This document shows, piece after piece, positions 1 through 64,000 of a stretch of 64,000 bases of DNA (position 1 is its first letter; each line of letters begins with the position of its first letter). Below the pieces are notes generated by a model. It was not told where the DNA came from. It saw nothing but the letters and a program-made list of their open reading frames with translations, and searched no databases. The position numbers and the translations under genes are program-made. This DNA comes from Croceivirga thetidis (GTDB taxonomy: Bacteria > Bacteroidota > Bacteroidia > Flavobacteriales > Flavobacteriaceae). The stretch spans positions 62,001 through 126,000 of the forward strand of contig NZ_JAAWWL010000002.1 of NCBI RefSeq assembly GCF_012272815.1, read 5' to 3'.

Positions 1-1628
1 TAGATGATAGTTCCGATGTTGCCCAAAATAATACCATTGAGGTTTCATTGAATACTACAGAAACCAACAATGAAATCTATGTTGGCAATGCTGTAGAATT
101 ATCCGTAACCTCAAATATTGAGAACATAAACGCTGTCCATTACTATTTGAATGGTGACCTAATAAATACTAGTTCTGATTACCCCTTTACCATTACGTGG
201 ATTCCAGAGAACTCTGGCAATATCCCTTTAAAGGCAAAAGTCTTTTATGGTGATACTGGTCGAGCAGTCGTAACTAATGTGAAGCGATTAATGGTGCAAG
301 AGTCAACAAGGGTCACTTCTGTTTTGACAAACCCAGAAAGTGTTGACCTGAATTTAGGTGAAACTGTAAAACTGAATGTCACGGTTAACCCAGAAAACGC
401 CACAAATAGACAAGTAATTTGGTCGAGTTCAGATGAAAGTATAGCTCAGGTAGACCAAAGCGGTACGGTCATAGCTGTGAAAGAGGGGAATGCAAACATA
501 ACCGCTACATCAGTAGATGGAGGTCATACAGCGCTTACCGAAGTAACCGTGATTAATTCCTTTATTTCTGTAACTGGAATAAATCTGGAATCATCCGAAG
601 TAGAATTATTTGAAGGTGAGACATTTCTATTATCGGCAGTTGTTAGTCCATCCAATGCAACAGATGCCAGCCTTACTTGGAATTCAGAAAATAACGAAGT
701 TGTAACTGTTGATTCCAGCGGACAGCTAAATGCCATTTCTGAAGGTACAACAGTCGTTACAGTAACAACTAATGACGGAGGTTATTCTGCGAGCGCAAAT
801 ATTTCGGTAAGAAAAATAGAAGTATCAGTATCAGGTATTGAGGTTCAACCTGAGACCATAGAATTGATTGTTGGGGAATCATTTGATATTACAGTTGAAG
901 TAATACCAAGTGATGCTTCAAACAAATCTGTTTTGTGGTTTTCCGAAGATAATTCAATAGCATCGGTAGACCAGAATGGTAGTGTTATGGCCAAGTCTGA
1001 AGGTGAAACACAAATTACCATTGAATCGGTCGATGGAGGATATACTGCTTTCGTTGTCGTAAACGTAACTGAGAATACCACCCAGTCGATTGCTTTGGAA
1101 GGAATTGAGTTAAACCCCAAAAGAGTTGCTCTAGAAGTAGGTCAAAAAGCAAAGTTATTTCCATTATTTTTTCCTTCAAATGCCACGAACCAAAAACTGT
1201 TTTGGGAAACAAGTAATCCTCTAATTGCAATGATAAGTGCCGACGGTGAAATAACTGGTGTATCAAATGGTAACACAAAGATTAGGGCAACGTCGGAAGA
1301 TGGAGGTTTTACTTCGGAGGCTAATATTGTGGTAATTACACCTGCTGGTACAAAGGAAGATTTAACTAGTCTTACAATTGTGCCAAATCCGGCTAGTGAA
1401 GTTCTTGAAATAAGTCTTAAGGATTTTGACAACGGAACAATCGCAATTAGAAGAATATCTTTTTTTCAAATTAACGGTAAAGAAGTCTTACGCCTTGATG
1501 GAAGATTTTTAGATATGAACAACACAAAATTAGAATTGGATATTTCAAGTTTAGCCCAGGGAAATTATGTAATATCAATTTTTACGCAACGACATGGTGT
1601 TATTTCTAAACGCCTAATTGTTAATTGA
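1..1628 (+). CDS. T9SS-secreted Big_2 repeat protein, 3' part (5' end outside window)
   Basis: The frame is open from the first base, and the first in-window initiator-like codon (TTG at 48) lies inside the protein, so this is a 3' fragment. The visible part starts with an Ig-like domain, followed by four bacterial Ig-like group 2 (Big_2) repeats. Each has the core pattern of 'W-S-S-x-x-x-x-A-x-V-D-x-x-G' and ends near 'T-S-x-D-G-G'. The last ~85 residues begin at 'IVPNPASEVLEISL' and end in 'SKRLIVN', a type A T9SS C-terminal sorting domain, so the product is predicted to cross the outer membrane and be anchored or released. The N-terminal domain, which would show any enzyme activity, is not visible. 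A strong bidirectional terminator follows at 1760-1791. The function is probably surface adhesion or polymer binding, by inference only. Confidence 0.85.
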   Translation, partial: DDSSDVAQNNTIEVSLNTTETNNEIYVGNAVELSVTSNIENINAVHYYLNGDLINTSSDYPFTITWIPENSGNIPLKAKVFYGDTGRAVVTNVKRLMVQESTRVTSVLTNPESVDLNLGETVKLNVTVNPENATNRQVIWSSSDESIAQVDQSGTVIAVKEGNANITATSVDGGHTALTEVTVINSFISVTGINLESSEVELFEGETFLLSAVVSPSNATDASLTWNSENNEVVTVDSSGQLNAISEGTTVVTVTTNDGGYSASANISVRKIEVSVSGIEVQPETIELIVGESFDITVEVIPSDASNKSVLWFSEDNSIASVDQNGSVMAKSEGETQITIESVDGGYTAFVVVNVTENTTQSIALEGIELNPKRVALEVGQKAKLFPLFFPSNATNQKLFWETSNPLIAMISADGEITGVSNGNTKIRATSEDGGFTSEANIVVITPAGTKEDLTSLTIVPNPASEVLEISLKDFDNGTIAIRRISFFQINGKEVLRLDGRFLDMNNTKLELDISSLAQGNYVISIFTQRHGVISKRLIVN

Positions 1629-1759
1629 AAAATTTTAAAGTCCTTTAAAGGTTGTTGTTTGACAAATAGCCGAAATCACGTATTATAAGAATTATTAAAA
1701 GGTTTAAAATCTAATATACTAGAAGTACACATCGCATCGATATTTTAAAACATCTGCAT

Positions 1760-1791
1760 AAAAAAATCCCGGGTATAACCCGGGATTTTTC
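1760..1791. terminator. Bidirectional rho-independent terminator
   Basis: Perfect stem AAATCCCGGGT / ACCCGGGATTT with an A-rich 5' flank and a T run, located between the convergent T9SS gene and the DUF2807 gene. It can serve both strands. Confidence 0.85.
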
Positions 1792-1851
1792 CGTTAAATG
1801 ATTGATGTGTTCCGATAAAATCGGAGTCGTTTTTTGATTGGTTAATAGGTT

Positions 1852-2574
1852 TTAATAGCTCGATATGTCTCCAGAACCTGAACTTTTAGTATCTATTTTT
1901 GTTGGATTACCCTTGTAGGTAATATCACCAGACCCAGAAACTCTTGCAACCAATTCCTTATTTGCAGTCACTTTAATATCTGCTGAACCTGAAACCTTGG
2001 CATTGACATAATCTGCTTCTAAATCGAAAGCTTTGATATCGCCAGAACCTGCAACCGATACTTCAAAGTTGTTGGCGCTTCCTTCTAAATCGATATCGCC
2101 CGACCCTGAAAGATTTGACTTCAGATTGTTCGCTTCTACTGTTAGTGAAACATCTCCAGAACCCGCAACAGATGCCTTGAAATTATCTGCTTTAAGTGTT
2201 GTTTTAGAGACGACGTCTCCTGATCCTGACAGACTTACTGCTTCAATTTGTTCAACTGGCACTGTTATTAGTATACCGGAGTTCCAATTAGATGGCTTTA
2301 GATTAACCCCTTTGGTTGTTTTGATAACTAATCTGCCATCTTTGACTTCAGTTTTTATGAATTCCAATAAATTGGATTCCCCTTTTAAGGTTAATTCGCC
2401 TTCATTTCCTGCAACAAGCTCTACATCGAACCAGCCTGCAGAACTTACGGCATTGTATTCCCCAACCGACCTTTCAATGGTAACCACATTGCCATTTCCT
2501 TTAACTCTTTTTCCCCATTGGGCACTAGCCGCAATGGTAATTAGTGCTAGACTTAGTGTCAATACTTTTTTCAT
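1852..2574 (-). CDS. Head-GIN domain (DUF2807) exported repeat protein
   Basis: 240-residue exported protein. Residues 1-18 form a Sec signal peptide ending in 'ASAQ'. The body matches the head-GIN/DUF2807 'putative auto-transporter adhesin' family of Bacteroidota, recognised by recurrent 'SGSGDI' or 'AGSGDI' turns spaced about 20 residues apart, at least seven of them. This pattern predicts a parallel beta-helix. It is the last gene of a minus-strand run behind an ECF sigma factor, a putative anti-sigma factor and a related repeat protein, which suggests envelope stress or surface regulation. The biochemical role of the family is not established. No sorting domain is present, so it is likely periplasmic or membrane-associated. 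Confidence 0.85.
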   Translation of the reverse strand: MKKVLTLSLALITIAASAQWGKRVKGNGNVVTIERSVGEYNAVSSAGWFDVELVAGNEGELTLKGESNLLEFIKTEVKDGRLVIKTTKGVNLKPSNWNSGILITVPVEQIEAVSLSGSGDVVSKTTLKADNFKASVAGSGDVSLTVEANNLKSNLSGSGDIDLEGSANNFEVSVAGSGDIKAFDLEADYVNAKVSGSADIKVTANKELVARVSGSGDITYKGNPTKIDTKSSGSGDISSY

Positions 2575-2597
2575 GATCTGTTCTTTAATTTGATTAT

Positions 2598-3692
2598 TTA
2601 GTTTTTATAAAAAGATATTCCTCCGTATTCGCTATTGATGTTGATAACGTTACCTGAATTTTGACTTCCTCTGTATCCTTTATAGTATTTGTCACTTGAT
2701 TTTTCTCGACTAATACTAATTTCGAAATCGTCTTTTCCGCTCACACCGGCATACTCTGTGCTTATTTCAAAATCAAAGTTATATCCAGAATCATAACCAA
2801 TTTTAATGCCTGTGTAGTCTGAATTGATATCAATATTACCTTCTAGCATTCGTGCAATTTTCACAGAGCCATAATCAGAGCGTATATTGAGATTGCCATT
2901 AACATCTCCTAATTTTACCCCTATATAGTCACCAACGCCGGTTACATTACCAACCTTACCGACTTCCATTGACCCATAATCAGAGGAGTAGTCTAAATTA
3001 CCCATTTCTTCTACTACTGCATTGGTGTAATCCGCTTTGATTACCAAATTACCAGCCTTTTCAATTGTAAAACCAGAATAATCAGCTACAATTTCAGCAC
3101 TATTTATGTATTCAAATGAACTTCTAGAGGTATAATCAAATCGCAGTTCATTATTTCTGCCGTGTAGTTCACCAATCTCCATCTTTCCGTAATCGCAATT
3201 GATTTTTGCATGTCCGTCGATGCGATCTAAGTAAATATTCCCATAATCGTTATTAAGATGAACACTGTTTTTAACGGGAAGTTTAATCGTGTAATTGACC
3301 TTTACATTAACACTATTTCGCTTGCCCCAGTTCCAGCCCCAATTTTTGTTTCTTTCACCAAATCGGGTAATTGCTGAGACCAAACTTGCAGAATTTTCAA
3401 AATCAACATCGATTTCATTTAGTCTATCTTGAACCTTATCCTCGCTGTTACCGTTGGTTTTAATATGGACTTCGATCATTACTTTGTCCTGGTCCCATGA
3501 AGTAATGTTAAGATTGCCATAGCTGTTTTTAACTTTGAATAAAGCATCTGAATTAACATTGAATTCCTTTTTAATGGTTTTCTCTTTGGTGTACTTTCCA
3601 CCCCATCCACCTGTTTCGAGCGGATTGGCTATTGCTACGATAGGCAGCAATAGAAGTATATATAGATATTTAAATAGTAAAGTTCGCATCAT
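2598..3692 (-). CDS. Exported DUF4097-like repeat protein
   Basis: 364 residues with a signal peptide ('LLLLPIVAIANP', residues ~12-23). The remainder contains repeated short strands built around 'DYG', 'DYT' and 'SDYGSxxxG' motifs about 20 residues apart, typical of DUF4097-type beta-helical adhesin-like proteins. It overlaps the upstream putative anti-sigma gene by 23 bp and is followed after 23 bp by the DUF2807 gene, so the genes are probably cotranscribed. The function is not known; the operon position suggests an envelope protein controlled by the adjacent ECF sigma factor. The family assignment rests on motif pattern only. Confidence 0.75.
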   Translation of the reverse strand: MMRTLLFKYLYILLLLPIVAIANPLETGGWGGKYTKEKTIKKEFNVNSDALFKVKNSYGNLNITSWDQDKVMIEVHIKTNGNSEDKVQDRLNEIDVDFENSASLVSAITRFGERNKNWGWNWGKRNSVNVKVNYTIKLPVKNSVHLNNDYGNIYLDRIDGHAKINCDYGKMEIGELHGRNNELRFDYTSRSSFEYINSAEIVADYSGFTIEKAGNLVIKADYTNAVVEEMGNLDYSSDYGSMEVGKVGNVTGVGDYIGVKLGDVNGNLNIRSDYGSVKIARMLEGNIDINSDYTGIKIGYDSGYNFDFEISTEYAGVSGKDDFEISISREKSSDKYYKGYRGSQNSGNVININSEYGGISFYKN

Positions 3693-4227
3693 CTTGTGGT
3701 TTTAAATTTTTAATAGTTTGGATATTGGCCAGTACTTCTTTCAACAAATCAATTCTAGTTTGAAAATTGATTATCATGGCATTAAGTAATAATTCTTTAT
3801 CGCCACCTTGTACCAAATTGGTCTCCAGTTTTTGATAATCAGCATCTAAAAGCTCCAATTGTGTAAGTGTGTCGTCTACTAACTTGGCAGTTTCTGGACT
3901 TCGTTCACTGCGTAATTCTTGAACTTGTTCTTCAATCAAACTCGCAAAGTAGAACTCGGTTTGTGAAACCTCAGGAGCAATTTCAACGACTTGTTCCTTA
4001 ATACTATCACTTCTGTTTAGTTGACTCAATCCTAAACCAAGCAGCAATACAATGGATGCTGCTATTGAAAGTGGTTTCCACCAATTTTTCTTTTTGGTCA
4101 ATGAAACAATTCCTTTTTGATTGTTCAATTTCTCAAGAAATCGATCTTGATGACCCATTGTTGGCTCTGCAGTATCAAACTCACCCTTGAACTGTAGAAA
4201 TAATTTATCTAATTCATCTTTCTTCAT
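3670..4227 (-). CDS. Membrane-anchored putative anti-sigma factor
   Basis: 185 residues. The N-terminal ~45 residues are cytoplasmic and charged. One transmembrane helix ('PLSIAASIVLLLGLGL', ~residues 51-66) is followed by a periplasmic helical region rich in Glu, Leu and Gln. This topology, together with its position 5 bp downstream of an ECF sigma gene, is the usual arrangement of sigma/anti-sigma pairs. No zinc-binding anti-sigma motif (HxxxCxxC) is visible, so it would belong to the non-ZAS class. The role is inferred from topology and context. Confidence 0.7.
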   Translation of the reverse strand: MKKDELDKLFLQFKGEFDTAEPTMGHQDRFLEKLNNQKGIVSLTKKKNWWKPLSIAASIVLLLGLGLSQLNRSDSIKEQVVEIAPEVSQTEFYFASLIEEQVQELRSERSPETAKLVDDTLTQLELLDADYQKLETNLVQGGDKELLLNAMIINFQTRIDLLKEVLANIQTIKNLKPQDDANFTI

Positions 4228-4232
4228 AACAA

Positions 4233-4790
4233 TCAGGCATTAATGGTGATTTTTTTTCTCAGGCTATCTTTTGCCCTTGAAATCATAGTTCTGCAATTGG
4301 CATAACTAATGTTCATAATTTCACTTATCTCTTCATAATCATACCCTTCGACCAAATGTAAGGTCAAAGAAACTCTGTAATTGTCCTTTAAGTTGTTCAT
4401 GGCCTCCATCACTTTTTGAGCCTTCAGTTCCGTTTGACCATGGTCTACAGGAGCAACTTCATCATTATCTTCGACCTTATACAATACTCCATCCAACTCA
4501 ACAGCGTGACTTTTCTGCTGTTTCCTGTAATGGTAAATACTGTTATTTATCACAATTTTCTTTAGCCATGCCCCGAAGGTTACATCGCCTTTAAACGTAT
4601 GCAGCTTCGTAAACGCGTTCAAAAACGATTCCTGCATTACATCTTCGGCTTCGGCAGTGTGCTTTACAATTCTCAAAGCTGTATTGTACATGGCTTTGTA
4701 ATACTGATTGTAAATTTTCATTTGCGCACTCTGATTGCCTTCACGACACCCTTGCAATAATTGGTCAGTATGTTCATTTTGGTGGCTCAA
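4233..4790 (-). CDS. ECF-type RNA polymerase sigma factor
   Basis: 185 residues, normal for the family. Region 2 spans ~residues 25-95, with a core 'EDVMQESFLNAF' helix and 'FGAWLKKIVINNSIYHYR' as the -10 recognition helix. Region 4 lies at ~130-180 ('YEEISEIMNISYANCRTMISRAKDSL', helix-turn-helix). It heads a minus-strand operon with a putative anti-sigma factor and two exported repeat proteins, and is divergent from lon. It probably directs transcription of its own operon and other envelope genes; the signal is unknown. Confidence 0.92.
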   Translation of the reverse strand: MSHQNEHTDQLLQGCREGNQSAQMKIYNQYYKAMYNTALRIVKHTAEAEDVMQESFLNAFTKLHTFKGDVTFGAWLKKIVINNSIYHYRKQQKSHAVELDGVLYKVEDNDEVAPVDHGQTELKAQKVMEAMNNLKDNYRVSLTLHLVEGYDYEEISEIMNISYANCRTMISRAKDSLRKKITINA

Positions 4791-4990
4791 AAAATGAATG
4801 GTTTGACTTAGAGATGTATCTAAATTCTATTTGTTACAGTTTTCTCTAAAAAAATAATCATTTGCTGGCATAACAATTGCTTTATGGGGATAAGAAAAGG
4901 TTTGTTTTGTTGCCGTATGCCTCTTTTATTGGCCTTTTTGCAGTTCGAGAAAAAATTTAAATGGATTTTTTTTCATGTACTGGTGACATA

Positions 4991-7459
4991 ATGACCGAAT
5001 TTGATCATATGAAAGATTTGAAAATAGGAGATTTTGACAGTTTGTCGTTACAGGGAATAGAGCAGGATGCAGAATTGATTCCGTTGTTGACTCCAGAGGA
5101 TGAAGAGGAAATGAATCGTGAGATACTGCCTGAAACTTTGCCCATATTACCACTAAGAAATACGGTATTGTTTCCAGGGGTCGTGATTCCCATTACTGCC
5201 GGTAGGGATAAATCAATCAATCTGATAAAAGACGCGAATAACGGATCTAAGGTAATAGGTGTTGTATCACAAAAAGATGAAAGTATTGAAAACCCTGAGG
5301 TAAAGGATATCAATACTTTAGGTACGGTTGCAAGAATATTGAGGGTTTTACAAATGCCCGATGGCAATACTACGGTTATCATTCAGGGAAAAAAGAGATT
5401 TGAAATTGCAGAGGTTATCACCAAAGAACCTTACATGACAGCCACTATTCGAGAAGCTAAAGAAGAAAGACCCTTAAACGATGACTCCGAATTTTTAGCA
5501 ATTATTGAATCCATAAAAGATTTGGCCTTCAGAATTATTCGTGATAATCCGAGCATCCCCAGTGAAGCTTCTTTTGCGATTAAAAATATTCAGAGCAATA
5601 GTTTCTTGATAAATTTTGTTTCCTCGAATCTGAATTTAGAGGTAGCTGAAAAACAAAAATTATTGGAGATTCCCAATCTGCAAGAAAGGGCATTGGCAAC
5701 TTTAAAGTACATGAACGTTGAATTACAGCGATTGGAATTGAAAAATGACATTCAATCCAAGGTTCGCAGTGATATGGATCAACAACAACGTGAGTACTTT
5801 CTACATCAACAAATGAAGACCATTCAAGAAGAATTGGGCGGTCTTTCTTATGAGGAAGAGGTAGATGAGATGGCTGAAAAGGCCAAAAAGAAAAAGTGGA
5901 GTACAAAGGTTAAGGAACATTTCGAAAAAGAATTGGCTAAAATGCAACGTATGAACCCTCAAGTTGCAGAATACTCAATTCAAAGAAATTATTTGGATTT
6001 ATTCTTGGATTTACCTTGGAACCACTTTTCAAAAGATAAATTTGACTTAAAACGAGCGCAAAAGATTTTAGATCGAGATCATTATGGGCTAGAGGATGTC
6101 AAGAGAAGAATAATAGAGTATCTAGCGGTTTTGAAGCTTAGAAACGACATGAAATCCCCCATTTTATGTCTATATGGACCTCCAGGTGTAGGAAAAACTT
6201 CCTTGGGGAAATCAGTTGCTGAAGCTTTAGGCCGTGAATACGTACGTATGAGCCTAGGTGGTCTTCGAGACGAAGCTGAAATTCGTGGGCATCGAAAAAC
6301 TTACATTGGAGCGATGCCTGGTAGAATTGTTCAAAGTATCAAGAAAGCTGGCACATCAAACCCAGTTTTTATCTTGGACGAAATTGATAAATTGAGCAAT
6401 AGTCACCAAGGTGATCCATCTTCTGCGATGTTAGAAGTTCTTGATCCAGAGCAGAATGGTGAATTTTATGATAATTTCCTAGAAATGGGTTATGACTTGT
6501 CGAAGGTAATGTTCATTGCAACTGCAAATAACCTTGGCAGTATACAACCGGCATTACGGGATCGTATGGAAATCATTAATGTTACTGGTTATACAATTGA
6601 GGAAAAAGTTGAGATTGCCAAAAAACATCTGTTACCCAAACAGCTGAAAGAGCATGGATTGACAGCTAAAGATTTGAAAATCGGAAAGACGCAATTAGAA
6701 AAGATAGTTGAAGGGTATACCCGTGAGTCCGGAGTCCGTACGTTGGAGAAACAATTGGCAAAAATGGTCCGTTATGCCGCTAAAAATATTGCTACTGAAG
6801 AGGAATATGATATAAAAGTTTCGAACGAAGTTATAGAAGAGGTCTTGGGACCACCTCGCCTTGAGCGAGATAAATACGAAAACAACGAAGTCGCAGGCGT
6901 CGTTACTGGTTTGGCATGGACCAGCGTTGGTGGAGATATATTATTCATTGAATCCATTCTTTCAAAAGGTAAGGGTACCCTTAACATTACAGGTAACCTA
7001 GGTAAGGTAATGAAAGAATCCGCTACCATTGCCATGGAATATATCAAATCAAATGCGGAAGAGTTTGGAATCAACCCTGAAGTTTTCGAGAAATATAACG
7101 TTCATATTCATGTGCCAGAAGGAGCTACACCGAAGGATGGGCCAAGTGCAGGAATAACAATGTTGACCTCGTTGGTTTCATTATTTACGCAACGCAAGGT
7201 TAAAAAGAGCTTGGCAATGACCGGTGAAATAACCTTGAGAGGGAAGGTGCTACCTGTAGGTGGAATAAAGGAGAAAATTTTGGCTGCAAAACGCGCTAGG
7301 ATTAAAGAAATTATTTTGTCTGAAGACAATCGAAAAGACATAAAAGAAATTAAGGAAGACTATCTGAAAGGTCTTACTTTTCATTTTGTAACTGAAATGA
7401 GTGAAGTTGTAGAATTGGCCGTTACAAAACAAAAAGTGAAAAACGCGAAAAAACTATAA
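4991..7459 (+). CDS. lon: Lon, ATP-dependent serine protease La
   Basis: Cytoplasmic hexameric AAA+ protease that degrades damaged and regulatory proteins. The LonN domain covers ~residues 45-250 ('[18 protein letters not shown]'). The ATPase Walker A 'GPPGVGKTS' begins at ~396 and Walker B is 'VFILDEIDK'. The catalytic Ser719 lies in '[11 protein letters not shown]', with the partner lysine about 40 residues later. The open frame extends upstream to an ATG at 4961; I chose the ATG at 4991 because family members start close to the 'SLSLQ' segment, and the ATG at 5009 is also possible. It is transcribed alone, divergent from the ECF sigma gene. No clear promoter was recognised in the gap. Confidence 0.97.
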
Positions 7460-7498
7460 TCGATAAAAAACGAGGTTAGAATCAAGAAACCGAAATAA

Positions 7499-7525
7499 TT
7501 GTAGGGATGTATTGATTTATTTTTG
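7499..7525 (+). promoter_or_regulatory. Candidate promoter of cmk, possibly leaderless
   Basis: TATTTTTG at 7518-7525 fits the Bacteroidota -7 consensus TAnnTTTG, with TTG 16 bp upstream at 7499-7501. The cmk ATG is only 5 bp downstream of the element, so the transcript would have almost no leader. Confidence 0.45.
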
Positions 7526-7530
7526 TCACA

Positions 7531-8220
7531 ATGAAAAAGGTTACCATAGCTCTTGACGGTTTTTCTTCAACAGGTAAAAGTACTGTTGCCAAACGTTTAG
7601 CACGTGAATTGGGTTATGTTTATGTGGATACCGGTGCAATGTACCGAGCGGTAACTTTATATGCTTTAAGGAAAGGCTATATTGGTGAAACGGAAAAAAA
7701 TGTGAAAGCGTTGATTGATGATTTACCTCAATTAAAGCTTTCGTTTCAGGTTAATTTTGACAGTAACCAATCAGAGATTCACTTGAATGGTGAAAATGTA
7801 GAAGGAGAAATAAGGAATCTGAGAGTTTCAAATAAGGTAAGCAAGATAGCCGCAATTCAAGAAGTTCGACAAAAATTGGTTGAACAACAGCAAAAAATGG
7901 GACTTGAAAAAGGAATTGTCATGGATGGTCGTGATATTGGAACCGTTGTTTTTCCAGAAGCTGAACTTAAGGTTTTTATGACTGCCTCTCCAGAACATCG
8001 GGCTCAAAGGCGATACAAGGAACTATTGGAAAGAGGTGAAGATATAACTTACGAGGCGGTTCTTAAGAACGTGCAAGAGCGCGATTACATTGACTCTAAC
8101 CGCGAAATTTCACCTTTGCGAAAAGCTGAGGATGCTATTGAGTTTGATAATAGTAACCTCAGTTTAGAGGAGCAATTTCAGGCAATCTACAAGTTAGCCT
8201 TAGAAAAAATTGAAGCATAA
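7531..8220 (+). CDS. cmk: Cytidylate (CMP/dCMP) kinase
   Basis: 229 residues, the usual size. It phosphorylates CMP and dCMP with ATP in pyrimidine nucleotide metabolism. The N-terminal P-loop 'GFSSTGKST' starts at about residue 10, followed by 'VDTGAMYRAVT'. The CMP-binding insert and 'GIVMDGRDIGTVVFPEAELKVFMTAS' identify the family clearly. The lid region 'ERDYIDSNREISPLRKAEDA' is intact. It is transcribed after lon but separated by 71 bp and a candidate promoter of its own. A terminator overlaps the stop region. Confidence 0.97.
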   Translation: MKKVTIALDGFSSTGKSTVAKRLARELGYVYVDTGAMYRAVTLYALRKGYIGETEKNVKALIDDLPQLKLSFQVNFDSNQSEIHLNGENVEGEIRNLRVSNKVSKIAAIQEVRQKLVEQQQKMGLEKGIVMDGRDIGTVVFPEAELKVFMTASPEHRAQRRYKELLERGEDITYEAVLKNVQERDYIDSNREISPLRKAEDAIEFDNSNLSLEEQFQAIYKLALEKIEA

Positions 8221-8222
8221 AA

Positions 8223-8243
8223 AAACGCCTTGAAAAGGCGTTT
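8223..8243. terminator. Bidirectional terminator between cmk and the LysM gene
   Basis: Perfect 9-bp stem AAACGCCTT / AAGGCGTTT with a GAA loop, immediately after the cmk stop codon and 20 bp from the convergent LysM gene. Confidence 0.85.
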
Positions 8244-8262
8244 AAATTGAGTAGTGTTTTCC

Positions 8263-8643
8263 TTATAAGTTTGGAATTACCAAGACTTGGTCAGGATGAA
8301 TAATATCCGGATTCTTTAATTGATCTGTGTTGGCTTCAAAAATTTTATTGTACTTCATTGCGTCACCGTAGTAGTGTTTTGCAATTAAGCTCAATGACTC
8401 TCCGCTTTTTACTGTATGACGATGGTATACTGATTCATCTGCTACAGATATGTTCGCTTTTATATCAGAAGGGCTTTCACCGCCTACTTCTTTGATTCTA
8501 TCCCAAATGGCATTTTTTACGTAAGGAGTAGCAGCTTCACCTTTTACTTTCAAGACCCCTCCTTCTTCAGAAACATCTCCTCCTTGAATTCCTAATTCTT
8601 GGCCTAGGTCTAATACTGATTGATATTTTGCTTTTACGCTCAT
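8263..8643 (-). CDS. LysM domain protein (BON-LysM, Kbp/YgaU-like)
   Basis: 126 residues without a signal peptide. Residues ~1-68 resemble a short BON-type domain ('GGVLKVKGEAATPYVKNAIWDRIKEVGG'). Residues ~75-124 are a LysM domain ('HTVKSGESLSLIAKHYYGD ... NPDIIHPDQVLVIP'). This order and size match Kbp/YgaU, a cytoplasmic potassium-binding protein in E. coli, although many Bacteroidota homologues are simply annotated as peptidoglycan-binding. Absence of an export signal favours the cytoplasmic Kbp-like role. Monocistronic and convergent with cmk. Confidence 0.88.
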   Translation of the reverse strand: MSVKAKYQSVLDLGQELGIQGGDVSEEGGVLKVKGEAATPYVKNAIWDRIKEVGGESPSDIKANISVADESVYHRHTVKSGESLSLIAKHYYGDAMKYNKIFEANTDQLKNPDIIHPDQVLVIPNL

Positions 8644-8761
8644 AGTGTTCTTTAAATTTATAGGTTACACAATTGTTAGACACAAGTATAGCTATAAAAG
8701 TCACAATTAGGATTAAAAATTCATTAATTGTTAAAGCAACTTACTTTTGTTTCCTTATTAG

Positions 8762-8792
8762 TTTGTGAATCAGGCAATTTAACGTACTTTTG
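8762..8792 (+). promoter_or_regulatory. Promoter of rpsA
   Basis: TTTG (8762-8765), 19-bp spacer, TACTTTTG (8785-8792): an exact match to the Bacteroidota primary sigma consensus TTTG-N17-23-TAnnTTTG. The start site would be near 8798, giving a leader of ~110 nt. A second TACTTTTG at 8742-8749 lacks a well-spaced -33 element. Confidence 0.7.
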
Positions 8793-8906
8793 CACTCCTT
8801 TTTTAGCGCATTCAAGAGAATAAAGGGAAAACTAAAAAAGTAAAATCACTTCTACATTAAGCGCTTAACTCTTGTAAAGATGTAGGATACAAATATTAAT
8901 CAGCGC

Positions 8907-10790
8907 ATGGCTGAAGATAAAAAAGTTGCCGATACAGCTGAAGACACTGTAAAAGCACAAACAGAAGCTAACGAAACAAATGCAGAAGTTAGTGAAGCCG
9001 TAGAAACGGTTAAAGAAGAAACCCCTAAAGTAGACCCAAAAGAATTCCTTGCAAATTTTGATTGGGACAAGTACGAAGAAGGTATTGAAAAAGTTGAGGA
9101 CAGTAAATTAAACGAGTTTGAAAAGCTAGTCGCTGAGAATTTCGTTGATACTGCCGATGAAGAGGTTGTAACGGGTAAGGTTGTGCACATGACCGACCGT
9201 GAAGCAATCATTGATATTAATGCCAAATCAGAAGGGGTAATTTCATTAAATGAATTTCGGTACAATCCTGATTTAAAGGTAGGAGACCAGGTAGAAGTGT
9301 TAATTGACATTAGAGAGGATAAGACCGGTCAATTAGTGCTTTCCCATAGAAAGGCTAGAACAATAATGGCTTGGGATCGTGTAAACGAAGCCCACGATAA
9401 AGAAGAAATCGTTACTGGTTTTGTTAAGTGCAGAACTAAAGGTGGTATGATTGTAGATGTTTTTGGTATCGAAGCTTTTTTACCTGGTTCGCAAATTGAT
9501 GTAAAACCAATTCGTGATTACGACCAATACGTTGGAAAAAACATGGAGTTCAAGGTTGTTAAAATCAACCATGAATTTAAAAATGTTGTTGTTTCGCATA
9601 AAGCCCTTATTGAAGCTGATATTGAAGAGCAGAAGAAGGAAATTATCGGTCAATTGGAAAAAGGACAGGTATTGGAAGGTGTAGTCAAAAACGTTACCTC
9701 TTACGGGGTATTTATTGACCTTGGTGGCGTAGACGGATTGATTCACATTACCGACCTTTCTTGGAGCCGTATCAATCATCCGAACGAAGTTGTTGAGCTT
9801 GACCAGAAACTTAATGTTGTAATCCTTGATTTTGACGATAACAAATCAAGAATTCAACTTGGTCTTAAACAATTGGAGAAACATCCATGGGATGCTTTAG
9901 GTGATGAAATCAATGTAGGCGACAAGGTGAAAGGTAAAGTTGTTGTAATCGCTGATTACGGTGCCTTTATTGAAGTTGCAGAAGGTGTGGAAGGTTTGAT
10001 TCACGTTTCTGAAATGTCTTGGTCAACACACTTGCGTTCGGCTCAAGATTTTGTAAAAGTAGGGGATGAGGTTGAAGCCCAGGTCTTGACACTTGATCGA
10101 GAAGATAGAAAAATGTCTTTAGGAATGAAGCAATTGGCTCCAGACCCATGGACAGATATTACATCCAAGTACCCTGTTGGTTCAAGACATAAGGGAATTG
10201 TTAGAAACTTCACCAACTTCGGTGTGTTTGTAGAATTGGAAGAAGGTATAGATGGTCTTATTTACATTTCAGACCTATCTTGGACCAAGAAAATCAAGCA
10301 TCCATCTGAATTTGTAAATGTTGGTGACACCTTGGAAGTTGAGGTATTGGAACTTGATGTTGACGGAAGAAAGCTAAGTCTTGGACATAAGCAGACTACT
10401 GAGAATCCATGGGATAAATACGAAACAGAATTTGCTGAAGGTAGTACCCACAAAGCAGCGGTAACTGATATCGTTGATAAAGGTGCAACAATAGTTCTTA
10501 ATGATGATATTACGGCATTCGTTCCTTCAAGACATATGGAGAAGGAAGACGGTAATAAAATTAAGAAAGGAGAAGAAATTGAATTTAAGATAATTGAATT
10601 CAATAAAGACTTCAAGCGTGTTGTTGCTAGTCATACTGCAATTTTTAGAGAGCAGGAAGAGCGAAACATCCGAGCTGCCAAAAAACGTCAAACTGCACAA
10701 GCTGAAGAGGCTGCCACTACTCTTGGTGATGCCAACGCTCAGTTGCAGGCTTTGAAAGATAAGATGGAAGCCGACGCTAAGAAGAAGTAA
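8907..10790 (+). CDS. rpsA: 30S ribosomal protein S1
   Basis: 627 residues. It binds mRNA and helps initiation on the 30S subunit, important in Bacteroidota where Shine-Dalgarno sites are weak. An acidic, Ala/Glu-rich N-terminal extension (~residues 1-75) precedes six S1 OB-fold repeats. The middle repeats are canonical ('VVKNVTSYGVFIDLGGVDGLIHITDLSWSR', 'VVIADYGAFIEVAEGVEGLIHVSEMSWS', 'IVRNFTNFGVFVELEEGIDGLIYISDLSW'). The tail is Lys/Ala-rich. It is preceded by a strong promoter and followed by a strong terminator, so monocistronic. Confidence 0.97.
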   Translation: MAEDKKVADTAEDTVKAQTEANETNAEVSEAVETVKEETPKVDPKEFLANFDWDKYEEGIEKVEDSKLNEFEKLVAENFVDTADEEVVTGKVVHMTDREAIIDINAKSEGVISLNEFRYNPDLKVGDQVEVLIDIREDKTGQLVLSHRKARTIMAWDRVNEAHDKEEIVTGFVKCRTKGGMIVDVFGIEAFLPGSQIDVKPIRDYDQYVGKNMEFKVVKINHEFKNVVVSHKALIEADIEEQKKEIIGQLEKGQVLEGVVKNVTSYGVFIDLGGVDGLIHITDLSWSRINHPNEVVELDQKLNVVILDFDDNKSRIQLGLKQLEKHPWDALGDEINVGDKVKGKVVVIADYGAFIEVAEGVEGLIHVSEMSWSTHLRSAQDFVKVGDEVEAQVLTLDREDRKMSLGMKQLAPDPWTDITSKYPVGSRHKGIVRNFTNFGVFVELEEGIDGLIYISDLSWTKKIKHPSEFVNVGDTLEVEVLELDVDGRKLSLGHKQTTENPWDKYETEFAEGSTHKAAVTDIVDKGATIVLNDDITAFVPSRHMEKEDGNKIKKGEEIEFKIIEFNKDFKRVVASHTAIFREQEERNIRAAKKRQTAQAEEAATTLGDANAQLQALKDKMEADAKKK

Positions 10791-10810
10791 TACTTCTTAA
10801 ACTTTTTTAC

Positions 10811-10850
10811 AAACCCTTGTCCTGGTTACTTTAGGACAAGGGTTTTTTGT
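10811..10850 (+). terminator. Terminator of rpsA
   Basis: Stem AACCCTTGTCC / GGACAAGGGTT followed by TTTTT, 21 bp after the rpsA stop codon. Confidence 0.88.
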
Positions 10851-10875
10851 TTTCCCTTCATTTTGAAGAATTGCT

Positions 10876-10883
10876 TACTTTTG
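10876..10883 (+). promoter_or_regulatory. Promoter -7 element of the pyrR-pyrB-rnz operon
   Basis: TACTTTTG, exact match to TAnnTTTG, 25 bp before the pyrR ATG. A well-spaced -33 TTTG is not obvious. No PyrR attenuator hairpin is visible in the short leader. Confidence 0.5.
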
Positions 10884-10908
10884 TCGTCCAAACGATTTTT
10901 AGGTTTTA

Positions 10909-11448
10909 ATGGGCCAAAAAATTCTACTTACTGCAAAGGAAATCAATATCATACTTCATCGTTTGGCCTGCCAATTGCTTGAAAACCATTTAGACTTTTC
11001 AAATACCGTTCTAGTTGGAGTACAACCAAGGGGTATCTATTTGGCCAAACGGCTAACCAAAATTCTTACAGAGAGTTATAAGATTAAGGACATAAAATTA
11101 GGTTCACTCGATATTACCTTTTACAGGGATGATTTTAGACGCTCAGAAAAGATATTGCAGGCTAACAAAACGAAAATAGATTTTTTGGTTGAGGATAAAA
11201 ATGTGGTTTTTATCGATGATGTTCTGTACACCGGGCGCAGCATAAGGGCTGCATTAACTGCTATACAGTCTTTTGGTAGACCTGATAATATTGAACTTTT
11301 AACTTTAATAGACAGAAGGTTTAGTAGGCATTTACCGATTCAACCAAATTATCGAGGTCGTCAGGTAGATGCCATAAACGAAGAAAAGGTTAAGGTAATG
11401 TGGGAAGAAAATGATGGTGAAGATGCTGTTTATTTGGTAAGTAAATGA
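10909..11448 (+). CDS. pyrR: PyrR-like phosphoribosyltransferase
   Basis: 179 residues, normal for PyrR. The PRPP-binding motif 'VVFIDDVLYTGRSIRAAL' lies at ~residues 102-119. 'GVQPRGIYLAKRL' and the C-terminal 'LIDRRFSRHLPIQPNYRG' are typical. Family members have uracil phosphoribosyltransferase activity and, in Firmicutes, control pyr mRNA attenuation. The stop overlaps the pyrB start (ATGA), so the genes are translationally coupled and the product belongs to pyrimidine synthesis or its control. Whether RNA-binding regulation is retained here cannot be told, since no attenuator is visible. Confidence 0.93.
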   Translation: MGQKILLTAKEINIILHRLACQLLENHLDFSNTVLVGVQPRGIYLAKRLTKILTESYKIKDIKLGSLDITFYRDDFRRSEKILQANKTKIDFLVEDKNVVFIDDVLYTGRSIRAALTAIQSFGRPDNIELLTLIDRRFSRHLPIQPNYRGRQVDAINEEKVKVMWEENDGEDAVYLVSK

Positions 11449-12377
11449 GTATGTCGGAATTAAGCACAAAACACTTACTGGGAATTAAATACCTTAACAA
11501 GAAGGATATAGACCTAATTTTTGAAACAGCAGATCATTTCAAAGAGGTCATAAACAGGCCTATTAAAAAGGTACCCACACTTCGTGATATTACAATAGCC
11601 AATATTTTTTTCGAAAATAGTACACGGACTAAACTATCATTTGAGTTAGCTGAAAAGCGACTTTCTGCTGACGTTATAAATTTTTCTGCATCGCAATCAT
11701 CTGTCAAGAAGGGTGAAACTTTGATTGACACGGTGAACAATATTCTTTCAATGAAAGTTGATATGGTTGTCATGCGACATCCAAATCCCGGAGCTGGAAT
11801 ATTTCTTTCAAAACATGTGAACGCTGCGATTATAAATGCAGGAGACGGAGCGCACGAACATCCAACCCAGGCCTTACTTGATTCCTATTCAATTCGAGAG
11901 AAACTAGGAAGGGTTAAAGGAAAAAATGTTGTAATTGTTGGTGACATTTTACATTCTCGTGTCGCCCTTTCAAACATCTTTGCATTGAAACTTCAAGGTG
12001 CTAATGTCAAGGTTTGTGGACCCAAAAGTTTACTTCCAAAGCACATTGAATCTTTGGGGGTAGAGGTAGAACTTGATTTGGTTAAGGCTTTAGAATGGTG
12101 CGATGTGGCTAATATGTTACGTGTGCAAAACGAAAGAATGGAAGTTAGTTATTTTCCAACTGCCCGTGAATATTCCCAACAATATGGGTTAACCAAAGCA
12201 ATTTTAGATGGTCTTAGTAAAGAAATTGTGATTATGCATCCTGGCCCTATAAATCGTGGGGTGGAAATTACAAGCGATGTGGCAGATTCAAAACAATCGA
12301 TTATTTTAGAGCAAGTAGAAAATGGTGTTGCCATTAGAATGGCAGTCATCTATTTATTGGCCTCTAAAATTAAGTGA
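11445..12377 (+). CDS. pyrB: Aspartate carbamoyltransferase catalytic subunit
   Basis: 310 residues. It joins carbamoyl phosphate and aspartate, the first committed step of pyrimidine synthesis. The carbamoyl-phosphate loop reads 'FFENSTRTKLSFE' (STRTK instead of the usual STRTR). 'MRHPNPGAG', 'GDGAHEHPTQALLDSYSI' and 'IMHPGPINRGVEI' are all present. Starts at ATG 11445 (overlapping pyrR) or ATG 11451. No regulatory pyrI follows; the next genes are a small ORF and rnz. Confidence 0.96.
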   Translation: MSMSELSTKHLLGIKYLNKKDIDLIFETADHFKEVINRPIKKVPTLRDITIANIFFENSTRTKLSFELAEKRLSADVINFSASQSSVKKGETLIDTVNNILSMKVDMVVMRHPNPGAGIFLSKHVNAAIINAGDGAHEHPTQALLDSYSIREKLGRVKGKNVVIVGDILHSRVALSNIFALKLQGANVKVCGPKSLLPKHIESLGVEVELDLVKALEWCDVANMLRVQNERMEVSYFPTAREYSQQYGLTKAILDGLSKEIVIMHPGPINRGVEITSDVADSKQSIILEQVENGVAIRMAVIYLLASKIK

Positions 12378-12378
12378 T

Positions 12379-12711
12379 ATGATTTTCGATAAAGAAGGAA
12401 ATACTACAATAGTATTTCAAGAAAAAACTTCGCTACAGACTTTTTTAACCAATCTTAACGGTGCCTATCCAAAGTTAAAAAATGAGAACATCATCGTTAA
12501 CCTATTCTCTTTTTCAAACCTAACATCAAATGATGTTCTGGAGTTCTTAGATATATCGAACACCCACCAAATAAATAAAAAGTCTTTTGTTTTAGTAACA
12601 GATAAAGTTTCTTATGAAGATGTGCCAGATGAAATAAATTTGGTGCCTACAATTCAAGAAGCTAAGGACCTGATAGAAATGGAAGAAATCGAAAGAGACC
12701 TCGATTTATGA
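12379..12711 (+). CDS. Conserved small protein between pyrB and rnz
   Basis: 110 residues, starting at the ATG one base after the pyrB TAA; the open frame upstream inside pyrB is not coding. It starts 'MIFDKEGNTTIVFQEK' and has alternating strands and helices ('SFVLVTDKVSYEDVPDEINLVPTIQEAKDLIEMEEIERDL'), consistent with a small alpha/beta domain. The C-terminal segment resembles the end of a Rossmann- or STAS-like fold, but I cannot name a family. The stop overlaps the rnz start (ATGA), so its synthesis is coupled with RNase Z. The function is unknown. Confidence 0.8.
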   Translation: MIFDKEGNTTIVFQEKTSLQTFLTNLNGAYPKLKNENIIVNLFSFSNLTSNDVLEFLDISNTHQINKKSFVLVTDKVSYEDVPDEINLVPTIQEAKDLIEMEEIERDLDL

Positions 12712-13613
12712 GGTTGACTATTCTTGGCTGCTATTCAGCTACACCTCGTTCACTGACCAATCCAACTTCACAGGTTCTTGAAATCAAAAACCACATATTT
12801 TTAATTGATTGCGGAGAAGGAACACAAGTACAATTGCGAAAAAGCAAAGTGAAATTCTCTCGAATCAAACATATTTTTATATCGCACCTACATGGTGATC
12901 ATTTTTTTGGCTTACCTGGACTTATATCTACATTTCGATTACTGGGAAGGGAAAAAGAGTTACATGTATATGGCCCAAAAGGAATTAAAGAAGCAATTAC
13001 CCTACTTCTAAAACTTGGCGATTCATGGACGAACTATCCACTTCATTTTCACGAGTTGAATTCAAAAGAGACCGAGCTTGTCTTTGAAGATGAAAGTGTT
13101 ACTGTGAGTACTATACCATTGGATCACCGGGTTTATACAAATGGTTTTCTTTTTCGTGAGAAATTGGCGCAACGAAATTTGGACATTAATGCTGTTAAGC
13201 AATATAAAATTGACAAAAGCCAATTCAATAATATCAAGGCTGGTAAAGACATTGTTCTTGAAGATGGGGAAATCGTTAAGAACGAACTGCTAACATTCGA
13301 TCCCCCTAAACCTAAGAGCTATGCTTTTTGTAGTGATACTGCGTATAAGGAATCAATAATACCACTAATTAAAAATGCAGACTTGTTATATCATGAATCT
13401 ACTTTTTTAGAAAGTGAAAAGCATTTGGCCCCAAAAACCAAGCATTCAACGGCACTAGAAGCCGCCTCAATAGCCAAAAAGGCAAACGTGGGTCAACTGA
13501 TACTGGGGCATTATTCAACTCGCTACAAAAGCATTGAACTATTTAAAGAAGAAGCTAAAGCGGTTTTTGAAAATGTAGATTTGGCAGATGATGGAGCTAT
13601 ATTCGATTTTTAA
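12708..13613 (+). CDS. rnz: Ribonuclease Z (tRNA 3' endonuclease)
   Basis: 301 residues, the size of the short RNase Z class. A metallo-beta-lactamase fold enzyme that removes tRNA 3' trailers. The zinc motif 'SHLHGDHFFGLPGL' (HxHxDH) is at ~63-76. 'DCGEGTQVQLRKSKVKFSRI', the later 'FCSDTAY' aspartate and the 'ILGHYSTRY' histidine are all in place. The flexible arm/exosite lies between ~150 and 200. Coupled by ATGA to the small ORF upstream, last gene of the pyrR operon. Confidence 0.96.
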   Translation: MRLTILGCYSATPRSLTNPTSQVLEIKNHIFLIDCGEGTQVQLRKSKVKFSRIKHIFISHLHGDHFFGLPGLISTFRLLGREKELHVYGPKGIKEAITLLLKLGDSWTNYPLHFHELNSKETELVFEDESVTVSTIPLDHRVYTNGFLFREKLAQRNLDINAVKQYKIDKSQFNNIKAGKDIVLEDGEIVKNELLTFDPPKPKSYAFCSDTAYKESIIPLIKNADLLYHESTFLESEKHLAPKTKHSTALEAASIAKKANVGQLILGHYSTRYKSIELFKEEAKAVFENVDLADDGAIFDF

Positions 13614-13695
13614 TTCATCATTAATCAAAAAATTTAGGGGCCAAAGATTCTTCGATGAACCGTTTTAGTTGACTTTTCTTTTAAAGAAAAAAGCC

Positions 13696-13733
13696 AAAAT
13701 CACCGAAATCAATATTTTGATTGGTGATTTTAA
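13696..13733. terminator. AT-rich terminator between rnz and the lipoprotein gene
   Basis: Inverted repeat AAAATCACC / GGTGATTTT (13696-13704 and 13723-13731) with an inner AAATCAA / TTGATT stem. It lies between convergent genes. Confidence 0.65.
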
Positions 13734-13810
13734 CCTTTAAGCCTAAAAAAGAAACTTGTTTCTAGTTTCTTTTGAAAATCTAACTCTTTCTCCTAGAAAT
13801 TGGGGACCTT

Positions 13811-15283
13811 CTAATTATCACACGAAAAAGTGGTCTCAGTAGAATTCCAAGAATTTAGTCTATTGTAATTGGACTCAACAAAGGTGTTATCAGAGGCAAT
13901 TACAATGTTTGATAAATTTGGAAAAAAGACAGGTCCTTGCTCGTAAATTATACTTCCAGCTCCGAATTGATTATTACATACGTAAATATTCCTTGGGTTC
14001 TGTTGAAATTGAAGGTCCGCACCATTATTCAAAACATTGTTTTTGAACGTCAGTTCATCACTTCTAGTAAGAATAACCTGTGTGTCGTATGACGATCCAT
14101 TGAAAGTACATTTTTCAATTAGACCACCCCATGCAATGCCATAATTTCCTCTTGAATCAGCACCTGCGGGAAAGTAAGTATGTCCCATGGCAATTATTCC
14201 TGATGGACCAAGTCGGGATGAACTGGGTAAATTGGGATTTGATGCTTCAGCAGGTTCAAACACTATACTCCGCAGAATATAACCACCACCAGTTCCTTTG
14301 ACTCCTCTTCTGCCCCAATTTGAAACAGTTCCGTTTTCGATAATCAATGGTGAATAGGTTTGACCAATATCGCTTCCGGTATCTTCAAAAAGAGTATCTA
14401 ATATTTCAATTACATCACCATCTTCAGACCAAACCTCCCCAAAATCGAAATTTGAGACGGTGAAAGTAGATTGAGAGCTTGGTATGCCACTTACGTAAAA
14501 ACCAAAACATCTTGTGGCACCGATAGCATCACCTATAACATTGTTGTTAAGAGCATTCAAACCTGTACAGTCACAATTAGTCATGCTACTGTTTTGAGTA
14601 AAGTTATTATCAAAAAAGATGGCAAACGCCTGTGGGGCATTGGTTGCGCTGTATAGATTTTGTATGTCAACATTATCAAAAGCTATAGGGCTATGTATCT
14701 GAAAACCGTCTTGAGCTATTTCGTTACCTTCAATTAAGAGGTTATTCATAGTTGTTAATCCACCATTTGGCTTATCAATTATGAAGAGTACTAAGTTGCT
14801 GCGTGCAATTGAAATTGTACTCCCGTTCCACTCAACTGTTTGGTTGCTTCCGGAAATTATATTTATTGTTGAAGATATTTTTAACGTTAAACCAGAATTG
14901 GCTACTAAGTTTTGACCTGAATTGAATGCATTTTGTAGGGCTGAGGTATCATCTGCGTTTCCATCACCAACAACTCCAAAATTTGAAAGATTCACACCAT
15001 CTCCATTGTTTTCATTGGAGGAATTATCATTATCACTAGGGTCTGGGTCGTTATTCTGGGGATCTTCGCTGTTGTCGTTATTTTGTGAATCTTCGTTATC
15101 TTCAGATTCACTTTCTTCATCAGACTGTTCTTCGGTATTCTCCGCTGTCTCTTCTTCAATATTTTCAATTATTTCTTCTTGTATTGCAAATTCAAATAGT
15201 TCAGAGTCCTTTGAACAGGCAGAAACAATTAATAATACTAAAAGACCAATTATGAAAGAAAGGGTGGGGTTGATACTCTTCAT
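13811..15283 (-). CDS. Surface lipoprotein with pectate-lyase-like beta-helix
   Basis: 490 residues from the ATG at 15283. The signal peptide ends in a lipobox 'IVSAC' with lipidated Cys23. 'SKDSE' directly follows the Cys and resembles a Bacteroidota lipoprotein export signal, so surface exposure is likely. Residues ~34-93 are an extreme Glu/Asp/Asn/Ser linker. The rest starts with 'FGVVGDGNADDTSALQNAF', the N-terminal signature of Pectate_lyase_3 / right-handed beta-helix proteins, and continues with repeated helix-type turns. A polysaccharide lyase or binding role is possible, but I identified no catalytic residues. No T9SS domain. Single gene, convergent with rnz. Confidence 0.85.
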   Translation of the reverse strand: MKSINPTLSFIIGLLVLLIVSACSKDSELFEFAIQEEIIENIEEETAENTEEQSDEESESEDNEDSQNNDNSEDPQNNDPDPSDNDNSSNENNGDGVNLSNFGVVGDGNADDTSALQNAFNSGQNLVANSGLTLKISSTINIISGSNQTVEWNGSTISIARSNLVLFIIDKPNGGLTTMNNLLIEGNEIAQDGFQIHSPIAFDNVDIQNLYSATNAPQAFAIFFDNNFTQNSSMTNCDCTGLNALNNNVIGDAIGATRCFGFYVSGIPSSQSTFTVSNFDFGEVWSEDGDVIEILDTLFEDTGSDIGQTYSPLIIENGTVSNWGRRGVKGTGGGYILRSIVFEPAEASNPNLPSSSRLGPSGIIAMGHTYFPAGADSRGNYGIAWGGLIEKCTFNGSSYDTQVILTRSDELTFKNNVLNNGADLQFQQNPRNIYVCNNQFGAGSIIYEQGPVFFPNLSNIVIASDNTFVESNYNRLNSWNSTETTFSCDN

Positions 15284-15516
15284 AATATTTAACAAATGTA
15301 AATGGTTTTTTGACTAATTTTTAAAAATTCCTAAATTTATTTCATCGATGAAACGACTTTTTTTATCGACGAAATGCATCATCCTTAGTATTACGTATGC
15401 TTTGCCGTTTTGGATTTTTAAAAGTTGAAAAATCGATAAACGACATTTTTTTTTAACATTTGAAAGTTTTCAAAAGCAAATTTTCCTTTTCCTCCACTTT
15501 TGTAGAACTTTGATAA

Positions 15517-16164
15517 ATGCAAAAAGATTTAGGGTCGTATCGCAAATCGTATGATAAAAGCGAGTTAGATGAAAAAACCATTTCAAATAATCCACTTGAG
15601 GTTTTTCAGAAGTGGTTTTATGAGGTCGAAGCTGCCGATGGAGTAGATGAACCAAATGCCATGACCATCTCAACTTTGGGATTGGATGGATTTCCAAAAA
15701 ATAGGGTTGTACTGCTGAAAAAGTTTACCCATGAAGGCTTTATATTCTATACGAATTATGATAGTGAAAAGGGTGTGGCGATTAGTGAAAACCCCAACCT
15801 TTGTATTTCATTCTTCTGGCCGAATTTGGAACGACAGGTTATAATTAAGGGAAAGGCGGAAAAATTGGCTACCAATCTCTCTGATGGCTATTTCGAATCA
15901 CGCCCTCGTGGAAGTCAATTGGGTGCTTTGGTCTCTAATCAAAGCCAACCAATAGAATCGCGTGAATTTATGGAAGAAAAACTTCGTGCACTTGAGATTG
16001 AATATGATGGGAAAGAAATAAATCGTCCAGCGAACTGGGGCGGATATTTGGTAAGACCCATTTCCATAGAATTTTGGCAGGGTAGACCGAATCGACTTCA
16101 TGATCGAATTCTATTTACATTGACCGAAGACTACGATTGGCATAAACAGCGCTTACAACCCTAA
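15517..16164 (+). CDS. pdxH: Pyridoxamine 5'-phosphate oxidase
   Basis: 215 residues, normal. An FMN enzyme that oxidises PNP and PMP to pyridoxal phosphate. 'FPKNRVVLLKKFTHEGFIFYTNYDSEKG' forms the FMN-binding core. 'SFFWPNLERQVIIKG' and 'SRPRGSQLGALVSNQSQPI' follow. The C-terminus has 'WQGRPNRLHDR' and 'DWHKQRLQP'. Upstream, CACTTTTG (15495-15502) differs by one base from the -7 consensus. Followed after 3 bp by a histidine phosphatase gene and then ppk1, so probably one transcript. Confidence 0.96.
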   Translation: MQKDLGSYRKSYDKSELDEKTISNNPLEVFQKWFYEVEAADGVDEPNAMTISTLGLDGFPKNRVVLLKKFTHEGFIFYTNYDSEKGVAISENPNLCISFFWPNLERQVIIKGKAEKLATNLSDGYFESRPRGSQLGALVSNQSQPIESREFMEEKLRALEIEYDGKEINRPANWGGYLVRPISIEFWQGRPNRLHDRILFTLTEDYDWHKQRLQP

Positions 16165-16167
16165 GAA

Positions 16168-16653
16168 ATGAAAACAGTTATTTTCATCCGTCATGGTAAA
16201 TCATCATGGGATTATGATGTTTCTGATAAGGATAGACCATTAAAGGAAAGAGGTATTTCTGATGCATATTTAATTGGAGCTAAACTTTCAAGTTTTGATT
16301 TGGCCATTGACAAAGCTTTCTCTAGTCCAGCGAACCGCGCTTTACACACCGCTATAATTGTTTTGCGAGAGTTATCGTTTGATTTCAAAAATTTAGACGT
16401 TTCCGATGAACTTTATGATTTTTCAGGTGAAAATGTGCTTCAATTCCTAAAAGGATTGAATAGTTCATTGGATACTGTATTGGTATTTGGACATAATTAT
16501 GCATTTACCACACTTGCAAATACCTTAGGTGATAGCTATATTGAAAATCTACCAACAGCTGGAATGGTACAAATCAATTTTAAAACCAATGATTGGTCCA
16601 AACTAGGAGAAGGTCAAAGTAAAAACATAGTTTTTCCAAAACACTTGAGATAA
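16168..16653 (+). CDS. SixA-like histidine phosphatase
   Basis: 161 residues of the histidine phosphatase (phosphoglycerate mutase-like) superfamily. The catalytic 'FIRHGKSSWDY' is at the N-terminus (His9), with 'DRPLKERGISDA', 'SSPANRALHTA' and the second histidine in 'VFGHNYAF'. The size and the 'RHGKSSW' form match the SixA branch, whose E. coli member dephosphorylates phosphohistidine in a phosphorelay protein. It sits 4 bp before ppk1, a recurrent pairing that may link it to phosphate metabolism; the substrate is not known. Confidence 0.9.
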   Translation: MKTVIFIRHGKSSWDYDVSDKDRPLKERGISDAYLIGAKLSSFDLAIDKAFSSPANRALHTAIIVLRELSFDFKNLDVSDELYDFSGENVLQFLKGLNSSLDTVLVFGHNYAFTTLANTLGDSYIENLPTAGMVQINFKTNDWSKLGEGQSKNIVFPKHLR

Positions 16654-16657
16654 TTAT

Positions 16658-18742
16658 ATGGCTAAACCTAATAATGAGTACGTAAATCGTGAAATAAGCT
16701 GGTTACATTTTAACGAAAGGGTATTGCAAGAAAGTGCCGACCCAGATGTTCCACTTATCGAGCGCTTACGTTTCTTAGGTATTTTCAGTAATAACCTTGA
16801 TGAATTTTTTAAAGTACGTTTCGCTACAGTTAAGCGAATTGCCGATGCCGGGAAAACGGGTAGAAGTGTACTTGGTGGTGAAAGTGCAAAGGTTTTACAA
16901 GAACAAATTACCAAAAAGGCTATTCAGCTTCAAGCAAAAAGTGGGCGAATTCTCGAAAAAATTGAGCGCGAACTTGCCACGGAGCATATATATATTGTCA
17001 ATGAAAAAGAGCTTAAGAAGGAACATGAGGAGTATGTTGTAGAATATTTTCAACAAAAAATAAATCCAGAACTCATTGTTGTTATTTTAAATACGCTCAC
17101 TGAGTTCCCAACATTAAAAGAAACCGCTGCCTACTTGGCCGTACGTATGGTACTTCAAAATCCAGATGAGGTGCCTATTGAACAATTGGGTATTCAATAT
17201 GCTTTAATAGAAATTCCAAGACATTTACCTCGATTTTTAGTACTTCCAGAGTTAAAGGGAGAAAATTACATCATCATGGTTGATGACGTAATCAGATTCT
17301 GTCTAAAACAAATATTTACAATGTTTGTAAGTACAGAGATTACAGCGCACATGATTAAAATTACCAGGGATGCCGAATTGGACATTGATAATGACCTAAG
17401 CAAAAGTTTTATCGAAAAAATTTCAAGTAGTGTTGAACACAGAAAAATCAGCGATCCTGTACGTTTTGTTTATGATAAGCGTATCAAAATTGATACACTA
17501 CGTTTTCTAAAAGATAAAATGAAGATTGAAGAAATGGATAGTGTGATACCTGGTGGACGCTATCACAATCGCCGTGACTATATGTCATTTCCTAGTTTGG
17601 GAAGAAAAGACCTTCAGTATCAAAAAATTGATGCTTTGCCAGTTAAAGGGGTAAGATTGGAAGGAAGTCTATTAGAGCAAATTGCGGCCAAGGACTTTAT
17701 GATTTATACCCCCTTTCAAACCTATTCTTATGTAATTAAGTTTTTGCGTGAGGCAGCAATTGACCCCAAAGTTAAAAGTATAAAACTAACAATATACCGT
17801 CTTGCTAAAAATTCACAGGTTGCGGCTGCTTTAATTAATGCCGCACGTAATGGTAAGGAGGTAACAGTGCAAATAGAATTACAGGCTAGATTTGACGAGC
17901 AGGCAAATATTAAGTATGCTAATATTTTTCAAGAGGAGGGTATTAAACTGATATTTGGAATCACTGGTCTTAAAGTCCACACAAAAATATGTTTCATTGA
18001 TCGTGAAGAAGGCAAATCCTTAAAACGTTACGGTTTTATAAGTACAGGAAATTTTAATGAATCTACAGCTAAGATTTATACTGATTACACCTTATTTACG
18101 GCCCATGACGGAATTTTGAGAGAGGTCAACAAAGTATTTGATTTCTTTGATGTTCCTTACAAAATTAACAAGTATAAGCATCTAGTAGTTTCTCCACATT
18201 ATACCAAAAATGTTTTCTCAAAGCTTATTGACAATGAGATTGCGAATGCATTAGTTGGGAAAGAAGCCTATATCAAGATAAAGATGAACAGTTTCACTTC
18301 GTATAAAATGGTTGATAAACTATACGAAGCAAGTCGGGCAGGAGTAAAGGTTCAGCTAATAATAAGAGGTGTATGCTGCTTAATTCCTGGAATAAAAGGA
18401 ATGAGCGAAAATATTGAAGCCATAAGTATTGTAGATAAGTTTTTGGAACATCCGAGGGTCTTTATTTTCTCGAATGGTGGAAATCCCAAAATTTACATTT
18501 CATCAGCAGATTGGATGACCCGAAATTTGGATTATCGTGTAGAGGTCGGCTGTCCTATTTATGACGAGGATGTTCAGCAGGAACTTATGGAAACCTTCGA
18601 CATTTGTTGGAGTGATAATGTAAAAGCCAGGGTGTTTTCAGAAAAACAAGACAACGCCTATCGCGATAATGACAAACCAAGAGTAAGGTCTCAATTCGCC
18701 TTATACGATTATTACAAAAAGAAACTCAAGAAAAAAGGCTAA
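16658..18742 (+). CDS. ppk1: Polyphosphate kinase 1
   Basis: 694 residues, typical for PPK1. It makes inorganic polyphosphate reversibly from ATP. The N-terminal domain starts 'YVNREISWLHFNERVLQE'. The catalytic phospholipase-D-like domains contain His441 in 'KVHTKICFID', the expected autophosphorylated residue, and 'STGNFNESTAKIYTDYTLFT'. 'GVKVQLIIRGVCCLIPG' and 'DWMTRNLDYRVEVGCPI' are further family signatures. It overlaps the convergent miaE by 4 bp. Confidence 0.96.
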   Translation: MAKPNNEYVNREISWLHFNERVLQESADPDVPLIERLRFLGIFSNNLDEFFKVRFATVKRIADAGKTGRSVLGGESAKVLQEQITKKAIQLQAKSGRILEKIERELATEHIYIVNEKELKKEHEEYVVEYFQQKINPELIVVILNTLTEFPTLKETAAYLAVRMVLQNPDEVPIEQLGIQYALIEIPRHLPRFLVLPELKGENYIIMVDDVIRFCLKQIFTMFVSTEITAHMIKITRDAELDIDNDLSKSFIEKISSSVEHRKISDPVRFVYDKRIKIDTLRFLKDKMKIEEMDSVIPGGRYHNRRDYMSFPSLGRKDLQYQKIDALPVKGVRLEGSLLEQIAAKDFMIYTPFQTYSYVIKFLREAAIDPKVKSIKLTIYRLAKNSQVAAALINAARNGKEVTVQIELQARFDEQANIKYANIFQEEGIKLIFGITGLKVHTKICFIDREEGKSLKRYGFISTGNFNESTAKIYTDYTLFTAHDGILREVNKVFDFFDVPYKINKYKHLVVSPHYTKNVFSKLIDNEIANALVGKEAYIKIKMNSFTSYKMVDKLYEASRAGVKVQLIIRGVCCLIPGIKGMSENIEAISIVDKFLEHPRVFIFSNGGNPKIYISSADWMTRNLDYRVEVGCPIYDEDVQQELMETFDICWSDNVKARVFSEKQDNAYRDNDKPRVRSQFALYDYYKKKLKKKG

Positions 18743-19320
18743 CCATGCATGGTTTCTTTTTTTCCCAAGTGTTTCATTAGTTCAGCTTCATGTAAAAGTA
18801 GATCTTGCCACTTTTGGTCTACTTCTTCACGAGTACCATATTTTCTGGCAAATTTTAAGAACATCGTGTAATGGTTGGCTTCGCTAACCATAAGTTTTCT
18901 ATAAAATTCGGCCAAATCAGGATCTGATATTTCTTCAGACAGCAATCGAAATCGTTCACAGCTCCTTGCTTCAATCATTGCTGCATATAAGAGTTTATGC
19001 ACTAGATGGGTTTCTCTACTTCCTCCCTTAGGGAAAAACTTTTTTAATTCGATTACATACTCATCTTTTCGTTCCCTACCCAGGCTCCAACCTCGTTCTA
19101 ATATTTTTTCATGAACCATGTTGAAATGTCCCATTTCCTCTCGTGAAAGTGAAATCATTTCTTTTACCAAATCCGATTTTTCAGGAAATCCAATTATCAA
19201 AGAGATGGCCATACTAGCTGCCTTTTGTTCGCAGTAGGCATGATCGGTCAATATCTCTTCAATATTTTTTTCTACGATGTTTACCCACCTAGGGTCTGTG
19301 GGTAATTTTAATCCTAACAT
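18739..19320 (-). CDS. miaE: tRNA-(ms2io6A)-hydroxylase, MiaE family
   Basis: 193 residues. A diiron monooxygenase that hydroxylates the isopentenyl group of ms2i6A37 in tRNA. Ferritin-like ligand pattern: 'DHAYCEQKAAS' (first Glu), 'SREEMGHFNMVHE' (ExxH), 'MIEARSCERF' (Glu) and 'VSEANHYTMFLKFA' (ExxH). All ligands are present. Single gene, convergent with ppk1 with a 4-bp overlap and divergent from eboA. Confidence 0.93.
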   Translation of the reverse strand: MLGLKLPTDPRWVNIVEKNIEEILTDHAYCEQKAASMAISLIIGFPEKSDLVKEMISLSREEMGHFNMVHEKILERGWSLGRERKDEYVIELKKFFPKGGSRETHLVHKLLYAAMIEARSCERFRLLSEEISDPDLAEFYRKLMVSEANHYTMFLKFARKYGTREEVDQKWQDLLLHEAELMKHLGKKETMHG

Positions 19321-19379
19321 GGATGATTTTTAGGGGTAAAGATAGTTCCGTTTGTATAATAAATTCAATATGTTGAGTT

Positions 19380-19387
19380 TATCTTTG
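19380..19387 (+). promoter_or_regulatory. Candidate promoter -7 element of eboA
   Basis: TATCTTTG, exact TAnnTTTG match, 30 bp before the chosen eboA ATG. It places the start site after the upstream TTG at 19352 and so supports the ATG at 19418. Confidence 0.45.
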
Positions 19388-19417
19388 TTGTCGTATTCTA
19401 AATTAAATTACTATCCC

Positions 19418-20263
19418 ATGTTCGATAACTTGGAGGTTGACTTGGAAGGCCTTTTGAAAAAGAACCTAGTAAAATCAGAATTTGATTGGATAGCCAAGGC
19501 TATTAATGAAACAATTGATTCAGCTTCATCACGAAAACTTTATTTGAATTACAGTCTTTGTAACAGTAAAATAGAGGATGAAGAACTTTCTGAGTTTAAA
19601 TCAATCCCATCTCATTTGGGACAATACTTGAGTTTAAAAAAAGCATCTGGCCGAGAACTTTCTAGAATTTGGCTTTTAAGGGAGGTTTTAGAAAATGATG
19701 AAAGCTTTGTTGATGCCGTGAAAAAGTTAATTGAGATTTCAGATACAGCTGAGTTGGAAACTTTTTTAAAGTATTTGACACTGCTTCCGAACCCTCAAAA
19801 CTATCAGTTTGCAGCGGTGGAAGCACTACGCACGAATATTGCCACGGTCTTTGATGCAATTTCACAGTACAATCCTTATCCGGTAAAATTTTTTACCGAC
19901 CAGCAATGGAATCAGATGTTCCTGAAAGCTGCATTTATGCAACAAGACTTAGGGGCCATTGCCAATATTGATGAACGAGCCAATGCAGATTTAGCACGAA
20001 TTATCTCCGATTATGCCCATGAACGTTGGGCCGCCTCCCGTACCATAGACCCATTATTCTGGCGACCTGTTTCAAATTTTCTTACAGGTACATTGGTTAA
20101 TGACATCAAACGGCTTTTCTCTAGTGAAAACCCTCGGGAAAATAAAGCCGCCGCTTTGGTTTGTTTTAATTCTAAGCTTACAGTAGCAGAAGATTTACTA
20201 AAAGAATACCCTAAGCTTCGAGAAGAAATAAAAGAGGGTTCGCTTACATGGCAAACCCTTTAG
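19418..20263 (+). CDS. eboA: EboA domain protein
   Basis: 281 residues from the ATG at 19418; the frame is open back to a TTG at 19352 but a -7 promoter element lies between. It is an all-helical protein with segments such as 'TLLPNPQNYQFAAVEALRTNI' and 'LFYNPYPVKFF'-type motifs (here 'ISQYNPYPVKFFTDQQWNQMFLKAAF'), characteristic of the EboA domain. The ebo genes were shown in Nostoc to be needed for transport of a scytonemin precursor to the periplasm; EboA has no assigned biochemical activity. Here it is separated from eboB-F by two minus-strand genes. No signal peptide. Confidence 0.87.
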   Translation: MFDNLEVDLEGLLKKNLVKSEFDWIAKAINETIDSASSRKLYLNYSLCNSKIEDEELSEFKSIPSHLGQYLSLKKASGRELSRIWLLREVLENDESFVDAVKKLIEISDTAELETFLKYLTLLPNPQNYQFAAVEALRTNIATVFDAISQYNPYPVKFFTDQQWNQMFLKAAFMQQDLGAIANIDERANADLARIISDYAHERWAASRTIDPLFWRPVSNFLTGTLVNDIKRLFSSENPRENKAAALVCFNSKLTVAEDLLKEYPKLREEIKEGSLTWQTL

Positions 20264-20280
20264 TCAAATACTGTATTGCA

Positions 20281-22236
20281 CTAATAATCCCTTAACGTAT
20301 TGATCCAGGCCGCAATCTTTAACGCTTCATCTCTGGGGACTTGGGGCATCGGTGCCATCGGTGTTGCGTATTCAGGCCAGTTTTTAGGTTCTGGATTGTA
20401 AATCAGTTCCACAATTCGCTCATCGCTGTACTTGCGTTTTGCAATGTCTTTATACGAGGGTCCAACAACCTTTTTCTCGCTCTGATGACAGGCGAAACAA
20501 GTGTTTTTTTGAAGTAATGGTTCAACCTCTTCAAAAGTTATTTTTTTACTACCAGCAGTTGTCAAGGGTTTTTTCTTGGAAGTTTTTTTTCGCGCTGTGG
20601 ATACCACTTTCTTTTTAGGTTTTCTTTTGGTCGACAAAACGCTCGCTGGCAATTTTTCACCATCGGGAATCTCATTTAATGTGTAATAAATAGTTGGGTG
20701 CAAGAGTGAATTTCCATCCTCATTATAGATTCCACTAAAAGAGAGTTCATGTACATAATATTGTCGAAGTTCATCATAAACTAGACGCAGCGAATATCCA
20801 TTTTCACTGACTTTAACCCCTTTTGGTTTTAATTCTTTTACATTGGTCTGAGGACTTCCATAAACTGCATGATATTTGTAAACGTAACTCTTACCATAAT
20901 ACGAATCCAAAAATTCTGCTTTATCTATTGCTATAGGTTGTGTAAAGCTGATTTCAAACCCATCGGGCATCGCTTTAACATTTTCTATTTCAAAAGGAAG
21001 TTCACCTGTCCAGGTCACATATTCCAAACCATCATTGGTAGTTCCAGCAGAACCCCAACCACGATTTGTTTCGCCTACAAAAAGATTACCTTGATTGTCA
21101 AAATCCATTCGCATAACTCCAGATTGGAAACCGCTTAAAAAATCGATTGCAAAGCCTTGATACTTTCCTTTCACCTTTTCTAGACCTACACGCATGATTT
21201 TACTTTGACCTTGGTCACCTACCAATAATTGACCAGAAAAGGGACCGAATTTGCCATTGGTGTCATCTTCGATGATTTCTGAATTTGAAATGCCCATTAA
21301 ACCATGTGGTAGTATAACGGCAGGCAATTGAAGTTCATCAAAATATTCTTGGGCCTCATATTCAAAATCAGGATCTTCTTCATTTTCAATATTTTCCGGT
21401 TTAATATAACTGCCATTGACCTTCTTTTGGCGTTTGTCGATTTTTGCATAAAACTGCTCTTCAGTCAATTTTATTGGTGAATCAGGGTGATTTGTCCATG
21501 CCAAACCAGCAGGGTGACCGGTGAAGGCACCTTTAGGTAAATGCCAAACCCCACCTGAACCCTTCCAATCGCCTTGGTTGTCTGAATAGAATAATTCACC
21601 TTCATACATACCATAACCAGCTGGGGAACGCATTCCAGTAGCCCAAGGTTCCATTTGGCCATCTTCAGTAATCTTCATCGTCCATCCACGCCATGGGACT
21701 TCACTTATACCGCGCCACCATTCAGCATTCGAGAATGAAACATTAGCAGTAACAAAGAAATCCCCATTTTTATCAATAACTGGGCCAAATGAATATTCGT
21801 GGTAATGACTGGTCAGAGGCCAGGCATAGATAGTTTCATAAATATCGGCTACTTCATCACCATTGGTATCTACCAATTTTGTCAATTCTCCACGCTGGGC
21901 AATGTAAATAGCATTGTTCTTTCTTGCTATTCCTAATGGTTCATGAAGTCCTGATGCAAACTTTTTAAAATTGGGATTTCTATTACCTGACATTGTTGGG
22001 TTTTCTATTAGCCAAATATTCCCTCTACGTGTACAGACCATTAGTTTACCCGTTGGTAGGGCAAGTACACCTCCACCTTCAAGATGAATACCTTCAGGTA
22101 CGGGTACAGTGGTAATTCTGTAATAGTTTTCCTCAACAGGTCTTCCTTGGGCAAAAACCATAGTACCCATTATCAGACAAATTAGTACGGCGAATAGTCT
22201 TATTTGATATTTCATCATTATTGGATTTCTTACCAT
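20281..22236 (-). CDS. Exported beta-propeller / cytochrome c protein
   Basis: 651 residues with a signal peptide ending 'GTMVFAQ' (a nearby Met pair at residues 7-8 is an alternative start). Residues ~35-430 form a six-bladed propeller like those of soluble glucose/sorbosone dehydrogenases. A beta domain follows, then a Lys/Arg-rich tract at 537-565 and a class I cytochrome c domain with haem motif CFACH (C580, C583, H584) and methionine ligands in 'TPMAPMPQV'. It is probably a periplasmic sugar-type oxidoreductase or electron acceptor. ATG overlaps the end of the DUF1080 gene by 7 bp, so the two are coupled. It lies inside the ebo cluster on the opposite strand. Confidence 0.85.
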   Translation of the reverse strand: MVRNPIMMKYQIRLFAVLICLIMGTMVFAQGRPVEENYYRITTVPVPEGIHLEGGGVLALPTGKLMVCTRRGNIWLIENPTMSGNRNPNFKKFASGLHEPLGIARKNNAIYIAQRGELTKLVDTNGDEVADIYETIYAWPLTSHYHEYSFGPVIDKNGDFFVTANVSFSNAEWWRGISEVPWRGWTMKITEDGQMEPWATGMRSPAGYGMYEGELFYSDNQGDWKGSGGVWHLPKGAFTGHPAGLAWTNHPDSPIKLTEEQFYAKIDKRQKKVNGSYIKPENIENEEDPDFEYEAQEYFDELQLPAVILPHGLMGISNSEIIEDDTNGKFGPFSGQLLVGDQGQSKIMRVGLEKVKGKYQGFAIDFLSGFQSGVMRMDFDNQGNLFVGETNRGWGSAGTTNDGLEYVTWTGELPFEIENVKAMPDGFEISFTQPIAIDKAEFLDSYYGKSYVYKYHAVYGSPQTNVKELKPKGVKVSENGYSLRLVYDELRQYYVHELSFSGIYNEDGNSLLHPTIYYTLNEIPDGEKLPASVLSTKRKPKKKVVSTARKKTSKKKPLTTAGSKKITFEEVEPLLQKNTCFACHQSEKKVVGPSYKDIAKRKYSDERIVELIYNPEPKNWPEYATPMAPMPQVPRDEALKIAAWINTLRDY

Positions 22237-24134
22237 ATTGTTTTGAATTTTAATGGAGTACCGTCTATTGGAGCTAATAATTCTTGCTTGCCATTATTTG
22301 TGCGTACTATCACATTTTGATTTGTAACCATGTTCAGGTAATATGCATCATTTACCCTATAACTACCGTCTGGTAGTATTTCTAAATCACCTTCGGCCAA
22401 TTTGTAATAGTGATTGACCAAACTTTGGTTTGAAAATTGAATTTCAGAAATTAAGCTCGATTCATCTTGGTCGGTAGTTATTGTTTGCGACACTTTGGTG
22501 CCTTTATATTCATAGTTGAAAACTGGCATTTTATTAGCGGGGTCAATTGAATAACCTTTTGGCTTATAACCTTCAGTTTTGTCATTATCCGGAAAAGGAA
22601 GATCCATTGATGTTAATTCAGCCAACGGTTGATTTAGAAACGTCCAGATGGTAACTCCATCTGGCCTAAACGAACCGTTGCCCCGATTATGCCACATAGG
22701 CGTTGCATTGATAAAATTTCCACGCCATGCACCGACCATATTTCCCGATTCTAAATCATAGATATAATGGACACCATGTGGAGTTCCTACACCAATTGTG
22801 TGCGAAAGTTTTTCATCATTTCCTTTAAAAAAGACAAAACCCCTCAATAATTCAGGTTCATTTTCGACCGTAACGTAAATCTGAGATACAAGGTTTCCTA
22901 TTGGGGGATAAGAGTCGTAGGCGTTAAATGTTTTTGGTTTGGTATTCGGAGAACTTATGGTTAGACCCAATCTTGGTCCATGCCATGGAGCGGCTTTCAT
23001 ATTTTCAATTCGTATGCTATGCTCACCCGACGAAATTTCAGTTGAGGTTTCCATGGCTCCCCAGCTATCTTTAGAATAGATTTGATCGACGACTTTCCCG
23101 TCAATCGATAAACTTACTCCACCTGTTAGCCCTAATAAGAAGTCATAGCGATCAGTTTTTGGCACTTTTAGTTTCCCTTCAAAAACCACCCAATAATTAT
23201 CGTTTAACCCAAATTTTGTGACATCTATTTCACTGACTTTTTGGGGTTTTGAAAGCTGGGTAGTATCCAATCCCTTTTCAAGCTCAACCGGCCCTTGGTA
23301 AATCTGTGCGGTTAAATCATATACTTCAATTTTCGATGGGGCCAATTGTTTGATTTTGATGTTTCTAAAAGCGACTGGTCCATGATCTCCTTGAATCATT
23401 AAAGGTCCCATGGCTACTTCTTCATTTGAAATAGGACCTCCGGTGGGTCTTGGTATTTCAACATTTTGATGGATAACAATTCCATTTAAGCTAACCGAAA
23501 CGAATTTGGCATTTGCAATTTTATTTCCATTTTCATCAAATTTTGGAGCTTCAAAATCTATACTCAAGGTTTGCCATAAACCCGGTGCTTTGGCTGCGTT
23601 TGTAGCAGGTGCAACCCCTAAAAACATTTTTTCTGGGTCTTCTTCCCAATTGCGATATATACCGCCTATATCACTGAATTTTGGATTTTTGACACCCCAG
23701 CTATCAAAAAGTTGTACTTCATATCTACCCTGTAAATAAATTCCAGAGTTGGAGCCTTTAGGTAGCATGACCTCCAATTCAATTTTAATATCACCATGCT
23801 TCCAGTTAGTTAGCAGATTATCTTTATTTGTGTCGTTGGGGTTGTTCAATAAAATACCGGTTCCATCAGAGAAGGTAACAGCGTTTCTGGTCTTTGGTTC
23901 AGTAGGTTTCCTTTTTCTTTTTCGCTTTTTATTGGTATTTGTGGTCTCCAAATCCTTCTTATGAATATCGATTGTTCTTTCCATAAATACCTCACCAACA
24001 ATACTCCAGTTTCCTGATTGTGGTGCAAATTCTTCCATAGTAATTAGTGAAGGTCCGTTTTGGGCGTTCAAACCTAAAACCGAAAGACATAAAAGAAACG
24101 AACAATATGTTAGCTTAAAAGTTCTCGTGATCAT
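22230..24134 (-). CDS. Exported DUF1080 (3-keto-disaccharide hydrolase-like) and PA14-like protein
   Basis: 634 residues with a signal peptide ending 'LGLNAQ'. An unusual basic tract 'NKKRKRKRKP' lies at ~68-77. Residues ~85-270 carry the DUF1080/PF06439 jelly-roll ('GDIKIELEVMLPKGSNSGIYLQGRYEVQLFDSWG', 'NGIVIHQNVEIP'). The ~280-405 segment is PA14-like ('YDFLLGLTGGVSLSIDGKVVDQ', 'HGPRLGLTISSP'). The C-terminal third is a further beta-rich domain. The DUF1080 family includes hydrolases of 3-keto-glycosides. Coupled to the downstream propeller/cytochrome gene, so the pair may oxidise and cleave a glycoside. The substrate is unknown. Confidence 0.82.
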   Translation of the reverse strand: MITRTFKLTYCSFLLCLSVLGLNAQNGPSLITMEEFAPQSGNWSIVGEVFMERTIDIHKKDLETTNTNKKRKRKRKPTEPKTRNAVTFSDGTGILLNNPNDTNKDNLLTNWKHGDIKIELEVMLPKGSNSGIYLQGRYEVQLFDSWGVKNPKFSDIGGIYRNWEEDPEKMFLGVAPATNAAKAPGLWQTLSIDFEAPKFDENGNKIANAKFVSVSLNGIVIHQNVEIPRPTGGPISNEEVAMGPLMIQGDHGPVAFRNIKIKQLAPSKIEVYDLTAQIYQGPVELEKGLDTTQLSKPQKVSEIDVTKFGLNDNYWVVFEGKLKVPKTDRYDFLLGLTGGVSLSIDGKVVDQIYSKDSWGAMETSTEISSGEHSIRIENMKAAPWHGPRLGLTISSPNTKPKTFNAYDSYPPIGNLVSQIYVTVENEPELLRGFVFFKGNDEKLSHTIGVGTPHGVHYIYDLESGNMVGAWRGNFINATPMWHNRGNGSFRPDGVTIWTFLNQPLAELTSMDLPFPDNDKTEGYKPKGYSIDPANKMPVFNYEYKGTKVSQTITTDQDESSLISEIQFSNQSLVNHYYKLAEGDLEILPDGSYRVNDAYYLNMVTNQNVIVRTNNGKQELLAPIDGTPLKFKTIW

Positions 24135-24236
24135 TGAAATAAATTAAGGAACCTTGAAAGTAAACGATTGCCTTAAAAAATAAAAATGTTGGCACCTATA
24201 TGACATTCAACTAAAGCCAAACGACCTAATAATGGT

Positions 24237-24244
24237 TATTTTTG
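24237..24244 (+). promoter_or_regulatory. Candidate promoter -7 element of eboB-F
   Basis: TATTTTTG matches TAnnTTTG exactly, 18 bp before the eboB ATG, in the divergent gap with the DUF1080 gene. No good -33 TTTG was found. Confidence 0.45.
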
Positions 24245-24262
24245 TAGTTCTAAAAAATTAGT

Positions 24263-25171
24263 ATGAAAGATAAGCTCAGCTACATTGACCCCCATATTCA
24301 TATGACTTCAAGAACAACAGATGACTATGAGGCCATGGCGGCTGCGGGTGTTGTTGCCGTAATCGAACCTTCATTTTGGTTAGGTCAGCCCCGAACACAG
24401 GTAGGTTCATTTCAAGATTACTTTAGTAGTTTGGTTGGTTGGGAAGCTTTTAGGGCCAGTCAATTTGGAATCAAACATTATTGTACTATCGGTTTAAACT
24501 CCAAAGAAGCAAATAATGAACCACTTGCCGAACAAGTTATGGATTTACTTCCCCTTTATCTTCATAAGGAAAACGTTGTGGGCGTTGGTGAAATCGGCTA
24601 CGACGACCAGACAGCAGCTGAAGACAAATACTTTCGAGCGCAATTGGAATTAGCAAAAGAATTCGATATGACCGTTCAAGTACATACACCACATCGCGAT
24701 AAGAAGGCTGGTACAATAAAAAGTATGGAAGTATGCCTTGAGCACGGTTTAGATCCGGGCAACGTAGTGATAGACCATAACAATGAAGAGACGGTTAAAG
24801 AAGTTTTGGATAGAGGTTTCATTGCAGCCTTTACTATTTACCCAAAAACAAAAATGGGAAATGAACGAATGGTAGCGGTGGTCAAAAAGTTTGGTAGTAC
24901 TAATATCATTGTCGATAGCTCAGCTGATTGGGGAGTAAGTGATCCACTTGCGGTTCCAAAAACAGCAGGTTTAATGCTAAGAAGCGGTGTTGCTAAGGAA
25001 GACGTTCACAAAACTTGCTATCAAAATGCATACGATTTCTTTAGTCGTTCTGGTAAAATGAAAGAAGAGCATTGGCTTAATCCGGAAGCGATTGACCAAC
25101 GAAAACTTTTCAATGACAACAGTGTGCTTAGAGGACAGCAACCTAAAGTTGAGGAAGACAAAATTGTTTAA
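24263..25171 (+). CDS. eboB: EboB, TatD family metal-dependent hydrolase
   Basis: 302 residues of the amidohydrolase/TatD superfamily. The N-terminal metal site is 'DPHIHMTSRTTDDYEAMAAAG' (HxH). 'GEIGYDDQT' and 'TVQVHTPHRDKKAG' supply further ligands, and 'VDSSADWGVSDP' is the C-terminal Asp region. It is the first gene of the main ebo block; its TAA overlaps the eboC ATG (TAATG). The substrate is not known in any ebo cluster. Cytoplasmic, no signal peptide. Confidence 0.92.
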   Translation: MKDKLSYIDPHIHMTSRTTDDYEAMAAAGVVAVIEPSFWLGQPRTQVGSFQDYFSSLVGWEAFRASQFGIKHYCTIGLNSKEANNEPLAEQVMDLLPLYLHKENVVGVGEIGYDDQTAAEDKYFRAQLELAKEFDMTVQVHTPHRDKKAGTIKSMEVCLEHGLDPGNVVIDHNNEETVKEVLDRGFIAAFTIYPKTKMGNERMVAVVKKFGSTNIIVDSSADWGVSDPLAVPKTAGLMLRSGVAKEDVHKTCYQNAYDFFSRSGKMKEEHWLNPEAIDQRKLFNDNSVLRGQQPKVEEDKIV

Positions 25172-26049
25172 TGAATCCCATTCTTAGAGGCTATCTTCGA
25201 CTTTGCCGACCACCCAATTTGCCAACCGCGGCGGCCGATATCTTGGCAGGTCTTGCGATTATCGGTGCCTTTAGTAGTCCAAGTTGGCCGGTTGAAGCTT
25301 TGTTTTTGGTAGTTTCATCGATATTCCTGTATGCTGGTGGTGTTGTTTTCAATGATTTTTTTGATTACGAAATAGATTTGGTCGAGAGACCGGAAAGACC
25401 ACTTCCATCAGGAACTATTCCCTTGAAAAACGCAGCTATTTTTGGCGCTTTATTAATGCTAACAGGTTTATTATTAGCGACATTAGTTTCCATTTTCTCA
25501 GGTGTCGTTGCGCTTGTTTTGATATTAACAATATTACTTTATGACAGTTGGGGTAAAAATCATTCCTTTTTTGGCCCTTTGAATATGGGTTTGTGTCGCG
25601 GGCTCAATTTATTGCTCGGTATGTCTTTGGTGCAAACATTTGACTATTGGCAATATGCCCTTATACCAGTACTATTCATCTTTGCCGTAACCCTCATTAG
25701 TAGGGGTGAAGTACATGGCAATAACAAAAAGAACATCATATTTGCAGGGGTATTATATGGTTTGGTGCTTATTTCCGTTATGCTACTAAACAATTTGTAC
25801 GGAGTGGAACAATTTGGATACCTCTTATTTTTAGGACTTTTTGCCATTATGGTCTTAATTCCTTTGATTAGGGCTTATCGTGAAAATATTCCTAAAAATA
25901 TTATGAAGGCAGTTAAAGCTGGTGTTTTGTCCATAATTTTGTTGGATGCAGCTATTGCTTCTGCCTTTGCAGGATTACAAATTGGGCTATTAATCGTACT
26001 TCTATTGCCATTATCAATTTTGCTCGCGAAGGCTTTTGCCGTAACCTAA
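25171..26049 (+). CDS. eboC: EboC, UbiA-family prenyltransferase-like membrane protein
   Basis: 292 residues with about eight hydrophobic helices. The first Asp-rich motif is 'NDFFDYEIDLVERPERPLPSG' (NDxxDxxxD), as in UbiA enzymes. The position expected for the second motif reads 'LYDSWGKNHSFFGPLNMG', with one Asp, so the pyrophosphate site differs from textbook UbiA. In cyanobacterial ebo clusters the equivalent gene is required for scytonemin monomer export. It is overlapped by one base with eboB and followed after 7 bp by eboD. Confidence 0.92.
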   Translation: MNPILRGYLRLCRPPNLPTAAADILAGLAIIGAFSSPSWPVEALFLVVSSIFLYAGGVVFNDFFDYEIDLVERPERPLPSGTIPLKNAAIFGALLMLTGLLLATLVSIFSGVVALVLILTILLYDSWGKNHSFFGPLNMGLCRGLNLLLGMSLVQTFDYWQYALIPVLFIFAVTLISRGEVHGNNKKNIIFAGVLYGLVLISVMLLNNLYGVEQFGYLLFLGLFAIMVLIPLIRAYRENIPKNIMKAVKAGVLSIILLDAAIASAFAGLQIGLLIVLLLPLSILLAKAFAVT

Positions 26050-26056
26050 TTCAGGG

Positions 26057-27220
26057 ATGAAGAATTTACCTTCAATACAACAGTCTTTTAAAGTTCAGTA
26101 CAATTATAAGTTGGACTTTACCCAAAATTTGTTTTCAGCTGAAAATACCCTTTTAGCGAATCTTTTAAAAGCGTATTCGGCATCAGGTAATAAAGTCTTA
26201 GCGGTCATTGACGAAGGGGTTGCTAGAGCTCATCCGACTCTGGTCAATGACATTAAAAATTATGCAAATAGTTATAAGGACATAATTCAGGTTCAAGATG
26301 TTTTGATTGTTGATGGTGGGGAGCAGGCTAAAGTGAAACCAACAAATTTAGAACGAGTTTTAGGGGCCATTAACGATAGTCATATTTGCCGTCATTCTTT
26401 TGTTTTGGCAATTGGGGGAGGAGCCGTTATTGATATGGTCGGCTATGCAGCAACAACCGCTCACCGTGGGGTGAAGTTGATTCGGGTTCCTACCACGGTT
26501 CTTGCTCAAAATGATGCGGCAGTTGGGGTAAAGAACGGAATCAATTACTTTGAAAAGAAGAACTTCTTGGGCAGTTTTTCACCACCTTTTGCAATTGTCA
26601 ATGATTTAGAATTCCTTAAAACGCTTGAACAACGCGATTGGATTGCCGGAATTGCCGAAGCGGTTAAAGTAGCAGCCATAAAAGATGTGGATTTTTTCAA
26701 CTTTCTCGAATCGAATGCCACAAAGATGGCGGAGCGAAATATGGAAGCTACCGCAAAAATGATTCACCGATGTGCTGAATTACATATGCAACATATTGCC
26801 CAAGGCGGAGACCCTTTTGAAAGTGGTTCGTCAAGGCCACTTGATTTTGGACATTGGGCGGCACATAAATTGGAACAGATGACCAATTACCAATTGCGAC
26901 ATGGAGAGGCAGTTGCGATGGGAATTGCATTGGATGTTACCTATGCCAATGAAATTGGATTAATTGATACGAACACCTTAAACCGAGTAATCAAATTACT
27001 TGAAGAAATTGGATTCGAATTAGCATTGCCGGTTCATTCTGAAGCTGAAATCGAAGAACTACTGCACGGTATCGAAGAATTTCGAGAACATTTAGGAGGT
27101 CAATTGACCATAACTTTGATTAATGGAATAGGCATGAAGTATGATGTTCATGAAATTGACCTTAATCATATGAAAAAAGCAATTAATCTTAGAAAAGCAT
27201 CAAAAGTCGTTACTTTGTAA
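26057..27220 (+). CDS. eboD: EboD, 3-dehydroquinate synthase-like cyclase
   Basis: 387 residues. Sugar-phosphate cyclase superfamily (DHQS, EEVS and related). The NAD-binding 'AIGGGAVIDMVGYAATTAHRGVKLIRVPTTVLAQNDAAVGVKNGIN' and the zinc-ligand segments 'EAVKVAAIKD', 'FGHWAAHKLEQ' and 'LRHGEAVAMGI' are clear. The housekeeping AroB is usually ~350 residues and not in this context; the ebo position marks it as EboD. The product is probably a cyclised sugar-derived molecule, not identified experimentally. Confidence 0.93.
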   Translation: MKNLPSIQQSFKVQYNYKLDFTQNLFSAENTLLANLLKAYSASGNKVLAVIDEGVARAHPTLVNDIKNYANSYKDIIQVQDVLIVDGGEQAKVKPTNLERVLGAINDSHICRHSFVLAIGGGAVIDMVGYAATTAHRGVKLIRVPTTVLAQNDAAVGVKNGINYFEKKNFLGSFSPPFAIVNDLEFLKTLEQRDWIAGIAEAVKVAAIKDVDFFNFLESNATKMAERNMEATAKMIHRCAELHMQHIAQGGDPFESGSSRPLDFGHWAAHKLEQMTNYQLRHGEAVAMGIALDVTYANEIGLIDTNTLNRVIKLLEEIGFELALPVHSEAEIEELLHGIEEFREHLGGQLTITLINGIGMKYDVHEIDLNHMKKAINLRKASKVVTL

Positions 27221-27221
27221 G

Positions 27222-28415
27222 ATGCGGTTGAACGATAATTTTCATCTTTCCTATTGCAGTAACATCCATCCTGGAGAAAATTGGCAAAAGACATTTGATA
27301 GCTTAAAAGAGAATCTACCTAAAATCAAGGCCAAAATCAGTCCTGATCAAGAATTCGGACTTGGGCTGAGACTTTCTAACAAAGCCAGTGTCGAATTAAG
27401 CCAAAACAACAATCTGAAAGAATTTAGCGAATGGTTAGTTCAGAACAACTGTTATGTCTTCACCATGAATGGATTCCCATATGGAAATTTTCATGATGAG
27501 AAAGTTAAGGATAAGGTACACGAGCCAGATTGGACAACACAAGAAAGATTATCCTACACATTGCGATTGTTTGAACAGCTCGCAATACTCCTTCCAGAAG
27601 GTTTAGAGGGTGGGATTTCTACTTCTCCGATATCTTACAGGCACTGGTTTGAGGGAGATTTAGAAAAGCAAATCGCCATGGAAAAAGGCGCCGCTAATAT
27701 GGTTGAGGTTGCCTTTAATTTGCACGAAATAGAATCAGAAACTGGTAAGTTCCTACATCTTGATGTAGAACCAGAACCTGATGGTCTACTAGAAAATACG
27801 ACCGAGGTATTGGAGTTTTTTGAGAATTTTCTGGTTCCTGCGGCAGTTTCTCGATTCAATTCCATAGGTAAATCACCCGAAGAGGCAACTGATTTATTGA
27901 AAAGACATATTACGCTGTGTTATGATGTATGCCACTTTGCTTTAGCTTTTGAAGCTCCGGATAATACTTTCCAACGGCTTGCGGAAGCCGGCATACAGAT
28001 TGGCAAAATTCAGATAAGCGCTGCCCTCAAGATTTTGGAATCCAAAGAAAGCACAAGTGAAATTTGGGATGCTTTAGCAGCTTTTAATGAGCCTACTTAT
28101 CTTCATCAAGTTACTGAATTGATTGATGGGAAAGTTGTTACGTATTCAGACTTGCCAGAAGTATTGAAAAAACAAGCACCATTTACAGAATTACGGGCCC
28201 ATTTCCACGTTCCGATTTTTTTACAAGAGTTTGGTTTATTAAAATCCACCCAAGACCAAATAGTTGATACATTTAGTTATCTAGAAGATAATCCCGGGCT
28301 AACTAAGCATTTAGAAGTTGAAACCTATACTTGGGATGTGCTTCCTAAAAATTTAAAAATACCCATTGTCGATTCCATAGTACGTGAATTGAACTGGGTC
28401 AAATCCCAATTGTAG
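27222..28415 (+). CDS. eboE: EboE, xylose-isomerase-like TIM barrel protein
   Basis: 397 residues of the metabolite traffic protein EboE family. It opens 'LSYCSNIHPGENWQKTFDSL' and has 'HLDVEPEPDGLLENT', 'ITLCYDVCHFALAFE' and 'LRAHFHVPIFLQEFG', Glu/His/Asp residues spaced as in xylose-isomerase-like TIM barrels. The terminal residues are 'SIVRELNWVKSQL'. Activity unknown. Its TAG overlaps the GTG start of eboF by one base. Confidence 0.92.
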   Translation: MRLNDNFHLSYCSNIHPGENWQKTFDSLKENLPKIKAKISPDQEFGLGLRLSNKASVELSQNNNLKEFSEWLVQNNCYVFTMNGFPYGNFHDEKVKDKVHEPDWTTQERLSYTLRLFEQLAILLPEGLEGGISTSPISYRHWFEGDLEKQIAMEKGAANMVEVAFNLHEIESETGKFLHLDVEPEPDGLLENTTEVLEFFENFLVPAAVSRFNSIGKSPEEATDLLKRHITLCYDVCHFALAFEAPDNTFQRLAEAGIQIGKIQISAALKILESKESTSEIWDALAAFNEPTYLHQVTELIDGKVVTYSDLPEVLKKQAPFTELRAHFHVPIFLQEFGLLKSTQDQIVDTFSYLEDNPGLTKHLEVETYTWDVLPKNLKIPIVDSIVRELNWVKSQL

Positions 28416-29788
28416 TGAAAAAGACCGTTGTTATTAATGTAGTCGGATTGACCCAAAATCTGATTGGGGAACATACTCCATTTCTGACTTCATTTTTGAA
28501 AACCGGTTCGCGCTCATTTATAAGACCGGCACTTCCCGCTGTTACTTGTTCTGCACAAACTACGTATTTAACCGGAGTTAAACCTAGCGAACATGGTATA
28601 GTTGGTAACGGTTGGTATTTTGAAGACGAGTGTGAAGTAAAATTTTGGCGACAATCAAATAAATTAATCGAAGCTCCAAAGATTTGGGACAGCCTTAAAG
28701 CTGAGAATAAGGATTTTACCGTAGCCAATCTCTTTTGGTGGTATAACATGTATTCTACAGCTGATTATAGCGTCACTCCAAGGCCAAATTATTTGGCAGA
28801 TGGTAGAAAAATTCCAGATTGTTATTCCCATCCGGCATCACTGCGTGATGTTTTACAAGACAAATTGGGCACCTTTCCCTTATTTAGTTTTTGGGGTCCA
28901 AAGACTTCAATCAAATCGAGTCGTTGGATTGCAGATGCTACTATTTTGACCGATGAGCTATATGACCCAACCTTATCATTGGTTTATTTACCTCATTTGG
29001 ACTACAACATACAACGTTATGGTAATGATTTCTCGATAATTAAGAAAGACTTATTGGAAATAGACCAAGAAATAGAAAAATTGGTAAATCATTTTGATAA
29101 GCAAAATGCCAGTATTGTTATTCTTTCAGAGTATGGAATTACAAACGTTAATAATCCGATTCATTTGAATCGTCTACTTCGTGATAATGGATTTCTTTCA
29201 ATACGAACAGAAAAGGGGTTAGAACTCTTAGATGCTGGTGCAAGTAAGGCATTTGCTGTCGCTGACCATCAAATTGCCCATGTTTATCTAAATGATGACA
29301 GTATTAGGGCAGAAGTCCGCCAACTATTGGAAGGCACAAATGGTATTGAAACAATATTGGAAGGGGATACACTCAAAGAATGGGGTCTTGACCATGAGCG
29401 AAGTGGAGATTTTGTGGTCGTTGCCGATAAAGATTCATGGTTCACCTATTATTTCTGGCAAGATGATGCTAAAGCTCCGGATTATGCCAGAATGGTTGAT
29501 ATTCATAAAAAGCCTGGCTATGATCCAGTTGAAATGTTCACCGACCCAAAAGATAAATTGGTTGTTCCAAAAATCATATGGAAGCTTTTAAAAAAGAAAA
29601 TGGGTTTTCGGACGGTTATGGACGTAATACCACTTAAGGCAGAATTAGTCAAAGGATCTCATGGTCGTATTCCAGAATCCAAATCCGATTGGCCAATTTT
29701 TATCACTGACCGGAAAGATGTATTAAAGAATGAATCAATAAAAGCAACAGATGTTTTCTCTATTTTAGAGCATCTTTTAAAACCTTAA
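28415..29788 (+). CDS. eboF: EboF, alkaline-phosphatase-superfamily phosphodiesterase
   Basis: 457 residues. It belongs to the type I phosphodiesterase/nucleotide pyrophosphatase family: the nucleophile threonine lies in 'PAVTCSAQTTYLTG', then 'GIVGNGWYF', 'LVYLPHLDYNIQRYG' and 'KGSHGRIPESKSDWP' with metal ligands. It starts with GTG at 28415, overlapping the eboE TAG by one base (TAGTG), a coupled arrangement. No signal peptide, so it is cytoplasmic. It may remove a phosphate or nucleotide group from the ebo metabolite, by inference. Confidence 0.9.
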   Translation: MKKTVVINVVGLTQNLIGEHTPFLTSFLKTGSRSFIRPALPAVTCSAQTTYLTGVKPSEHGIVGNGWYFEDECEVKFWRQSNKLIEAPKIWDSLKAENKDFTVANLFWWYNMYSTADYSVTPRPNYLADGRKIPDCYSHPASLRDVLQDKLGTFPLFSFWGPKTSIKSSRWIADATILTDELYDPTLSLVYLPHLDYNIQRYGNDFSIIKKDLLEIDQEIEKLVNHFDKQNASIVILSEYGITNVNNPIHLNRLLRDNGFLSIRTEKGLELLDAGASKAFAVADHQIAHVYLNDDSIRAEVRQLLEGTNGIETILEGDTLKEWGLDHERSGDFVVVADKDSWFTYYFWQDDAKAPDYARMVDIHKKPGYDPVEMFTDPKDKLVVPKIIWKLLKKKMGFRTVMDVIPLKAELVKGSHGRIPESKSDWPIFITDRKDVLKNESIKATDVFSILEHLLKP

Positions 29789-29791
29789 CCA

Positions 29792-30148
29792 ATGAAATCT
29801 TTTTTAAAAATTTTAGCCATCATTTTCGCCTTACTATTTATAGCTGCTGCTGTTGTTCAGTATAATGACCCAGATGCAATAAAATGGTATGTGATTTATG
29901 GAATGGCTGCGTTAGCCTCAATATTGTTTGTCTTAGGTCGATTGAAATTTTTATGGGCACTTTTTTTGTTCGGATTTTTTATCGGTTTTGCTATTTACTC
30001 ATGGCCAGTAAAATTTGAAGGTGTTACCATCGGAGAAGGGGACATTGTCAATATCGAAAGAGGAAGGGAGGCACTTGGCCTTCTAATCGCCGCCTTGGCA
30101 ATGGGACTTTTTGCGTATGGAAGCTGGCAGATGCCAAAAAAGGTCTAA
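29792..30148 (+). CDS. TMEM220-family small membrane protein
   Basis: 118 residues, four hydrophobic helices ('ILAIIFALLFIAAAVVQYNDPDAIKWYVIYGMAALASILF ...' is the family signature, shown here only in outline as 'QYNDPDAIKWYVIYG'). The transmembrane 220 family is found in Bacteroidota and animals with unknown role. 3 bp behind eboF, so it is part of the ebo transcript. It overlaps the convergent dnaX by 4 bp. Confidence 0.88.
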   Translation: MKSFLKILAIIFALLFIAAAVVQYNDPDAIKWYVIYGMAALASILFVLGRLKFLWALFLFGFFIGFAIYSWPVKFEGVTIGEGDIVNIERGREALGLLIAALAMGLFAYGSWQMPKKV

Positions 30149-31860
30149 AAATCCAAATCAAATTCTTGACGCAAGAGGTCAATTGCTGGGTTTTTTTCCC
30201 GTAGCTTTTCATATTTCTCTTCGGGGGTAAAAGCGAATTTTTTTGCAACCTCTTCGTTTACTTGAATTTCTAGCTCGATTGAGTGATTTTGAAGTTTGCC
30301 TTTGAGGTAGGCCATTAATGGTCCTTGCTCCCGCTCAATTTCCTTTTTCATGGTACCGTTTGGCAGCTCAATGAAAATTGTACTTTCTTCTTTTAATTTA
30401 GGTTCATCTGCAAGTAGATTACTTGCCATTATTTTCTTGCCAGAAGCATCTAGCTTGGCAGCGTAGTCCTTCCAGTGTAATAATAGCTCATCATGAGTAA
30501 ATGAATTTGAAGGTAGATTGGCTTCTACAGCAGGTGTTTTATTTGATTGGTGTTCCTTTTTGGCTTTTAAACTTGACAGTGAAAGTCCTGATACCCGAGA
30601 AGGCATGTTCTTAAGTTCAACTTTCTCAATTTCAGGAATTGTTTGTGTAGATTCAGGAATCGAATTTTGAGCGGCACCTTTTTTCTCGGCTGCTTCATGC
30701 ACTTTTTCCTCTATGGAATAAGTCTTTGTTTCCGGTACTTTTACATAATCTTGGTTTCTAAAGTAACTCGCTGGAATTATGAAATCATCCTTTTTTTTTT
30801 CGTTGTCAAAATTCAACGAGGCTACCTTCATCAACGTTAATTCAACTAACAATCGTTGGTTTTTACTATTCTTATAGCTCAAGTCACAGCTATTGGCCAT
30901 ATCCAATGCTTGTATTAAGAAGTCTTTACTTGCACTATTCGATTGTTCGGCATATTTCGCCTTTGTTTCATCACCCACCTCAAGTAAAGCAACGGTTTCT
31001 GGATGCTGGCAAACCAACAAATCCCTGAAATGTGAAGCTAAACCAACGATAAAATGGTGGCCATCAAAACCTAAGGCCAGTGTTTTGTTGAGCAATAGCA
31101 GCAATTCAGGAATCTTACCGCCTAGTATTAAATCAGTTGCCTCGAAATAGGTATCGTAGTCAAGCACATTGAGGTTTTCTGCAACAGCTTTTCGAGTCAA
31201 TTCCTTACCTGAAAAACTGACGACCCTATCAAATATTGATAATGCATCTCGCATGGCACCATCTGCCTTTTGAGCGATAATATGAAGGGCATCTTCTTCA
31301 GCATTGACACCTTGTTCGTTGGCAATGTACTTCAGGTATTCTACGGCGTCCTTAACAGTTATCCTTTTGAAATCAAAAATTTGACATCTTGAAAGGATGG
31401 TTGGAATAATCTTATGTTTTTCAGTCGTAGCTAAAATGAAAATAGCGTGTTTTGGGGGTTCTTCCAATGTTTTTAAAAAGGCATTGAATGCCGATTGGGA
31501 GAGCATGTGAACTTCATCAATAATGTACACTTTATAGTTGCCAACCTGGGGTGGTATGCGCACTTGGTCGGTTAAGCTTCGAATATCATCTACTGAGTTA
31601 TTTGAAGCCGCATCCAATTCGAAAATGTTGAAGGCAAAATCCTCATTTTCTGCCTCAGTACCATCTTGGTTTATTTTTTTAGCTAAGATTCGTGCACAGG
31701 TGGTTTTACCAACACCCCTAGGACCACAAAAAAGTAATGCTTGTGCCAAGTGATTGCTGGCAATGGCGTTTTCAAGGGTATCTGTAATGGCCTTTTGGCC
31801 AACAACATCCTTGAAGATTTGTGGACGGTATTTACGAGCTGATACTACAAAGGGTTCCAA
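30145..31860 (-). CDS. dnaX: DNA polymerase III subunits tau and gamma
   Basis: 571 residues from a TTG at 31860. No ATG exists in the open frame upstream, which runs to a TTG at 31935; the family aligns from 'EPFVVSARKYRPQIFKDVVGQ', favouring 31860. Clamp-loader ATPase: Walker A 'GPRGVGKTT', 'VYIIDEVHMLS' and sensor/arginine finger 'TILSRCQIFDFKR'. The four zinc cysteines of E. coli DnaX are missing, replaced by an acidic loop, as is common in flavobacteria. Domain III ends near 'LLVELTLMKVASL'. Just after it (E354-K357) is an A10 run described separately. The tail binds polymerase/helicase in tau. Convergent with the ebo operon. Confidence 0.96.
   Translation of the reverse strand: MEPFVVSARKYRPQIFKDVVGQKAITDTLENAIASNHLAQALLFCGPRGVGKTTCARILAKKINQDGTEAENEDFAFNIFELDAASNNSVDDIRSLTDQVRIPPQVGNYKVYIIDEVHMLSQSAFNAFLKTLEEPPKHAIFILATTEKHKIIPTILSRCQIFDFKRITVKDAVEYLKYIANEQGVNAEEDALHIIAQKADGAMRDALSIFDRVVSFSGKELTRKAVAENLNVLDYDTYFEATDLILGGKIPELLLLLNKTLALGFDGHHFIVGLASHFRDLLVCQHPETVALLEVGDETKAKYAEQSNSASKDFLIQALDMANSCDLSYKNSKNQRLLVELTLMKVASLNFDNEKKKDDFIIPASYFRNQDYVKVPETKTYSIEEKVHEAAEKKGAAQNSIPESTQTIPEIEKVELKNMPSRVSGLSLSSLKAKKEHQSNKTPAVEANLPSNSFTHDELLLHWKDYAAKLDASGKKIMASNLLADEPKLKEESTIFIELPNGTMKKEIEREQGPLMAYLKGKLQNHSIELEIQVNEEVAKKFAFTPEEKYEKLREKNPAIDLLRQEFDLDF
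30777..30801 (-). promoter_or_regulatory. A10 slippery site in dnaX (programmed slippage or frameshift)
   Basis: On the coding strand, G-A10-G is read GAA AAA AAA AAG (A run at 30791-30800). The final codons form the heptamer A-AAA-AAG in phase. The -1 frame continues GGA-TGA (stop 30785-30787) and the +1 frame ATG-ATT-TCA-TAA (stop 30777-30779). A slipped product would end at ~358-360 residues, just after clamp-loader domain III, equivalent to gamma. E. coli uses A-AAA-AAG frameshifting and Thermus uses transcript slippage on an A9 run in the same gene. The downstream hairpin was not examined. Confidence 0.65.
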
Positions 31861-31958
31861 AACTTGACTGATTTTGAGCCAATAACAAATATAAAAATAG
31901 CTAAGAGCATTGACTAGACTTGCAATCGACCTCAATGAATAGTTATTAACAATTGAAG

Positions 31959-31966
31959 TAACTTTG
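31959..31966 (+). promoter_or_regulatory. Promoter -7 element of rnpB
   Basis: TAACTTTG matches TAnnTTTG and lies directly before the mature 5' end predicted from the P1 stem. Confidence 0.55.
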
Positions 31967-31968
31967 CA

Positions 31969-32260
31969 TTGCAGGGCACTCTATCGTCTCAATTGTTATT
32001 GAGGAGGAAAGTCCGGACACCGAAGTGCAGTATAGCGGGTAACACCCGTCCATCGAAAGATGAGGACAAGTGCAGCAGAAAGCAAGTACAGTTCGGCTGT
32101 AGTGAAATCAGGTAAACTCTATGCGGTGAAACGCCATGTAAACCAATGTTTGAGGGTTGCACGCCCAAATTGGAGGGTAGGCGGTTAGAGGTTTTGGGTA
32201 ACCAAGACCCTAGATAAATGGTAGGGCTCGACAGAATCCGGCTTATGACCTGCAGTCACA
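31969..32260 (+). ncRNA. rnpB: RNase P RNA (class A)
   Basis: Catalytic RNA of RNase P, which removes tRNA 5' leaders. The conserved P4 strands are both present: GAGGAAAGTCCGGAC at 32004-32018 and ACAGAATCCGGCTTAT at 32231-32246. TGCAGG near 31970 and CCTGCA at 32249-32254 close helix P1. The internal AGTGCAGCAGAAAGCA and GGTAAACTC-type segments match bacterial class A. Exact ends are estimated from the P1 stem and the promoter. Divergent from dnaX, followed by a terminator. Confidence 0.95.
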
Positions 32261-32262
32261 TC

Positions 32263-32294
32263 AATTGCCCTGGGTAAATGCCCAGGGCAATTTA
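32263..32294. terminator. Terminator of rnpB and rsmD
   Basis: Perfect 12-bp stem AATTGCCCTGGG / CCCAGGGCAATT with a TAAATG loop, between convergent rnpB and rsmD. Confidence 0.88.
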
Positions 32295-32300
32295 CCAAGG

Positions 32301-32834
32301 CTATTCAAAAAAACTGAAAACGGAACTTCCATATTTTCTTTGTTCAACGAATCTTGGTTCCGTTGACAAATCAATTTGTGGGGAATGTTCCACAACGAGA
32401 ACCCCGTCATCCATTAAAAGATCTTTTTCAAAAACAGTATTCGCGATTTTTTGCAATTCAGAGATTTCTAAATCATAAGGAGGGTCGGCAAAAATCACAT
32501 CATACCGTTCCCTTGTTTTTGATAAAAATGAAAACACATCATTTTTAAATGCATTTATAGAAAAACCCAATTCGCCAGCGGTTTTTGAGATAAACTTTAT
32601 ACAACCTAAGTGGGCGTCAATAGCTGTTATATCCTGAGCCCCTCGAGAGGCAAACTCAAAGCTTATATTTCCTGTGCCAGCAAACAGATCTAAAACTTTG
32701 ATTTCTTCAAAAAAGAAGCTGTTGTTGAGGATGTTGAACAAGGCCTCTTTGGCCATGTCGGTAGTTGGGCGAACGGGCAATTTTTTAGGAGCCAGCAATC
32801 GTTTGCCTTTGTATTTACCTGATATAATACGCAC
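32301..32834 (-). CDS. rsmD: 16S rRNA (guanine966-N2)-methyltransferase
   Basis: 177 residues. SAM-dependent methyltransferase for m2G966 of 16S rRNA. It opens 'MRIISGKYKGKRLLAP', then 'RPTTDMAKEALFNIL', the SAM loop 'VLDLFAGTGNISFEFASRGA' and the catalytic 'DVIFADPPYDL'. The start overlaps the last base of the DUF3822 gene. Confidence 0.95.
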   Translation of the reverse strand: MRIISGKYKGKRLLAPKKLPVRPTTDMAKEALFNILNNSFFFEEIKVLDLFAGTGNISFEFASRGAQDITAIDAHLGCIKFISKTAGELGFSINAFKNDVFSFLSKTRERYDVIFADPPYDLEISELQKIANTVFEKDLLMDDGVLVVEHSPQIDLSTEPRFVEQRKYGSSVFSFFE

Positions 32835-33634
32835 TAGAAGGAATTTAGAATCGCAAAATCCAAAGCACCCTTTGGTATTTTAGAAAAATCAACTGTTGGG
32901 TTGATTGGCTGAATTACTTCAACATCATGTACGTATGCTCTAGCAATCTCTAGGTATCTCTCCTCTTCCTTGGAATTGCCGAATAATCTTAGTTTAACTT
33001 CATCCAGAGAAATACCCAATTGTTCCAAGCTAAAAAGAATGTGATAAAGAAAATCCTCTTTAGTACTAATGGTATGTTGGTTGTAAAGGAGGAACCTGTT
33101 ATCATTCATTATTAGAACCTCCATTTCTTGATTCACTAGATGTACAAAACAATGGGGACCTGGTTCCCGGTTTTGTTTCAGAAAGGTTTTTAATAGAACA
33201 GTGGAATTATGTAGCTCGCGAAATTCACTGAAAACCTCTGAGATTAGTTCATTTATTTTACTAAAAGGGGTATAGACGTTTACAAGATCCAGACTACCCA
33301 AATCATCATAGGTTACACTATCATTGGAGGTAATGGTTGCATTAAACTTTAGGTAGTCCTGTAAGTTGTCCTTGCTAAAAAGCGCCTTAGGCACCAAACT
33401 CGAGTTATTCGTTCTATGAATTATCAGAATATCTTCGAACGAGCTCCCAATTAAATTGTGTTTCTCTAAAAGTGATTTTAAGTCTTTTGAAAGTAAATAG
33501 GGTGTTTGTTCGGCATCGTAAGAATGGCCACCATGGTCAATAATTTCATTATTGACCGAATCTAAGACACAAAAAGAAAGTCCATTCAAGCCAACTTGAA
33601 TGGACAGTTTCTTAAAGGATTCCATAGAATCCAA
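32834..33634 (-). CDS. DUF3822 family protein
   Basis: 266 residues. It begins 'MDSMESFKKLSIQVGLNGLSFCVLDSVNNEI', the DUF3822 pattern, an ASKHA-like (actin/hexokinase-like) domain found beside rsmD in many Bacteroidota. Segments 'DILIIHRTNNSSLVPKALF' and 'FVHLVNQEMEVLIMNDNRFLLYNQ' agree with a duplicated alpha/beta fold. No activity is known. It shares one base with rsmD and is followed by a conserved membrane protein gene upstream. Confidence 0.85.
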   Translation of the reverse strand: MDSMESFKKLSIQVGLNGLSFCVLDSVNNEIIDHGGHSYDAEQTPYLLSKDLKSLLEKHNLIGSSFEDILIIHRTNNSSLVPKALFSKDNLQDYLKFNATITSNDSVTYDDLGSLDLVNVYTPFSKINELISEVFSEFRELHNSTVLLKTFLKQNREPGPHCFVHLVNQEMEVLIMNDNRFLLYNQHTISTKEDFLYHILFSLEQLGISLDEVKLRLFGNSKEEERYLEIARAYVHDVEVIQPINPTVDFSKIPKGALDFAILNSF

Positions 33635-33642
33635 AATTTAAA

Positions 33643-34368
33643 TTATTTATCGTTTCTGTCGTAAAGTGGAGGCCAGTTTCCGTTGGTGCTTACATCGGTA
33701 AGAGAACCAACTTTAACGAACTCGCCATTGACTTCTTCAACACTGTTTCTTGCGTTTTCCTGTGCTTTCAAAGATGCTGGCTGATCATACAGTACAACGT
33801 CCTTTTTAATCTTAGCTTCAAAAACAGGTGCCTTATAACCACTCTTGTCAATGATATCAGCCTTCATTTCAAACTTTTCCCCATTCTGGGCAAAAGGAAC
33901 ATCCATCATTGTCTTGTATCGGTCGTCAGCTTTAAATAATGAATCCTTGACCTTAACCGTCCCAAGGGTATCGATTACAACAGTATCTACTTGTAAGTCG
34001 ATTTGGTACGCCTTGTCAAAACGCATAAAAGAAGAATCTCTTTGTGTCGTGATGGTATAGTCACCAGTATCAACAAACTTGATAAGGCTATTGAAGTTTG
34101 CCGCATATTTACCATTAACCGATTTGTATGCTTCTTGAGCATCTCGTATATCTTTCAATTTGTTGATTACGGCCTGAAAACGTTCTTGGCGTACTTTTTT
34201 GAATTCAATCGGGCCGTTTACCGAGCCATAAATTTTGTAAGCGAAGAAAATACTTAAGGCTGCAAAGACTAACATAATCAATGGCCTAAGCTTAGAAGGT
34301 AGAAATTTGTCAATTACATAAACCAATCCGACGGTTAATAAAATGACTAGAATAACTGCTAGTATCAT
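33643..34368 (-). CDS. Membrane protein with pilin-like periplasmic domain
   Basis: 241 residues. Two N-terminal helices ('ILAVILVILLTVGLVYVI' and 'LIMLVFAALSIFFAYKIY') are followed by a region 'RFQAVINKLKDIRDAQEAYKSVNGKYAANFNSLIKFV', which resembles the minor-pilin/pseudopilin pattern. The rest is beta-rich. Conserved in Bacteroidota, function unknown. It lies 8 bp upstream of the DUF3822 gene in the same direction, so likely one transcript with rsmD. Confidence 0.78.
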   Translation of the reverse strand: MILAVILVILLTVGLVYVIDKFLPSKLRPLIMLVFAALSIFFAYKIYGSVNGPIEFKKVRQERFQAVINKLKDIRDAQEAYKSVNGKYAANFNSLIKFVDTGDYTITTQRDSSFMRFDKAYQIDLQVDTVVIDTLGTVKVKDSLFKADDRYKTMMDVPFAQNGEKFEMKADIIDKSGYKAPVFEAKIKKDVVLYDQPASLKAQENARNSVEEVNGEFVKVGSLTDVSTNGNWPPLYDRNDK

Positions 34369-34442
34369 AGGTGTTTTCGTATTACTTTAAGTTAATTAGT
34401 GGTTACAGACAAATCTACAATTTTTTTTTAATGACGAAAGTT

Positions 34443-34470
34443 TTTGTGTGCTTTTCTAACCCTATATTTG
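34443..34470 (+). promoter_or_regulatory. Candidate promoter of the helicase operon
   Basis: TTTG (34443-34446), 16-bp spacer, TATATTTG (34463-34470, exact TAnnTTTG). A start site near 34476 agrees with the TTG initiation codon at 34487. Confidence 0.5.
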
Positions 34471-34486
34471 GGACTTTCCATTTGTA

Positions 34487-35914
34487 TTGACGGCCCGCGA
34501 ATTTCATAAGATTTTGAGGGAAAAATTTCCCCACGAACCAACTGCTGTGCAAAGTATTGCCTTAGAAAAATTGGCGGATTTTGTTATTGACAATAATAAG
34601 GATGCCCTTTTTCTTCTGAAAGGATTTGCAGGTACAGGTAAAACGACATTAGTCGGTACTATAACAAAAAACCTTTGGCATGCAAAAAAGAAATACGTTA
34701 TGCTGGCACCCACAGGTAGGGCTGCAAAAGTTATGGCTAGTTACAGTGGTAAAGAAGCTTTTACCATACATCGAAAGATATATTTCCCTAAAAAACAGTC
34801 GAATGGCGCCATGAAGTTCGTCTTGGCACCAAACAAGCACAGAGATACGCTATTTATTGTTGATGAAGCATCAATGGTTCCCGATAGTCCGGCCGATAGT
34901 AAACTATTTGAAAATGGTTCCTTACTTGATGACCTCATGTATTTTGTGTATTCAGGTCATAGATGCAAACTTTTATTGATAGGTGACACGGCACAATTAC
35001 CACCGGTTAAATTAGAATTAAGCCCGGCTTTAAATGACGATACCCTTGAACTCAACTACAATAAAACGGTGACCAAAATAGAATTGGATGAAGTCACAAG
35101 ACAGACCGCAGATTCTTCAATTCTTTGGAACGCAACTTTGATACGGGAACAATTACAGCAATCCTTTTTTGAAGAATTTAAGTTCGACCTTAATGCCGGT
35201 ACTGATCTCGTTCGCCTAATTGAGGGTAACGAAATACAGGAAGCAATTGATAGTTCATATCAAAATGAAGGGCGTGAAGAGACAGCGATTATTGTGCGCT
35301 CAAATAAAAGGGCAAATCTTTACAATCAGAATATTCGGGAACGCATCCTTTTTCTTGAGAACGAGATTTCCGTTGGGGATTACATGATGGTAGTCAAAAA
35401 CAACTATTTCTGGCTACGACCAAATTCAGAAGCAGGGTTTATTGCCAACGGTGATATTGTTGAGATTTTAGAACTCTTTTCGATAAAAGAATTGTACGGA
35501 TTCAAGTTTGCCGAGGTAAAGGTTAGAATGGTTGATTATCCGAATCAGAGACCCTTTGAGACGGTACTATTATTGGATACCATTATGGCAGAAAGCCCTT
35601 CTTTGTCCTATGAAGATGGCAATAGGTTATATCAAGAGGTTGCTCAGGATTATGCGCACGAAAAATCAAATTACAAGCGATTTCTCGGAGTGAAGAACAA
35701 TCGGTTTTTTAATGCCTTGCAGGTCAAATTTTCCTATGCCATTACCTGCCATAAATCACAGGGTGGGCAATGGGAAAACGTTTTTGTGGAGCAGCCGTAT
35801 TTGCCCGATGGCCCGAATAAGGAATACCTTCGTTGGTTGTATACAGCAGTAACCAGGGCCAAGAACAAACTCTATCTCATCGGTTTTAAGGATGATTTTT
35901 TTCTTGAAACATAA
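34487..35914 (+). CDS. RecD2-like ATP-dependent DNA helicase
   Basis: 475 residues, starting at TTG 34487; no ATG is available before the conserved 'LREKFPHEPTAVQ' region. Walker A 'GFAGTGKTTLVG' at ~residue 45, motif Ia 'APTGRAAKVMASY', Walker B 'LFIVDEASMVPD', 'IGDTAQLPPV', and the C-terminal UvrD_C_2 motifs 'ITCHKSQGGQWENVFVEQ' and 'YTAVTRAKNKLYLIG'. It is shorter than RecD2 (~720) and lacks its N-terminal HhH domains, fitting the stand-alone AAA_30 type of Bacteroidota. It presumably acts in DNA repair. Followed by DUF4126 after 29 bp. Confidence 0.92.
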   Translation: MTAREFHKILREKFPHEPTAVQSIALEKLADFVIDNNKDALFLLKGFAGTGKTTLVGTITKNLWHAKKKYVMLAPTGRAAKVMASYSGKEAFTIHRKIYFPKKQSNGAMKFVLAPNKHRDTLFIVDEASMVPDSPADSKLFENGSLLDDLMYFVYSGHRCKLLLIGDTAQLPPVKLELSPALNDDTLELNYNKTVTKIELDEVTRQTADSSILWNATLIREQLQQSFFEEFKFDLNAGTDLVRLIEGNEIQEAIDSSYQNEGREETAIIVRSNKRANLYNQNIRERILFLENEISVGDYMMVVKNNYFWLRPNSEAGFIANGDIVEILELFSIKELYGFKFAEVKVRMVDYPNQRPFETVLLLDTIMAESPSLSYEDGNRLYQEVAQDYAHEKSNYKRFLGVKNNRFFNALQVKFSYAITCHKSQGGQWENVFVEQPYLPDGPNKEYLRWLYTAVTRAKNKLYLIGFKDDFFLET

Positions 35915-35943
35915 ACTGTTATTTTAGTCAAAATCAAAGGAGT

Positions 35944-36516
35944 ATGACTCAAGAAACGATCATAAGTATTTTTCTGGGTATTGGCTTGGCGGCCTCAGCA
36001 GGTTTTCGTGTATTTCTGCCCTTATTCGCCCTTAGTTTGGCAAGTTATTTGGGTTTTTGGGAACTAAATGAAAACTGGGCTTGGATTGGTAGTTTGGCTG
36101 CGGTTTTGACCCTTGGCATTGCTACTGTGGTTGAGATTTTTGCCTATTTTATTCCGTGGATTGATAATTTATTGGACAGCATTGCCATACCCTTGGCAGG
36201 TATAGCTGGCACGGCGGTAATGGTTTCTACCATGGCCGATTTAGACCCTGTAATTACATGGTCTCTGGCTATTATTGCTGGTGGTGGTACGGCAGCCGCC
36301 ATTAAGGGTGCCAATGCAGCCGGACGATTGACCAGTACTGCCACTACTGGTGGTTTGGCAAATCCAGTGGTATCTACCGTTGAAACCGGTACGGCAGCGG
36401 TTGTGGCAACTGCAGCATTGGCAAAGCCAATTATTGCCGCAATTCTTGTGGTCATTATTTTGGCCATTATTTTCAAAATTTATAGAAAGATTAGACCAAA
36501 AAAATCAGCGACTTGA
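35944..36516 (+). CDS. DUF4126 family membrane protein
   Basis: 190 residues, at least four hydrophobic segments with many Ala/Gly ('[29 protein letters not shown]' is the N-terminal signature, in outline '[17 protein letters not shown]'). A Gly/Ala/Thr-rich section '[17 protein letters not shown]' lies before the last helix. The family function is unknown. Its TGA overlaps the TTG start of kdsB, so the two are coupled. Confidence 0.87.
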
Positions 36517-37256
36517 GGATAATTTCAATGATACCAGCCCGCTATCAGGCATCTAGGTTTCCAGCCAAGTTGATGCAAGACCTGCATGGCAAACCCGTAA
36601 TTGTGAGAACCTTTGAGGCGGTACAAAATACCGGTCTTTTTGATGAGGTGTATGTGGTCACTGATAGTGAAATCATTCAAGAAACAATTGAAAATATTGG
36701 CGGAACCGTCATTAGGAGTAAAGAAGAGCATGAAAGCGGGAGTGACCGAATCGCTGAAGCTGTTTCAGAAGTAGAAGCGGACATTATCATTAATGTACAA
36801 GGCGATGAGCCTTTTATAGAGCAGGAAAGTTTAGAAAAGGTCATTCGAGTATTTCATGAAGACATAACCAACGAGATTGATTTGGCTTCTTTGATGACCC
36901 CAATTACCGATTGGGAAGAAATTTCCAACCCAAATACGGTTAAGGTAATCGTAGACAATCGTAATTTTGCGCTCTATTTTTCAAGATCTGCCATTCCTTA
37001 TCCAAGAGATGAGAAGGTAGAAGCAAAATATTACAAGCATAAGGGTATTTATGCCTTTAGAAAAAGGGCGTTACTTGATTTTAAGCAACTGCCGATGTTG
37101 CCTTTAGAGGCCAAAGAGAAAATTGAAGCAATTCGATTTCTGGAGTATGGGCGTAAAATAAAAATGGTCGAGACACATGTGACAGGGGTAGAAATTGATA
37201 CGCCAGAAGATTTAGAACGTGCATTGAAAGAATGGAAGCAGACTTTAAAGGCATAA
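36513..37256 (+). CDS. kdsB: CMP-Kdo synthetase (3-deoxy-manno-octulosonate cytidylyltransferase)
   Basis: 247 residues. It activates Kdo with CTP for lipid A core synthesis. The N-terminus '[20 protein letters not shown]' aligns with the family from the TTG at 36513, so a non-ATG start is supported. '[12 protein letters not shown]', '[12 protein letters not shown]', '[12 protein letters not shown]' and '[15 protein letters not shown]' are family motifs. It overlaps the HAD gene by 25 bp and begins a likely LPS-related run of kdsB, HAD, kdnB-like and acyltransferase. Confidence 0.96.
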
Positions 37257-37936
37257 AAGTGATTGGTTTTGATGCGGATGATACGCTTTGGGTCAACGAA
37301 ACCTATTTTCGAGAGACCGAAGAGCGCTTTGCCGAGTTATTGGAGAGCTACGAAACCAAAAACAAAATTGACCAAGAGTTATTCAAGATGGAAATGAAGA
37401 ACTTGGAACTTTACGGTTATGGTATTAAAGGTTTTGTGCTCTCTATGGTTGAATCTGCGTTGGACCTTTCAAATAATAAAGTATCCCAATCTACAATAGA
37501 AGAGATATTGCAATTGGGCAAAAATATGATAGACCATCCCGTTGAAGTGTTGGATGGCGTTGAAGAAGTATTGGAAAAATTGCAAGCAAAGTACCGGCTT
37601 ATCGTGATGACAAAAGGCGATTTATTAGACCAAGAACGAAAGCTCGAAAGGTCTGGACTCTCCAAGTATTTTCATCATGTAGAGGTACTAAGCGATAAGA
37701 AAGAAACGAATTACAAGGCCTTGTTGGAACATCTTGAAATTGACACAAATGAATTTTTAATGGTAGGGAATTCTTTGAAGTCAGATGTTCTACCTATATT
37801 AGGTATAGGGGCGAAGGCCGTTCACATTCCCTTTCATACCACATGGGCCCATGAAGAGGTCAATGAAAATGAAATAAATGTCAACGGTCATTTGAAGTTG
37901 AATAGGATTACCGAAATTCTGAAGTATTTGAATTAA
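37232..37936 (+). CDS. HAD-superfamily hydrolase
   Basis: 234 residues. Motif I 'GFDADDTLW' (nucleophile Asp), motif II in 'RLIVMTKGD', motif III lysine in '[12 protein letters not shown]' and motif IV '[13 protein letters not shown]'. A helical cap lies between motif I and II. ATG 37232 lies in kdsB; a GTG at 37259 is another possible start. The neighbours suggest a sugar-phosphate phosphatase, but the sequence is not KdsC-like (no tetrameric C1-short form), so the substrate is open. Confidence 0.88.
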
Positions 37937-39061
37937 ATGGAGGTGAACGAGATAAATAAGGGAAGCATTAAAAGTAAATCTACGCAACAGTATAAGAACT
38001 TTCCCATGGTGCCAAGGGTAATCTATGGTCGGGGAAGTTTCGGACAGTTGGCCGATATTTTGCTACCCAAAAGAAGGAATTCAGAAGCCCCTTTCATTTT
38101 CCTGGTGGATGATTTTTTTGAAGGGAAAGAACTGGAAAGCAGAATACCATGGTTGTTCAACGACCTGACAATTTTCATTTCTGCTGCTGAAGAACCGAAG
38201 ACGGAACAAGTAGATGCTTTGGTCGCTAAAATAAAGAACGACTTTGATGAATTACCATCAGGTATTATAGGTATTGGGGGTGGTACCGTTTTGGACCTCT
38301 CCAAGGCTGTAGCTATTATGCTCAATAACAAAGGCGGTTCTGAAGAATATCAAGGCTGGGATTTGGTTCAAAAACCAGCATTGTTCCATGTTGGCATCCC
38401 TACAATCAGTGGTACGGGCGCCGAAGTTTCTAGAACGGCCGTGCTATCAGGGCCCGAGCGAAAACTAGGAATCAATTCAGATTACACCACTTTTGACCAA
38501 GTAGTACTCGACCCTGATTTGGTCGTGACCGTACCAAAAGACCAGTGGTTCTTCACAGGCATGGATTGTTTTATACACTGTGTGGAGTCGTTGAACGGCA
38601 CCTATCTAAATGCATTTAGCCAGAGTTATGGTGAAAAGGCGTTTGACCTATGCGAGGAGGTTTTTCTCGGTGATTTGTCTCCAAAAGAAGCTGAAGACAA
38701 GTTGATGATGGCCTCATGGCATGGGGGCATGAGCATTGCTTATTCCCAAGTTGGAGTAGCGCACGCTTTGAGTTATGGCCTGTCTTATGTTTTGGGCACA
38801 AAACACGGCATCGGTAATTGTTTGGTTTTTCAACATTTGGAAGAATTCTACCCAGAAGGGGTGACGCTCTTCAAAAAAATGAAGGAGAAGCACCAAATTG
38901 AGTTTCCTAAAAATGTTTGTGCCAATTTACCGAATTCCGACTTGGAGACCATGGCACAAATTGCACTTTCAATGGAACCCCTTTGGGAGAATGCGCTAGG
39001 CAAAGACTGGCATCAATGTATCGACCAAGAAAAAGTGGTCGCCATCTACAAAAAAATCTAG
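37937..39061 (+). CDS. kdnB: KdnB-like iron-containing alcohol dehydrogenase (Kdo 8-oxidase)
   Basis: 374 residues. Group III iron-containing alcohol dehydrogenase: Rossmann 'GIIGIGGGTVLDLSKAVAIML', 'GIPTISGTGAEVSRTAVL', and metal ligands Asp and His in 'GMDCFIHCVES' plus His residues in 'VAHALSYGLSYVLGTKHGIGN'. Sequence style and its place by kdsB match KdnB of Shewanella, which oxidises the C8 hydroxyl of Kdo before the aminotransferase KdnA makes 8-amino-Kdo. KdnA is not in this window. Its TAG overlaps the acyltransferase GTG. The substrate assignment is inferred from homology and context. Confidence 0.82.
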   Translation: MEVNEINKGSIKSKSTQQYKNFPMVPRVIYGRGSFGQLADILLPKRRNSEAPFIFLVDDFFEGKELESRIPWLFNDLTIFISAAEEPKTEQVDALVAKIKNDFDELPSGIIGIGGGTVLDLSKAVAIMLNNKGGSEEYQGWDLVQKPALFHVGIPTISGTGAEVSRTAVLSGPERKLGINSDYTTFDQVVLDPDLVVTVPKDQWFFTGMDCFIHCVESLNGTYLNAFSQSYGEKAFDLCEEVFLGDLSPKEAEDKLMMASWHGGMSIAYSQVGVAHALSYGLSYVLGTKHGIGNCLVFQHLEEFYPEGVTLFKKMKEKHQIEFPKNVCANLPNSDLETMAQIALSMEPLWENALGKDWHQCIDQEKVVAIYKKI

Positions 39062-39606
39062 TGTTACGTCCAATCGCTAAATTCATTTACTACCGCCTCA
39101 TGCGGTGGAAAATGGTCGGCCAATTTCCAGACGTTGACAAATGCGTGGTCATCGTTATACCACATACGCATTGGTATGACTTTAATATGGGCATATTGGT
39201 ACGTGAACTGATTGGTAAAGAAATCAACTACATTGGTAAAAAGAGCCTGTTTAAATGGCCCTATGGCTGGTTTTTTAGAATGACCGGTGGCACACCGGTA
39301 GACCGCTCAAAAAACCAAAATATGGTCGATGCCGTGGTCGATATTTTCAATTCACGAAAAATATTTCGATTTGCTTTGGCACCAGAAGGTACCAGAAAAA
39401 AGGTAGAATCGCTAAGAACCGGTTTTTACTACATCGCCAAAAAGGCCCAAGTGCCTATTGTCAAAGTGGCTTTTGATTTCGGCAATAAGCAGGTAAAGAT
39501 TTCAGAACCCTTTTACACTACGGATGACTTTGAAGCGGATATGGCCAAAATCAAGGAATTCTACAAAGGTGTTAAAGGCAAGATACCTGAATATAGTTTT
39601 GATTGA
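39061..39606 (+). CDS. 1-acylglycerol-phosphate-type acyltransferase
   Basis: 181 residues from a GTG at 39061 that overlaps the kdnB TAG by one base (TAGTG); the open frame upstream inside kdnB is not coding. PlsC-like: HX4D in 'IPHTHWYDFNMG', 'FRMTGGTPVDRS', and 'LAPEGTRKKVESLRTGFYYIA' (EGTR motif). A substrate loop follows. It is short and has no obvious membrane helix. It may acylate phospholipid or LPS precursors; the Kdo neighbours make the envelope likely, but the acceptor is unknown. Confidence 0.87.
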   Translation: MLRPIAKFIYYRLMRWKMVGQFPDVDKCVVIVIPHTHWYDFNMGILVRELIGKEINYIGKKSLFKWPYGWFFRMTGGTPVDRSKNQNMVDAVVDIFNSRKIFRFALAPEGTRKKVESLRTGFYYIAKKAQVPIVKVAFDFGNKQVKISEPFYTTDDFEADMAKIKEFYKGVKGKIPEYSFD

Positions 39607-40098
39607 CTAGATTTTATTCAGCTCTGGTAAGGGTTTTGGTTTTGGCTTTTTCTGTATAGCCCCAGGAAAAACCATATCAGTACTTGAATACGAGCTTCCA
39701 AAGGTTATCGAAGCGGCATAGACCTGTTTAAGGGCATCCAAAACCTGTTCGTCACTCAATTGCTTTAAGGGGTGTGCGAAGACTGACCAAATGATCTCCT
39801 CGCTTAAGGCGTATTTCACATCCAATGCAGTATGAAAATTGGCAACCATGGCATTTAAGATTTCCCCTTCTTGAACATCTTTAAGTTCGGCAATAGGCGA
39901 AATAATACGCATTCGGTTTGCATTTTCATCATAGATACATATTAGCATGGCATCATTGATTTTAAATTGTATGGATTTCTGCCGAACAAAGGTAGTATCC
40001 GCTGTTTCTTCGATTAGTTTCGTCAATTTAGCCGGCGTCATCTCTTGAGCGGTCAGTTCTGCTACACTAAATAGAAGTAAGAGGATAAGGAGTCTCAT
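39607..40098 (-). CDS. Exported protein of unknown function
   Basis: 163 residues with a signal peptide ending 'SVAELTAQ' (~residue 18). The body has the strand/helix pattern 'MLICIYDENANRMRIISPIAEL ... EILNAMVANFHTALDVKYAL', resembling the YbjN/CesT-like chaperone fold, but this is a weak pattern match. The C-terminus is Pro/Lys-rich ('KPKPKPLPEL'). Single gene, convergent with the acyltransferase, facing a 325-bp AT-rich gap. No function is assigned. Confidence 0.72.
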   Translation of the reverse strand: MRLLILLLLFSVAELTAQEMTPAKLTKLIEETADTTFVRQKSIQFKINDAMLICIYDENANRMRIISPIAELKDVQEGEILNAMVANFHTALDVKYALSEEIIWSVFAHPLKQLSDEQVLDALKQVYAASITFGSSYSSTDMVFPGAIQKKPKPKPLPELNKI

Positions 40099-40423
40099 AT
40101 GCTACGATTTAGTAAATGGTCGTTTTTAACTGCCGAACATAACATTAGAACGGAATCTACTATAGAAGCCGGCACATAGGTTCGGGTATTCTTATTGCAA
40201 TTCACCCTTGATTTTTTACCATTTATACAGTTTTTAACATAATTTGTTATAAAAACCCTAAATTGTTAAAGTTTTCTCCCCTGAAAAATGAAAAGTCTGA
40301 AAAAGTTGAAAAGACTCGGTGAATAAAGAATAAATCCTTCAGGGATTATTAGATAACAAAGAAGTAGCCCCACAATCTTCAATGTTCTAACCGCTTGTGT
40401 TGTACAAATCAACACCAGCAAGT
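40099..40423. other. Intergenic region upstream of the tail-collar operon
   Basis: 325-bp AT-rich gap between divergent genes. It includes an imperfect palindrome GTTTTTAACA (40230-40239) / TGTTATAAAAAC (40245-40256) and several A/T runs. No exact TAnnTTTG box with good spacing was found. No small gene is visible. It is likely the regulatory region of the operon that starts at 40424. Confidence 0.5.
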
Positions 40424-40960
40424 ATGAAAAACAAATTACACCGCAGAGGTTTTCTTAAAAACTCCTTGGCTGCCTCTGGTAGCCTTATGCTTTCAGTTCC
40501 CTTAAGTGCTGCTGCATTCCCAAACACCACGGCCGCATCAAAATGCGATATACGGTTGAATCCTTTTGGGAAGCAATTGGAAATTTCAGGAAAAATTTTT
40601 GATGCAAGCGGAAAAAAAGTATTGCCAAATACCACTTTACAGTTTTGGCATTTTGTTGACGATGCAAAAAAGAAAAGCCATCGCGGTATGCTTACCACGG
40701 ACGATAAAGGACGCTACCAAATTAAATTGGACTATCCATCAAATACAGGGGATAGGGCTTTAAACTTCGGCTTCGATTTATCCAATGGAGCGAAGAATTA
40801 TCAAACCAATTTGAAAATCTCAGAATTTGATGCCTTTATCACAGGGGAGCATTGGGAAGCGAACAATCAATTAGAGGATAATTTATTATTCCCCAAACAT
40901 TCAAAAAGTGACCATAGAACCATGGTCGAATTCAATATTTCTTTAAACAACCAAAAATAA
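40424..40960 (+). CDS. Tat-exported intradiol-dioxygenase-like beta-sandwich protein
   Basis: 178 residues from the ATG at 40424 (a GTG nine codons upstream also reads in frame). A twin-arginine signal 'HRRGFLKNSLAASG' is followed by a hydrophobic stretch. The mature domain carries 'EISGKIFDASGKKVLPNTTLQFWHF' and 'HRGMLTTDDKGRYQIKLDYPS', the core pattern of intradiol-dioxygenase/Cna-B-like beta-sandwiches. The second half lacks the usual iron ligands ('RPAHIH' type), so catalysis is doubtful. It is the first gene of a five-gene run with gaps of 3-18 bp ending at the 48993 terminator. Confidence 0.82.
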   Translation: MKNKLHRRGFLKNSLAASGSLMLSVPLSAAAFPNTTAASKCDIRLNPFGKQLEISGKIFDASGKKVLPNTTLQFWHFVDDAKKKSHRGMLTTDDKGRYQIKLDYPSNTGDRALNFGFDLSNGAKNYQTNLKISEFDAFITGEHWEANNQLEDNLLFPKHSKSDHRTMVEFNISLNNQK

Positions 40961-40969
40961 TTTTATACT

Positions 40970-41497
40970 ATGGCTGTAGATCCATTATTAGGTCAGTTAA
41001 TGACTGTAGGCTTTAATTTTGCTCCAAGGGGTTGGGCCCGTTGCGAGGGTCAACTTTTAGCTATTGCTCAATATTCGGCATTATTCTCTCTATTGGGAAC
41101 TACCTACGGGGGCGATGGAAGAACATCCTTTGGACTACCGGACCTTCGAGGCCGGTCAATAATCGGTGTAGGTAGTGGCCCAGGATTGGGTACTATCCAA
41201 TGGGGGGAAAAAAATGGCGTTGAAGATGTAACGCTGACCATACAAAACTTACCTCCACACAATCATGCTATTGCGATACCGGTAAGTGACGAAACCGGTG
41301 AGGAATCCGATCCCACTAGTAATGTTATTGCGAGTCGCACAGATGGCTTTAAGTCCACCCCGAATACTACTTTAAATGGCAACGCGGCCGCAACAACTGC
41401 AAATACTGGAGGCGGTGTGGCTATTAACATTCGTAACCCTTATTTGGGCATGTATACCTGCATCGCTCTTCAGGGTATTTTTCCATCTAGATCATAA
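40970..41497 (+). CDS. Tail-collar (Mdp-like) protein A
   Basis: 175 residues of the phage tail collar / microcystin-dependent protein family. N-terminal 'LLGQLMTVGFNFAPRGWARCEG' and 'FSLLGTTYGGDGRTSFGLPDLRGR' are the collar signature; the centre has 'LPPHNHAIAIP', and it ends 'IRNPYLGMYTCIALQGIFPSRS'. No signal peptide. A paralogue follows after 4 bp. Family members occur both as phage tail parts and as free-standing bacterial proteins of unknown role; no other phage genes are nearby. Confidence 0.92.
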   Translation: MAVDPLLGQLMTVGFNFAPRGWARCEGQLLAIAQYSALFSLLGTTYGGDGRTSFGLPDLRGRSIIGVGSGPGLGTIQWGEKNGVEDVTLTIQNLPPHNHAIAIPVSDETGEESDPTSNVIASRTDGFKSTPNTTLNGNAAATTANTGGGVAINIRNPYLGMYTCIALQGIFPSRS

Positions 41498-41501
41498 CGT
41501 T

Positions 41502-42023
41502 ATGTCAGCAAATCCATATTTAGGACAGATTACCACATTCGGGTTCAATTTTGCCCCAAGAGGCTGGGCAACTTGTCAAGGACAATTACTCCCGATTAGT
41601 CAAAACAACGCGCTTTTTTCATTATTGGGAACAACATATGGCGGCGATGGGAGAACGACTTTTGGACTTCCTGATTTGAGGGGTAGAACAGTTATTGGGC
41701 AAGGTAACGGTCCCGGTTTGAGTAATATTAGATGGGGTGCTAGAGCTGGGGCGGGATCCCGGAATTTGACTTCGGCTAATATGCCGAGTCATAATCATAG
41801 CTATAACCAAAAACTTAACGCCTCTGATGAGGCAGGGGACCTAGATAACCCGGCATTAAATTTTTTGGCCGAACATGGCGGTGCTTACAATGAAGACCAG
41901 GCTGGCGAGCGTACTTTGGCCACTTCAAACGTTGGCTCGGGAACAGCCTTTTCAGTCCGTAATCCCTATTTGGGTATGTATCCCTGTATTGCTACGGTAG
42001 GGGTGTATCCCTCAAGAAGTTGA
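41502..42023 (+). CDS. Tail-collar (Mdp-like) protein B
   Basis: 173 residues, starting at ATG 41502; the longer open frame into the previous gene is not coding. Paralogue of protein A: 'YLGQITTFGFNFAPRGWATCQG', 'FSLLGTTYGGDGRTTFGLPDLRGR', 'MPSHNHSYNQ' and the ending 'VRNPYLGMYPCIATVGVYPSRS'. The central variable region differs from A, as expected for a heteromeric or receptor-specific pair. Followed after 3 bp by a binding-protein-like gene. Confidence 0.92.
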   Translation: MSANPYLGQITTFGFNFAPRGWATCQGQLLPISQNNALFSLLGTTYGGDGRTTFGLPDLRGRTVIGQGNGPGLSNIRWGARAGAGSRNLTSANMPSHNHSYNQKLNASDEAGDLDNPALNFLAEHGGAYNEDQAGERTLATSNVGSGTAFSVRNPYLGMYPCIATVGVYPSRS

Positions 42024-42026
42024 TTT

Positions 42027-43142
42027 ATGAAAGTAGCCTTTCTTTTACCAACTTCAGATATGTATCCAGCCTTGGCCAAGGATTTTTTGAACGGGTTCAA
42101 AATGGCCTTTGTGCAGCGTGAAGATAAATTTGAGTTTGTCTTTGAAGGCATAGGTAAAGCAGCAGATGATTATGTCGTAAAAACGGCTGAGAAATTATTA
42201 CTCCAAGAAGAAGTCGACCTCACCGTGGCCTTTTGTAGTTTTTTTCAACTTAAGCCACTGGTTGATAAGTTTGAGCAATATCAGAGCCCACTAATTTTTG
42301 TAGACTTAGGGGGGGCGCTCCCAAAAACCGAACATTTTGGGCAGTTTGTGCTGCACCATTCACTTCATCTTTGCGAGTCTGCTTTTTATGCAGGCCAATA
42401 TGCAGCAAAAAATATTGGTAAAAAGGGCGCATTACTCGCTTCTTTTTATGATGGAGGCTACCAAATGGCTGCTTCTTACGTCAAGGGTTTTGTGGATAGT
42501 GGTGGCGAGATGGTCTACAATTTTGTAGCCCCAATGGACTACCACGATGTTGATTTGAACATCATTTTTCAAGAACTGGAAGAGAGTGGGGCAGATGTAG
42601 CCTTTACCTTATTTAGTTATAAAGAGGCCGGCCACTTTTTTGAAGCGATGGCGAAGCAGAAGAAGGAAACCCTTCCATATATGATGGCATTGCCTTTGGC
42701 AACAGATGGCAGCATGAAGTACACTGATTTTGGTCTTTCGCAAGTACATTCTGTGGCCTCTTGGTCATTTGACGACCCCAATGAAGCAATGACTTCCTTC
42801 GTCAATTCCTATAAAGATAACTATCAAAAAGCACCGACTGTTTTCGCATTGCTCGGTTTTGAAACAGCCCTTTTGGCGCTTAGTGCAAAACGCGATAACA
42901 GAATTTCATTCGAAAAACTTAAAGGCATTGAAATAAAAACCAGCCCAAGAGGTGTACTACAAATAAATCAAAACAATCAGACCTCGGTCAAAAAACATTT
43001 ACTCCGAAAATTTGAATACAACTGCACGGAGTATCACAATCTAATTGAAAAAATAGTGCCATCGGAACATACGGGTGCCCTTTATGATTTTATGGAGGGA
43101 GTACCCTATACCGGATGGCGAAATCCATATATCTGTACCTAA
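42027..43142 (+). CDS. Periplasmic-binding-protein-fold protein without signal peptide
   Basis: 371 residues. Its two-lobed pattern matches the Leu/Ile/Val- or amide-binding (type 1 periplasmic binding) family: 'VDLTVAFCSFFQLKPLVDKF', 'ALLASFYDGGYQMAASYVKGFVDSGG', 'FQELEESGADVAFTLFSYKEAGHFFEAM' and 'FALLGFETALLAL'. The protein begins 'MKVAFLLPTSDMYPALAKDF', directly at the first beta strand, with no signal peptide, so it is predicted to stay in the cytoplasm unless exported otherwise. Co-operonic with two collar proteins. Ligand unknown. Confidence 0.82.
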   Translation: MKVAFLLPTSDMYPALAKDFLNGFKMAFVQREDKFEFVFEGIGKAADDYVVKTAEKLLLQEEVDLTVAFCSFFQLKPLVDKFEQYQSPLIFVDLGGALPKTEHFGQFVLHHSLHLCESAFYAGQYAAKNIGKKGALLASFYDGGYQMAASYVKGFVDSGGEMVYNFVAPMDYHDVDLNIIFQELEESGADVAFTLFSYKEAGHFFEAMAKQKKETLPYMMALPLATDGSMKYTDFGLSQVHSVASWSFDDPNEAMTSFVNSYKDNYQKAPTVFALLGFETALLALSAKRDNRISFEKLKGIEIKTSPRGVLQINQNNQTSVKKHLLRKFEYNCTEYHNLIEKIVPSEHTGALYDFMEGVPYTGWRNPYICT

Positions 43143-43160
43143 TAAAATAACTCCACCAAA

Positions 43161-46100
43161 ATGAAAAACATTACCCTTACATTTCTGTTTTTTACACTAA
43201 TGACCCTAGCGGGTTACGGCCAAAAAGTGGCCATTGTAAGTTTAAACCACACCTCGCCCGATGGTATGGCAATTGTAGCGCTTGAAGATTTGCCTTCTGG
43301 CGAAACATTCTATTATACCGATAAGGAGTACGATGCTGCTAATGATGCATTTGAACCACAAGAAGTTGTGGTTGAGATCGTATTGACCTCGGCAATGGCC
43401 AGGGGGCAGGTCATTACCATTTCAGAAATCTCTTCAGATGTGCTGAGTTTTACTTGCACCAGTGGTTGCACGGGTTCAGCTACGGTAATTGATTCAGTGA
43501 ACACGAATTTTTCATTGGCTACCGATGGAGAGGGGCATTACTTATACGCTGATGATGATACCGACCCCACCAATGGCATTACCGAAATCTATTGTGTGGT
43601 TTTTACGGGTAGTGGTGAGAACCCGGTGGTAAATGGTGGTCCAATACCCGCTAATGAAGATCCGACGTCGGATTTTCCAGATGCAATTGTGGTCGATGGC
43701 TTCCCGGCCTCCGATCCTGGGTTCACAGAATTTAATCCAGCTTTACGAAGTGGTTCGGTTTCAAAAAGCGATCTGGAGGACCCCGCTAATTGGACACACG
43801 GTCAAGCAAATGCTACACCATCACAGACACCCTTTACAGATATTGCAGTTGGGGGTGATACCACCCCACCAACAATTACCTGTCCAACCGTTTCGCCCGC
43901 TGCATTGGATATAAATTGTGAAAATGCATTGCCTGATTATAGAAGTTTCCCTACGGTGGCCGATGATATGGACCCAAATCCCGTAGTAACGCAAGACCCT
44001 GCCCCAGGTACGATTCATTCAACGGATATTGACGTCACCTTAACAGCAACTGATGCCTCGGGTAATTCAGCTTCCTGCACTTTTACCTTAGAAGTAATAG
44101 ATGCAATAGCTCCCTCAGCGGTCTGTCGAAACATCAGGGTGCAACTAGATGCTTCTGGCAATGCTACCATTACAGCAGCTGATATTGATGGTGGTTCTAC
44201 TGATAATTGTGGTGTCACTGCCTTAGTGGCAAGCAAGACTGCTTTTACAACAGCTGATGTAGGTGATAATGACGTTACACTTACGGTATCTGATGCGGAT
44301 AACAATATGTCTACTTGTACCGCTATAGTTACGGTTGAGGACAATGTGGCACCAAACGCTGTATGTATTCCTTCCAACTCGATAACCTTGAGATTGGGCC
44401 TTGATGGAACAGCAAGTTTATTTGCCAATGCTATTGATAATGGTTCAAATGATGCTTCGGGGATAGCCAATTTGGAAGTTAGTCCTGACCTTTTCACCTG
44501 TGCTGATTTTGGGGAGCGTACGGTAACTCTAACGGTAACCGATAATAATGGCAATGTGTCTTTCTGTAGCACTATTATTCAAATTGATGATGTTTTGCCC
44601 CCAGAAATCACATGCCCATCTGATGTGATGAGAACGAGTAGCAGTTCACTGGTTTTGACTTTGGCCGATCTTGGTACACCGTCTACGCTGGATAATTGTA
44701 ATGTGGCCAGTGTCGTGGGTACACGTTCTGATAATAATAGCACAGATTTGGTAGCCGCACCCTTTCCACAAGGGGTTACTAACATCAACTATGTGGTTAC
44801 CGATATTCATGGCTTAACAAACACTTGCTCCCAGACCGTAACCATTATGCCACCGCCCTTGGTCAATGTCCCAAATGTGGTTGGTTTACAACAAGCCACG
44901 GCTGAATCGAATCTTTTACTTGCTGGTTTGACGATAGGCACAGTGACCACAGCCAATGATAATACGGTGCCTGCTGGTAATGTTATCAGTCAAAACCCAA
45001 CTTCTGGAACTTCAGTGGCAGAAAACAGTCCAGTTGATTTGGTAGTTTCCTTAGGGCCATCTTGTATAGTTTCAATCGATACCCAGCCTCAAGACCCAAC
45101 AGTATGCGAATTTGACTCATTAAGTTTGTCAGTAGTCGCTTCAGGGACTGGGACTCTATCGTATCAATGGCAATTTGCTGCGCCTGGATCATCTAGTTTT
45201 AGTGATGTTCTAACCAATTCGCCAACAGTTCAAGTTGGGGCAACTGTAAGTTTAGGTGCCAATGGTAACCAATACAGAGTAATTGTTACCAGTGACAATG
45301 GTACACCGAGCGATTCAAGTGATGATTGTTCAGTAACCAGTGATGCAGTGACACTAACGGTAAACCCATTGCCAACCGTAACCTTTACGGCCCCGGACGA
45401 CCTTTGTATTGATGCAGGAGTCCAAACCGGTCGAGGAGGGGGTACACCCGCCCAAGGTCCGTCAGCAGGAGATTCTGGAGTCTATAGCGGCCCAGGGGTA
45501 ACCGACGACGGCAATGGTATGACCTATTCTTTTGACCCTGCGGTAGCCGGTGTTGGGGTACATGAAATTACCTATGAATATACCGATGGCAATGGCTGTA
45601 CAGGTTTAGCCACAGATGAGGTTGAAGTTTTTGCTTTACCCGTACTTACGTTTACCGCCCTTGCAGATTTGCCAGTTAACGCAGGCGTACAAACCAATCT
45701 TGGCGGGGGTAATCCCGTAGGTGGGGTCTATAGCGGTATAGGAGTAACAGACAATGGTGACAGTACCTATGATTTCGACCCTTCAGTCCCTGGTGTGGGC
45801 ACCCATACTATTACCTATACCTATACTAATCTCAATGGTTGTACAAATTCAGCCAGTGATGATGTTGTGGTGCTACCAGCACAACCGCTATGTAGTGTGA
45901 CTATCGAGGTTCAACCGGTTGATGCTTCTTTATGTTTGTCCCCGTTACCTATTGGGGCCAGTATTTCGGTAACTGCGGTTACCAATGGCGCAAGTTTGAG
46001 TTACCAATGGGAGCAATTGCTTAGTGGTAGTTCAACTTGGACTGAGATTGGACCAGATAGTAATGAGTTGTTGTTTCAAGCGCCACCACTTTCATGGGAT

Positions 46101-48968
46101 GACTCACAATACCGGGTGATTGTCACCTCTGACAATGGTACCCCTGCTGACGATACAGACGATTGTTCGGAAACCAGTGATTCGGCAACCTTATCGGTAA
46201 ATGAACTTCCAACCGTAACCTTTACAGCCCCTGGGCCATTTCAACAGGCCTCTGGTATAGAAACAGGCTTGGGAGGTGGACTGCCCGTTGGTGGTGTTTA
46301 CTCAGGTAGTGGAGTTTCTGACGATGGTAATGGCGAAACCTTTTCATTCGATACGGCGTTTCTAGATTCTGAACAGGTTGAAGTTACCTATACCTTCACA
46401 GATGCAAATGGTTGTACCAATTTTGCTAGGGATAATATTGTTAGTGGTATTCCAGAAATTTCAATCGATGATGTAGTCCTAGCTGAAGGTACGGGTGGCA
46501 CAACGACATTCGTATTTACAGCTACGCTAAGTCGAGCGAGTGCAAATACGATTACTGTTGATTATGAAACTTTAGATGGTACTGCAGTTGCCACAGAAGA
46601 TTACACAGAAGTGGAAGCTACCTTGACGTTTAATCCCGGAGAAACTTCCAAATCATTTGGTATCGACGTAAACCCAGATTCAGCATTTGAGTCGGACGAG
46701 ACCTTTTTCATACAACTGGTTGACCCCGTCAATGCTGCCATTGCCGATAATGAGGGTATTGGTACGATACTGAATGATGATGCCCCCGCTGCGATTTACA
46801 TCAACTCCGGCGGCGGCGAGACGGTATTCGATGGCAAGACCTTTGTTGCCGATACGAATTTCAATGGGGGAGTGACCGCGGCCAATACAAGCCTTGCGAT
46901 AGCTGAACTGTTCCAGAGCGAGCGTAATGGTCCCAGTGAGGAATTTGGTTATGACATTCCCTTACCAAATGGGGAGTACCAGGTCACACTTTACTTTGCC
47001 GAGACCTTCTGGGGATTGGGCACACGGCCCGGTATTGGCGCGAGGGTATTCGATATAATGCTCGAGGGGAACACAGTGCTCGATGATTATGATATCATTG
47101 CCGATGCCGGTGGTGCTGCGATTCCGATAGCCAAGACCTTTACAGTAGTAGTCAACGATGGCCAACTGGACCTTGACCTTGACAGTCTTGGCGATGACGG
47201 TTCGGACAGGCCCAAGCTATCAGGTATAGGCATTGTAGGCGGTTCCGGGGCCCCTGTGAACACCAAACCGGTAATTACCCTCAACGGTCCCGTAGTGGTG
47301 ACCTTGATCCAAGGGGAGACCTATATCGAGGAGGGAGCTACGGCGAACGACCTTGAAGATGGCCCTATACCGGTACTGATCGGTGGTGAGACGGTAGATA
47401 CCTCCACCCCGAATACGTATATCGTTACCTATAATACGGTCGATAGCGGTGGCCTTGCGGCAGATGAGGTGACCCGTGCAGTGACGGTATTACCATTGGG
47501 CAATCCGGATTTTGCACTGCGCATCAATGTCGGCGGCCCTGATACGGTGCTCAACGGCGATGACTTTATGGCCGACGCCTTCTTTGATGGCGGCCTAGCA
47601 AGCACCAATGGCAGTCTTGCCGTACCAAGCCTGCACCAAAGTGTACGCACATCACCAACTCAGGAGTTTGGTTATGACATCCCACTTGCGGATGGCGACT
47701 ACACGGTAACACTTTATTTCACGGAGACCTTCTGGGGATTGGGCACACGGCCCGGAGCAGGTTCACGGGTGTTCGATGTGATGATGGAGGGCATTACCGT
47801 ACTTGACGATTATGATATCATTGCCGACATCGGTGGAGCGGGCATTCCCGTGACAAAGAGCTTCGCGGTTACGGTCACAGGCGGGCAGTTGGACATCGAC
47901 CTTGATGCCCTAGGGCCTGACGGTGCCAACCAACCTACCTTATCGGGTATTGAAATAGAGGGTACGGGTGGCCCAGTGAACAACAAGCCAGTGATAAGCC
48001 TTAACGGCCTGGCGAACATCACCCTGACCGAAGGGGACGCCTATACCGAAGAAGGCGCAACGGCGAACGACCCAGAGGATGGCCCAGTAGCGGTAAGCAT
48101 CGGGGGCGATACTGTTGATACAGGCACACCGGGCACCTATGTGGTGACCTACGACGCCGTCGATAGCCAAGGACTTGCAGCCGACCAGGTGGTCCGAACG
48201 GTCACGGTACAGGCTGATGGCCCAACGGACTTTGCCCTTCGCATCAACGCGGGAGGCCCTGAGACCGTATTGGGCGGCGATACCTTTATAGCTGACGCCT
48301 TCTTTACCGGCGGCGGCACAGGAAGCAACGCTGGTCTCGCGGTCCCTGAACTGCACCAGACCGAACGTACCTCACCGACACAGGAGTTCGGATACGAATT
48401 ACCATTGGTGAACGGACAGTACGAGGTGACGCTTTACTTTACCGAGATATTCTGGGGTATCGGAACCCGACCAGGGGTAGGAGCCCGAGTGTTCGACGTA
48501 CAGTTGGAGGGCAGCACGGTATTGGATGACTTTGACATTGTAGCGGACAGTGGTGCCGGGGTAGCGGTGAGCAAGACCTTTACGATAACGGTATTGGACG
48601 GACAGTTCGACCTTTACCTGGAAAGCCTAGGTTCGGATGGTGCAAACCAACCGACGCTATCGGGCATAGAGATCGAATCGATTGGAACGATGGCCTCGCC
48701 ATTACAGTTCAATACGAACAGCATGTCGTTATCACCGAACCCAGCGAACATCACCTCTGTGGTCTCTTTCGAGGAACCTGAGGAGATAGAGCAGATACAG
48801 GTATTCGATTTAACGGGTAGATTGATTCAGAGCTTCGATGCGAAGAAGATAAGAAACGGTGATACCTTTGAGATGGACGTGTACCCGATACCAGTGGGCA
48901 CCTACATCGTTAGGGCTGAAAGTCCTTCGGGCTTCCAGTACAACAAACAGATGGTCATCAAACGCTAA
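43161..48968 (+). CDS. Giant T9SS-secreted multidomain protein (HYR, PASTA, Calx-beta, malectin)
   Basis: 1935 residues. The signal peptide ends about residue 20 ('TLAGYGQ'). Order: an N-terminal beta domain (~21-230); HYR/Ig-like repeats with Cys pairs (~233-560); a PASTA domain (~567-631, 'VPNVVGLQQATAESNL'); Ig-like and 'VYSGxGVTDDG' repeats (~640-1095); Calx-beta (~1097-1206); malectin (1211-1361); DUF5011 (1367-1444); malectin (1449-1600); DUF5011 (1605-1683); malectin (1688-1843). A type A T9SS sorting domain ends in 'KQMVIKR'. It is probably a cell-surface adhesin or glycan-binding protein. It is the last gene of the tail-collar operon; its final ~1 kb is nearly identical to the end of the GH16 gene. 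Confidence 0.9.
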   Translation: MKNITLTFLFFTLMTLAGYGQKVAIVSLNHTSPDGMAIVALEDLPSGETFYYTDKEYDAANDAFEPQEVVVEIVLTSAMARGQVITISEISSDVLSFTCTSGCTGSATVIDSVNTNFSLATDGEGHYLYADDDTDPTNGITEIYCVVFTGSGENPVVNGGPIPANEDPTSDFPDAIVVDGFPASDPGFTEFNPALRSGSVSKSDLEDPANWTHGQANATPSQTPFTDIAVGGDTTPPTITCPTVSPAALDINCENALPDYRSFPTVADDMDPNPVVTQDPAPGTIHSTDIDVTLTATDASGNSASCTFTLEVIDAIAPSAVCRNIRVQLDASGNATITAADIDGGSTDNCGVTALVASKTAFTTADVGDNDVTLTVSDADNNMSTCTAIVTVEDNVAPNAVCIPSNSITLRLGLDGTASLFANAIDNGSNDASGIANLEVSPDLFTCADFGERTVTLTVTDNNGNVSFCSTIIQIDDVLPPEITCPSDVMRTSSSSLVLTLADLGTPSTLDNCNVASVVGTRSDNNSTDLVAAPFPQGVTNINYVVTDIHGLTNTCSQTVTIMPPPLVNVPNVVGLQQATAESNLLLAGLTIGTVTTANDNTVPAGNVISQNPTSGTSVAENSPVDLVVSLGPSCIVSIDTQPQDPTVCEFDSLSLSVVASGTGTLSYQWQFAAPGSSSFSDVLTNSPTVQVGATVSLGANGNQYRVIVTSDNGTPSDSSDDCSVTSDAVTLTVNPLPTVTFTAPDDLCIDAGVQTGRGGGTPAQGPSAGDSGVYSGPGVTDDGNGMTYSFDPAVAGVGVHEITYEYTDGNGCTGLATDEVEVFALPVLTFTALADLPVNAGVQTNLGGGNPVGGVYSGIGVTDNGDSTYDFDPSVPGVGTHTITYTYTNLNGCTNSASDDVVVLPAQPLCSVTIEVQPVDASLCLSPLPIGASISVTAVTNGASLSYQWEQLLSGSSTWTEIGPDSNELLFQAPPLSWDDSQYRVIVTSDNGTPADDTDDCSETSDSATLSVNELPTVTFTAPGPFQQASGIETGLGGGLPVGGVYSGSGVSDDGNGETFSFDTAFLDSEQVEVTYTFTDANGCTNFARDNIVSGIPEISIDDVVLAEGTGGTTTFVFTATLSRASANTITVDYETLDGTAVATEDYTEVEATLTFNPGETSKSFGIDVNPDSAFESDETFFIQLVDPVNAAIADNEGIGTILNDDAPAAIYINSGGGETVFDGKTFVADTNFNGGVTAANTSLAIAELFQSERNGPSEEFGYDIPLPNGEYQVTLYFAETFWGLGTRPGIGARVFDIMLEGNTVLDDYDIIADAGGAAIPIAKTFTVVVNDGQLDLDLDSLGDDGSDRPKLSGIGIVGGSGAPVNTKPVITLNGPVVVTLIQGETYIEEGATANDLEDGPIPVLIGGETVDTSTPNTYIVTYNTVDSGGLAADEVTRAVTVLPLGNPDFALRINVGGPDTVLNGDDFMADAFFDGGLASTNGSLAVPSLHQSVRTSPTQEFGYDIPLADGDYTVTLYFTETFWGLGTRPGAGSRVFDVMMEGITVLDDYDIIADIGGAGIPVTKSFAVTVTGGQLDIDLDALGPDGANQPTLSGIEIEGTGGPVNNKPVISLNGLANITLTEGDAYTEEGATANDPEDGPVAVSIGGDTVDTGTPGTYVVTYDAVDSQGLAADQVVRTVTVQADGPTDFALRINAGGPETVLGGDTFIADAFFTGGGTGSNAGLAVPELHQTERTSPTQEFGYELPLVNGQYEVTLYFTEIFWGIGTRPGVGARVFDVQLEGSTVLDDFDIVADSGAGVAVSKTFTITVLDGQFDLYLESLGSDGANQPTLSGIEIESIGTMASPLQFNTNSMSLSPNPANITSVVSFEEPEEIEQIQVFDLTGRLIQSFDAKKIRNGDTFEMDVYPIPVGTYIVRAESPSGFQYNKQMVIKR

Positions 48969-49024
48969 TGACCACACCAAACTGACCAAAATAAAAAGCC
49001 GCTCCCAAGAGCGGCTTTTTAATT
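47979..49024 (+). repeat. Duplicated DUF5011-malectin-sorting cassette, copy 1
   Basis: 1046 bp from 'NNKPVISLNG' through the stop codon and terminator, nearly identical to 55662-56707 at a constant offset of 7683 bp with no net indels. It differs at scattered positions, mostly in a few malectin loops and near the sorting domain. Confidence 0.93.
48993..49020 (+). terminator. Terminator of the tail-collar operon
   Basis: Perfect stem AAAAAGCCGCTC / GAGCGGCTTTTT with CCAA loop, 25 bp after the stop codon. The same terminator follows the GH16 gene with loop CCGG. Confidence 0.92.
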
Positions 49025-49130
49025 GTTCAAAGTTGGCGCAAATAGTCTAAAAATCGTATTACTTAGTGTGTCAACCTTTTCCTTAAAAAAATGAAGAATC
49101 ACAAAAAATTACAATCAAAAATTACATATA

Positions 49131-49202
49131 TGTTTAACGATATCTTCAAATAGTAACGAATTCGCATCTTTTCGTTAAACAAGATTGTGAAAGACCGTTA
49201 AA
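49131..49202. promoter_or_regulatory. Candidate operator cluster upstream of the GH16 gene
   Basis: TGTTTAACGA (49131-49140) and TCGTTAAACA (49172-49181) are exact reverse complements. A third half site CGTTAAA lies at 49196-49202 and is followed by a TTAAC inverted repeat. Spacing of the centres is ~41 and ~22 bp, close to whole helical turns. A weak -7 element TATTTTTC (49225-49232) is downstream. The regulator is unknown. Confidence 0.4.
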
Positions 49203-49250
49203 TAAATTAACTTATATCACTTTTTATTTTTCTAACTAACACCTCACCAA

Positions 49251-52200
49251 ATGAAAAGAAATTACCTTTCTCAGTACAAGGTTGTACGCTTATTTTTCAA
49301 ATGCAGTACGGCCTTATTTTTTTGCCTCTTTTTCCAGTTTTCTTTCGCTCAGAATTACCAATTGGTATTTGAGGATGAGTTCGATGGAACAGCGGTTGAT
49401 TTAACCAATTGGACCTTCCAAATTGGCGATGGAACCAGCGAAGGAATTCCCGGTTGGGGAAACAATGAACTACAGTATTACCGAGAAGAGAATACTACGG
49501 TTGCCAATGGTTTTATGACCATAACCGCAAAAGAAGAGAGCTTTGGCGGTTACAATTACACTTCATCAAGGCTGATAACCAAGAACAAACAGGATTTTAC
49601 CTATGGTAGAATGGAAATGCGGGCAAAAATGCCGATTGGTAAAGGCATGTGGCCAGCATTTTGGATGTTGTTTACTGACCCAACGATTTATGGTAGTTGG
49701 GCTGCCGGAGGTGAAATCGATATTATGGAATATCTCGGGGACAAACCTGAGGAAATCATCGGTACCATCCATTATGGTCAACCTTTCCCCGGTAATTTAT
49801 TTACTACCGAAGAATTTATATTGACCGATGGCACCAATTTTAATGACGACTTTCATGAATTTGCCATAGAATGGGAACCCGGTGAGATTCGTTGGTACGT
49901 CGATGATATTTTATATGCAACCCAAAACGATTGGTTTTCCAATGGTGGTCCATACCCAGCACCTTTTGACCAACCTTTTCACTTTCTTTTGAATTTGGCC
50001 GTTGGGGGTAACCTACCCGGTAATCCTGACGCGACCACGGTATTTCCGCAAGAGTATGTAATCGACTATGTACGGGTTTATGAAGATTTAGACTTACCGA
50101 CCGTGGTTTTGAACAGTCCATCTGACGGCGACACTTTTAGTGCTGGCGATGCTATTACACTTACGGCAACACCTGCTGCAACGCAAGGTGTAGATAAGGT
50201 TGAATTTTACCAAGGGGATCTAAAATTGGGTGAGGCCACTTCATCCCCTTATGAAATTACCATTTCCGATATAGCTGAAGGTAGTTATAGAATCCGTGCT
50301 TTGGTCATAGATTTGGCTGGTAAGATCAATTACTCGCCTTTTGCCGAAATACAGGTGGGTGCCGAAGATCAAGGTCCCTACGCCTTGGTGCCAGTGGGCA
50401 TCCCCGGTATGGTTGAGGCCGAAAATTTTGATGTCGGAGGCCAAGGTGTTGCTTATAACGATTCCGACCCAACCTTAAACGAGGGTACGAAAGTCGTGGC
50501 CAATAGATATCGGAATGACGAAGGCCCTGACATTGAGCCAACTTCAGATACAGGTGGAGGTTCCAATATCGGTTTTGTTGCCGATGGGGAATGGTTGGAG
50601 TATACCGTTAATGTAGCACAGGCTGGTAGTTATGATATCATTGCAAGAGTTGCTTCAGGTGGAAGTTCCGGTTCGTTTAATCTCGAATTTGATGGCGTGG
50701 ATAAGACAGGTGCAATTGGTGTTCCTGCCACAGGAGGTTTTCAGTCTTGGGCGGATGTTATTAAAGAAAGTGTAGTTCTTGAGGCAGGAATTCAGGTTTT
50801 ACGCATCAACTTTTTAGTTGGTGGTTTTAATATCAATAAAATCACCTTTCAACCAGCCGACCCAAGTTCTGGCGAAAAAGTCGTCTTTGACGATATGGAA
50901 CATGGTGATCCATTCAACAATGCGTGGTTCGCTTTTGGTGGTTCAGTCGGTGGCGGTGGGGTTGACCCCAATGCGAGCGATCTACCTCCTCTTAATGGTG
51001 GGGCTTTTTCACTACAGACCGGTTGGGGATCTGGCGGAACGCCTGGTTTTTATGGTGGTTTCGGCCGTACTAACCTGGTTAACATCTCGCAGACCACATT
51101 TTTCAATATGTGGATAAACCCAGACGCTGATCAAGATTATACCCTCGAAATCAATCTACAGGAACTCGATGAGGGCAATTCGGCCAGAGACGAATTTCAA
51201 TACAATTTAACGGTAAGTCCAACTGGTCCAGGTGCAATTGCCGGAGGTGGTTGGCAGCTGATTTCTATACCCTTGACCGACTTTTTTGATGACAATTCAA
51301 ATATTGTCGATGGCAATTCGGTATTGGATGACCTCATAGAAAATGTGGTGATTGCGGTGATAGGAAATACAGGTTCCGATGCCACCTTTAGAACGGATTA
51401 TTGGTCGTTCACCAATGGACCACTTGGTCCTGAGATTATGGTTGATCCAATTTCACATGATTATGGTGATGCTGCCTTGAATACCACAAGTTCCCGTGTT
51501 TTTAGTGTGACCAACGAAGGCTGCACGGCGTTGAACATTACTGGTTTTAGTTTGACCGGTACCGATACCTCTGAATTTTCATTACCTAACGGAAATGACC
51601 CTTTTGTAGTGAGCCCTGGTCAATCGCAAAATATTTTGGTCAGATTTAACCCAACATCTTTAGGAGCCAAAACAGCTACCTTGACAATCAATAGTGATGA
51701 TGCCGATGAAGGGTTAATTGAAATTCCATTGACCGGCACCGGCATTGAAGGTACAGGTACCAACAAGGTGGTATTTGACGATATGGAACATGGTGATCCA
51801 GATGCAGATTCGGGTTATTTTACGTTTAATGGGGAATCCACACCATCTGTAAGTGCGACCACCACAGATTTACCTCCAGAAGACGGTGGCGGTTTTGCCA
51901 TTGACGTCAGCCTTGATGGAGGATCTGCAGGAGGCTTTTTAGGTGGCTTCGGAAGAACCTTCCCAATTGACTTGACAGATATGACCCATTTCAATTTCTG
52001 GATAAATCCGGATGCAGGTCAAGACTATACCATTGAGATACAGTTGCAGGAAGATGATAATGGCGATGATGATGTGCCATTCGGTTCTGCTGATGATGAT
52101 GAATTCCAGTACAACCTGACCGTAAACGCATCGGGTCAGGCTGTAAGTGGAGGTGGATGGCAGTTGATTTCAATTCCGCTATCCAGCTTTTTTGATGACG

Positions 52201-55200
52201 GAACCTTTTTTGGTGGAAATGGAATTTTAGATCCCATTTCTACGGCTAATGGAGGCAATGGACAATTGGTAAATGTAATCTTCGGATTCTTGACAAATTC
52301 TGGAGCACCCATTAGCTTTAGAACAGACCTTTGGTGCTTTTCACAAGAACCTATTGATGAGACAGGACCGATGGTTGCTGCACCTGATCCAACCGAAGAC
52401 CCGGCCAATGTCATTTCCTTGTTCAGTAATGTCTACGATGACGTACCAGTTGATACCTTTCGAACGGACTGGTCAAACGGAAATCTAGAAGACGTTCAAA
52501 TAGAGGGTAATGATACCAAGAAGTACACCAACTTAAGTTTTGTAGGTATTGAGACGGTCGCGAACCAAATTGACATTACTGGAATGACACATTTCCATAC
52601 GGATATTTGGACTCCTGATGCGACACAGTTTAGGATAAAGTTGGTTGATTTTGGAATGGATGGTGCTTTTGATGGCGGAGACGATGTTGAGCATGAGATA
52701 ACCATTGAGAATCCAGCCCAAGGGGAGTGGGTAAGTTTGGATTTACCGCTTACTGATTTTACTGGGTTAACAACAAAAATGAACATTGCGCAACTGATAT
52801 ACTCAGGCCAACCTGCCGGTCAGTTTACGGTGTTTGTGGATAACATTTATTTCTACAATGCAGACGCTGCACCAGGTGACAAAGTGGTTTTTGATGATAT
52901 GGAACATGGTGACCCATTCAATAACGGATGGTTTGCTTTCAATGGTGATGGGGGAGGTGGCCTAGACGCCAATTCCAGCGATTTACCTCCTGAAAATGGT
53001 GGTTCATTTTCATTGCAAACTGGTTGGGGTATCGGCACAGGAGGATTCGTAGGAGGTTTTGGTAGATCAAACACCGTCGATATTTCTGGAATGACCAACT
53101 TTGACATGTGGATCAACCCAGATGCAGCGCAAGACTACGTCCTTGAAATAAATCTACAAGAAGATGAAAATGGTGATGGTGCTCCGGATGAAGAATTTCA
53201 ATACAACTTACCTATCAATCCAACTTCAACAATAAGTGCAGGTGGAGGATGGCAACAGGTTTCAATACCGTTGGCTGACTTCTTTGACGACAATAGTTTT
53301 CTTAATGGTGGTAATGGGGTAATGGATAATACCATTGTCAATATTGTTATTGCCGTTGTTAGTACTGCAGGAGGAGACGCCACGTTCAGAACCGATTTCT
53401 GGTGTTTTTCTCGAGAATCATCAGGCCCTTCAGAACCAATGGTAGCGGCACCTGACCCAACACAAGATCCAGCGAATGTGATTTCATTGTTCAGTGGCGT
53501 CTATAACGACGTTCCGGTAGATACTTTTAGAACCCCATGGTCTGATGCTACATTCGAAGATGTGCTTATTGAAGGCAATGCCACCAAAAAATATAGTGCA
53601 CTGAATTTTGTTGGCATCGAGACCGTTGCAAACCAGATTGATGTAACGGGAATGACGCATTTCAGAACGGATATTTGGACTGCCGATGCGACACAGTTCA
53701 GGATAAAGCTTGTTGATTTTGGGGAAGACGGCGCCTTTGATGGTGGTGATGACGTTGAACATGAAATTACGATTGAGAATCCTGCACAAGGCGAATGGAT
53801 AAGCTTGGATATTCCACTAGCGGACTTTACAGGTCTTACCAAAAAGATGAATATTGCGCAACTCATCTATGCAGGTCAACCTGCGGGGGAGTTCACCGTA
53901 TTTATTGATAACATCTATTTCTACAATGCTGATGCGGGTACTGGTCCTACCGAACCAATGGTAGCTGCCCCTGACCCAACACAGGATTCAGCGAATGTCA
54001 TTTCATTATTCAGTGGTGTCTACAACGATGTTCCGGTAGATACTTTTAGAACCCCATGGTCCGATGCAACATTGGAAGATGTACTGATAGAAGGCAACGC
54101 TACCAAGAAGTACAGTGCATTGAACTTTGTCGGTATTGAGACCGTTGCGAACCAGATTGATGCTACTGGAATGACGCATTTCAGCGTGGATGTTTGGTCG
54201 GCAGATGCTACCCAGTTCAGAATAAAGCTTGTTGATTTTGGGGAAGATGGTGCTTTTGATGGGGGTGATGACGTTGAACATGAATTAACCTTTGAGAATC
54301 CTGCACAAGGTGAATGGATAAGCTATGACATTCCATTGACGGCGTTTGAAGGTTTGACCAAGAAGATGAATATTGCACAGCTGATTTTTGCAGGTCAACC
54401 AGCTGGGGAGTTTACGGTATTCATTGACAATATATATTTCTATAACGCCGATACAGGTGGCGGAAATCCTGATTTTGCCCTCTACATCAATTCTGGTGGT
54501 GGTGAGACGGTATTCGAGGGCAAGACCTTCCAGGCGGACACTTATTTCAATGGTGGAGATGCCTATTCCAATGCCCTTGTTCCGGTAGCGGAGCTCCACC
54601 AGAGCGAGCGAACCTCAGGCAGTAAGGCCTTTGGCTATGGCATCCCCGTACCTGATGGGGAGTACGATGTATCACTGTACTTCACCGAACTGTTCTGGGG
54701 CTCTTTCGGCGGCGGCGTTGGCAGCCGTGTGTTCGATGTGATGCTTGAGGGCGGCACGGTGCTCGACGACTATGACATCATTGCAGAGGTGGGTGCCGGA
54801 GTACCGGTAAAGCGCACCTTCCGTGTAACGGTATCGGACGGGGAACTGAACATCGATTTGGACGCCCTTGGCCTTGATGGTCTTGACCAACCGACGCTAT
54901 CGGGCATCTGCGTAGTGAGCGTTGGCGGTGGAGCGGTGAACACCAAACCCGTGATAACCCTCAACGGAGCAGCAAGCATCACCCTTAACGTAGGGGACAC
55001 CTATGTAGAGGAAGGTGCCACAGCCACTGACCCCGAGGAGGGCGACCTACCTGTAGGTTCGATAACGATAGGTGGCGATACTGTTGATACAGGCACCCCT
55101 GGCACCTATGTGGTGACCTATAACGTAATGGACAGTGAGGGCCTTGCCGCCGACCAGGTAACAAGGACGGTGAGTGTTGAGACGCTTGACGAACCGAACT

Positions 55201-56651
55201 TCTCGGTATTCATCAACTCAGGTGGGGGAGAGACGATACTGGGGGGCAAGACCTTTGTGGCGGACACCTATTTCAATGGAGGCAATACGGCAGTGAACAA
55301 CCTCTTGGCGGTAGCGGAGCTGCACAAGACGGAGCGCACCTCTGGCACGAAGGAGTTTGGCTATGACATTGCGGTACCCAACGCGGAGTACGACGTAACG
55401 CTGTACTTCACCGAGATATTCTGGGGCGCCTTCGGTGGCGGTCCTGGCAGCCGTGTGTTCGACGTGATGTTGGAGGGCGGCACGGTACTTGACGATTATG
55501 ACATCATTGCCGATGTCGGTGCGGGCACAGCGGTATCGAAGACCTTCAGGGTCATGGTCTCCGATGGGCAGTTGGACATCGACCTTGACGCCCTTGGGGC
55601 AGATGGGGTGGACCAGCCCACACTATCTGGCATAGCGGTACAGAGCATAGGCGGCACGATAAACAACAAGCCTGTGATAAGCCTTAACGGCCTGGCGAAC
55701 ATCACCCTGACCGAAGGGGACGCCTATACCGAAGAAGGCGCAACGGCGAACGACCCAGAGGATGGCCCAGTAGCGGTGAGCATCGGTGGCGATACGGTTG
55801 ATACAGGCACACCGGGCACTTATGTGGTGACCTATGACGCCGTCGATAGCCAAGGACTGGCGGCCGACCAGGTGGTCCGAACTGTAACGGTACAGGCTGA
55901 TGGCCCAACGGACTTCGCCCTTCGCATCAACGCGGGAGGCCCCGAGACCGTATTGGGCGGTGATACCTTTATAGCGGACGCCTTCTTTACGGGCGGTAGC
56001 ACGGCCAGCAATAGCGGTCTTGCGGTCCCTGAACTGCACCGGACGGAACGTTCCTCACCAACAAAGGAGTTCGGATACGAACTGCCATTGGTGAACGGAC
56101 AGTACGAAGTGACGCTTTACTTTACTGAGATATTCTGGGGCCTAGGAACCCGACCAGGGGTAGGAGCCCGAGTGTTCGACGTACAGTTGGAGGGCAGCAC
56201 GGTATTGGATGACTTTGACATTGTAGCCGACAGTGGTGCCGGGGTAGCGGTGAGCAAGACCTTTACGATAACGGTGTTGGACGGACAGTTCGACCTTTAC
56301 CTGGAGAGCCTAGGTTCTGATGGTGCAAACCAACCGACGCTATCGGGCATAGAGATCGTATCGCAAGGTGGTTCAGGGGCCTCATTGATGGCGAACATCA
56401 ATGCGATGTCGTTATCACCGAACCCAGCGAACATCACATCAGTGGTCTCCTTCGAGCAGCCGGAACAGATAGAGCAGATAAAGGTGTTCGATTTAACCGG
56501 TAGGCTGATACAGAGCTTCGATGCGAAGAAGATAAGAAGGGGCGATACCTTTGAGATGGACGTGTACCCGATACCAGCGGGGACGTACATAGTCAGGGCG
56601 GAGAGTCCTTCGGGTCTGGAGTACAACAAACAGATGGTGATAAAACGCTAA
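49251..56651 (+). CDS. Giant T9SS-secreted GH16 glucanase with CBM6, malectin and repeat modules
   Basis: 2466 residues. Signal peptide ~1-34. GH16 catalytic domain (~35-285) with 'EIDIMEYLG' (E155, D157, E160) typical of laminarinases (endo-beta-1,3-glucanases). Then: Ig-like (~285-375); CBM6 (~380-535, 'VEAENFD'); three 'FDDMEHGDP' modules (~541, 840 and 1210); an ASH-like domain (727-833); three 'PMVAAPDPT' modules of about 165 residues (starting 1040, 1396 and 1569); malectin/DUF5011/malectin/DUF5011/malectin (~1740-2371); and a T9SS sorting domain. Likely secreted or surface-attached for algal beta-glucan breakdown. Monocistronic, with a terminator at 56676 and a two-component system just downstream. 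Confidence 0.93.
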   Translation: MKRNYLSQYKVVRLFFKCSTALFFCLFFQFSFAQNYQLVFEDEFDGTAVDLTNWTFQIGDGTSEGIPGWGNNELQYYREENTTVANGFMTITAKEESFGGYNYTSSRLITKNKQDFTYGRMEMRAKMPIGKGMWPAFWMLFTDPTIYGSWAAGGEIDIMEYLGDKPEEIIGTIHYGQPFPGNLFTTEEFILTDGTNFNDDFHEFAIEWEPGEIRWYVDDILYATQNDWFSNGGPYPAPFDQPFHFLLNLAVGGNLPGNPDATTVFPQEYVIDYVRVYEDLDLPTVVLNSPSDGDTFSAGDAITLTATPAATQGVDKVEFYQGDLKLGEATSSPYEITISDIAEGSYRIRALVIDLAGKINYSPFAEIQVGAEDQGPYALVPVGIPGMVEAENFDVGGQGVAYNDSDPTLNEGTKVVANRYRNDEGPDIEPTSDTGGGSNIGFVADGEWLEYTVNVAQAGSYDIIARVASGGSSGSFNLEFDGVDKTGAIGVPATGGFQSWADVIKESVVLEAGIQVLRINFLVGGFNINKITFQPADPSSGEKVVFDDMEHGDPFNNAWFAFGGSVGGGGVDPNASDLPPLNGGAFSLQTGWGSGGTPGFYGGFGRTNLVNISQTTFFNMWINPDADQDYTLEINLQELDEGNSARDEFQYNLTVSPTGPGAIAGGGWQLISIPLTDFFDDNSNIVDGNSVLDDLIENVVIAVIGNTGSDATFRTDYWSFTNGPLGPEIMVDPISHDYGDAALNTTSSRVFSVTNEGCTALNITGFSLTGTDTSEFSLPNGNDPFVVSPGQSQNILVRFNPTSLGAKTATLTINSDDADEGLIEIPLTGTGIEGTGTNKVVFDDMEHGDPDADSGYFTFNGESTPSVSATTTDLPPEDGGGFAIDVSLDGGSAGGFLGGFGRTFPIDLTDMTHFNFWINPDAGQDYTIEIQLQEDDNGDDDVPFGSADDDEFQYNLTVNASGQAVSGGGWQLISIPLSSFFDDGTFFGGNGILDPISTANGGNGQLVNVIFGFLTNSGAPISFRTDLWCFSQEPIDETGPMVAAPDPTEDPANVISLFSNVYDDVPVDTFRTDWSNGNLEDVQIEGNDTKKYTNLSFVGIETVANQIDITGMTHFHTDIWTPDATQFRIKLVDFGMDGAFDGGDDVEHEITIENPAQGEWVSLDLPLTDFTGLTTKMNIAQLIYSGQPAGQFTVFVDNIYFYNADAAPGDKVVFDDMEHGDPFNNGWFAFNGDGGGGLDANSSDLPPENGGSFSLQTGWGIGTGGFVGGFGRSNTVDISGMTNFDMWINPDAAQDYVLEINLQEDENGDGAPDEEFQYNLPINPTSTISAGGGWQQVSIPLADFFDDNSFLNGGNGVMDNTIVNIVIAVVSTAGGDATFRTDFWCFSRESSGPSEPMVAAPDPTQDPANVISLFSGVYNDVPVDTFRTPWSDATFEDVLIEGNATKKYSALNFVGIETVANQIDVTGMTHFRTDIWTADATQFRIKLVDFGEDGAFDGGDDVEHEITIENPAQGEWISLDIPLADFTGLTKKMNIAQLIYAGQPAGEFTVFIDNIYFYNADAGTGPTEPMVAAPDPTQDSANVISLFSGVYNDVPVDTFRTPWSDATLEDVLIEGNATKKYSALNFVGIETVANQIDATGMTHFSVDVWSADATQFRIKLVDFGEDGAFDGGDDVEHELTFENPAQGEWISYDIPLTAFEGLTKKMNIAQLIFAGQPAGEFTVFIDNIYFYNADTGGGNPDFALYINSGGGETVFEGKTFQADTYFNGGDAYSNALVPVAELHQSERTSGSKAFGYGIPVPDGEYDVSLYFTELFWGSFGGGVGSRVFDVMLEGGTVLDDYDIIAEVGAGVPVKRTFRVTVSDGELNIDLDALGLDGLDQPTLSGICVVSVGGGAVNTKPVITLNGAASITLNVGDTYVEEGATATDPEEGDLPVGSITIGGDTVDTGTPGTYVVTYNVMDSEGLAADQVTRTVSVETLDEPNFSVFINSGGGETILGGKTFVADTYFNGGNTAVNNLLAVAELHKTERTSGTKEFGYDIAVPNAEYDVTLYFTEIFWGAFGGGPGSRVFDVMLEGGTVLDDYDIIADVGAGTAVSKTFRVMVSDGQLDIDLDALGADGVDQPTLSGIAVQSIGGTINNKPVISLNGLANITLTEGDAYTEEGATANDPEDGPVAVSIGGDTVDTGTPGTYVVTYDAVDSQGLAADQVVRTVTVQADGPTDFALRINAGGPETVLGGDTFIADAFFTGGSTASNSGLAVPELHRTERSSPTKEFGYELPLVNGQYEVTLYFTEIFWGLGTRPGVGARVFDVQLEGSTVLDDFDIVADSGAGVAVSKTFTITVLDGQFDLYLESLGSDGANQPTLSGIEIVSQGGSGASLMANINAMSLSPNPANITSVVSFEQPEQIEQIKVFDLTGRLIQSFDAKKIRRGDTFEMDVYPIPAGTYIVRAESPSGLEYNKQMVIKR
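52368..54455 (+). repeat. Three PMVAAPDP modules in the GH16 gene
   Basis: Module starts at 52368, 53436 and 53955. The last two are tandem with a 519-bp period and are almost the same in sequence; the first is separated from them by a 'FDDMEHGD' module. They encode a beta-sandwich with 'FVDNIYFYN'-type ends, probably carbohydrate-binding. Confidence 0.88.
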
Positions 56652-56707
56652 TGAACACACCAAACTGACCAAAACAAAAAGCCGCTCCCGGGAGCGGCTT
56701 TTTAATT
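55662..56707 (+). repeat. Duplicated DUF5011-malectin-sorting cassette, copy 2
   Basis: Counterpart of 47979-49024, including the terminator. Differences cluster around 'GSTASNSGLAVPELHRTERSS' and the segment before the sorting domain. Confidence 0.93.
56676..56703 (+). terminator. Terminator of the GH16 gene
   Basis: Stem AAAAAGCCGCTC / GAGCGGCTTTTT with CCGG loop, 24 bp after the stop codon. Confidence 0.92.
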
Positions 56708-56719
56708 TCCTGAATATTA

Positions 56720-56735
56720 ATCGAATAAATTCGAT
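56720..56735. promoter_or_regulatory. Perfect palindrome upstream of the sensor kinase
   Basis: ATCGAAT-AA-ATTCGAT, centred ~41 bp before the kinase ATG and touching a near-consensus -7 element GATATTTG (56733-56740). It could be an operator for a dimeric regulator, such as the neighbouring LuxR-type protein. Confidence 0.4.
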
Positions 56736-56768
56736 ATTTGAAGTACAAAACATTAACCATCCAACGAA

Positions 56769-58784
56769 ATGAAAAAGATAGTTCCCCTATTTCTTTTGTT
56801 GTTCTGTTTTTTTGGAAGAGCGCAAAGTGAATTTGAAGAAGGTATTACAGCCTTAAAGGCCCAAATTAAAAATTCAGAAGGCTCCCAAAAACTTATGCTT
56901 TTGGATAGCCTAAGTCGTTATATAACCAGCCAGCGGTCAGGTTACAATTTTGACTCCATAACCAGGGCCACCATTGAACTAGCATACGAATTGGATTCCT
57001 TCGCCATTGGTTTGGCATCTACCGATGACCTCATTTTTTTTCATGCCAATAGGTCTGGAACCCCGGAAGAAGGGATTAAGATTTTTGAGGAGTTCAAAGC
57101 CAGAAACCATGAAGAATCAGATAAAAGAATGTTGGCCAAACTATATACCAACGCTGGGGACGCCTACTTTTTCTCAGGAAAACTCGAGGCTTCAATACCC
57201 GTTTACAATGAAGCGGAGAAATATGCGCTAATGGCCAACGACAGCAGTCGCTACGCCATCGCTAGAACATACAAAGCAGGTGCTTATGTCGACCAAGGTG
57301 ACTATGCTACTGGATCACAATTATTGAAGGAAACTGCCTTACTGTTTACAAAACTTAATGACACCGTGAACATCCTTATGTCCCGGGGGTCGCTCGCTAA
57401 TATTTATGGTAAAATTGGTTTTTCAAATGAAGCCAAAAAGGAAAGGGACGAATTGATAAGATTAGCTGAGCTGACCAAAAATTACTATTCCCTAATACCT
57501 AATCTTTATAATGCTTCCTTGGGGGCAAAAAAGGATGGGGATTTAGAGCTTGCCCTCCAATATCTTACCACAGCCTCAGATTATTCCAAGGGAATGGAAA
57601 ATAAAATACCTGCGAATGTTGTGGTTGACTATGCCTTGTTGACCACGCATTCCCAGAATAAAGATTTGGTAAAGGCCAAGGAGTTCTATGAGTTGGTTAA
57701 GAACAAATATGGGAATTTGACTACCATTCCTTTTGAGGGCGAATACCTGCATAGCATCTCTGAATATTATATGGCCATTGGGGCATATGATAAAGCGCAA
57801 AAGGCGATTACTAAAAAGCTGAACATCTATCTCGAAGCAAAAAACAGTCAGGGTATTTATGAAGGTTACGATTCGCAAGCGAAAGTTTCTGAAGCTAAAG
57901 GTGATTATAAGACTGCCCTGTTGTATTCAAAAAAGTACAATGCATACCAAGATTCCATAAATGGGGTGAAAAAGGCATTGGGGGTTTCTTATTACCAAAC
58001 GCTGTACGAAACCGAGAAACGTGATTTTAAAATTCAAGAACAGGCTACAGAAATATCCCTGTTGGATGCGAAAAATAGAATAAAATCACAATGGATGCTT
58101 TTTGGTGGAATTGGTTTGGTGGCCTTGTTCACCATTATCTATTTATTTCGATCTAACAAGTTTGCTCGGACAAAACAAGAGCTTCAAGAACAGTTTTCCC
58201 AAGACTTGATTAAAGAACAGGAACAAGAACGAACTCGACTTGCCCGAGAATTACACGATAGTGTAGGTCAAAAATTGATGTTGTTGACGAAACAGACCAA
58301 AACTATTGGTAACCCTAATATGGAAAACTTGGCAGATAATACACTCGCAGAAATACGTAGTATCTCTAGAGGGCTCTACCCTGCAAATCTGGAGCGTTTG
58401 GGACTAACGGAATCCATAAACGCTTTGGTCTATGATATCAATTCAAATACGGATTTATTCTTTACCGAAGAAATTGAGAATGTCGATAATCTTTTATCAA
58501 AAGATGCTGAATTACATTTGTATCGCATAATCCAAGAGTCGTTGAATAATGTTGTCAAGCATTCTGAGGCAAAAGCAATAGAAATGAAAGTCAATAAGGT
58601 TTCTGATGGCATTTCGGTTTTGGTGAAGGATAATGGCAAAGGCTTTGATTTTGAAAAGAAGTACAAAAACCTGAGTTTGGGGCTAAAAACCCTCTATGAA
58701 CGTGCAAAAATTTTAGGGGCCAAAATTGATATCAATAGCCAATTGGCCAAGGGGACAGCACTTCGTTTAACGATACCAATTTAG
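56769..58784 (+). CDS. TPR-containing NarL-type sensor histidine kinase
   Basis: 671 residues. Signal peptide ~1-18 ('FFGRAQS'); a periplasmic TPR array (~60-400, e.g. 'LYTNAGDAYFFSGKLEASIPVYNEAEKYA'); one transmembrane helix (~441-460); a coiled coil; then the HisKA_3 box 'ARELHDSVGQKLMLL' with phosphoacceptor His496; and HATPase_c with 'ESLNNVVKHSEAK', 'VKDNGKGFDFEKK' and 'LGLKTLYERA'. It should phosphorylate the LuxR-type regulator encoded 4 bp downstream. The neighbouring GH16 gene suggests sensing of a polysaccharide cue, but this is inferred. Confidence 0.93.
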   Translation: MKKIVPLFLLLFCFFGRAQSEFEEGITALKAQIKNSEGSQKLMLLDSLSRYITSQRSGYNFDSITRATIELAYELDSFAIGLASTDDLIFFHANRSGTPEEGIKIFEEFKARNHEESDKRMLAKLYTNAGDAYFFSGKLEASIPVYNEAEKYALMANDSSRYAIARTYKAGAYVDQGDYATGSQLLKETALLFTKLNDTVNILMSRGSLANIYGKIGFSNEAKKERDELIRLAELTKNYYSLIPNLYNASLGAKKDGDLELALQYLTTASDYSKGMENKIPANVVVDYALLTTHSQNKDLVKAKEFYELVKNKYGNLTTIPFEGEYLHSISEYYMAIGAYDKAQKAITKKLNIYLEAKNSQGIYEGYDSQAKVSEAKGDYKTALLYSKKYNAYQDSINGVKKALGVSYYQTLYETEKRDFKIQEQATEISLLDAKNRIKSQWMLFGGIGLVALFTIIYLFRSNKFARTKQELQEQFSQDLIKEQEQERTRLARELHDSVGQKLMLLTKQTKTIGNPNMENLADNTLAEIRSISRGLYPANLERLGLTESINALVYDINSNTDLFFTEEIENVDNLLSKDAELHLYRIIQESLNNVVKHSEAKAIEMKVNKVSDGISVLVKDNGKGFDFEKKYKNLSLGLKTLYERAKILGAKIDINSQLAKGTALRLTIPI

Positions 58785-58788
58785 TAGG

Positions 58789-59436
58789 ATGAATAAAAGC
58801 GAAATAACCTTAATTACAGCAGATGATCATCCCATGCTCTTGAAAGGGCTTAGTGATGAATTGCAACTTAATGGCTATACGGTTTTGGGTCAAGCTGGTA
58901 ATGGTGCCCAAGCCTTGGAGTTGATTTTATTTCATAAGCCGATTTTGGCCTTTTTGGATATCGATATGCCCATCTTGAACGGTTTTGAGGTCATCAGAAC
59001 AGCACGTAGTAAAGGTTCGCAAACAAAGTTCATTATTCTATCTTTTCACAAAGAGCCCTATTATATCGCACAGGCAAAGGCATTACAGATTGATGGTTAT
59101 TTACTTAAAGAGGATTCCTTTCTCGAAGTCAATAATTGTATTAAAAAGATAATGGATGGAACGACGTATTTCAGTCGGTCGATTGATGGCAAACAAATAG
59201 TTCAGGCCACCGATGAACTGGGTCGTTTGGACAGGTTGTCCCTTTCTGAAATCAAAATATTGAAACTGATTGCCAAAGAAATTTCGAACCAAGATATTGC
59301 CGATCAACTTTCGCTTTCGGTGCGTACCATTGAAAAACACCGCAGCAATATCATCGAAAAGTTGGAGCTGCAAAAAGGGAATAATGCCCTAACCAAATGG
59401 GCACTCATCAATAGAAGTGTGATTCTTACCAAATAG
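58789..59436 (+). CDS. LuxR/NarL-type response regulator
   Basis: 215 residues. Receiver domain ~1-125 with phosphoacceptor Asp57 in 'AFLDIDMPI', acidic pocket 'TADDHPM', and 'GYLLKED'. The LuxR HTH (~150-210) reads 'LSLSEIKILKLIAKEISNQDIADQLSLSVRTIEKHRSNIIEKL'-like in outline. Cognate partner of the upstream kinase. Targets are unknown; palindromes at 56720 and 49131 are candidate sites. Confidence 0.95.
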   Translation: MNKSEITLITADDHPMLLKGLSDELQLNGYTVLGQAGNGAQALELILFHKPILAFLDIDMPILNGFEVIRTARSKGSQTKFIILSFHKEPYYIAQAKALQIDGYLLKEDSFLEVNNCIKKIMDGTTYFSRSIDGKQIVQATDELGRLDRLSLSEIKILKLIAKEISNQDIADQLSLSVRTIEKHRSNIIEKLELQKGNNALTKWALINRSVILTK

Positions 59437-59841
59437 TTCAAAAATTTATTTCACATTTCCTCTTATACGTACCAGTACGTAGAAATTGCGAGATGGCTCT
59501 TATTTTACAACTTACCTATCCACATTAATTTTACACTTAGTAAAGGAATTGAATTTCCAATTTCTTGGTGGTAAGAGGAGACCGCATTAAATGAGATTAA
59601 AAAGTTGATTTATGATGGGGTAGGTAAGCAGTTCTCCCCCTTCATTGTTTAATGAGCGCTCCTGCCCCTGAAAATATTGTTGTAGAGTACAAAGAAGTAA
59701 GTAAGGGAAACACTTTTTTATAAGACTTTACATGCGTCGAAAGACGTTATCCATAATGTTCATCGCATGGTTAGAACCGCCTTATAGGGCGGTTTTTTCT
59801 TTGATATGAAATGGTGAATTGCGAAAAAAAAGTGTCTTGAA
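59437..59841. other. 405-bp intergenic region, possible structured RNA
   Basis: Between the response regulator and yebC. CTTACCTA (near 59510) and TAGGTAAG (near 59620) can pair across ~100 nt. A strong terminator stands 340 bp after the regulator stop, farther than usual for a 3' end. No ORF above a few codons. It may be a long 3' UTR or a small RNA; I cannot assign a family. Confidence 0.3.
59775..59798 (+). terminator. Terminator before yebC
   Basis: Stem AACCGCC / GGCGGTT with TTATAG loop and a T6 tail, between the convergent response regulator and yebC. Confidence 0.85.
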
Positions 59842-60552
59842 CTATTCTTGCATGGTATGGTATACGTTCTGAACATCATCATCCTCTTCTATCAACTCCA
59901 ACAATTTTTCAATATCAGCCATTTGCTCTTCGTTGAGTGCTTTGGTAACTTGAGGAATACGCTCAAAGCCTGAAGACAAAATTTCAATTTCCCTTGATTC
60001 CAGTTCTTTTTGGATGCCACCAAAACTTTCGAATGGTGCATATATTAAAATGCCGTCCTCGTCAACAAATACTTCTTCAGCACCAAAATCAATCATATCC
60101 AATTCGAGCTCTTCTGGGTCAATTCCCTCTGCCGGTATTCTGAAATTGCAGGTATGGTCAAACATAAACTCTACAGAACCGGAAGTACCTAAGCTACCGT
60201 CACATTTGTTGAAATAACTCCTAACATTTGCTACGGTTCGGGTGTTGTTGTCCGTTGCGGTTTCTATCAAAACGGCAATACCGTGGGGACCGTAGCCCTC
60301 AAAAAGCACTTCCTTATAATCGCCTTGTGATTTGTCAGAAGCCCTTTTAATGGCGCGTTCAATATTATCTTTGGGCATGTTCACCGCTTTGGCATTCTGA
60401 ATTACCGCCCTTAGTCGTGAATTCGCATCTGGATCTGGTCCACCTTCCTTAACAGCCATCACAATATCTTTTCCAATTCTTGTGAATGCTTTGGACATTG
60501 CTGCCCATCTTTTCATTTTTCTGGCTTTCCTGAACTCAAAAGCTCTTCCCAT
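59842..60552 (-). CDS. yebC: YebC/PmpR (TACO1) family protein
   Basis: 236 residues, normal. Begins 'MGRAFEFRKARKMKRWAAMSKAFTRIGKDI', then 'NSRLRAVIQNAKAVNMPKDNIERAI', 'GYGPHGIAVLIETATDNNTRTV' and 'GSLGTSGSVEFMF'. YebC proteins act as DNA-binding regulators in some bacteria, and recent work links them to ribosomes stalled at proline runs. Which role applies here is open. Separate from the next gene by 53 bp. Confidence 0.95.
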   Translation of the reverse strand: MGRAFEFRKARKMKRWAAMSKAFTRIGKDIVMAVKEGGPDPDANSRLRAVIQNAKAVNMPKDNIERAIKRASDKSQGDYKEVLFEGYGPHGIAVLIETATDNNTRTVANVRSYFNKCDGSLGTSGSVEFMFDHTCNFRIPAEGIDPEELELDMIDFGAEEVFVDEDGILIYAPFESFGGIQKELESREIEILSSGFERIPQVTKALNEEQMADIEKLLELIEEDDDVQNVYHTMQE

Positions 60553-60605
60553 ACCTTTAATTTTTGAATAGAAACAAATTTAAAAAAACACCAAACTTTT
60601 TCTAA

Positions 60606-60890
60606 TTAGCTATTGAATAGATTTTCAATGGTGTGTGCCAAATCAAAGTCTTTTTTGGTAATGCCTTGCGCATCGTGGGTATTTAATCTGATTGTTAGTC
60701 TATTGTAGACATTTTCCCAATCGGGGTGGTGCCCCTGTAGTTCACACTCGAAGGCAACCCTAGTCATGAACGCGAAAGTTTGTTTGAAGTTCTTAAAGTT
60801 GAAGATTTTAGTAATACTACCTTCTTCATAAGACCAATCAGGTAATATTCGCAACGCCTCTTTTATCTCGGTTTCATTTAATCTTTCCAT
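60606..60890 (-). CDS. phhB: 4a-hydroxytetrahydrobiopterin dehydratase (PCD/DCoH)
   Basis: 94 residues. It recycles the pterin cofactor of aromatic amino acid hydroxylases. Signature 'CELQGHHPDWENVYNRLTIRLNTHDAQGIT' with catalytic HH and the later His. Complete and of normal size. Lies 10 bp after the SDR gene and probably shares its transcript with it and gcvT. Confidence 0.94.
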   Translation of the reverse strand: MERLNETEIKEALRILPDWSYEEGSITKIFNFKNFKQTFAFMTRVAFECELQGHHPDWENVYNRLTIRLNTHDAQGITKKDFDLAHTIENLFNS

Positions 60891-60900
60891 AGTAATGCAT

Positions 60901-61728
60901 TTAGTCGACAGTTAAATGATGATCTATAATTTCTTGATACCCTATTCTTAGATTTTTGGGGAGTTTGTTCTTTTTCGGCAATGCAGCGAGATACCGATCT
61001 TCGTTTGTAGTGTATACTTTTTTATAGATTGGGTTAAAGTTACCCAATCGGTTGACAACTTCATGTATGAACTCCTCGTGATGAACCAAGTCGGTACTGC
61101 CCAAATGATAGATGCCCGTCTTGTCATGGTTTATCAAATAATGTATTTGTTGGGTAAGGCGATCATCGTTTGTAACATTGATAATTAGATTCGGAAAGAC
61201 CTCAATTGGCTCCTTATCAAGCAAATTTTTTTTAATCTCTTTAATTCTAGGGGAGGTGTTACCAAAGACCATAGGTACCCGTAAAATTGCCATTTTTTCT
61301 GACGGTAGCCGCATAAGCATATTTTCGATTTTTATCTTCAATCGCCCATAAATGCTTTCTGATAATGTTTTATCCGTTTCGTAAGACGGAAACTTGCTGT
61401 AGGCATCAAAAACATTTGCAGAAGAGAGAAAATAAAGCTTGCAATCGTTCAAGACCAAATACTCCATGAGATGTTGGTGCAATTGTATTTGACTTGCAAA
61501 CTCTCCTCTTAAAGAAGAAATTATAAAATCTGGCTGTACCTTTTTTAGAATCTGGAAGACATCATCTTCCCGCATATCATATTGGAAGAATTGTTGATTA
61601 CCATCATAGGCCCTATTGGTAAAGTAGGTGCCATAGGTATCAAAATAGTCGTCTAATTCTCGGTAAATGGAACGGCCTATAAAGCCGCTGCCTCCCAATA
61701 TTAATATTCGTTTACTTTTTTTCTCCAA
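60901..61728 (-). CDS. NAD(P)-binding SDR / RmlD-like protein
   Basis: 275 residues. Extended SDR: 'ILILGGSGFIGRSIYREL' (GGxGxxG), a 'SSANVF' strand with the catalytic Ser, and 'YGRLK' (YxxxK). It resembles dTDP-4-dehydrorhamnose reductases or sugar-nucleotide epimerases but sits in a metabolic operon between gcvT and phhB, so the substrate is unknown. 11 bp after gcvT. Confidence 0.87.
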   Translation of the reverse strand: MEKKSKRILILGGSGFIGRSIYRELDDYFDTYGTYFTNRAYDGNQQFFQYDMREDDVFQILKKVQPDFIISSLRGEFASQIQLHQHLMEYLVLNDCKLYFLSSANVFDAYSKFPSYETDKTLSESIYGRLKIKIENMLMRLPSEKMAILRVPMVFGNTSPRIKEIKKNLLDKEPIEVFPNLIINVTNDDRLTQQIHYLINHDKTGIYHLGSTDLVHHEEFIHEVVNRLGNFNPIYKKVYTTNEDRYLAALPKKNKLPKNLRIGYQEIIDHHLTVD

Positions 61729-61739
61729 ATTTGAATACT

Positions 61740-62825
61740 CTACTGCTTGTAAAATGGGGGTTTGACAACAGTGGCTGGAACTCTATTCTTCCGTATTTGA
61801 ATATGAATCTTGCTTCCTACATCTGAGAATATTTTGGGTACATAACCTAGGCCAATTCCCTTGCCCATAGAAGGACTCATTGTACCAGATGTAACTACAC
61901 CAATGGTTTTTCCTTGACCATCGACAATATCATAATCCTTTCTTGGAATTCCTTTTTCGTCCAATTCAAATCCCACCAATTTTCGCTCTGGGGTTCTTCT
62001 TTTTTCATCTTCCAAGGCTTCAGAATTCACAAAATCCTTAGAGAATTTGGTAATCCATCCCAAACCGGCTTCAAAAGGTGAAGTCGAGTCATCTATATCG
62101 TTTCCGTATAAGCAATACCCCATTTCCAAACGCAAGGTATCCCTTGCCGCCAAACCAATAGGCTTTATACCGAAGTCGGCACCTGCTTCAAATACCTTAT
62201 CCCAGATTTGCTTGACTTCTGAGTTCTTACAGTAGATTTCAAAACCACCTGAACCTGTATATCCAGTAGCTGATATAATTACATGGTCAATACCAGCAAA
62301 ATCACCAACCACAAAGTTGTAAAACTTTATTTCTGCAAGGTCGTGCGAAGACAAGGATTGCATTGCTTCGACTGCTTTTGGTCCTTGAATTGCCAAAAGG
62401 GAATACCCATCGGAAATATTCCGCATTTCAGCACCAAGTTGTGAGTTGTATTTTGATATATGATTCCAGTCTTTTTCAATATTGGAAGCGTTAACAACTA
62501 AAAGGTAGGTTTCCTCTTTAATTCGATAGACGATTAAATCATCTACGATGCCCCCGGTTTCATTTGGCAAACAGCTATATTGAGCTTTTCCTATGGTTAA
62601 CTTCGACGCGTCGTTTGATGAGACCATTTGAATTAAGTCCAAGGCTTTTGGTCCTTCAATCAAAAACTCTCCCATGTGTGAAACATCAAAAACTCCGACA
62701 CCAGTTCTAACCGTTTCATGTTCGGCATTCACCCCCTCATATGATACCGGCATATCAAAACCGGCAAATGGGACCATTTTCGCTCCAAGCGCAACATGGG
62801 TGTCGTACAAAGCAGTCTTATTCAT
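61740..62825 (-). CDS. gcvT: Aminomethyltransferase, glycine cleavage T protein
   Basis: 361 residues. It transfers the methylene group of the glycine cleavage H-protein intermediate to tetrahydrofolate. '[15 protein letters not shown]', '[14 protein letters not shown]', '[10 protein letters not shown]', '[20 protein letters not shown]' and '[18 protein letters not shown]' are all family motifs. Complete. First gene of a minus-strand run with the SDR and phhB genes. Confidence 0.97.
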
Positions 62826-62919
62826 TATATCTAAATTTAGGAATACAAAGATAACTTCTTAAGACACCAAGTCTAATCTTTTGAACAAAGGATTGTTGCA
62901 AACTTTTTTTGGAAAATTG

Positions 62920-64000
62920 CTAGGCTTTTAGCAATTGCGTTTTAAGTTCTGGGTAAGATTTAATTTTAATGGAAACTTTTTCCCTGTGCATTACCTGCAT
63001 GATCTGAGCAGGAATTTCAGGTGTGATATCCAAGGTTTCTTGCACCACCGGAAGAAATTTTACAGGATGCGCCGTTTCCAAAAAAATACCATAATATTCT
63101 GGGTGCTGCATCAAGAATTTTTTCAATCCCAAATAGCCGACTGCACCATGCGGATCTGCGATGTATTTTGAGTCTTTCTGCAGGCTCTTCATAGCCGCTT
63201 TGGTTTCTTCATCGGTGAACGAGAAAGAGGAAAGGTTCGCCTTCAGTTTTGCAAAATCATTTTCATAAATCTGCTGAATTCGAATAAAATTGCTTGGGTC
63301 ACCCACATCCATAGCATTCGAAATGGTTGCCTTGGATGGTTTAGGGTCATAGCTAGCTGTTTTTAGAAATGTTGGAACAACATCATTAACATTAGTTGCT
63401 GCGATAAAATGCTTGACCGGCATACCCAATTGTTGTGCCATCATGCCGGCGCAAATATTTCCGAAGTTTCCTGAAGGAATGGAGAACACTATTTCCTTGC
63501 CCTTTGATTTAGCCCGTTTGTAAGCGAACAAAAAATAAAACAGTTGTGGCAACCATCTCGCTACGTTAATACTATTGGCTGAAGTCAGCTTTTTATGTGC
63601 AGTAATTTCTGAATCCAAAAATGCTTCTTTGACCATTCGCTGACAGTCGTCAAAAGTGCCATCTACCTCTAGAGCAGTAATGTTTTGACCAAGGGTCGTC
63701 AATTGTTTTTCTTGAATTTCACTTACTTTTCCGCTGGGGTAGAGAATGACGACATCTACTCCTTCAACACCTAGAAATCCATTTGCAACTGCCCCGCCAG
63801 TATCTCCTGAAGTAGCGACTAAAACCGTGACCGATTCTTTTGTGCCTTTTGAGAAATATCCGATACAATTTGCCATGAAACGTGCACCTACATCTTTAAA
63901 TGCCATAGTCGGACCATGAAATAATTCAAGTGTCGCAACATTATGCTCCAATTCAATTATGGGGAAATCAAAATCCAATACACGACCAAGAATTTTGATT
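62920..64000 (-). CDS. thrC: Threonine synthase, partial (5' end outside window)
   Basis: About 360 residues of the C-terminal part. The frame stays open to the window edge; the TTG at 63978 is not a start because 'IKILGRVLDFDFP' continues upstream, so ~70-75 N-terminal residues are missing. It converts O-phosphohomoserine to threonine with PLP. The PLP lysine lies in 'HGPTMAFKDVGARFM', phosphate loop 'ATSGDTGGAVANGF', and 'FSIPSGNFGNICAGMMA' follows. Confidence 0.96.
   Translation of the reverse strand, partial: IKILGRVLDFDFPIIELEHNVATLELFHGPTMAFKDVGARFMANCIGYFSKGTKESVTVLVATSGDTGGAVANGFLGVEGVDVVILYPSGKVSEIQEKQLTTLGQNITALEVDGTFDDCQRMVKEAFLDSEITAHKKLTSANSINVARWLPQLFYFLFAYKRAKSKGKEIVFSIPSGNFGNICAGMMAQQLGMPVKHFIAATNVNDVVPTFLKTASYDPKPSKATISNAMDVGDPSNFIRIQQIYENDFAKLKANLSSFSFTDEETKAAMKSLQKDSKYIADPHGAVGYLGLKKFLMQHPEYYGIFLETAHPVKFLPVVQETLDITPEIPAQIMQVMHREKVSIKIKSYPELKTQLLKA

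Follow-up and report, generated by a model that had tools for sequence, protein, structure and literature searches.

Linked phage-collar genes, a binding-protein fold and a giant T9SS protein in Croceivirga thetidis: a possible member of a widespread uncharacterised surface system

The DNA analysed here (the window) is a stretch of 64,000 nucleotides from the Croceivirga thetidis contig NZ_JAAWWL010000002.1. It contains five genes, all on the forward strand and separated by gaps of 9, 4, 3 and 18 nt, and the gene coordinates (Table 1) bear out the gene set and spacings given in a preliminary description of this DNA. The single terminator placed there at the operon end has its counterpart in a terminator-like hairpin after gene 5; the scan alone is weak evidence, since it returned 19 such sites in the scanned 13 kb vs. 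12.7 expected. The earlier domain calls also hold, with collar proteins encoded by genes 2 and 3, a binding-protein fold by gene 4 and a malectin/PASTA protein of the type IX secretion system (T9SS) by gene 5.

Table 1. Features of the collar operon and its surroundings (window coordinates).
Feature	Coordinates	Strand	Basis or remark
Gene 1, Tat-signal protein (RRGFLKNS...) with a degenerate beta-sandwich of intradiol-dioxygenase type that lacks the His ligands	40424..40960	+	Pfam/TIGRFAM, alignment
Gene 2, collar protein of 175 aa without visible signal peptide	40970..41497	+	PF07484, E 1.3e-27
HNH triplet (HxH motif) of gene 2, residues 97-99	41258..41266	+	alignment A1
Gene 3, collar protein of 173 aa without visible signal peptide; paralogue and sister of gene 2	41502..42023	+	PF07484, E 2.6e-29
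HNH triplet (HxH motif) of gene 3	41790..41798	+	alignment A1
Gene 4, periplasmic-binding-protein fold without signal peptide; C-terminal W-x-N-x-Y conserved	42027..43142	+	PF13458 (Peripla_BP_6)
Gene 5, 1935-aa T9SS repeat protein (HYR, PASTA, Calx-beta, malectin, Ig-like, sorting tail)	43161..48968	+	Pfam/TIGRFAM
N-terminal domain of gene 5, no Pfam match; homologous to N-termini of giants in other collar operons	43221..43880	+	hhalign
C-terminal modules shared by gene 5 and the next gene	47835-48134 / 55518-55817; 48723-48968 / 56406-56651		constant spacing 7683
Terminator-like hairpin, 13-pair stem-loop, palindromic	48992..49021	+ (scan lists -)	terminator scan
Lineage-specific block, 19.7 kb, with collar operon, GH16/malectin gene, histidine kinase and response regulator	40099..59841	.	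congener comparison
GH16/malectin gene	49251-56651		in lineage-specific block
Histidine kinase	56769-58784		in lineage-specific block
Response regulator	58789-59436		in lineage-specific block
YebC-type gene	59842-60552		right border of block

The product of gene 1 has an RR-type N-terminus, in which RRGFLK is followed by a hydrophobic stretch, and scores 13.9 bits against TIGR01409 (cut-off 16.7) and 21.4 bits against PF00775 (E 1.8e-4, cut-off 27.3). As both matches lie under their cut-offs, the twin-arginine and dioxygenase labels are readings and not formal memberships. Intradiol ring-cleavage dioxygenases hold iron through Tyr/Tyr/His/His ligands that include an HxH motif. This motif is absent from the gene 1 alignment A3 and, with PF00775 under its cut-off, an intradiol ring-cleavage dioxygenase was rejected for gene 1. 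TatC is encoded in the genome.

Genes 2 and 3 score 95.9 and 101.4 bits against PF07484 (cut-off 24) and are the only matches to this family at E <= 0.001 in the 3.7-Mb genome; gene 2 also matches phage tail families (PHROGs). When compared with solved structures, a four-row profile of genes 2 and 3 and two collars of L006, a locus described below (profile A1), matched the long tail fibre 8kec (E 8.1e-9) and the T4 short tail fibre 1ocy (E 7.7e-4), the latter over residues 5-75 of the profile. H97 and H99 are invariant across the four rows, and HxH was found in 157 of 174 compared collar proteins, in 145 of these as P..HxH; nine of the 17 exceptions are at most 115 aa long, the rest being of ordinary or great length. 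In T4 gp12 the HxH residues are metal ligands, and metal binding by the HxH of the collars is predicted. The AlphaFold monomer of gene 2, computed from the four-row alignment, had a pLDDT of 34. For a group of collar paralogues in Candidatus Solibacter, a positive-selection signal is reported in PMC3174227, the sequences being too few for the further test of that paper.

Gene 4 matches PF13458 with 67.5 bits (E 2.2e-18, cut-off 31.7). No signal peptide was seen by eye, and Pfam identified no ABC permease or ATPase among the surrounding proteins scanned. In 30 aligned members of the gene 4 family (the window and 29 relatives) the commonest letters of the C-terminal motif were W364 in 28, N366 in 26 and Y368 in 24 sequences, and this GWxNxY-type motif is partly kept even in Deinococcus. 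Among solved chains, 4ey3 is the closest in sequence (E 3.6e-12), with substrate-binding proteins next, and an AlphaFold model from a two-row alignment reached a pLDDT of 39. The nearest solved relatives bind aromatic acids, and the fold of gene 1 is that of catechol dioxygenases; an aromatic-acid reading of genes 1 and 4 was nevertheless dropped, gene 1 being without ligands and the identity of the nearest relative being a weak guide.

A binding-protein fold of this kind, with neither signal peptide nor transporter partners seen, could belong to a sensor module, in which gene 4 would be an AmiC-like cytoplasmic ligand sensor controlling assembly or expression of the surface protein and the collars its interaction partners. 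The relationship to 4ey3 and the substrate-binding proteins, and the histidine kinase and response regulator of the same island, are consistent with such a role. However, the operon has no DNA-binding or antiterminator gene, and Tat-like signals on the binding protein of L075, L076, L191 (Deinococcus plasmids) and L111 contradict a cytoplasmic sensor as the general role, which leaves the sensor module decidedly improbable. The "cytoplasmic binding-protein fold" of the preliminary description thus fits the window protein, but not these relatives.

Gene 5 contains three malectin stretches, a signal-type start (MKNITLTFLFFTLMTLAGYGQ, by eye) and a C-terminal sorting tail (TIGR04183, 34.5 bits vs. 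23; PF18962, 29.4 vs. 27), and is with this combination a predicted type IX secretion substrate. The homology of its N-terminal domain to those of other giants was seen in one hhalign comparison (probability 96.8%, E 2.3e-10), and a profile of the domain matched 45 of 296 genomes. The six strongest matches all lie in loci with collars and a binding protein of the gene 4 family, four of them being rows of the profile. Only nine of the places listed could be recognised as collar loci, the remaining genomes among the 45 giving weaker matches at other places, and a restriction of the domain to collar operons was rejected. The gene that follows gene 5 (GH16/CBM6/malectin, 2466 aa) has C-terminal modules in common with it, at 83% and 88% DNA identity, a sign of recent module duplication.

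The dehydrogenase and YebC-type genes flanking the block are present in ten of ten congeners. The interval between them was read in seven, the two genes lying on different contigs in the other three. In G002, G003 and G004 the homologue of 39607-40098 is adjacent to the YebC-type gene and the block is absent, and in G005, G006, G008 and G009 the site holds other cargo, by eye giant or sugar-use genes (ORFs of at least 100 aa). The stretch 40099-59841 is thus a lineage-specific block at a variable site. PF07484 gave one match each in two of the ten congeners (44.7 and 32 bits) and none in eight. At this site G009 encodes a 1936-aa giant (L242:6002-11812) that shows 43% identity to a portion of gene 5 and has no visible collar gene as neighbour. 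The variable site, empty in three congeners, and the rarity of PF07484 in the genus would both suit coincidental neighbours, that is, independent genes gathered in a variable island, and it is the neighbourhoods outside the genus that speak against this.

With gene 4 as query, matches were found in three of 60 relatives including its own genome, and a contig scan added one locus, L006, from a Flavobacteriaceae MAG. Because gene 4 itself found so few matches, a relative was used as query over 395 genomes, and the binding-protein gene was identified in 20 genomes of the phylum, own genome included. The 20 loci outside the window (19 genomes and L006) were read, those of the 19 genomes with larger flanks; the assignment of the compared genomes to Bacteroidota rests on T9SS genes and on L006 as the nearest named locus. 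One to three same-strand collars were present in all 20 loci, as immediate neighbours of the binding-protein gene in 19 and two genes away in L043. Downstream of the binding protein, directly or past a formyltransferase or collar, a large secreted-type protein was found in 18 of the 20, in several only as fragments, interrupted by a contig end, masking or a frame break; L034 and L038 have a small secreted-type protein next (628 and 388 aa). The order in L006 matches that of the window, with a Tat protein, collar, binding protein and large protein, the first three being 35%, 45% and 43% identical, and the gene 1 homologue (L006:5329-5874) directly precedes the collar and binding-protein gene.

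Collars, the binding-protein subfamily of gene 4 and large secreted-type proteins are thus linked in a conserved manner. The linkage in 20 of 20 other loci, and the same order at 35-45% identity in L006, refute coincidental neighbours in the case of genes 2-4 and, with less force, in that of genes 1 and 5, so that this explanation keeps a barely appreciable probability. Conserved co-function is close to certain for genes 2-4 and likely for gene 5; for gene 1 it is likely through L006. Co-function of the gene set is therefore well supported, and the earlier expectation that the genes should work together is backed by the conserved neighbourhoods. A gene set random among relatives, named in the preliminary description as grounds for abandoning its proposal, was looked for and not found, since neighbourhoods are conserved across loci.

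Of 296 genomes sampled from the whole phylum, 80 contain PF07484 proteins. For a sample that starts from the collars, 80 stretches (L083-L162) were taken among the matches listed; 74 gave a collar gene and six were dropped with no collar hit (L085, L101, L126, L128, L154 and L161). Together with 14 stretches from the same genome list, window included, they make up 88 collar clusters. As control served 230 genes in 20 hand-placed stretches from 20 of these genomes, away from known collars and with content unseen. A giant (at least 700 aa, few K/R, many T/S/G/N) within three genes was found for 37 of the 88 clusters vs. 16 of the 230 control genes (Fisher p 1.6e-12, a guide only, because neighbouring control genes share giants). 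The other 51 clusters have no giant within three genes, and several of these giant-less collars, 88-116 aa in length, may be phage-borne.

Within four genes of the collars, the partners recurring in the 88 clusters were the binding protein (19), a formyltransferase (12), DUF6916 (8), a GNAT acetyltransferase (7) and an Asp-hydroxylase-like protein (4); the GNAT, formyltransferase and DUF6916 partners were confirmed by Pfam on samples. DUF6916 (PF21880) is a small recurrent partner (L087, L095, L096, L097, L099, L111, L118, L125, L185, L187), mostly together with a GNAT gene, and was confirmed by Pfam in L095 and L111 and identified by its own profile elsewhere. Another kind of collar locus has a single collar and recurrent small proteins, with no giant (L104, L110, L113; L109, L127, L131); the single collars of L104, L110 and L113 have a Sec-like start. 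In L189 and L076, and by eye in L090 and L133, collars lie near PqqD, lasso-type B2, asparagine-synthetase, sulfotransferase-like and 2OG-oxygenase genes, and the collar genes near PqqD/B2-type genes look as if they belonged to peptide-modifying clusters.

In other phyla, 17 plasmid loci from Deinococcota, Bacillota and Pseudomonadota were compared, chosen by hand among the matches listed of 66 records, plus one of another search. Annotation was used for GC-rich plasmids because the ORF caller loses collars there (all in L078, some in L076, L189 and L191); L185, L187 and L188, which have no annotation, were read by ORF call. In an uncontrolled count, a protein of 899 aa or more lies no further than five genes from the collars in 16 of the 17 loci, 13 by annotation and three by ORF call (L185, 1786 aa; L187, 2162 aa; L188, 1872 aa). 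The large protein of Tistrella (L188) lies four ORFs off on the opposite strand, and none of this size was found within five genes in Azospirillum oryzae. Collar trios were found in 13 of the 17 loci (annotation or ORF call) and a GNAT acetyltransferase in nine (eight by annotation, L185 by profile). Deinococcus KNUC1210 encodes a VcbS protein, three collars, a binding protein and a GNAT protein, and D. ficus has a 2.7-kb gene, three collars, a binding protein and a GNAT protein. Ruegeria TM1040 has an autotransporter giant, three collars, a 405-aa protein without Pfam match and a GNAT protein; Paenibacillus an S-layer-homology (SLH) giant, a GNAT protein and three collars; Kosakonia an Ig-like giant, TolC/HlyD genes and three collars with Sec-like starts; and Pseudoalteromonas CF6-2 a formyltransferase, a collar and an 8.6-kb Ig-like gene. 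Autotransporter domains were identified on the giant partners in both Ruegeria and Rhizobium. Two Deinococcus proteins gave no Pfam match, and no anchor domain was seen by Pfam in the Aliiroseovarius giant.

One of these loci, L186 of Burkholderia, adjoins a tape-measure gene. This find, the PF07484 and PHROG tail matches and the possibly phage-borne short collars are what would be expected of a phage or tailocin remnant, a prophage tail-fibre cassette possibly kept as a phage decoy; in PMC2745422, a Pseudomonas syringae island of collar, acetyltransferase and sulfotransferase genes is likewise credited by its authors to phage transfer. In the window, however, none of nine flanking proteins matches a phage family by Pfam (one of the nine is without any match), and no sheath, tube, baseplate or tape-measure gene is among them, in agreement with the earlier remark that no other phage gene lies near. 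No tail-structure gene beyond collar-type fibres is named in the other annotated plasmid neighbourhoods, none of the four proteins of genes 1-4 matches a PADLOC anti-phage defence model, and partner genes and collar classes are conserved across phyla. A phage or tailocin remnant is thus strongly disfavoured and very improbable. The preliminary description had also named collar homologues within a known complete tail cluster as evidence against its proposal; no such cluster is seen among the nine proteins flanking the window operon, and one of the 17 plasmid loci (L186) lies beside a tape-measure gene.

The collar trios were also compared by phylogeny. In a quick tree of 94 collars (30 trios, the window and L006) the position labels require 28 changes vs. 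a shuffled mean of 43.1. A careful tree was made of 67 collars from 21 chosen trios (19 of the former 30 and two plasmid trios), the window and L006, leaving out six near-copies (L007, L029, L031, L032, L096, L105) and five other, mostly divergent trios (L082, L090, L133, L139, L145), a choice made with the quick tree already in view. It contains a clade X of 12 rows (support 97/97) and a clade Y of 13 rows (92/80). Eleven of the 21 trios place a single member in X, a single member in Y and the third outside both, namely those of Paenibacillus (L079), Rhizobium (L080), Ensifer (L187) and Deinococcus (L075) as well as L041, L087, L095, L097, L099, L102 and L108; no trio has two members in X or in Y. 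The third members are spread over several groups, one of them weakly supported. Jointly, the three position labels are more clustered in the careful tree than in any of 200 shuffles. Singly, label 3 shows strong clustering, none of 500 shuffles being as low, and labels 1 and 2 show weak clustering (21 and 36 of 500 shuffles as low), since the gene order of the trios has changed. Formyltransferase-type trios form three classes of their own, and the L034 trio consists of three near-copies. Many collar trios are thus divided of old into distinct chains, and the one-of-each pattern is that expected from an ancient obligate heteromeric complex. Genes 2 and 3 are sisters (100/90) that do not map onto the three-chain scheme, and a window complex would therefore consist of two similar chains.

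Signals for export were found on several members of these loci. Tat-like signals are present on collars in L084, L094, L098 and L102, and Tat-like proteins lie beside the collars in the window, L006, L034, L040, L041, L095, L096 and L099. One common family of Tat partners was ruled out, as the eight proteins compared belong to four or more families with no mutual phmmer matches. Near collars, 19 of 805 proteins were Tat-like vs. 10 of 1034 in the control (p 0.022), a modest excess obtained with a hand-made pattern that had been loosened once; the earlier, stricter pattern gave 16 of 739 vs. 4 of 650 and missed gene 1 and L034. In all, a Tat-like signal on a neighbour or collar was observed in 13 of 88 clusters, some of them doubtful. 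A crude Sec pattern flagged 17 of the 174 collars, one being an over-long ORF form of gene 3. In addition, the PF07484 protein YP_165745.1 was detected in the exoproteome of Ruegeria pomeroyi (PMC4949626). The Sec-like starts and this find point to a non-cytoplasmic location of collars, and a folded metal complex would suit the Tat route.

The scarcity of Sec flags among the collars and the lack of visible signal peptides on genes 2-4 could also mean that collars and binding protein stay inside the cell. They would then form a cytoplasmic maturation complex which, with transferases (GNAT, formyltransferase, Asp-hydroxylase-like or sulfotransferase-like), acts as a scaffold modifying, before export, the giant itself or a peptide or small molecule meant for it. 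The recurrent transferase-type partners of the 88 clusters, DUF6916 beside them, agree with this, as do the PqqD, lasso-type B2 and asparagine-synthetase genes beside the Azospirillum collars, PqqD and B2 in Deinococcus QL22 and, by eye, similar surroundings in L090 and L133. However, the window operon is without a transferase, collars or binding proteins of other lineages carry export signals, and a collar protein occurs in the exoproteome mentioned above; such a complex appears unlikely.

The recurrence of the gene set in distant bacteria suggests an uncharacterised cell-surface system built from domesticated phage parts. Tentatively, and at rather less than even probability, we favour the view that the operon is a two-collar member of a widespread system of this kind, in which collars are combined with giant, repeat-rich surface proteins. 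For its export route, ligand and role we infer the following. Genes 2 and 3 would fold in the cytoplasm into a knitted trimer like that of T4 gp12, holding a metal ion through the HxH of each chain, and the folded complex would use the Tat route across the inner membrane, drawn along by the Tat signal of gene 1. Gene 4 may bind a small ligand or serve as an assembly partner. Gene 5 would leave through the T9SS and carry or display the collar knob on the cell surface, where the knob could serve attachment or recognition; the homologous N-terminal domain of the giants helps this notion of display. In other lineages the acetyl- or formyltransferase of the same operon may modify one of these proteins. 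The absence of a signal of their own from the window collars, the modest Tat excess, the small share of clusters with any Tat-like signal (13 of 88) and the 51 of 88 clusters without a giant count against this explanation. So do the small secreted-type proteins of L034 and L038, the matches of the gene 5 N-terminal domain away from collar loci, the G009 giant without a visible collar neighbour, the weak clustering of position labels 1 and 2 and the close sister relation of genes 2 and 3.

In its broadest form the proposal would be that at least four phyla share an undescribed surface apparatus, an obligate collar hetero-oligomer with one chain from each of three ancient classes, metal-folded in the cytoplasm, Tat-exported on its own or a partner's signal, tuned by an acyltransferase and shown on a giant with phylum-specific export, the window operon being a reduced two-collar version; taken as a whole this is rather doubtful. 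The surface recognition or adhesion device of the preliminary description, then offered as speculation, is plausible in view of giants that are, by lineage, of the T9SS, autotransporter, S-layer-homology or type-1-secretion-linked type and of the collar in the Ruegeria exoproteome. The surface-recognition reading is the best available, and unproven.

If free-standing collars are parts of a conserved surface system, many annotations as "tail fiber protein" mislead. It would then be a testable question what use cells make of gp12-like knobs and by which route folded complexes without signals reach the surface, and the recurrent partners (Tat protein, binding protein, acyltransferase and giant) provide direct handles.

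No functional account of the set of collar, binding protein and giant was found among the hits listed from the literature searched, which for the most part excluded subscription journals and preprints. The proteins annotated as COG4675 "microcystin-dependent protein" (gene name MdpB) or "tail fiber protein", and RhiB of Rhizobium, share PF07484, and the plasmid relatives are also similar to them in size; unlike these, the window set has two collars, a signal-less relative of binding proteins, a Tat beta-sandwich and a T9SS giant. RhiB is a collar protein encoded in the rhiABCD operon, beside quorum-sensing genes (PMC13133039), soil metaproteomes have been found to contain COG4675 proteins (PMC5579227), and the Acaryochloris collars AM1_3688-AM1_3690, the acetyltransferase AM1_3686, AM1_3684 and AM1_3687 have table values of the same sign, AM1_3685 and AM1_3691 being missing from the same tables (PMC11633204).

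Among better known systems, part of profile A1 resembles the T4 short tail fibre gp12 (1ocy), but the collars are short free-standing proteins, often as three paralogues, with no tail genes found around the window copy. By sequence, gene 4 is in the same fold family as ABC-transporter substrate-binding proteins (PF13458; 4ey3, 3hut), from which it differs by the lack of a signal peptide and of adjacent transporter genes, by W-x-N-x-Y and by its linkage to collars. Giant T9SS adhesins with SprB repeats are represented by the giants of L008, L034 and L039, which carry 21, 13 and 13 SprB stretches and a T9SS tail, whereas gene 5 has no SprB match and contains malectin, PASTA, HYR and Calx-beta modules. 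The mosaic adhesive trimer fibres of Bdellovibrio are tail-fibre-like trimers used by a bacterium at its own surface. They carry signal peptides and form long fibres, in contrast to the short collars described here, which are linked to a giant protein of another fold.
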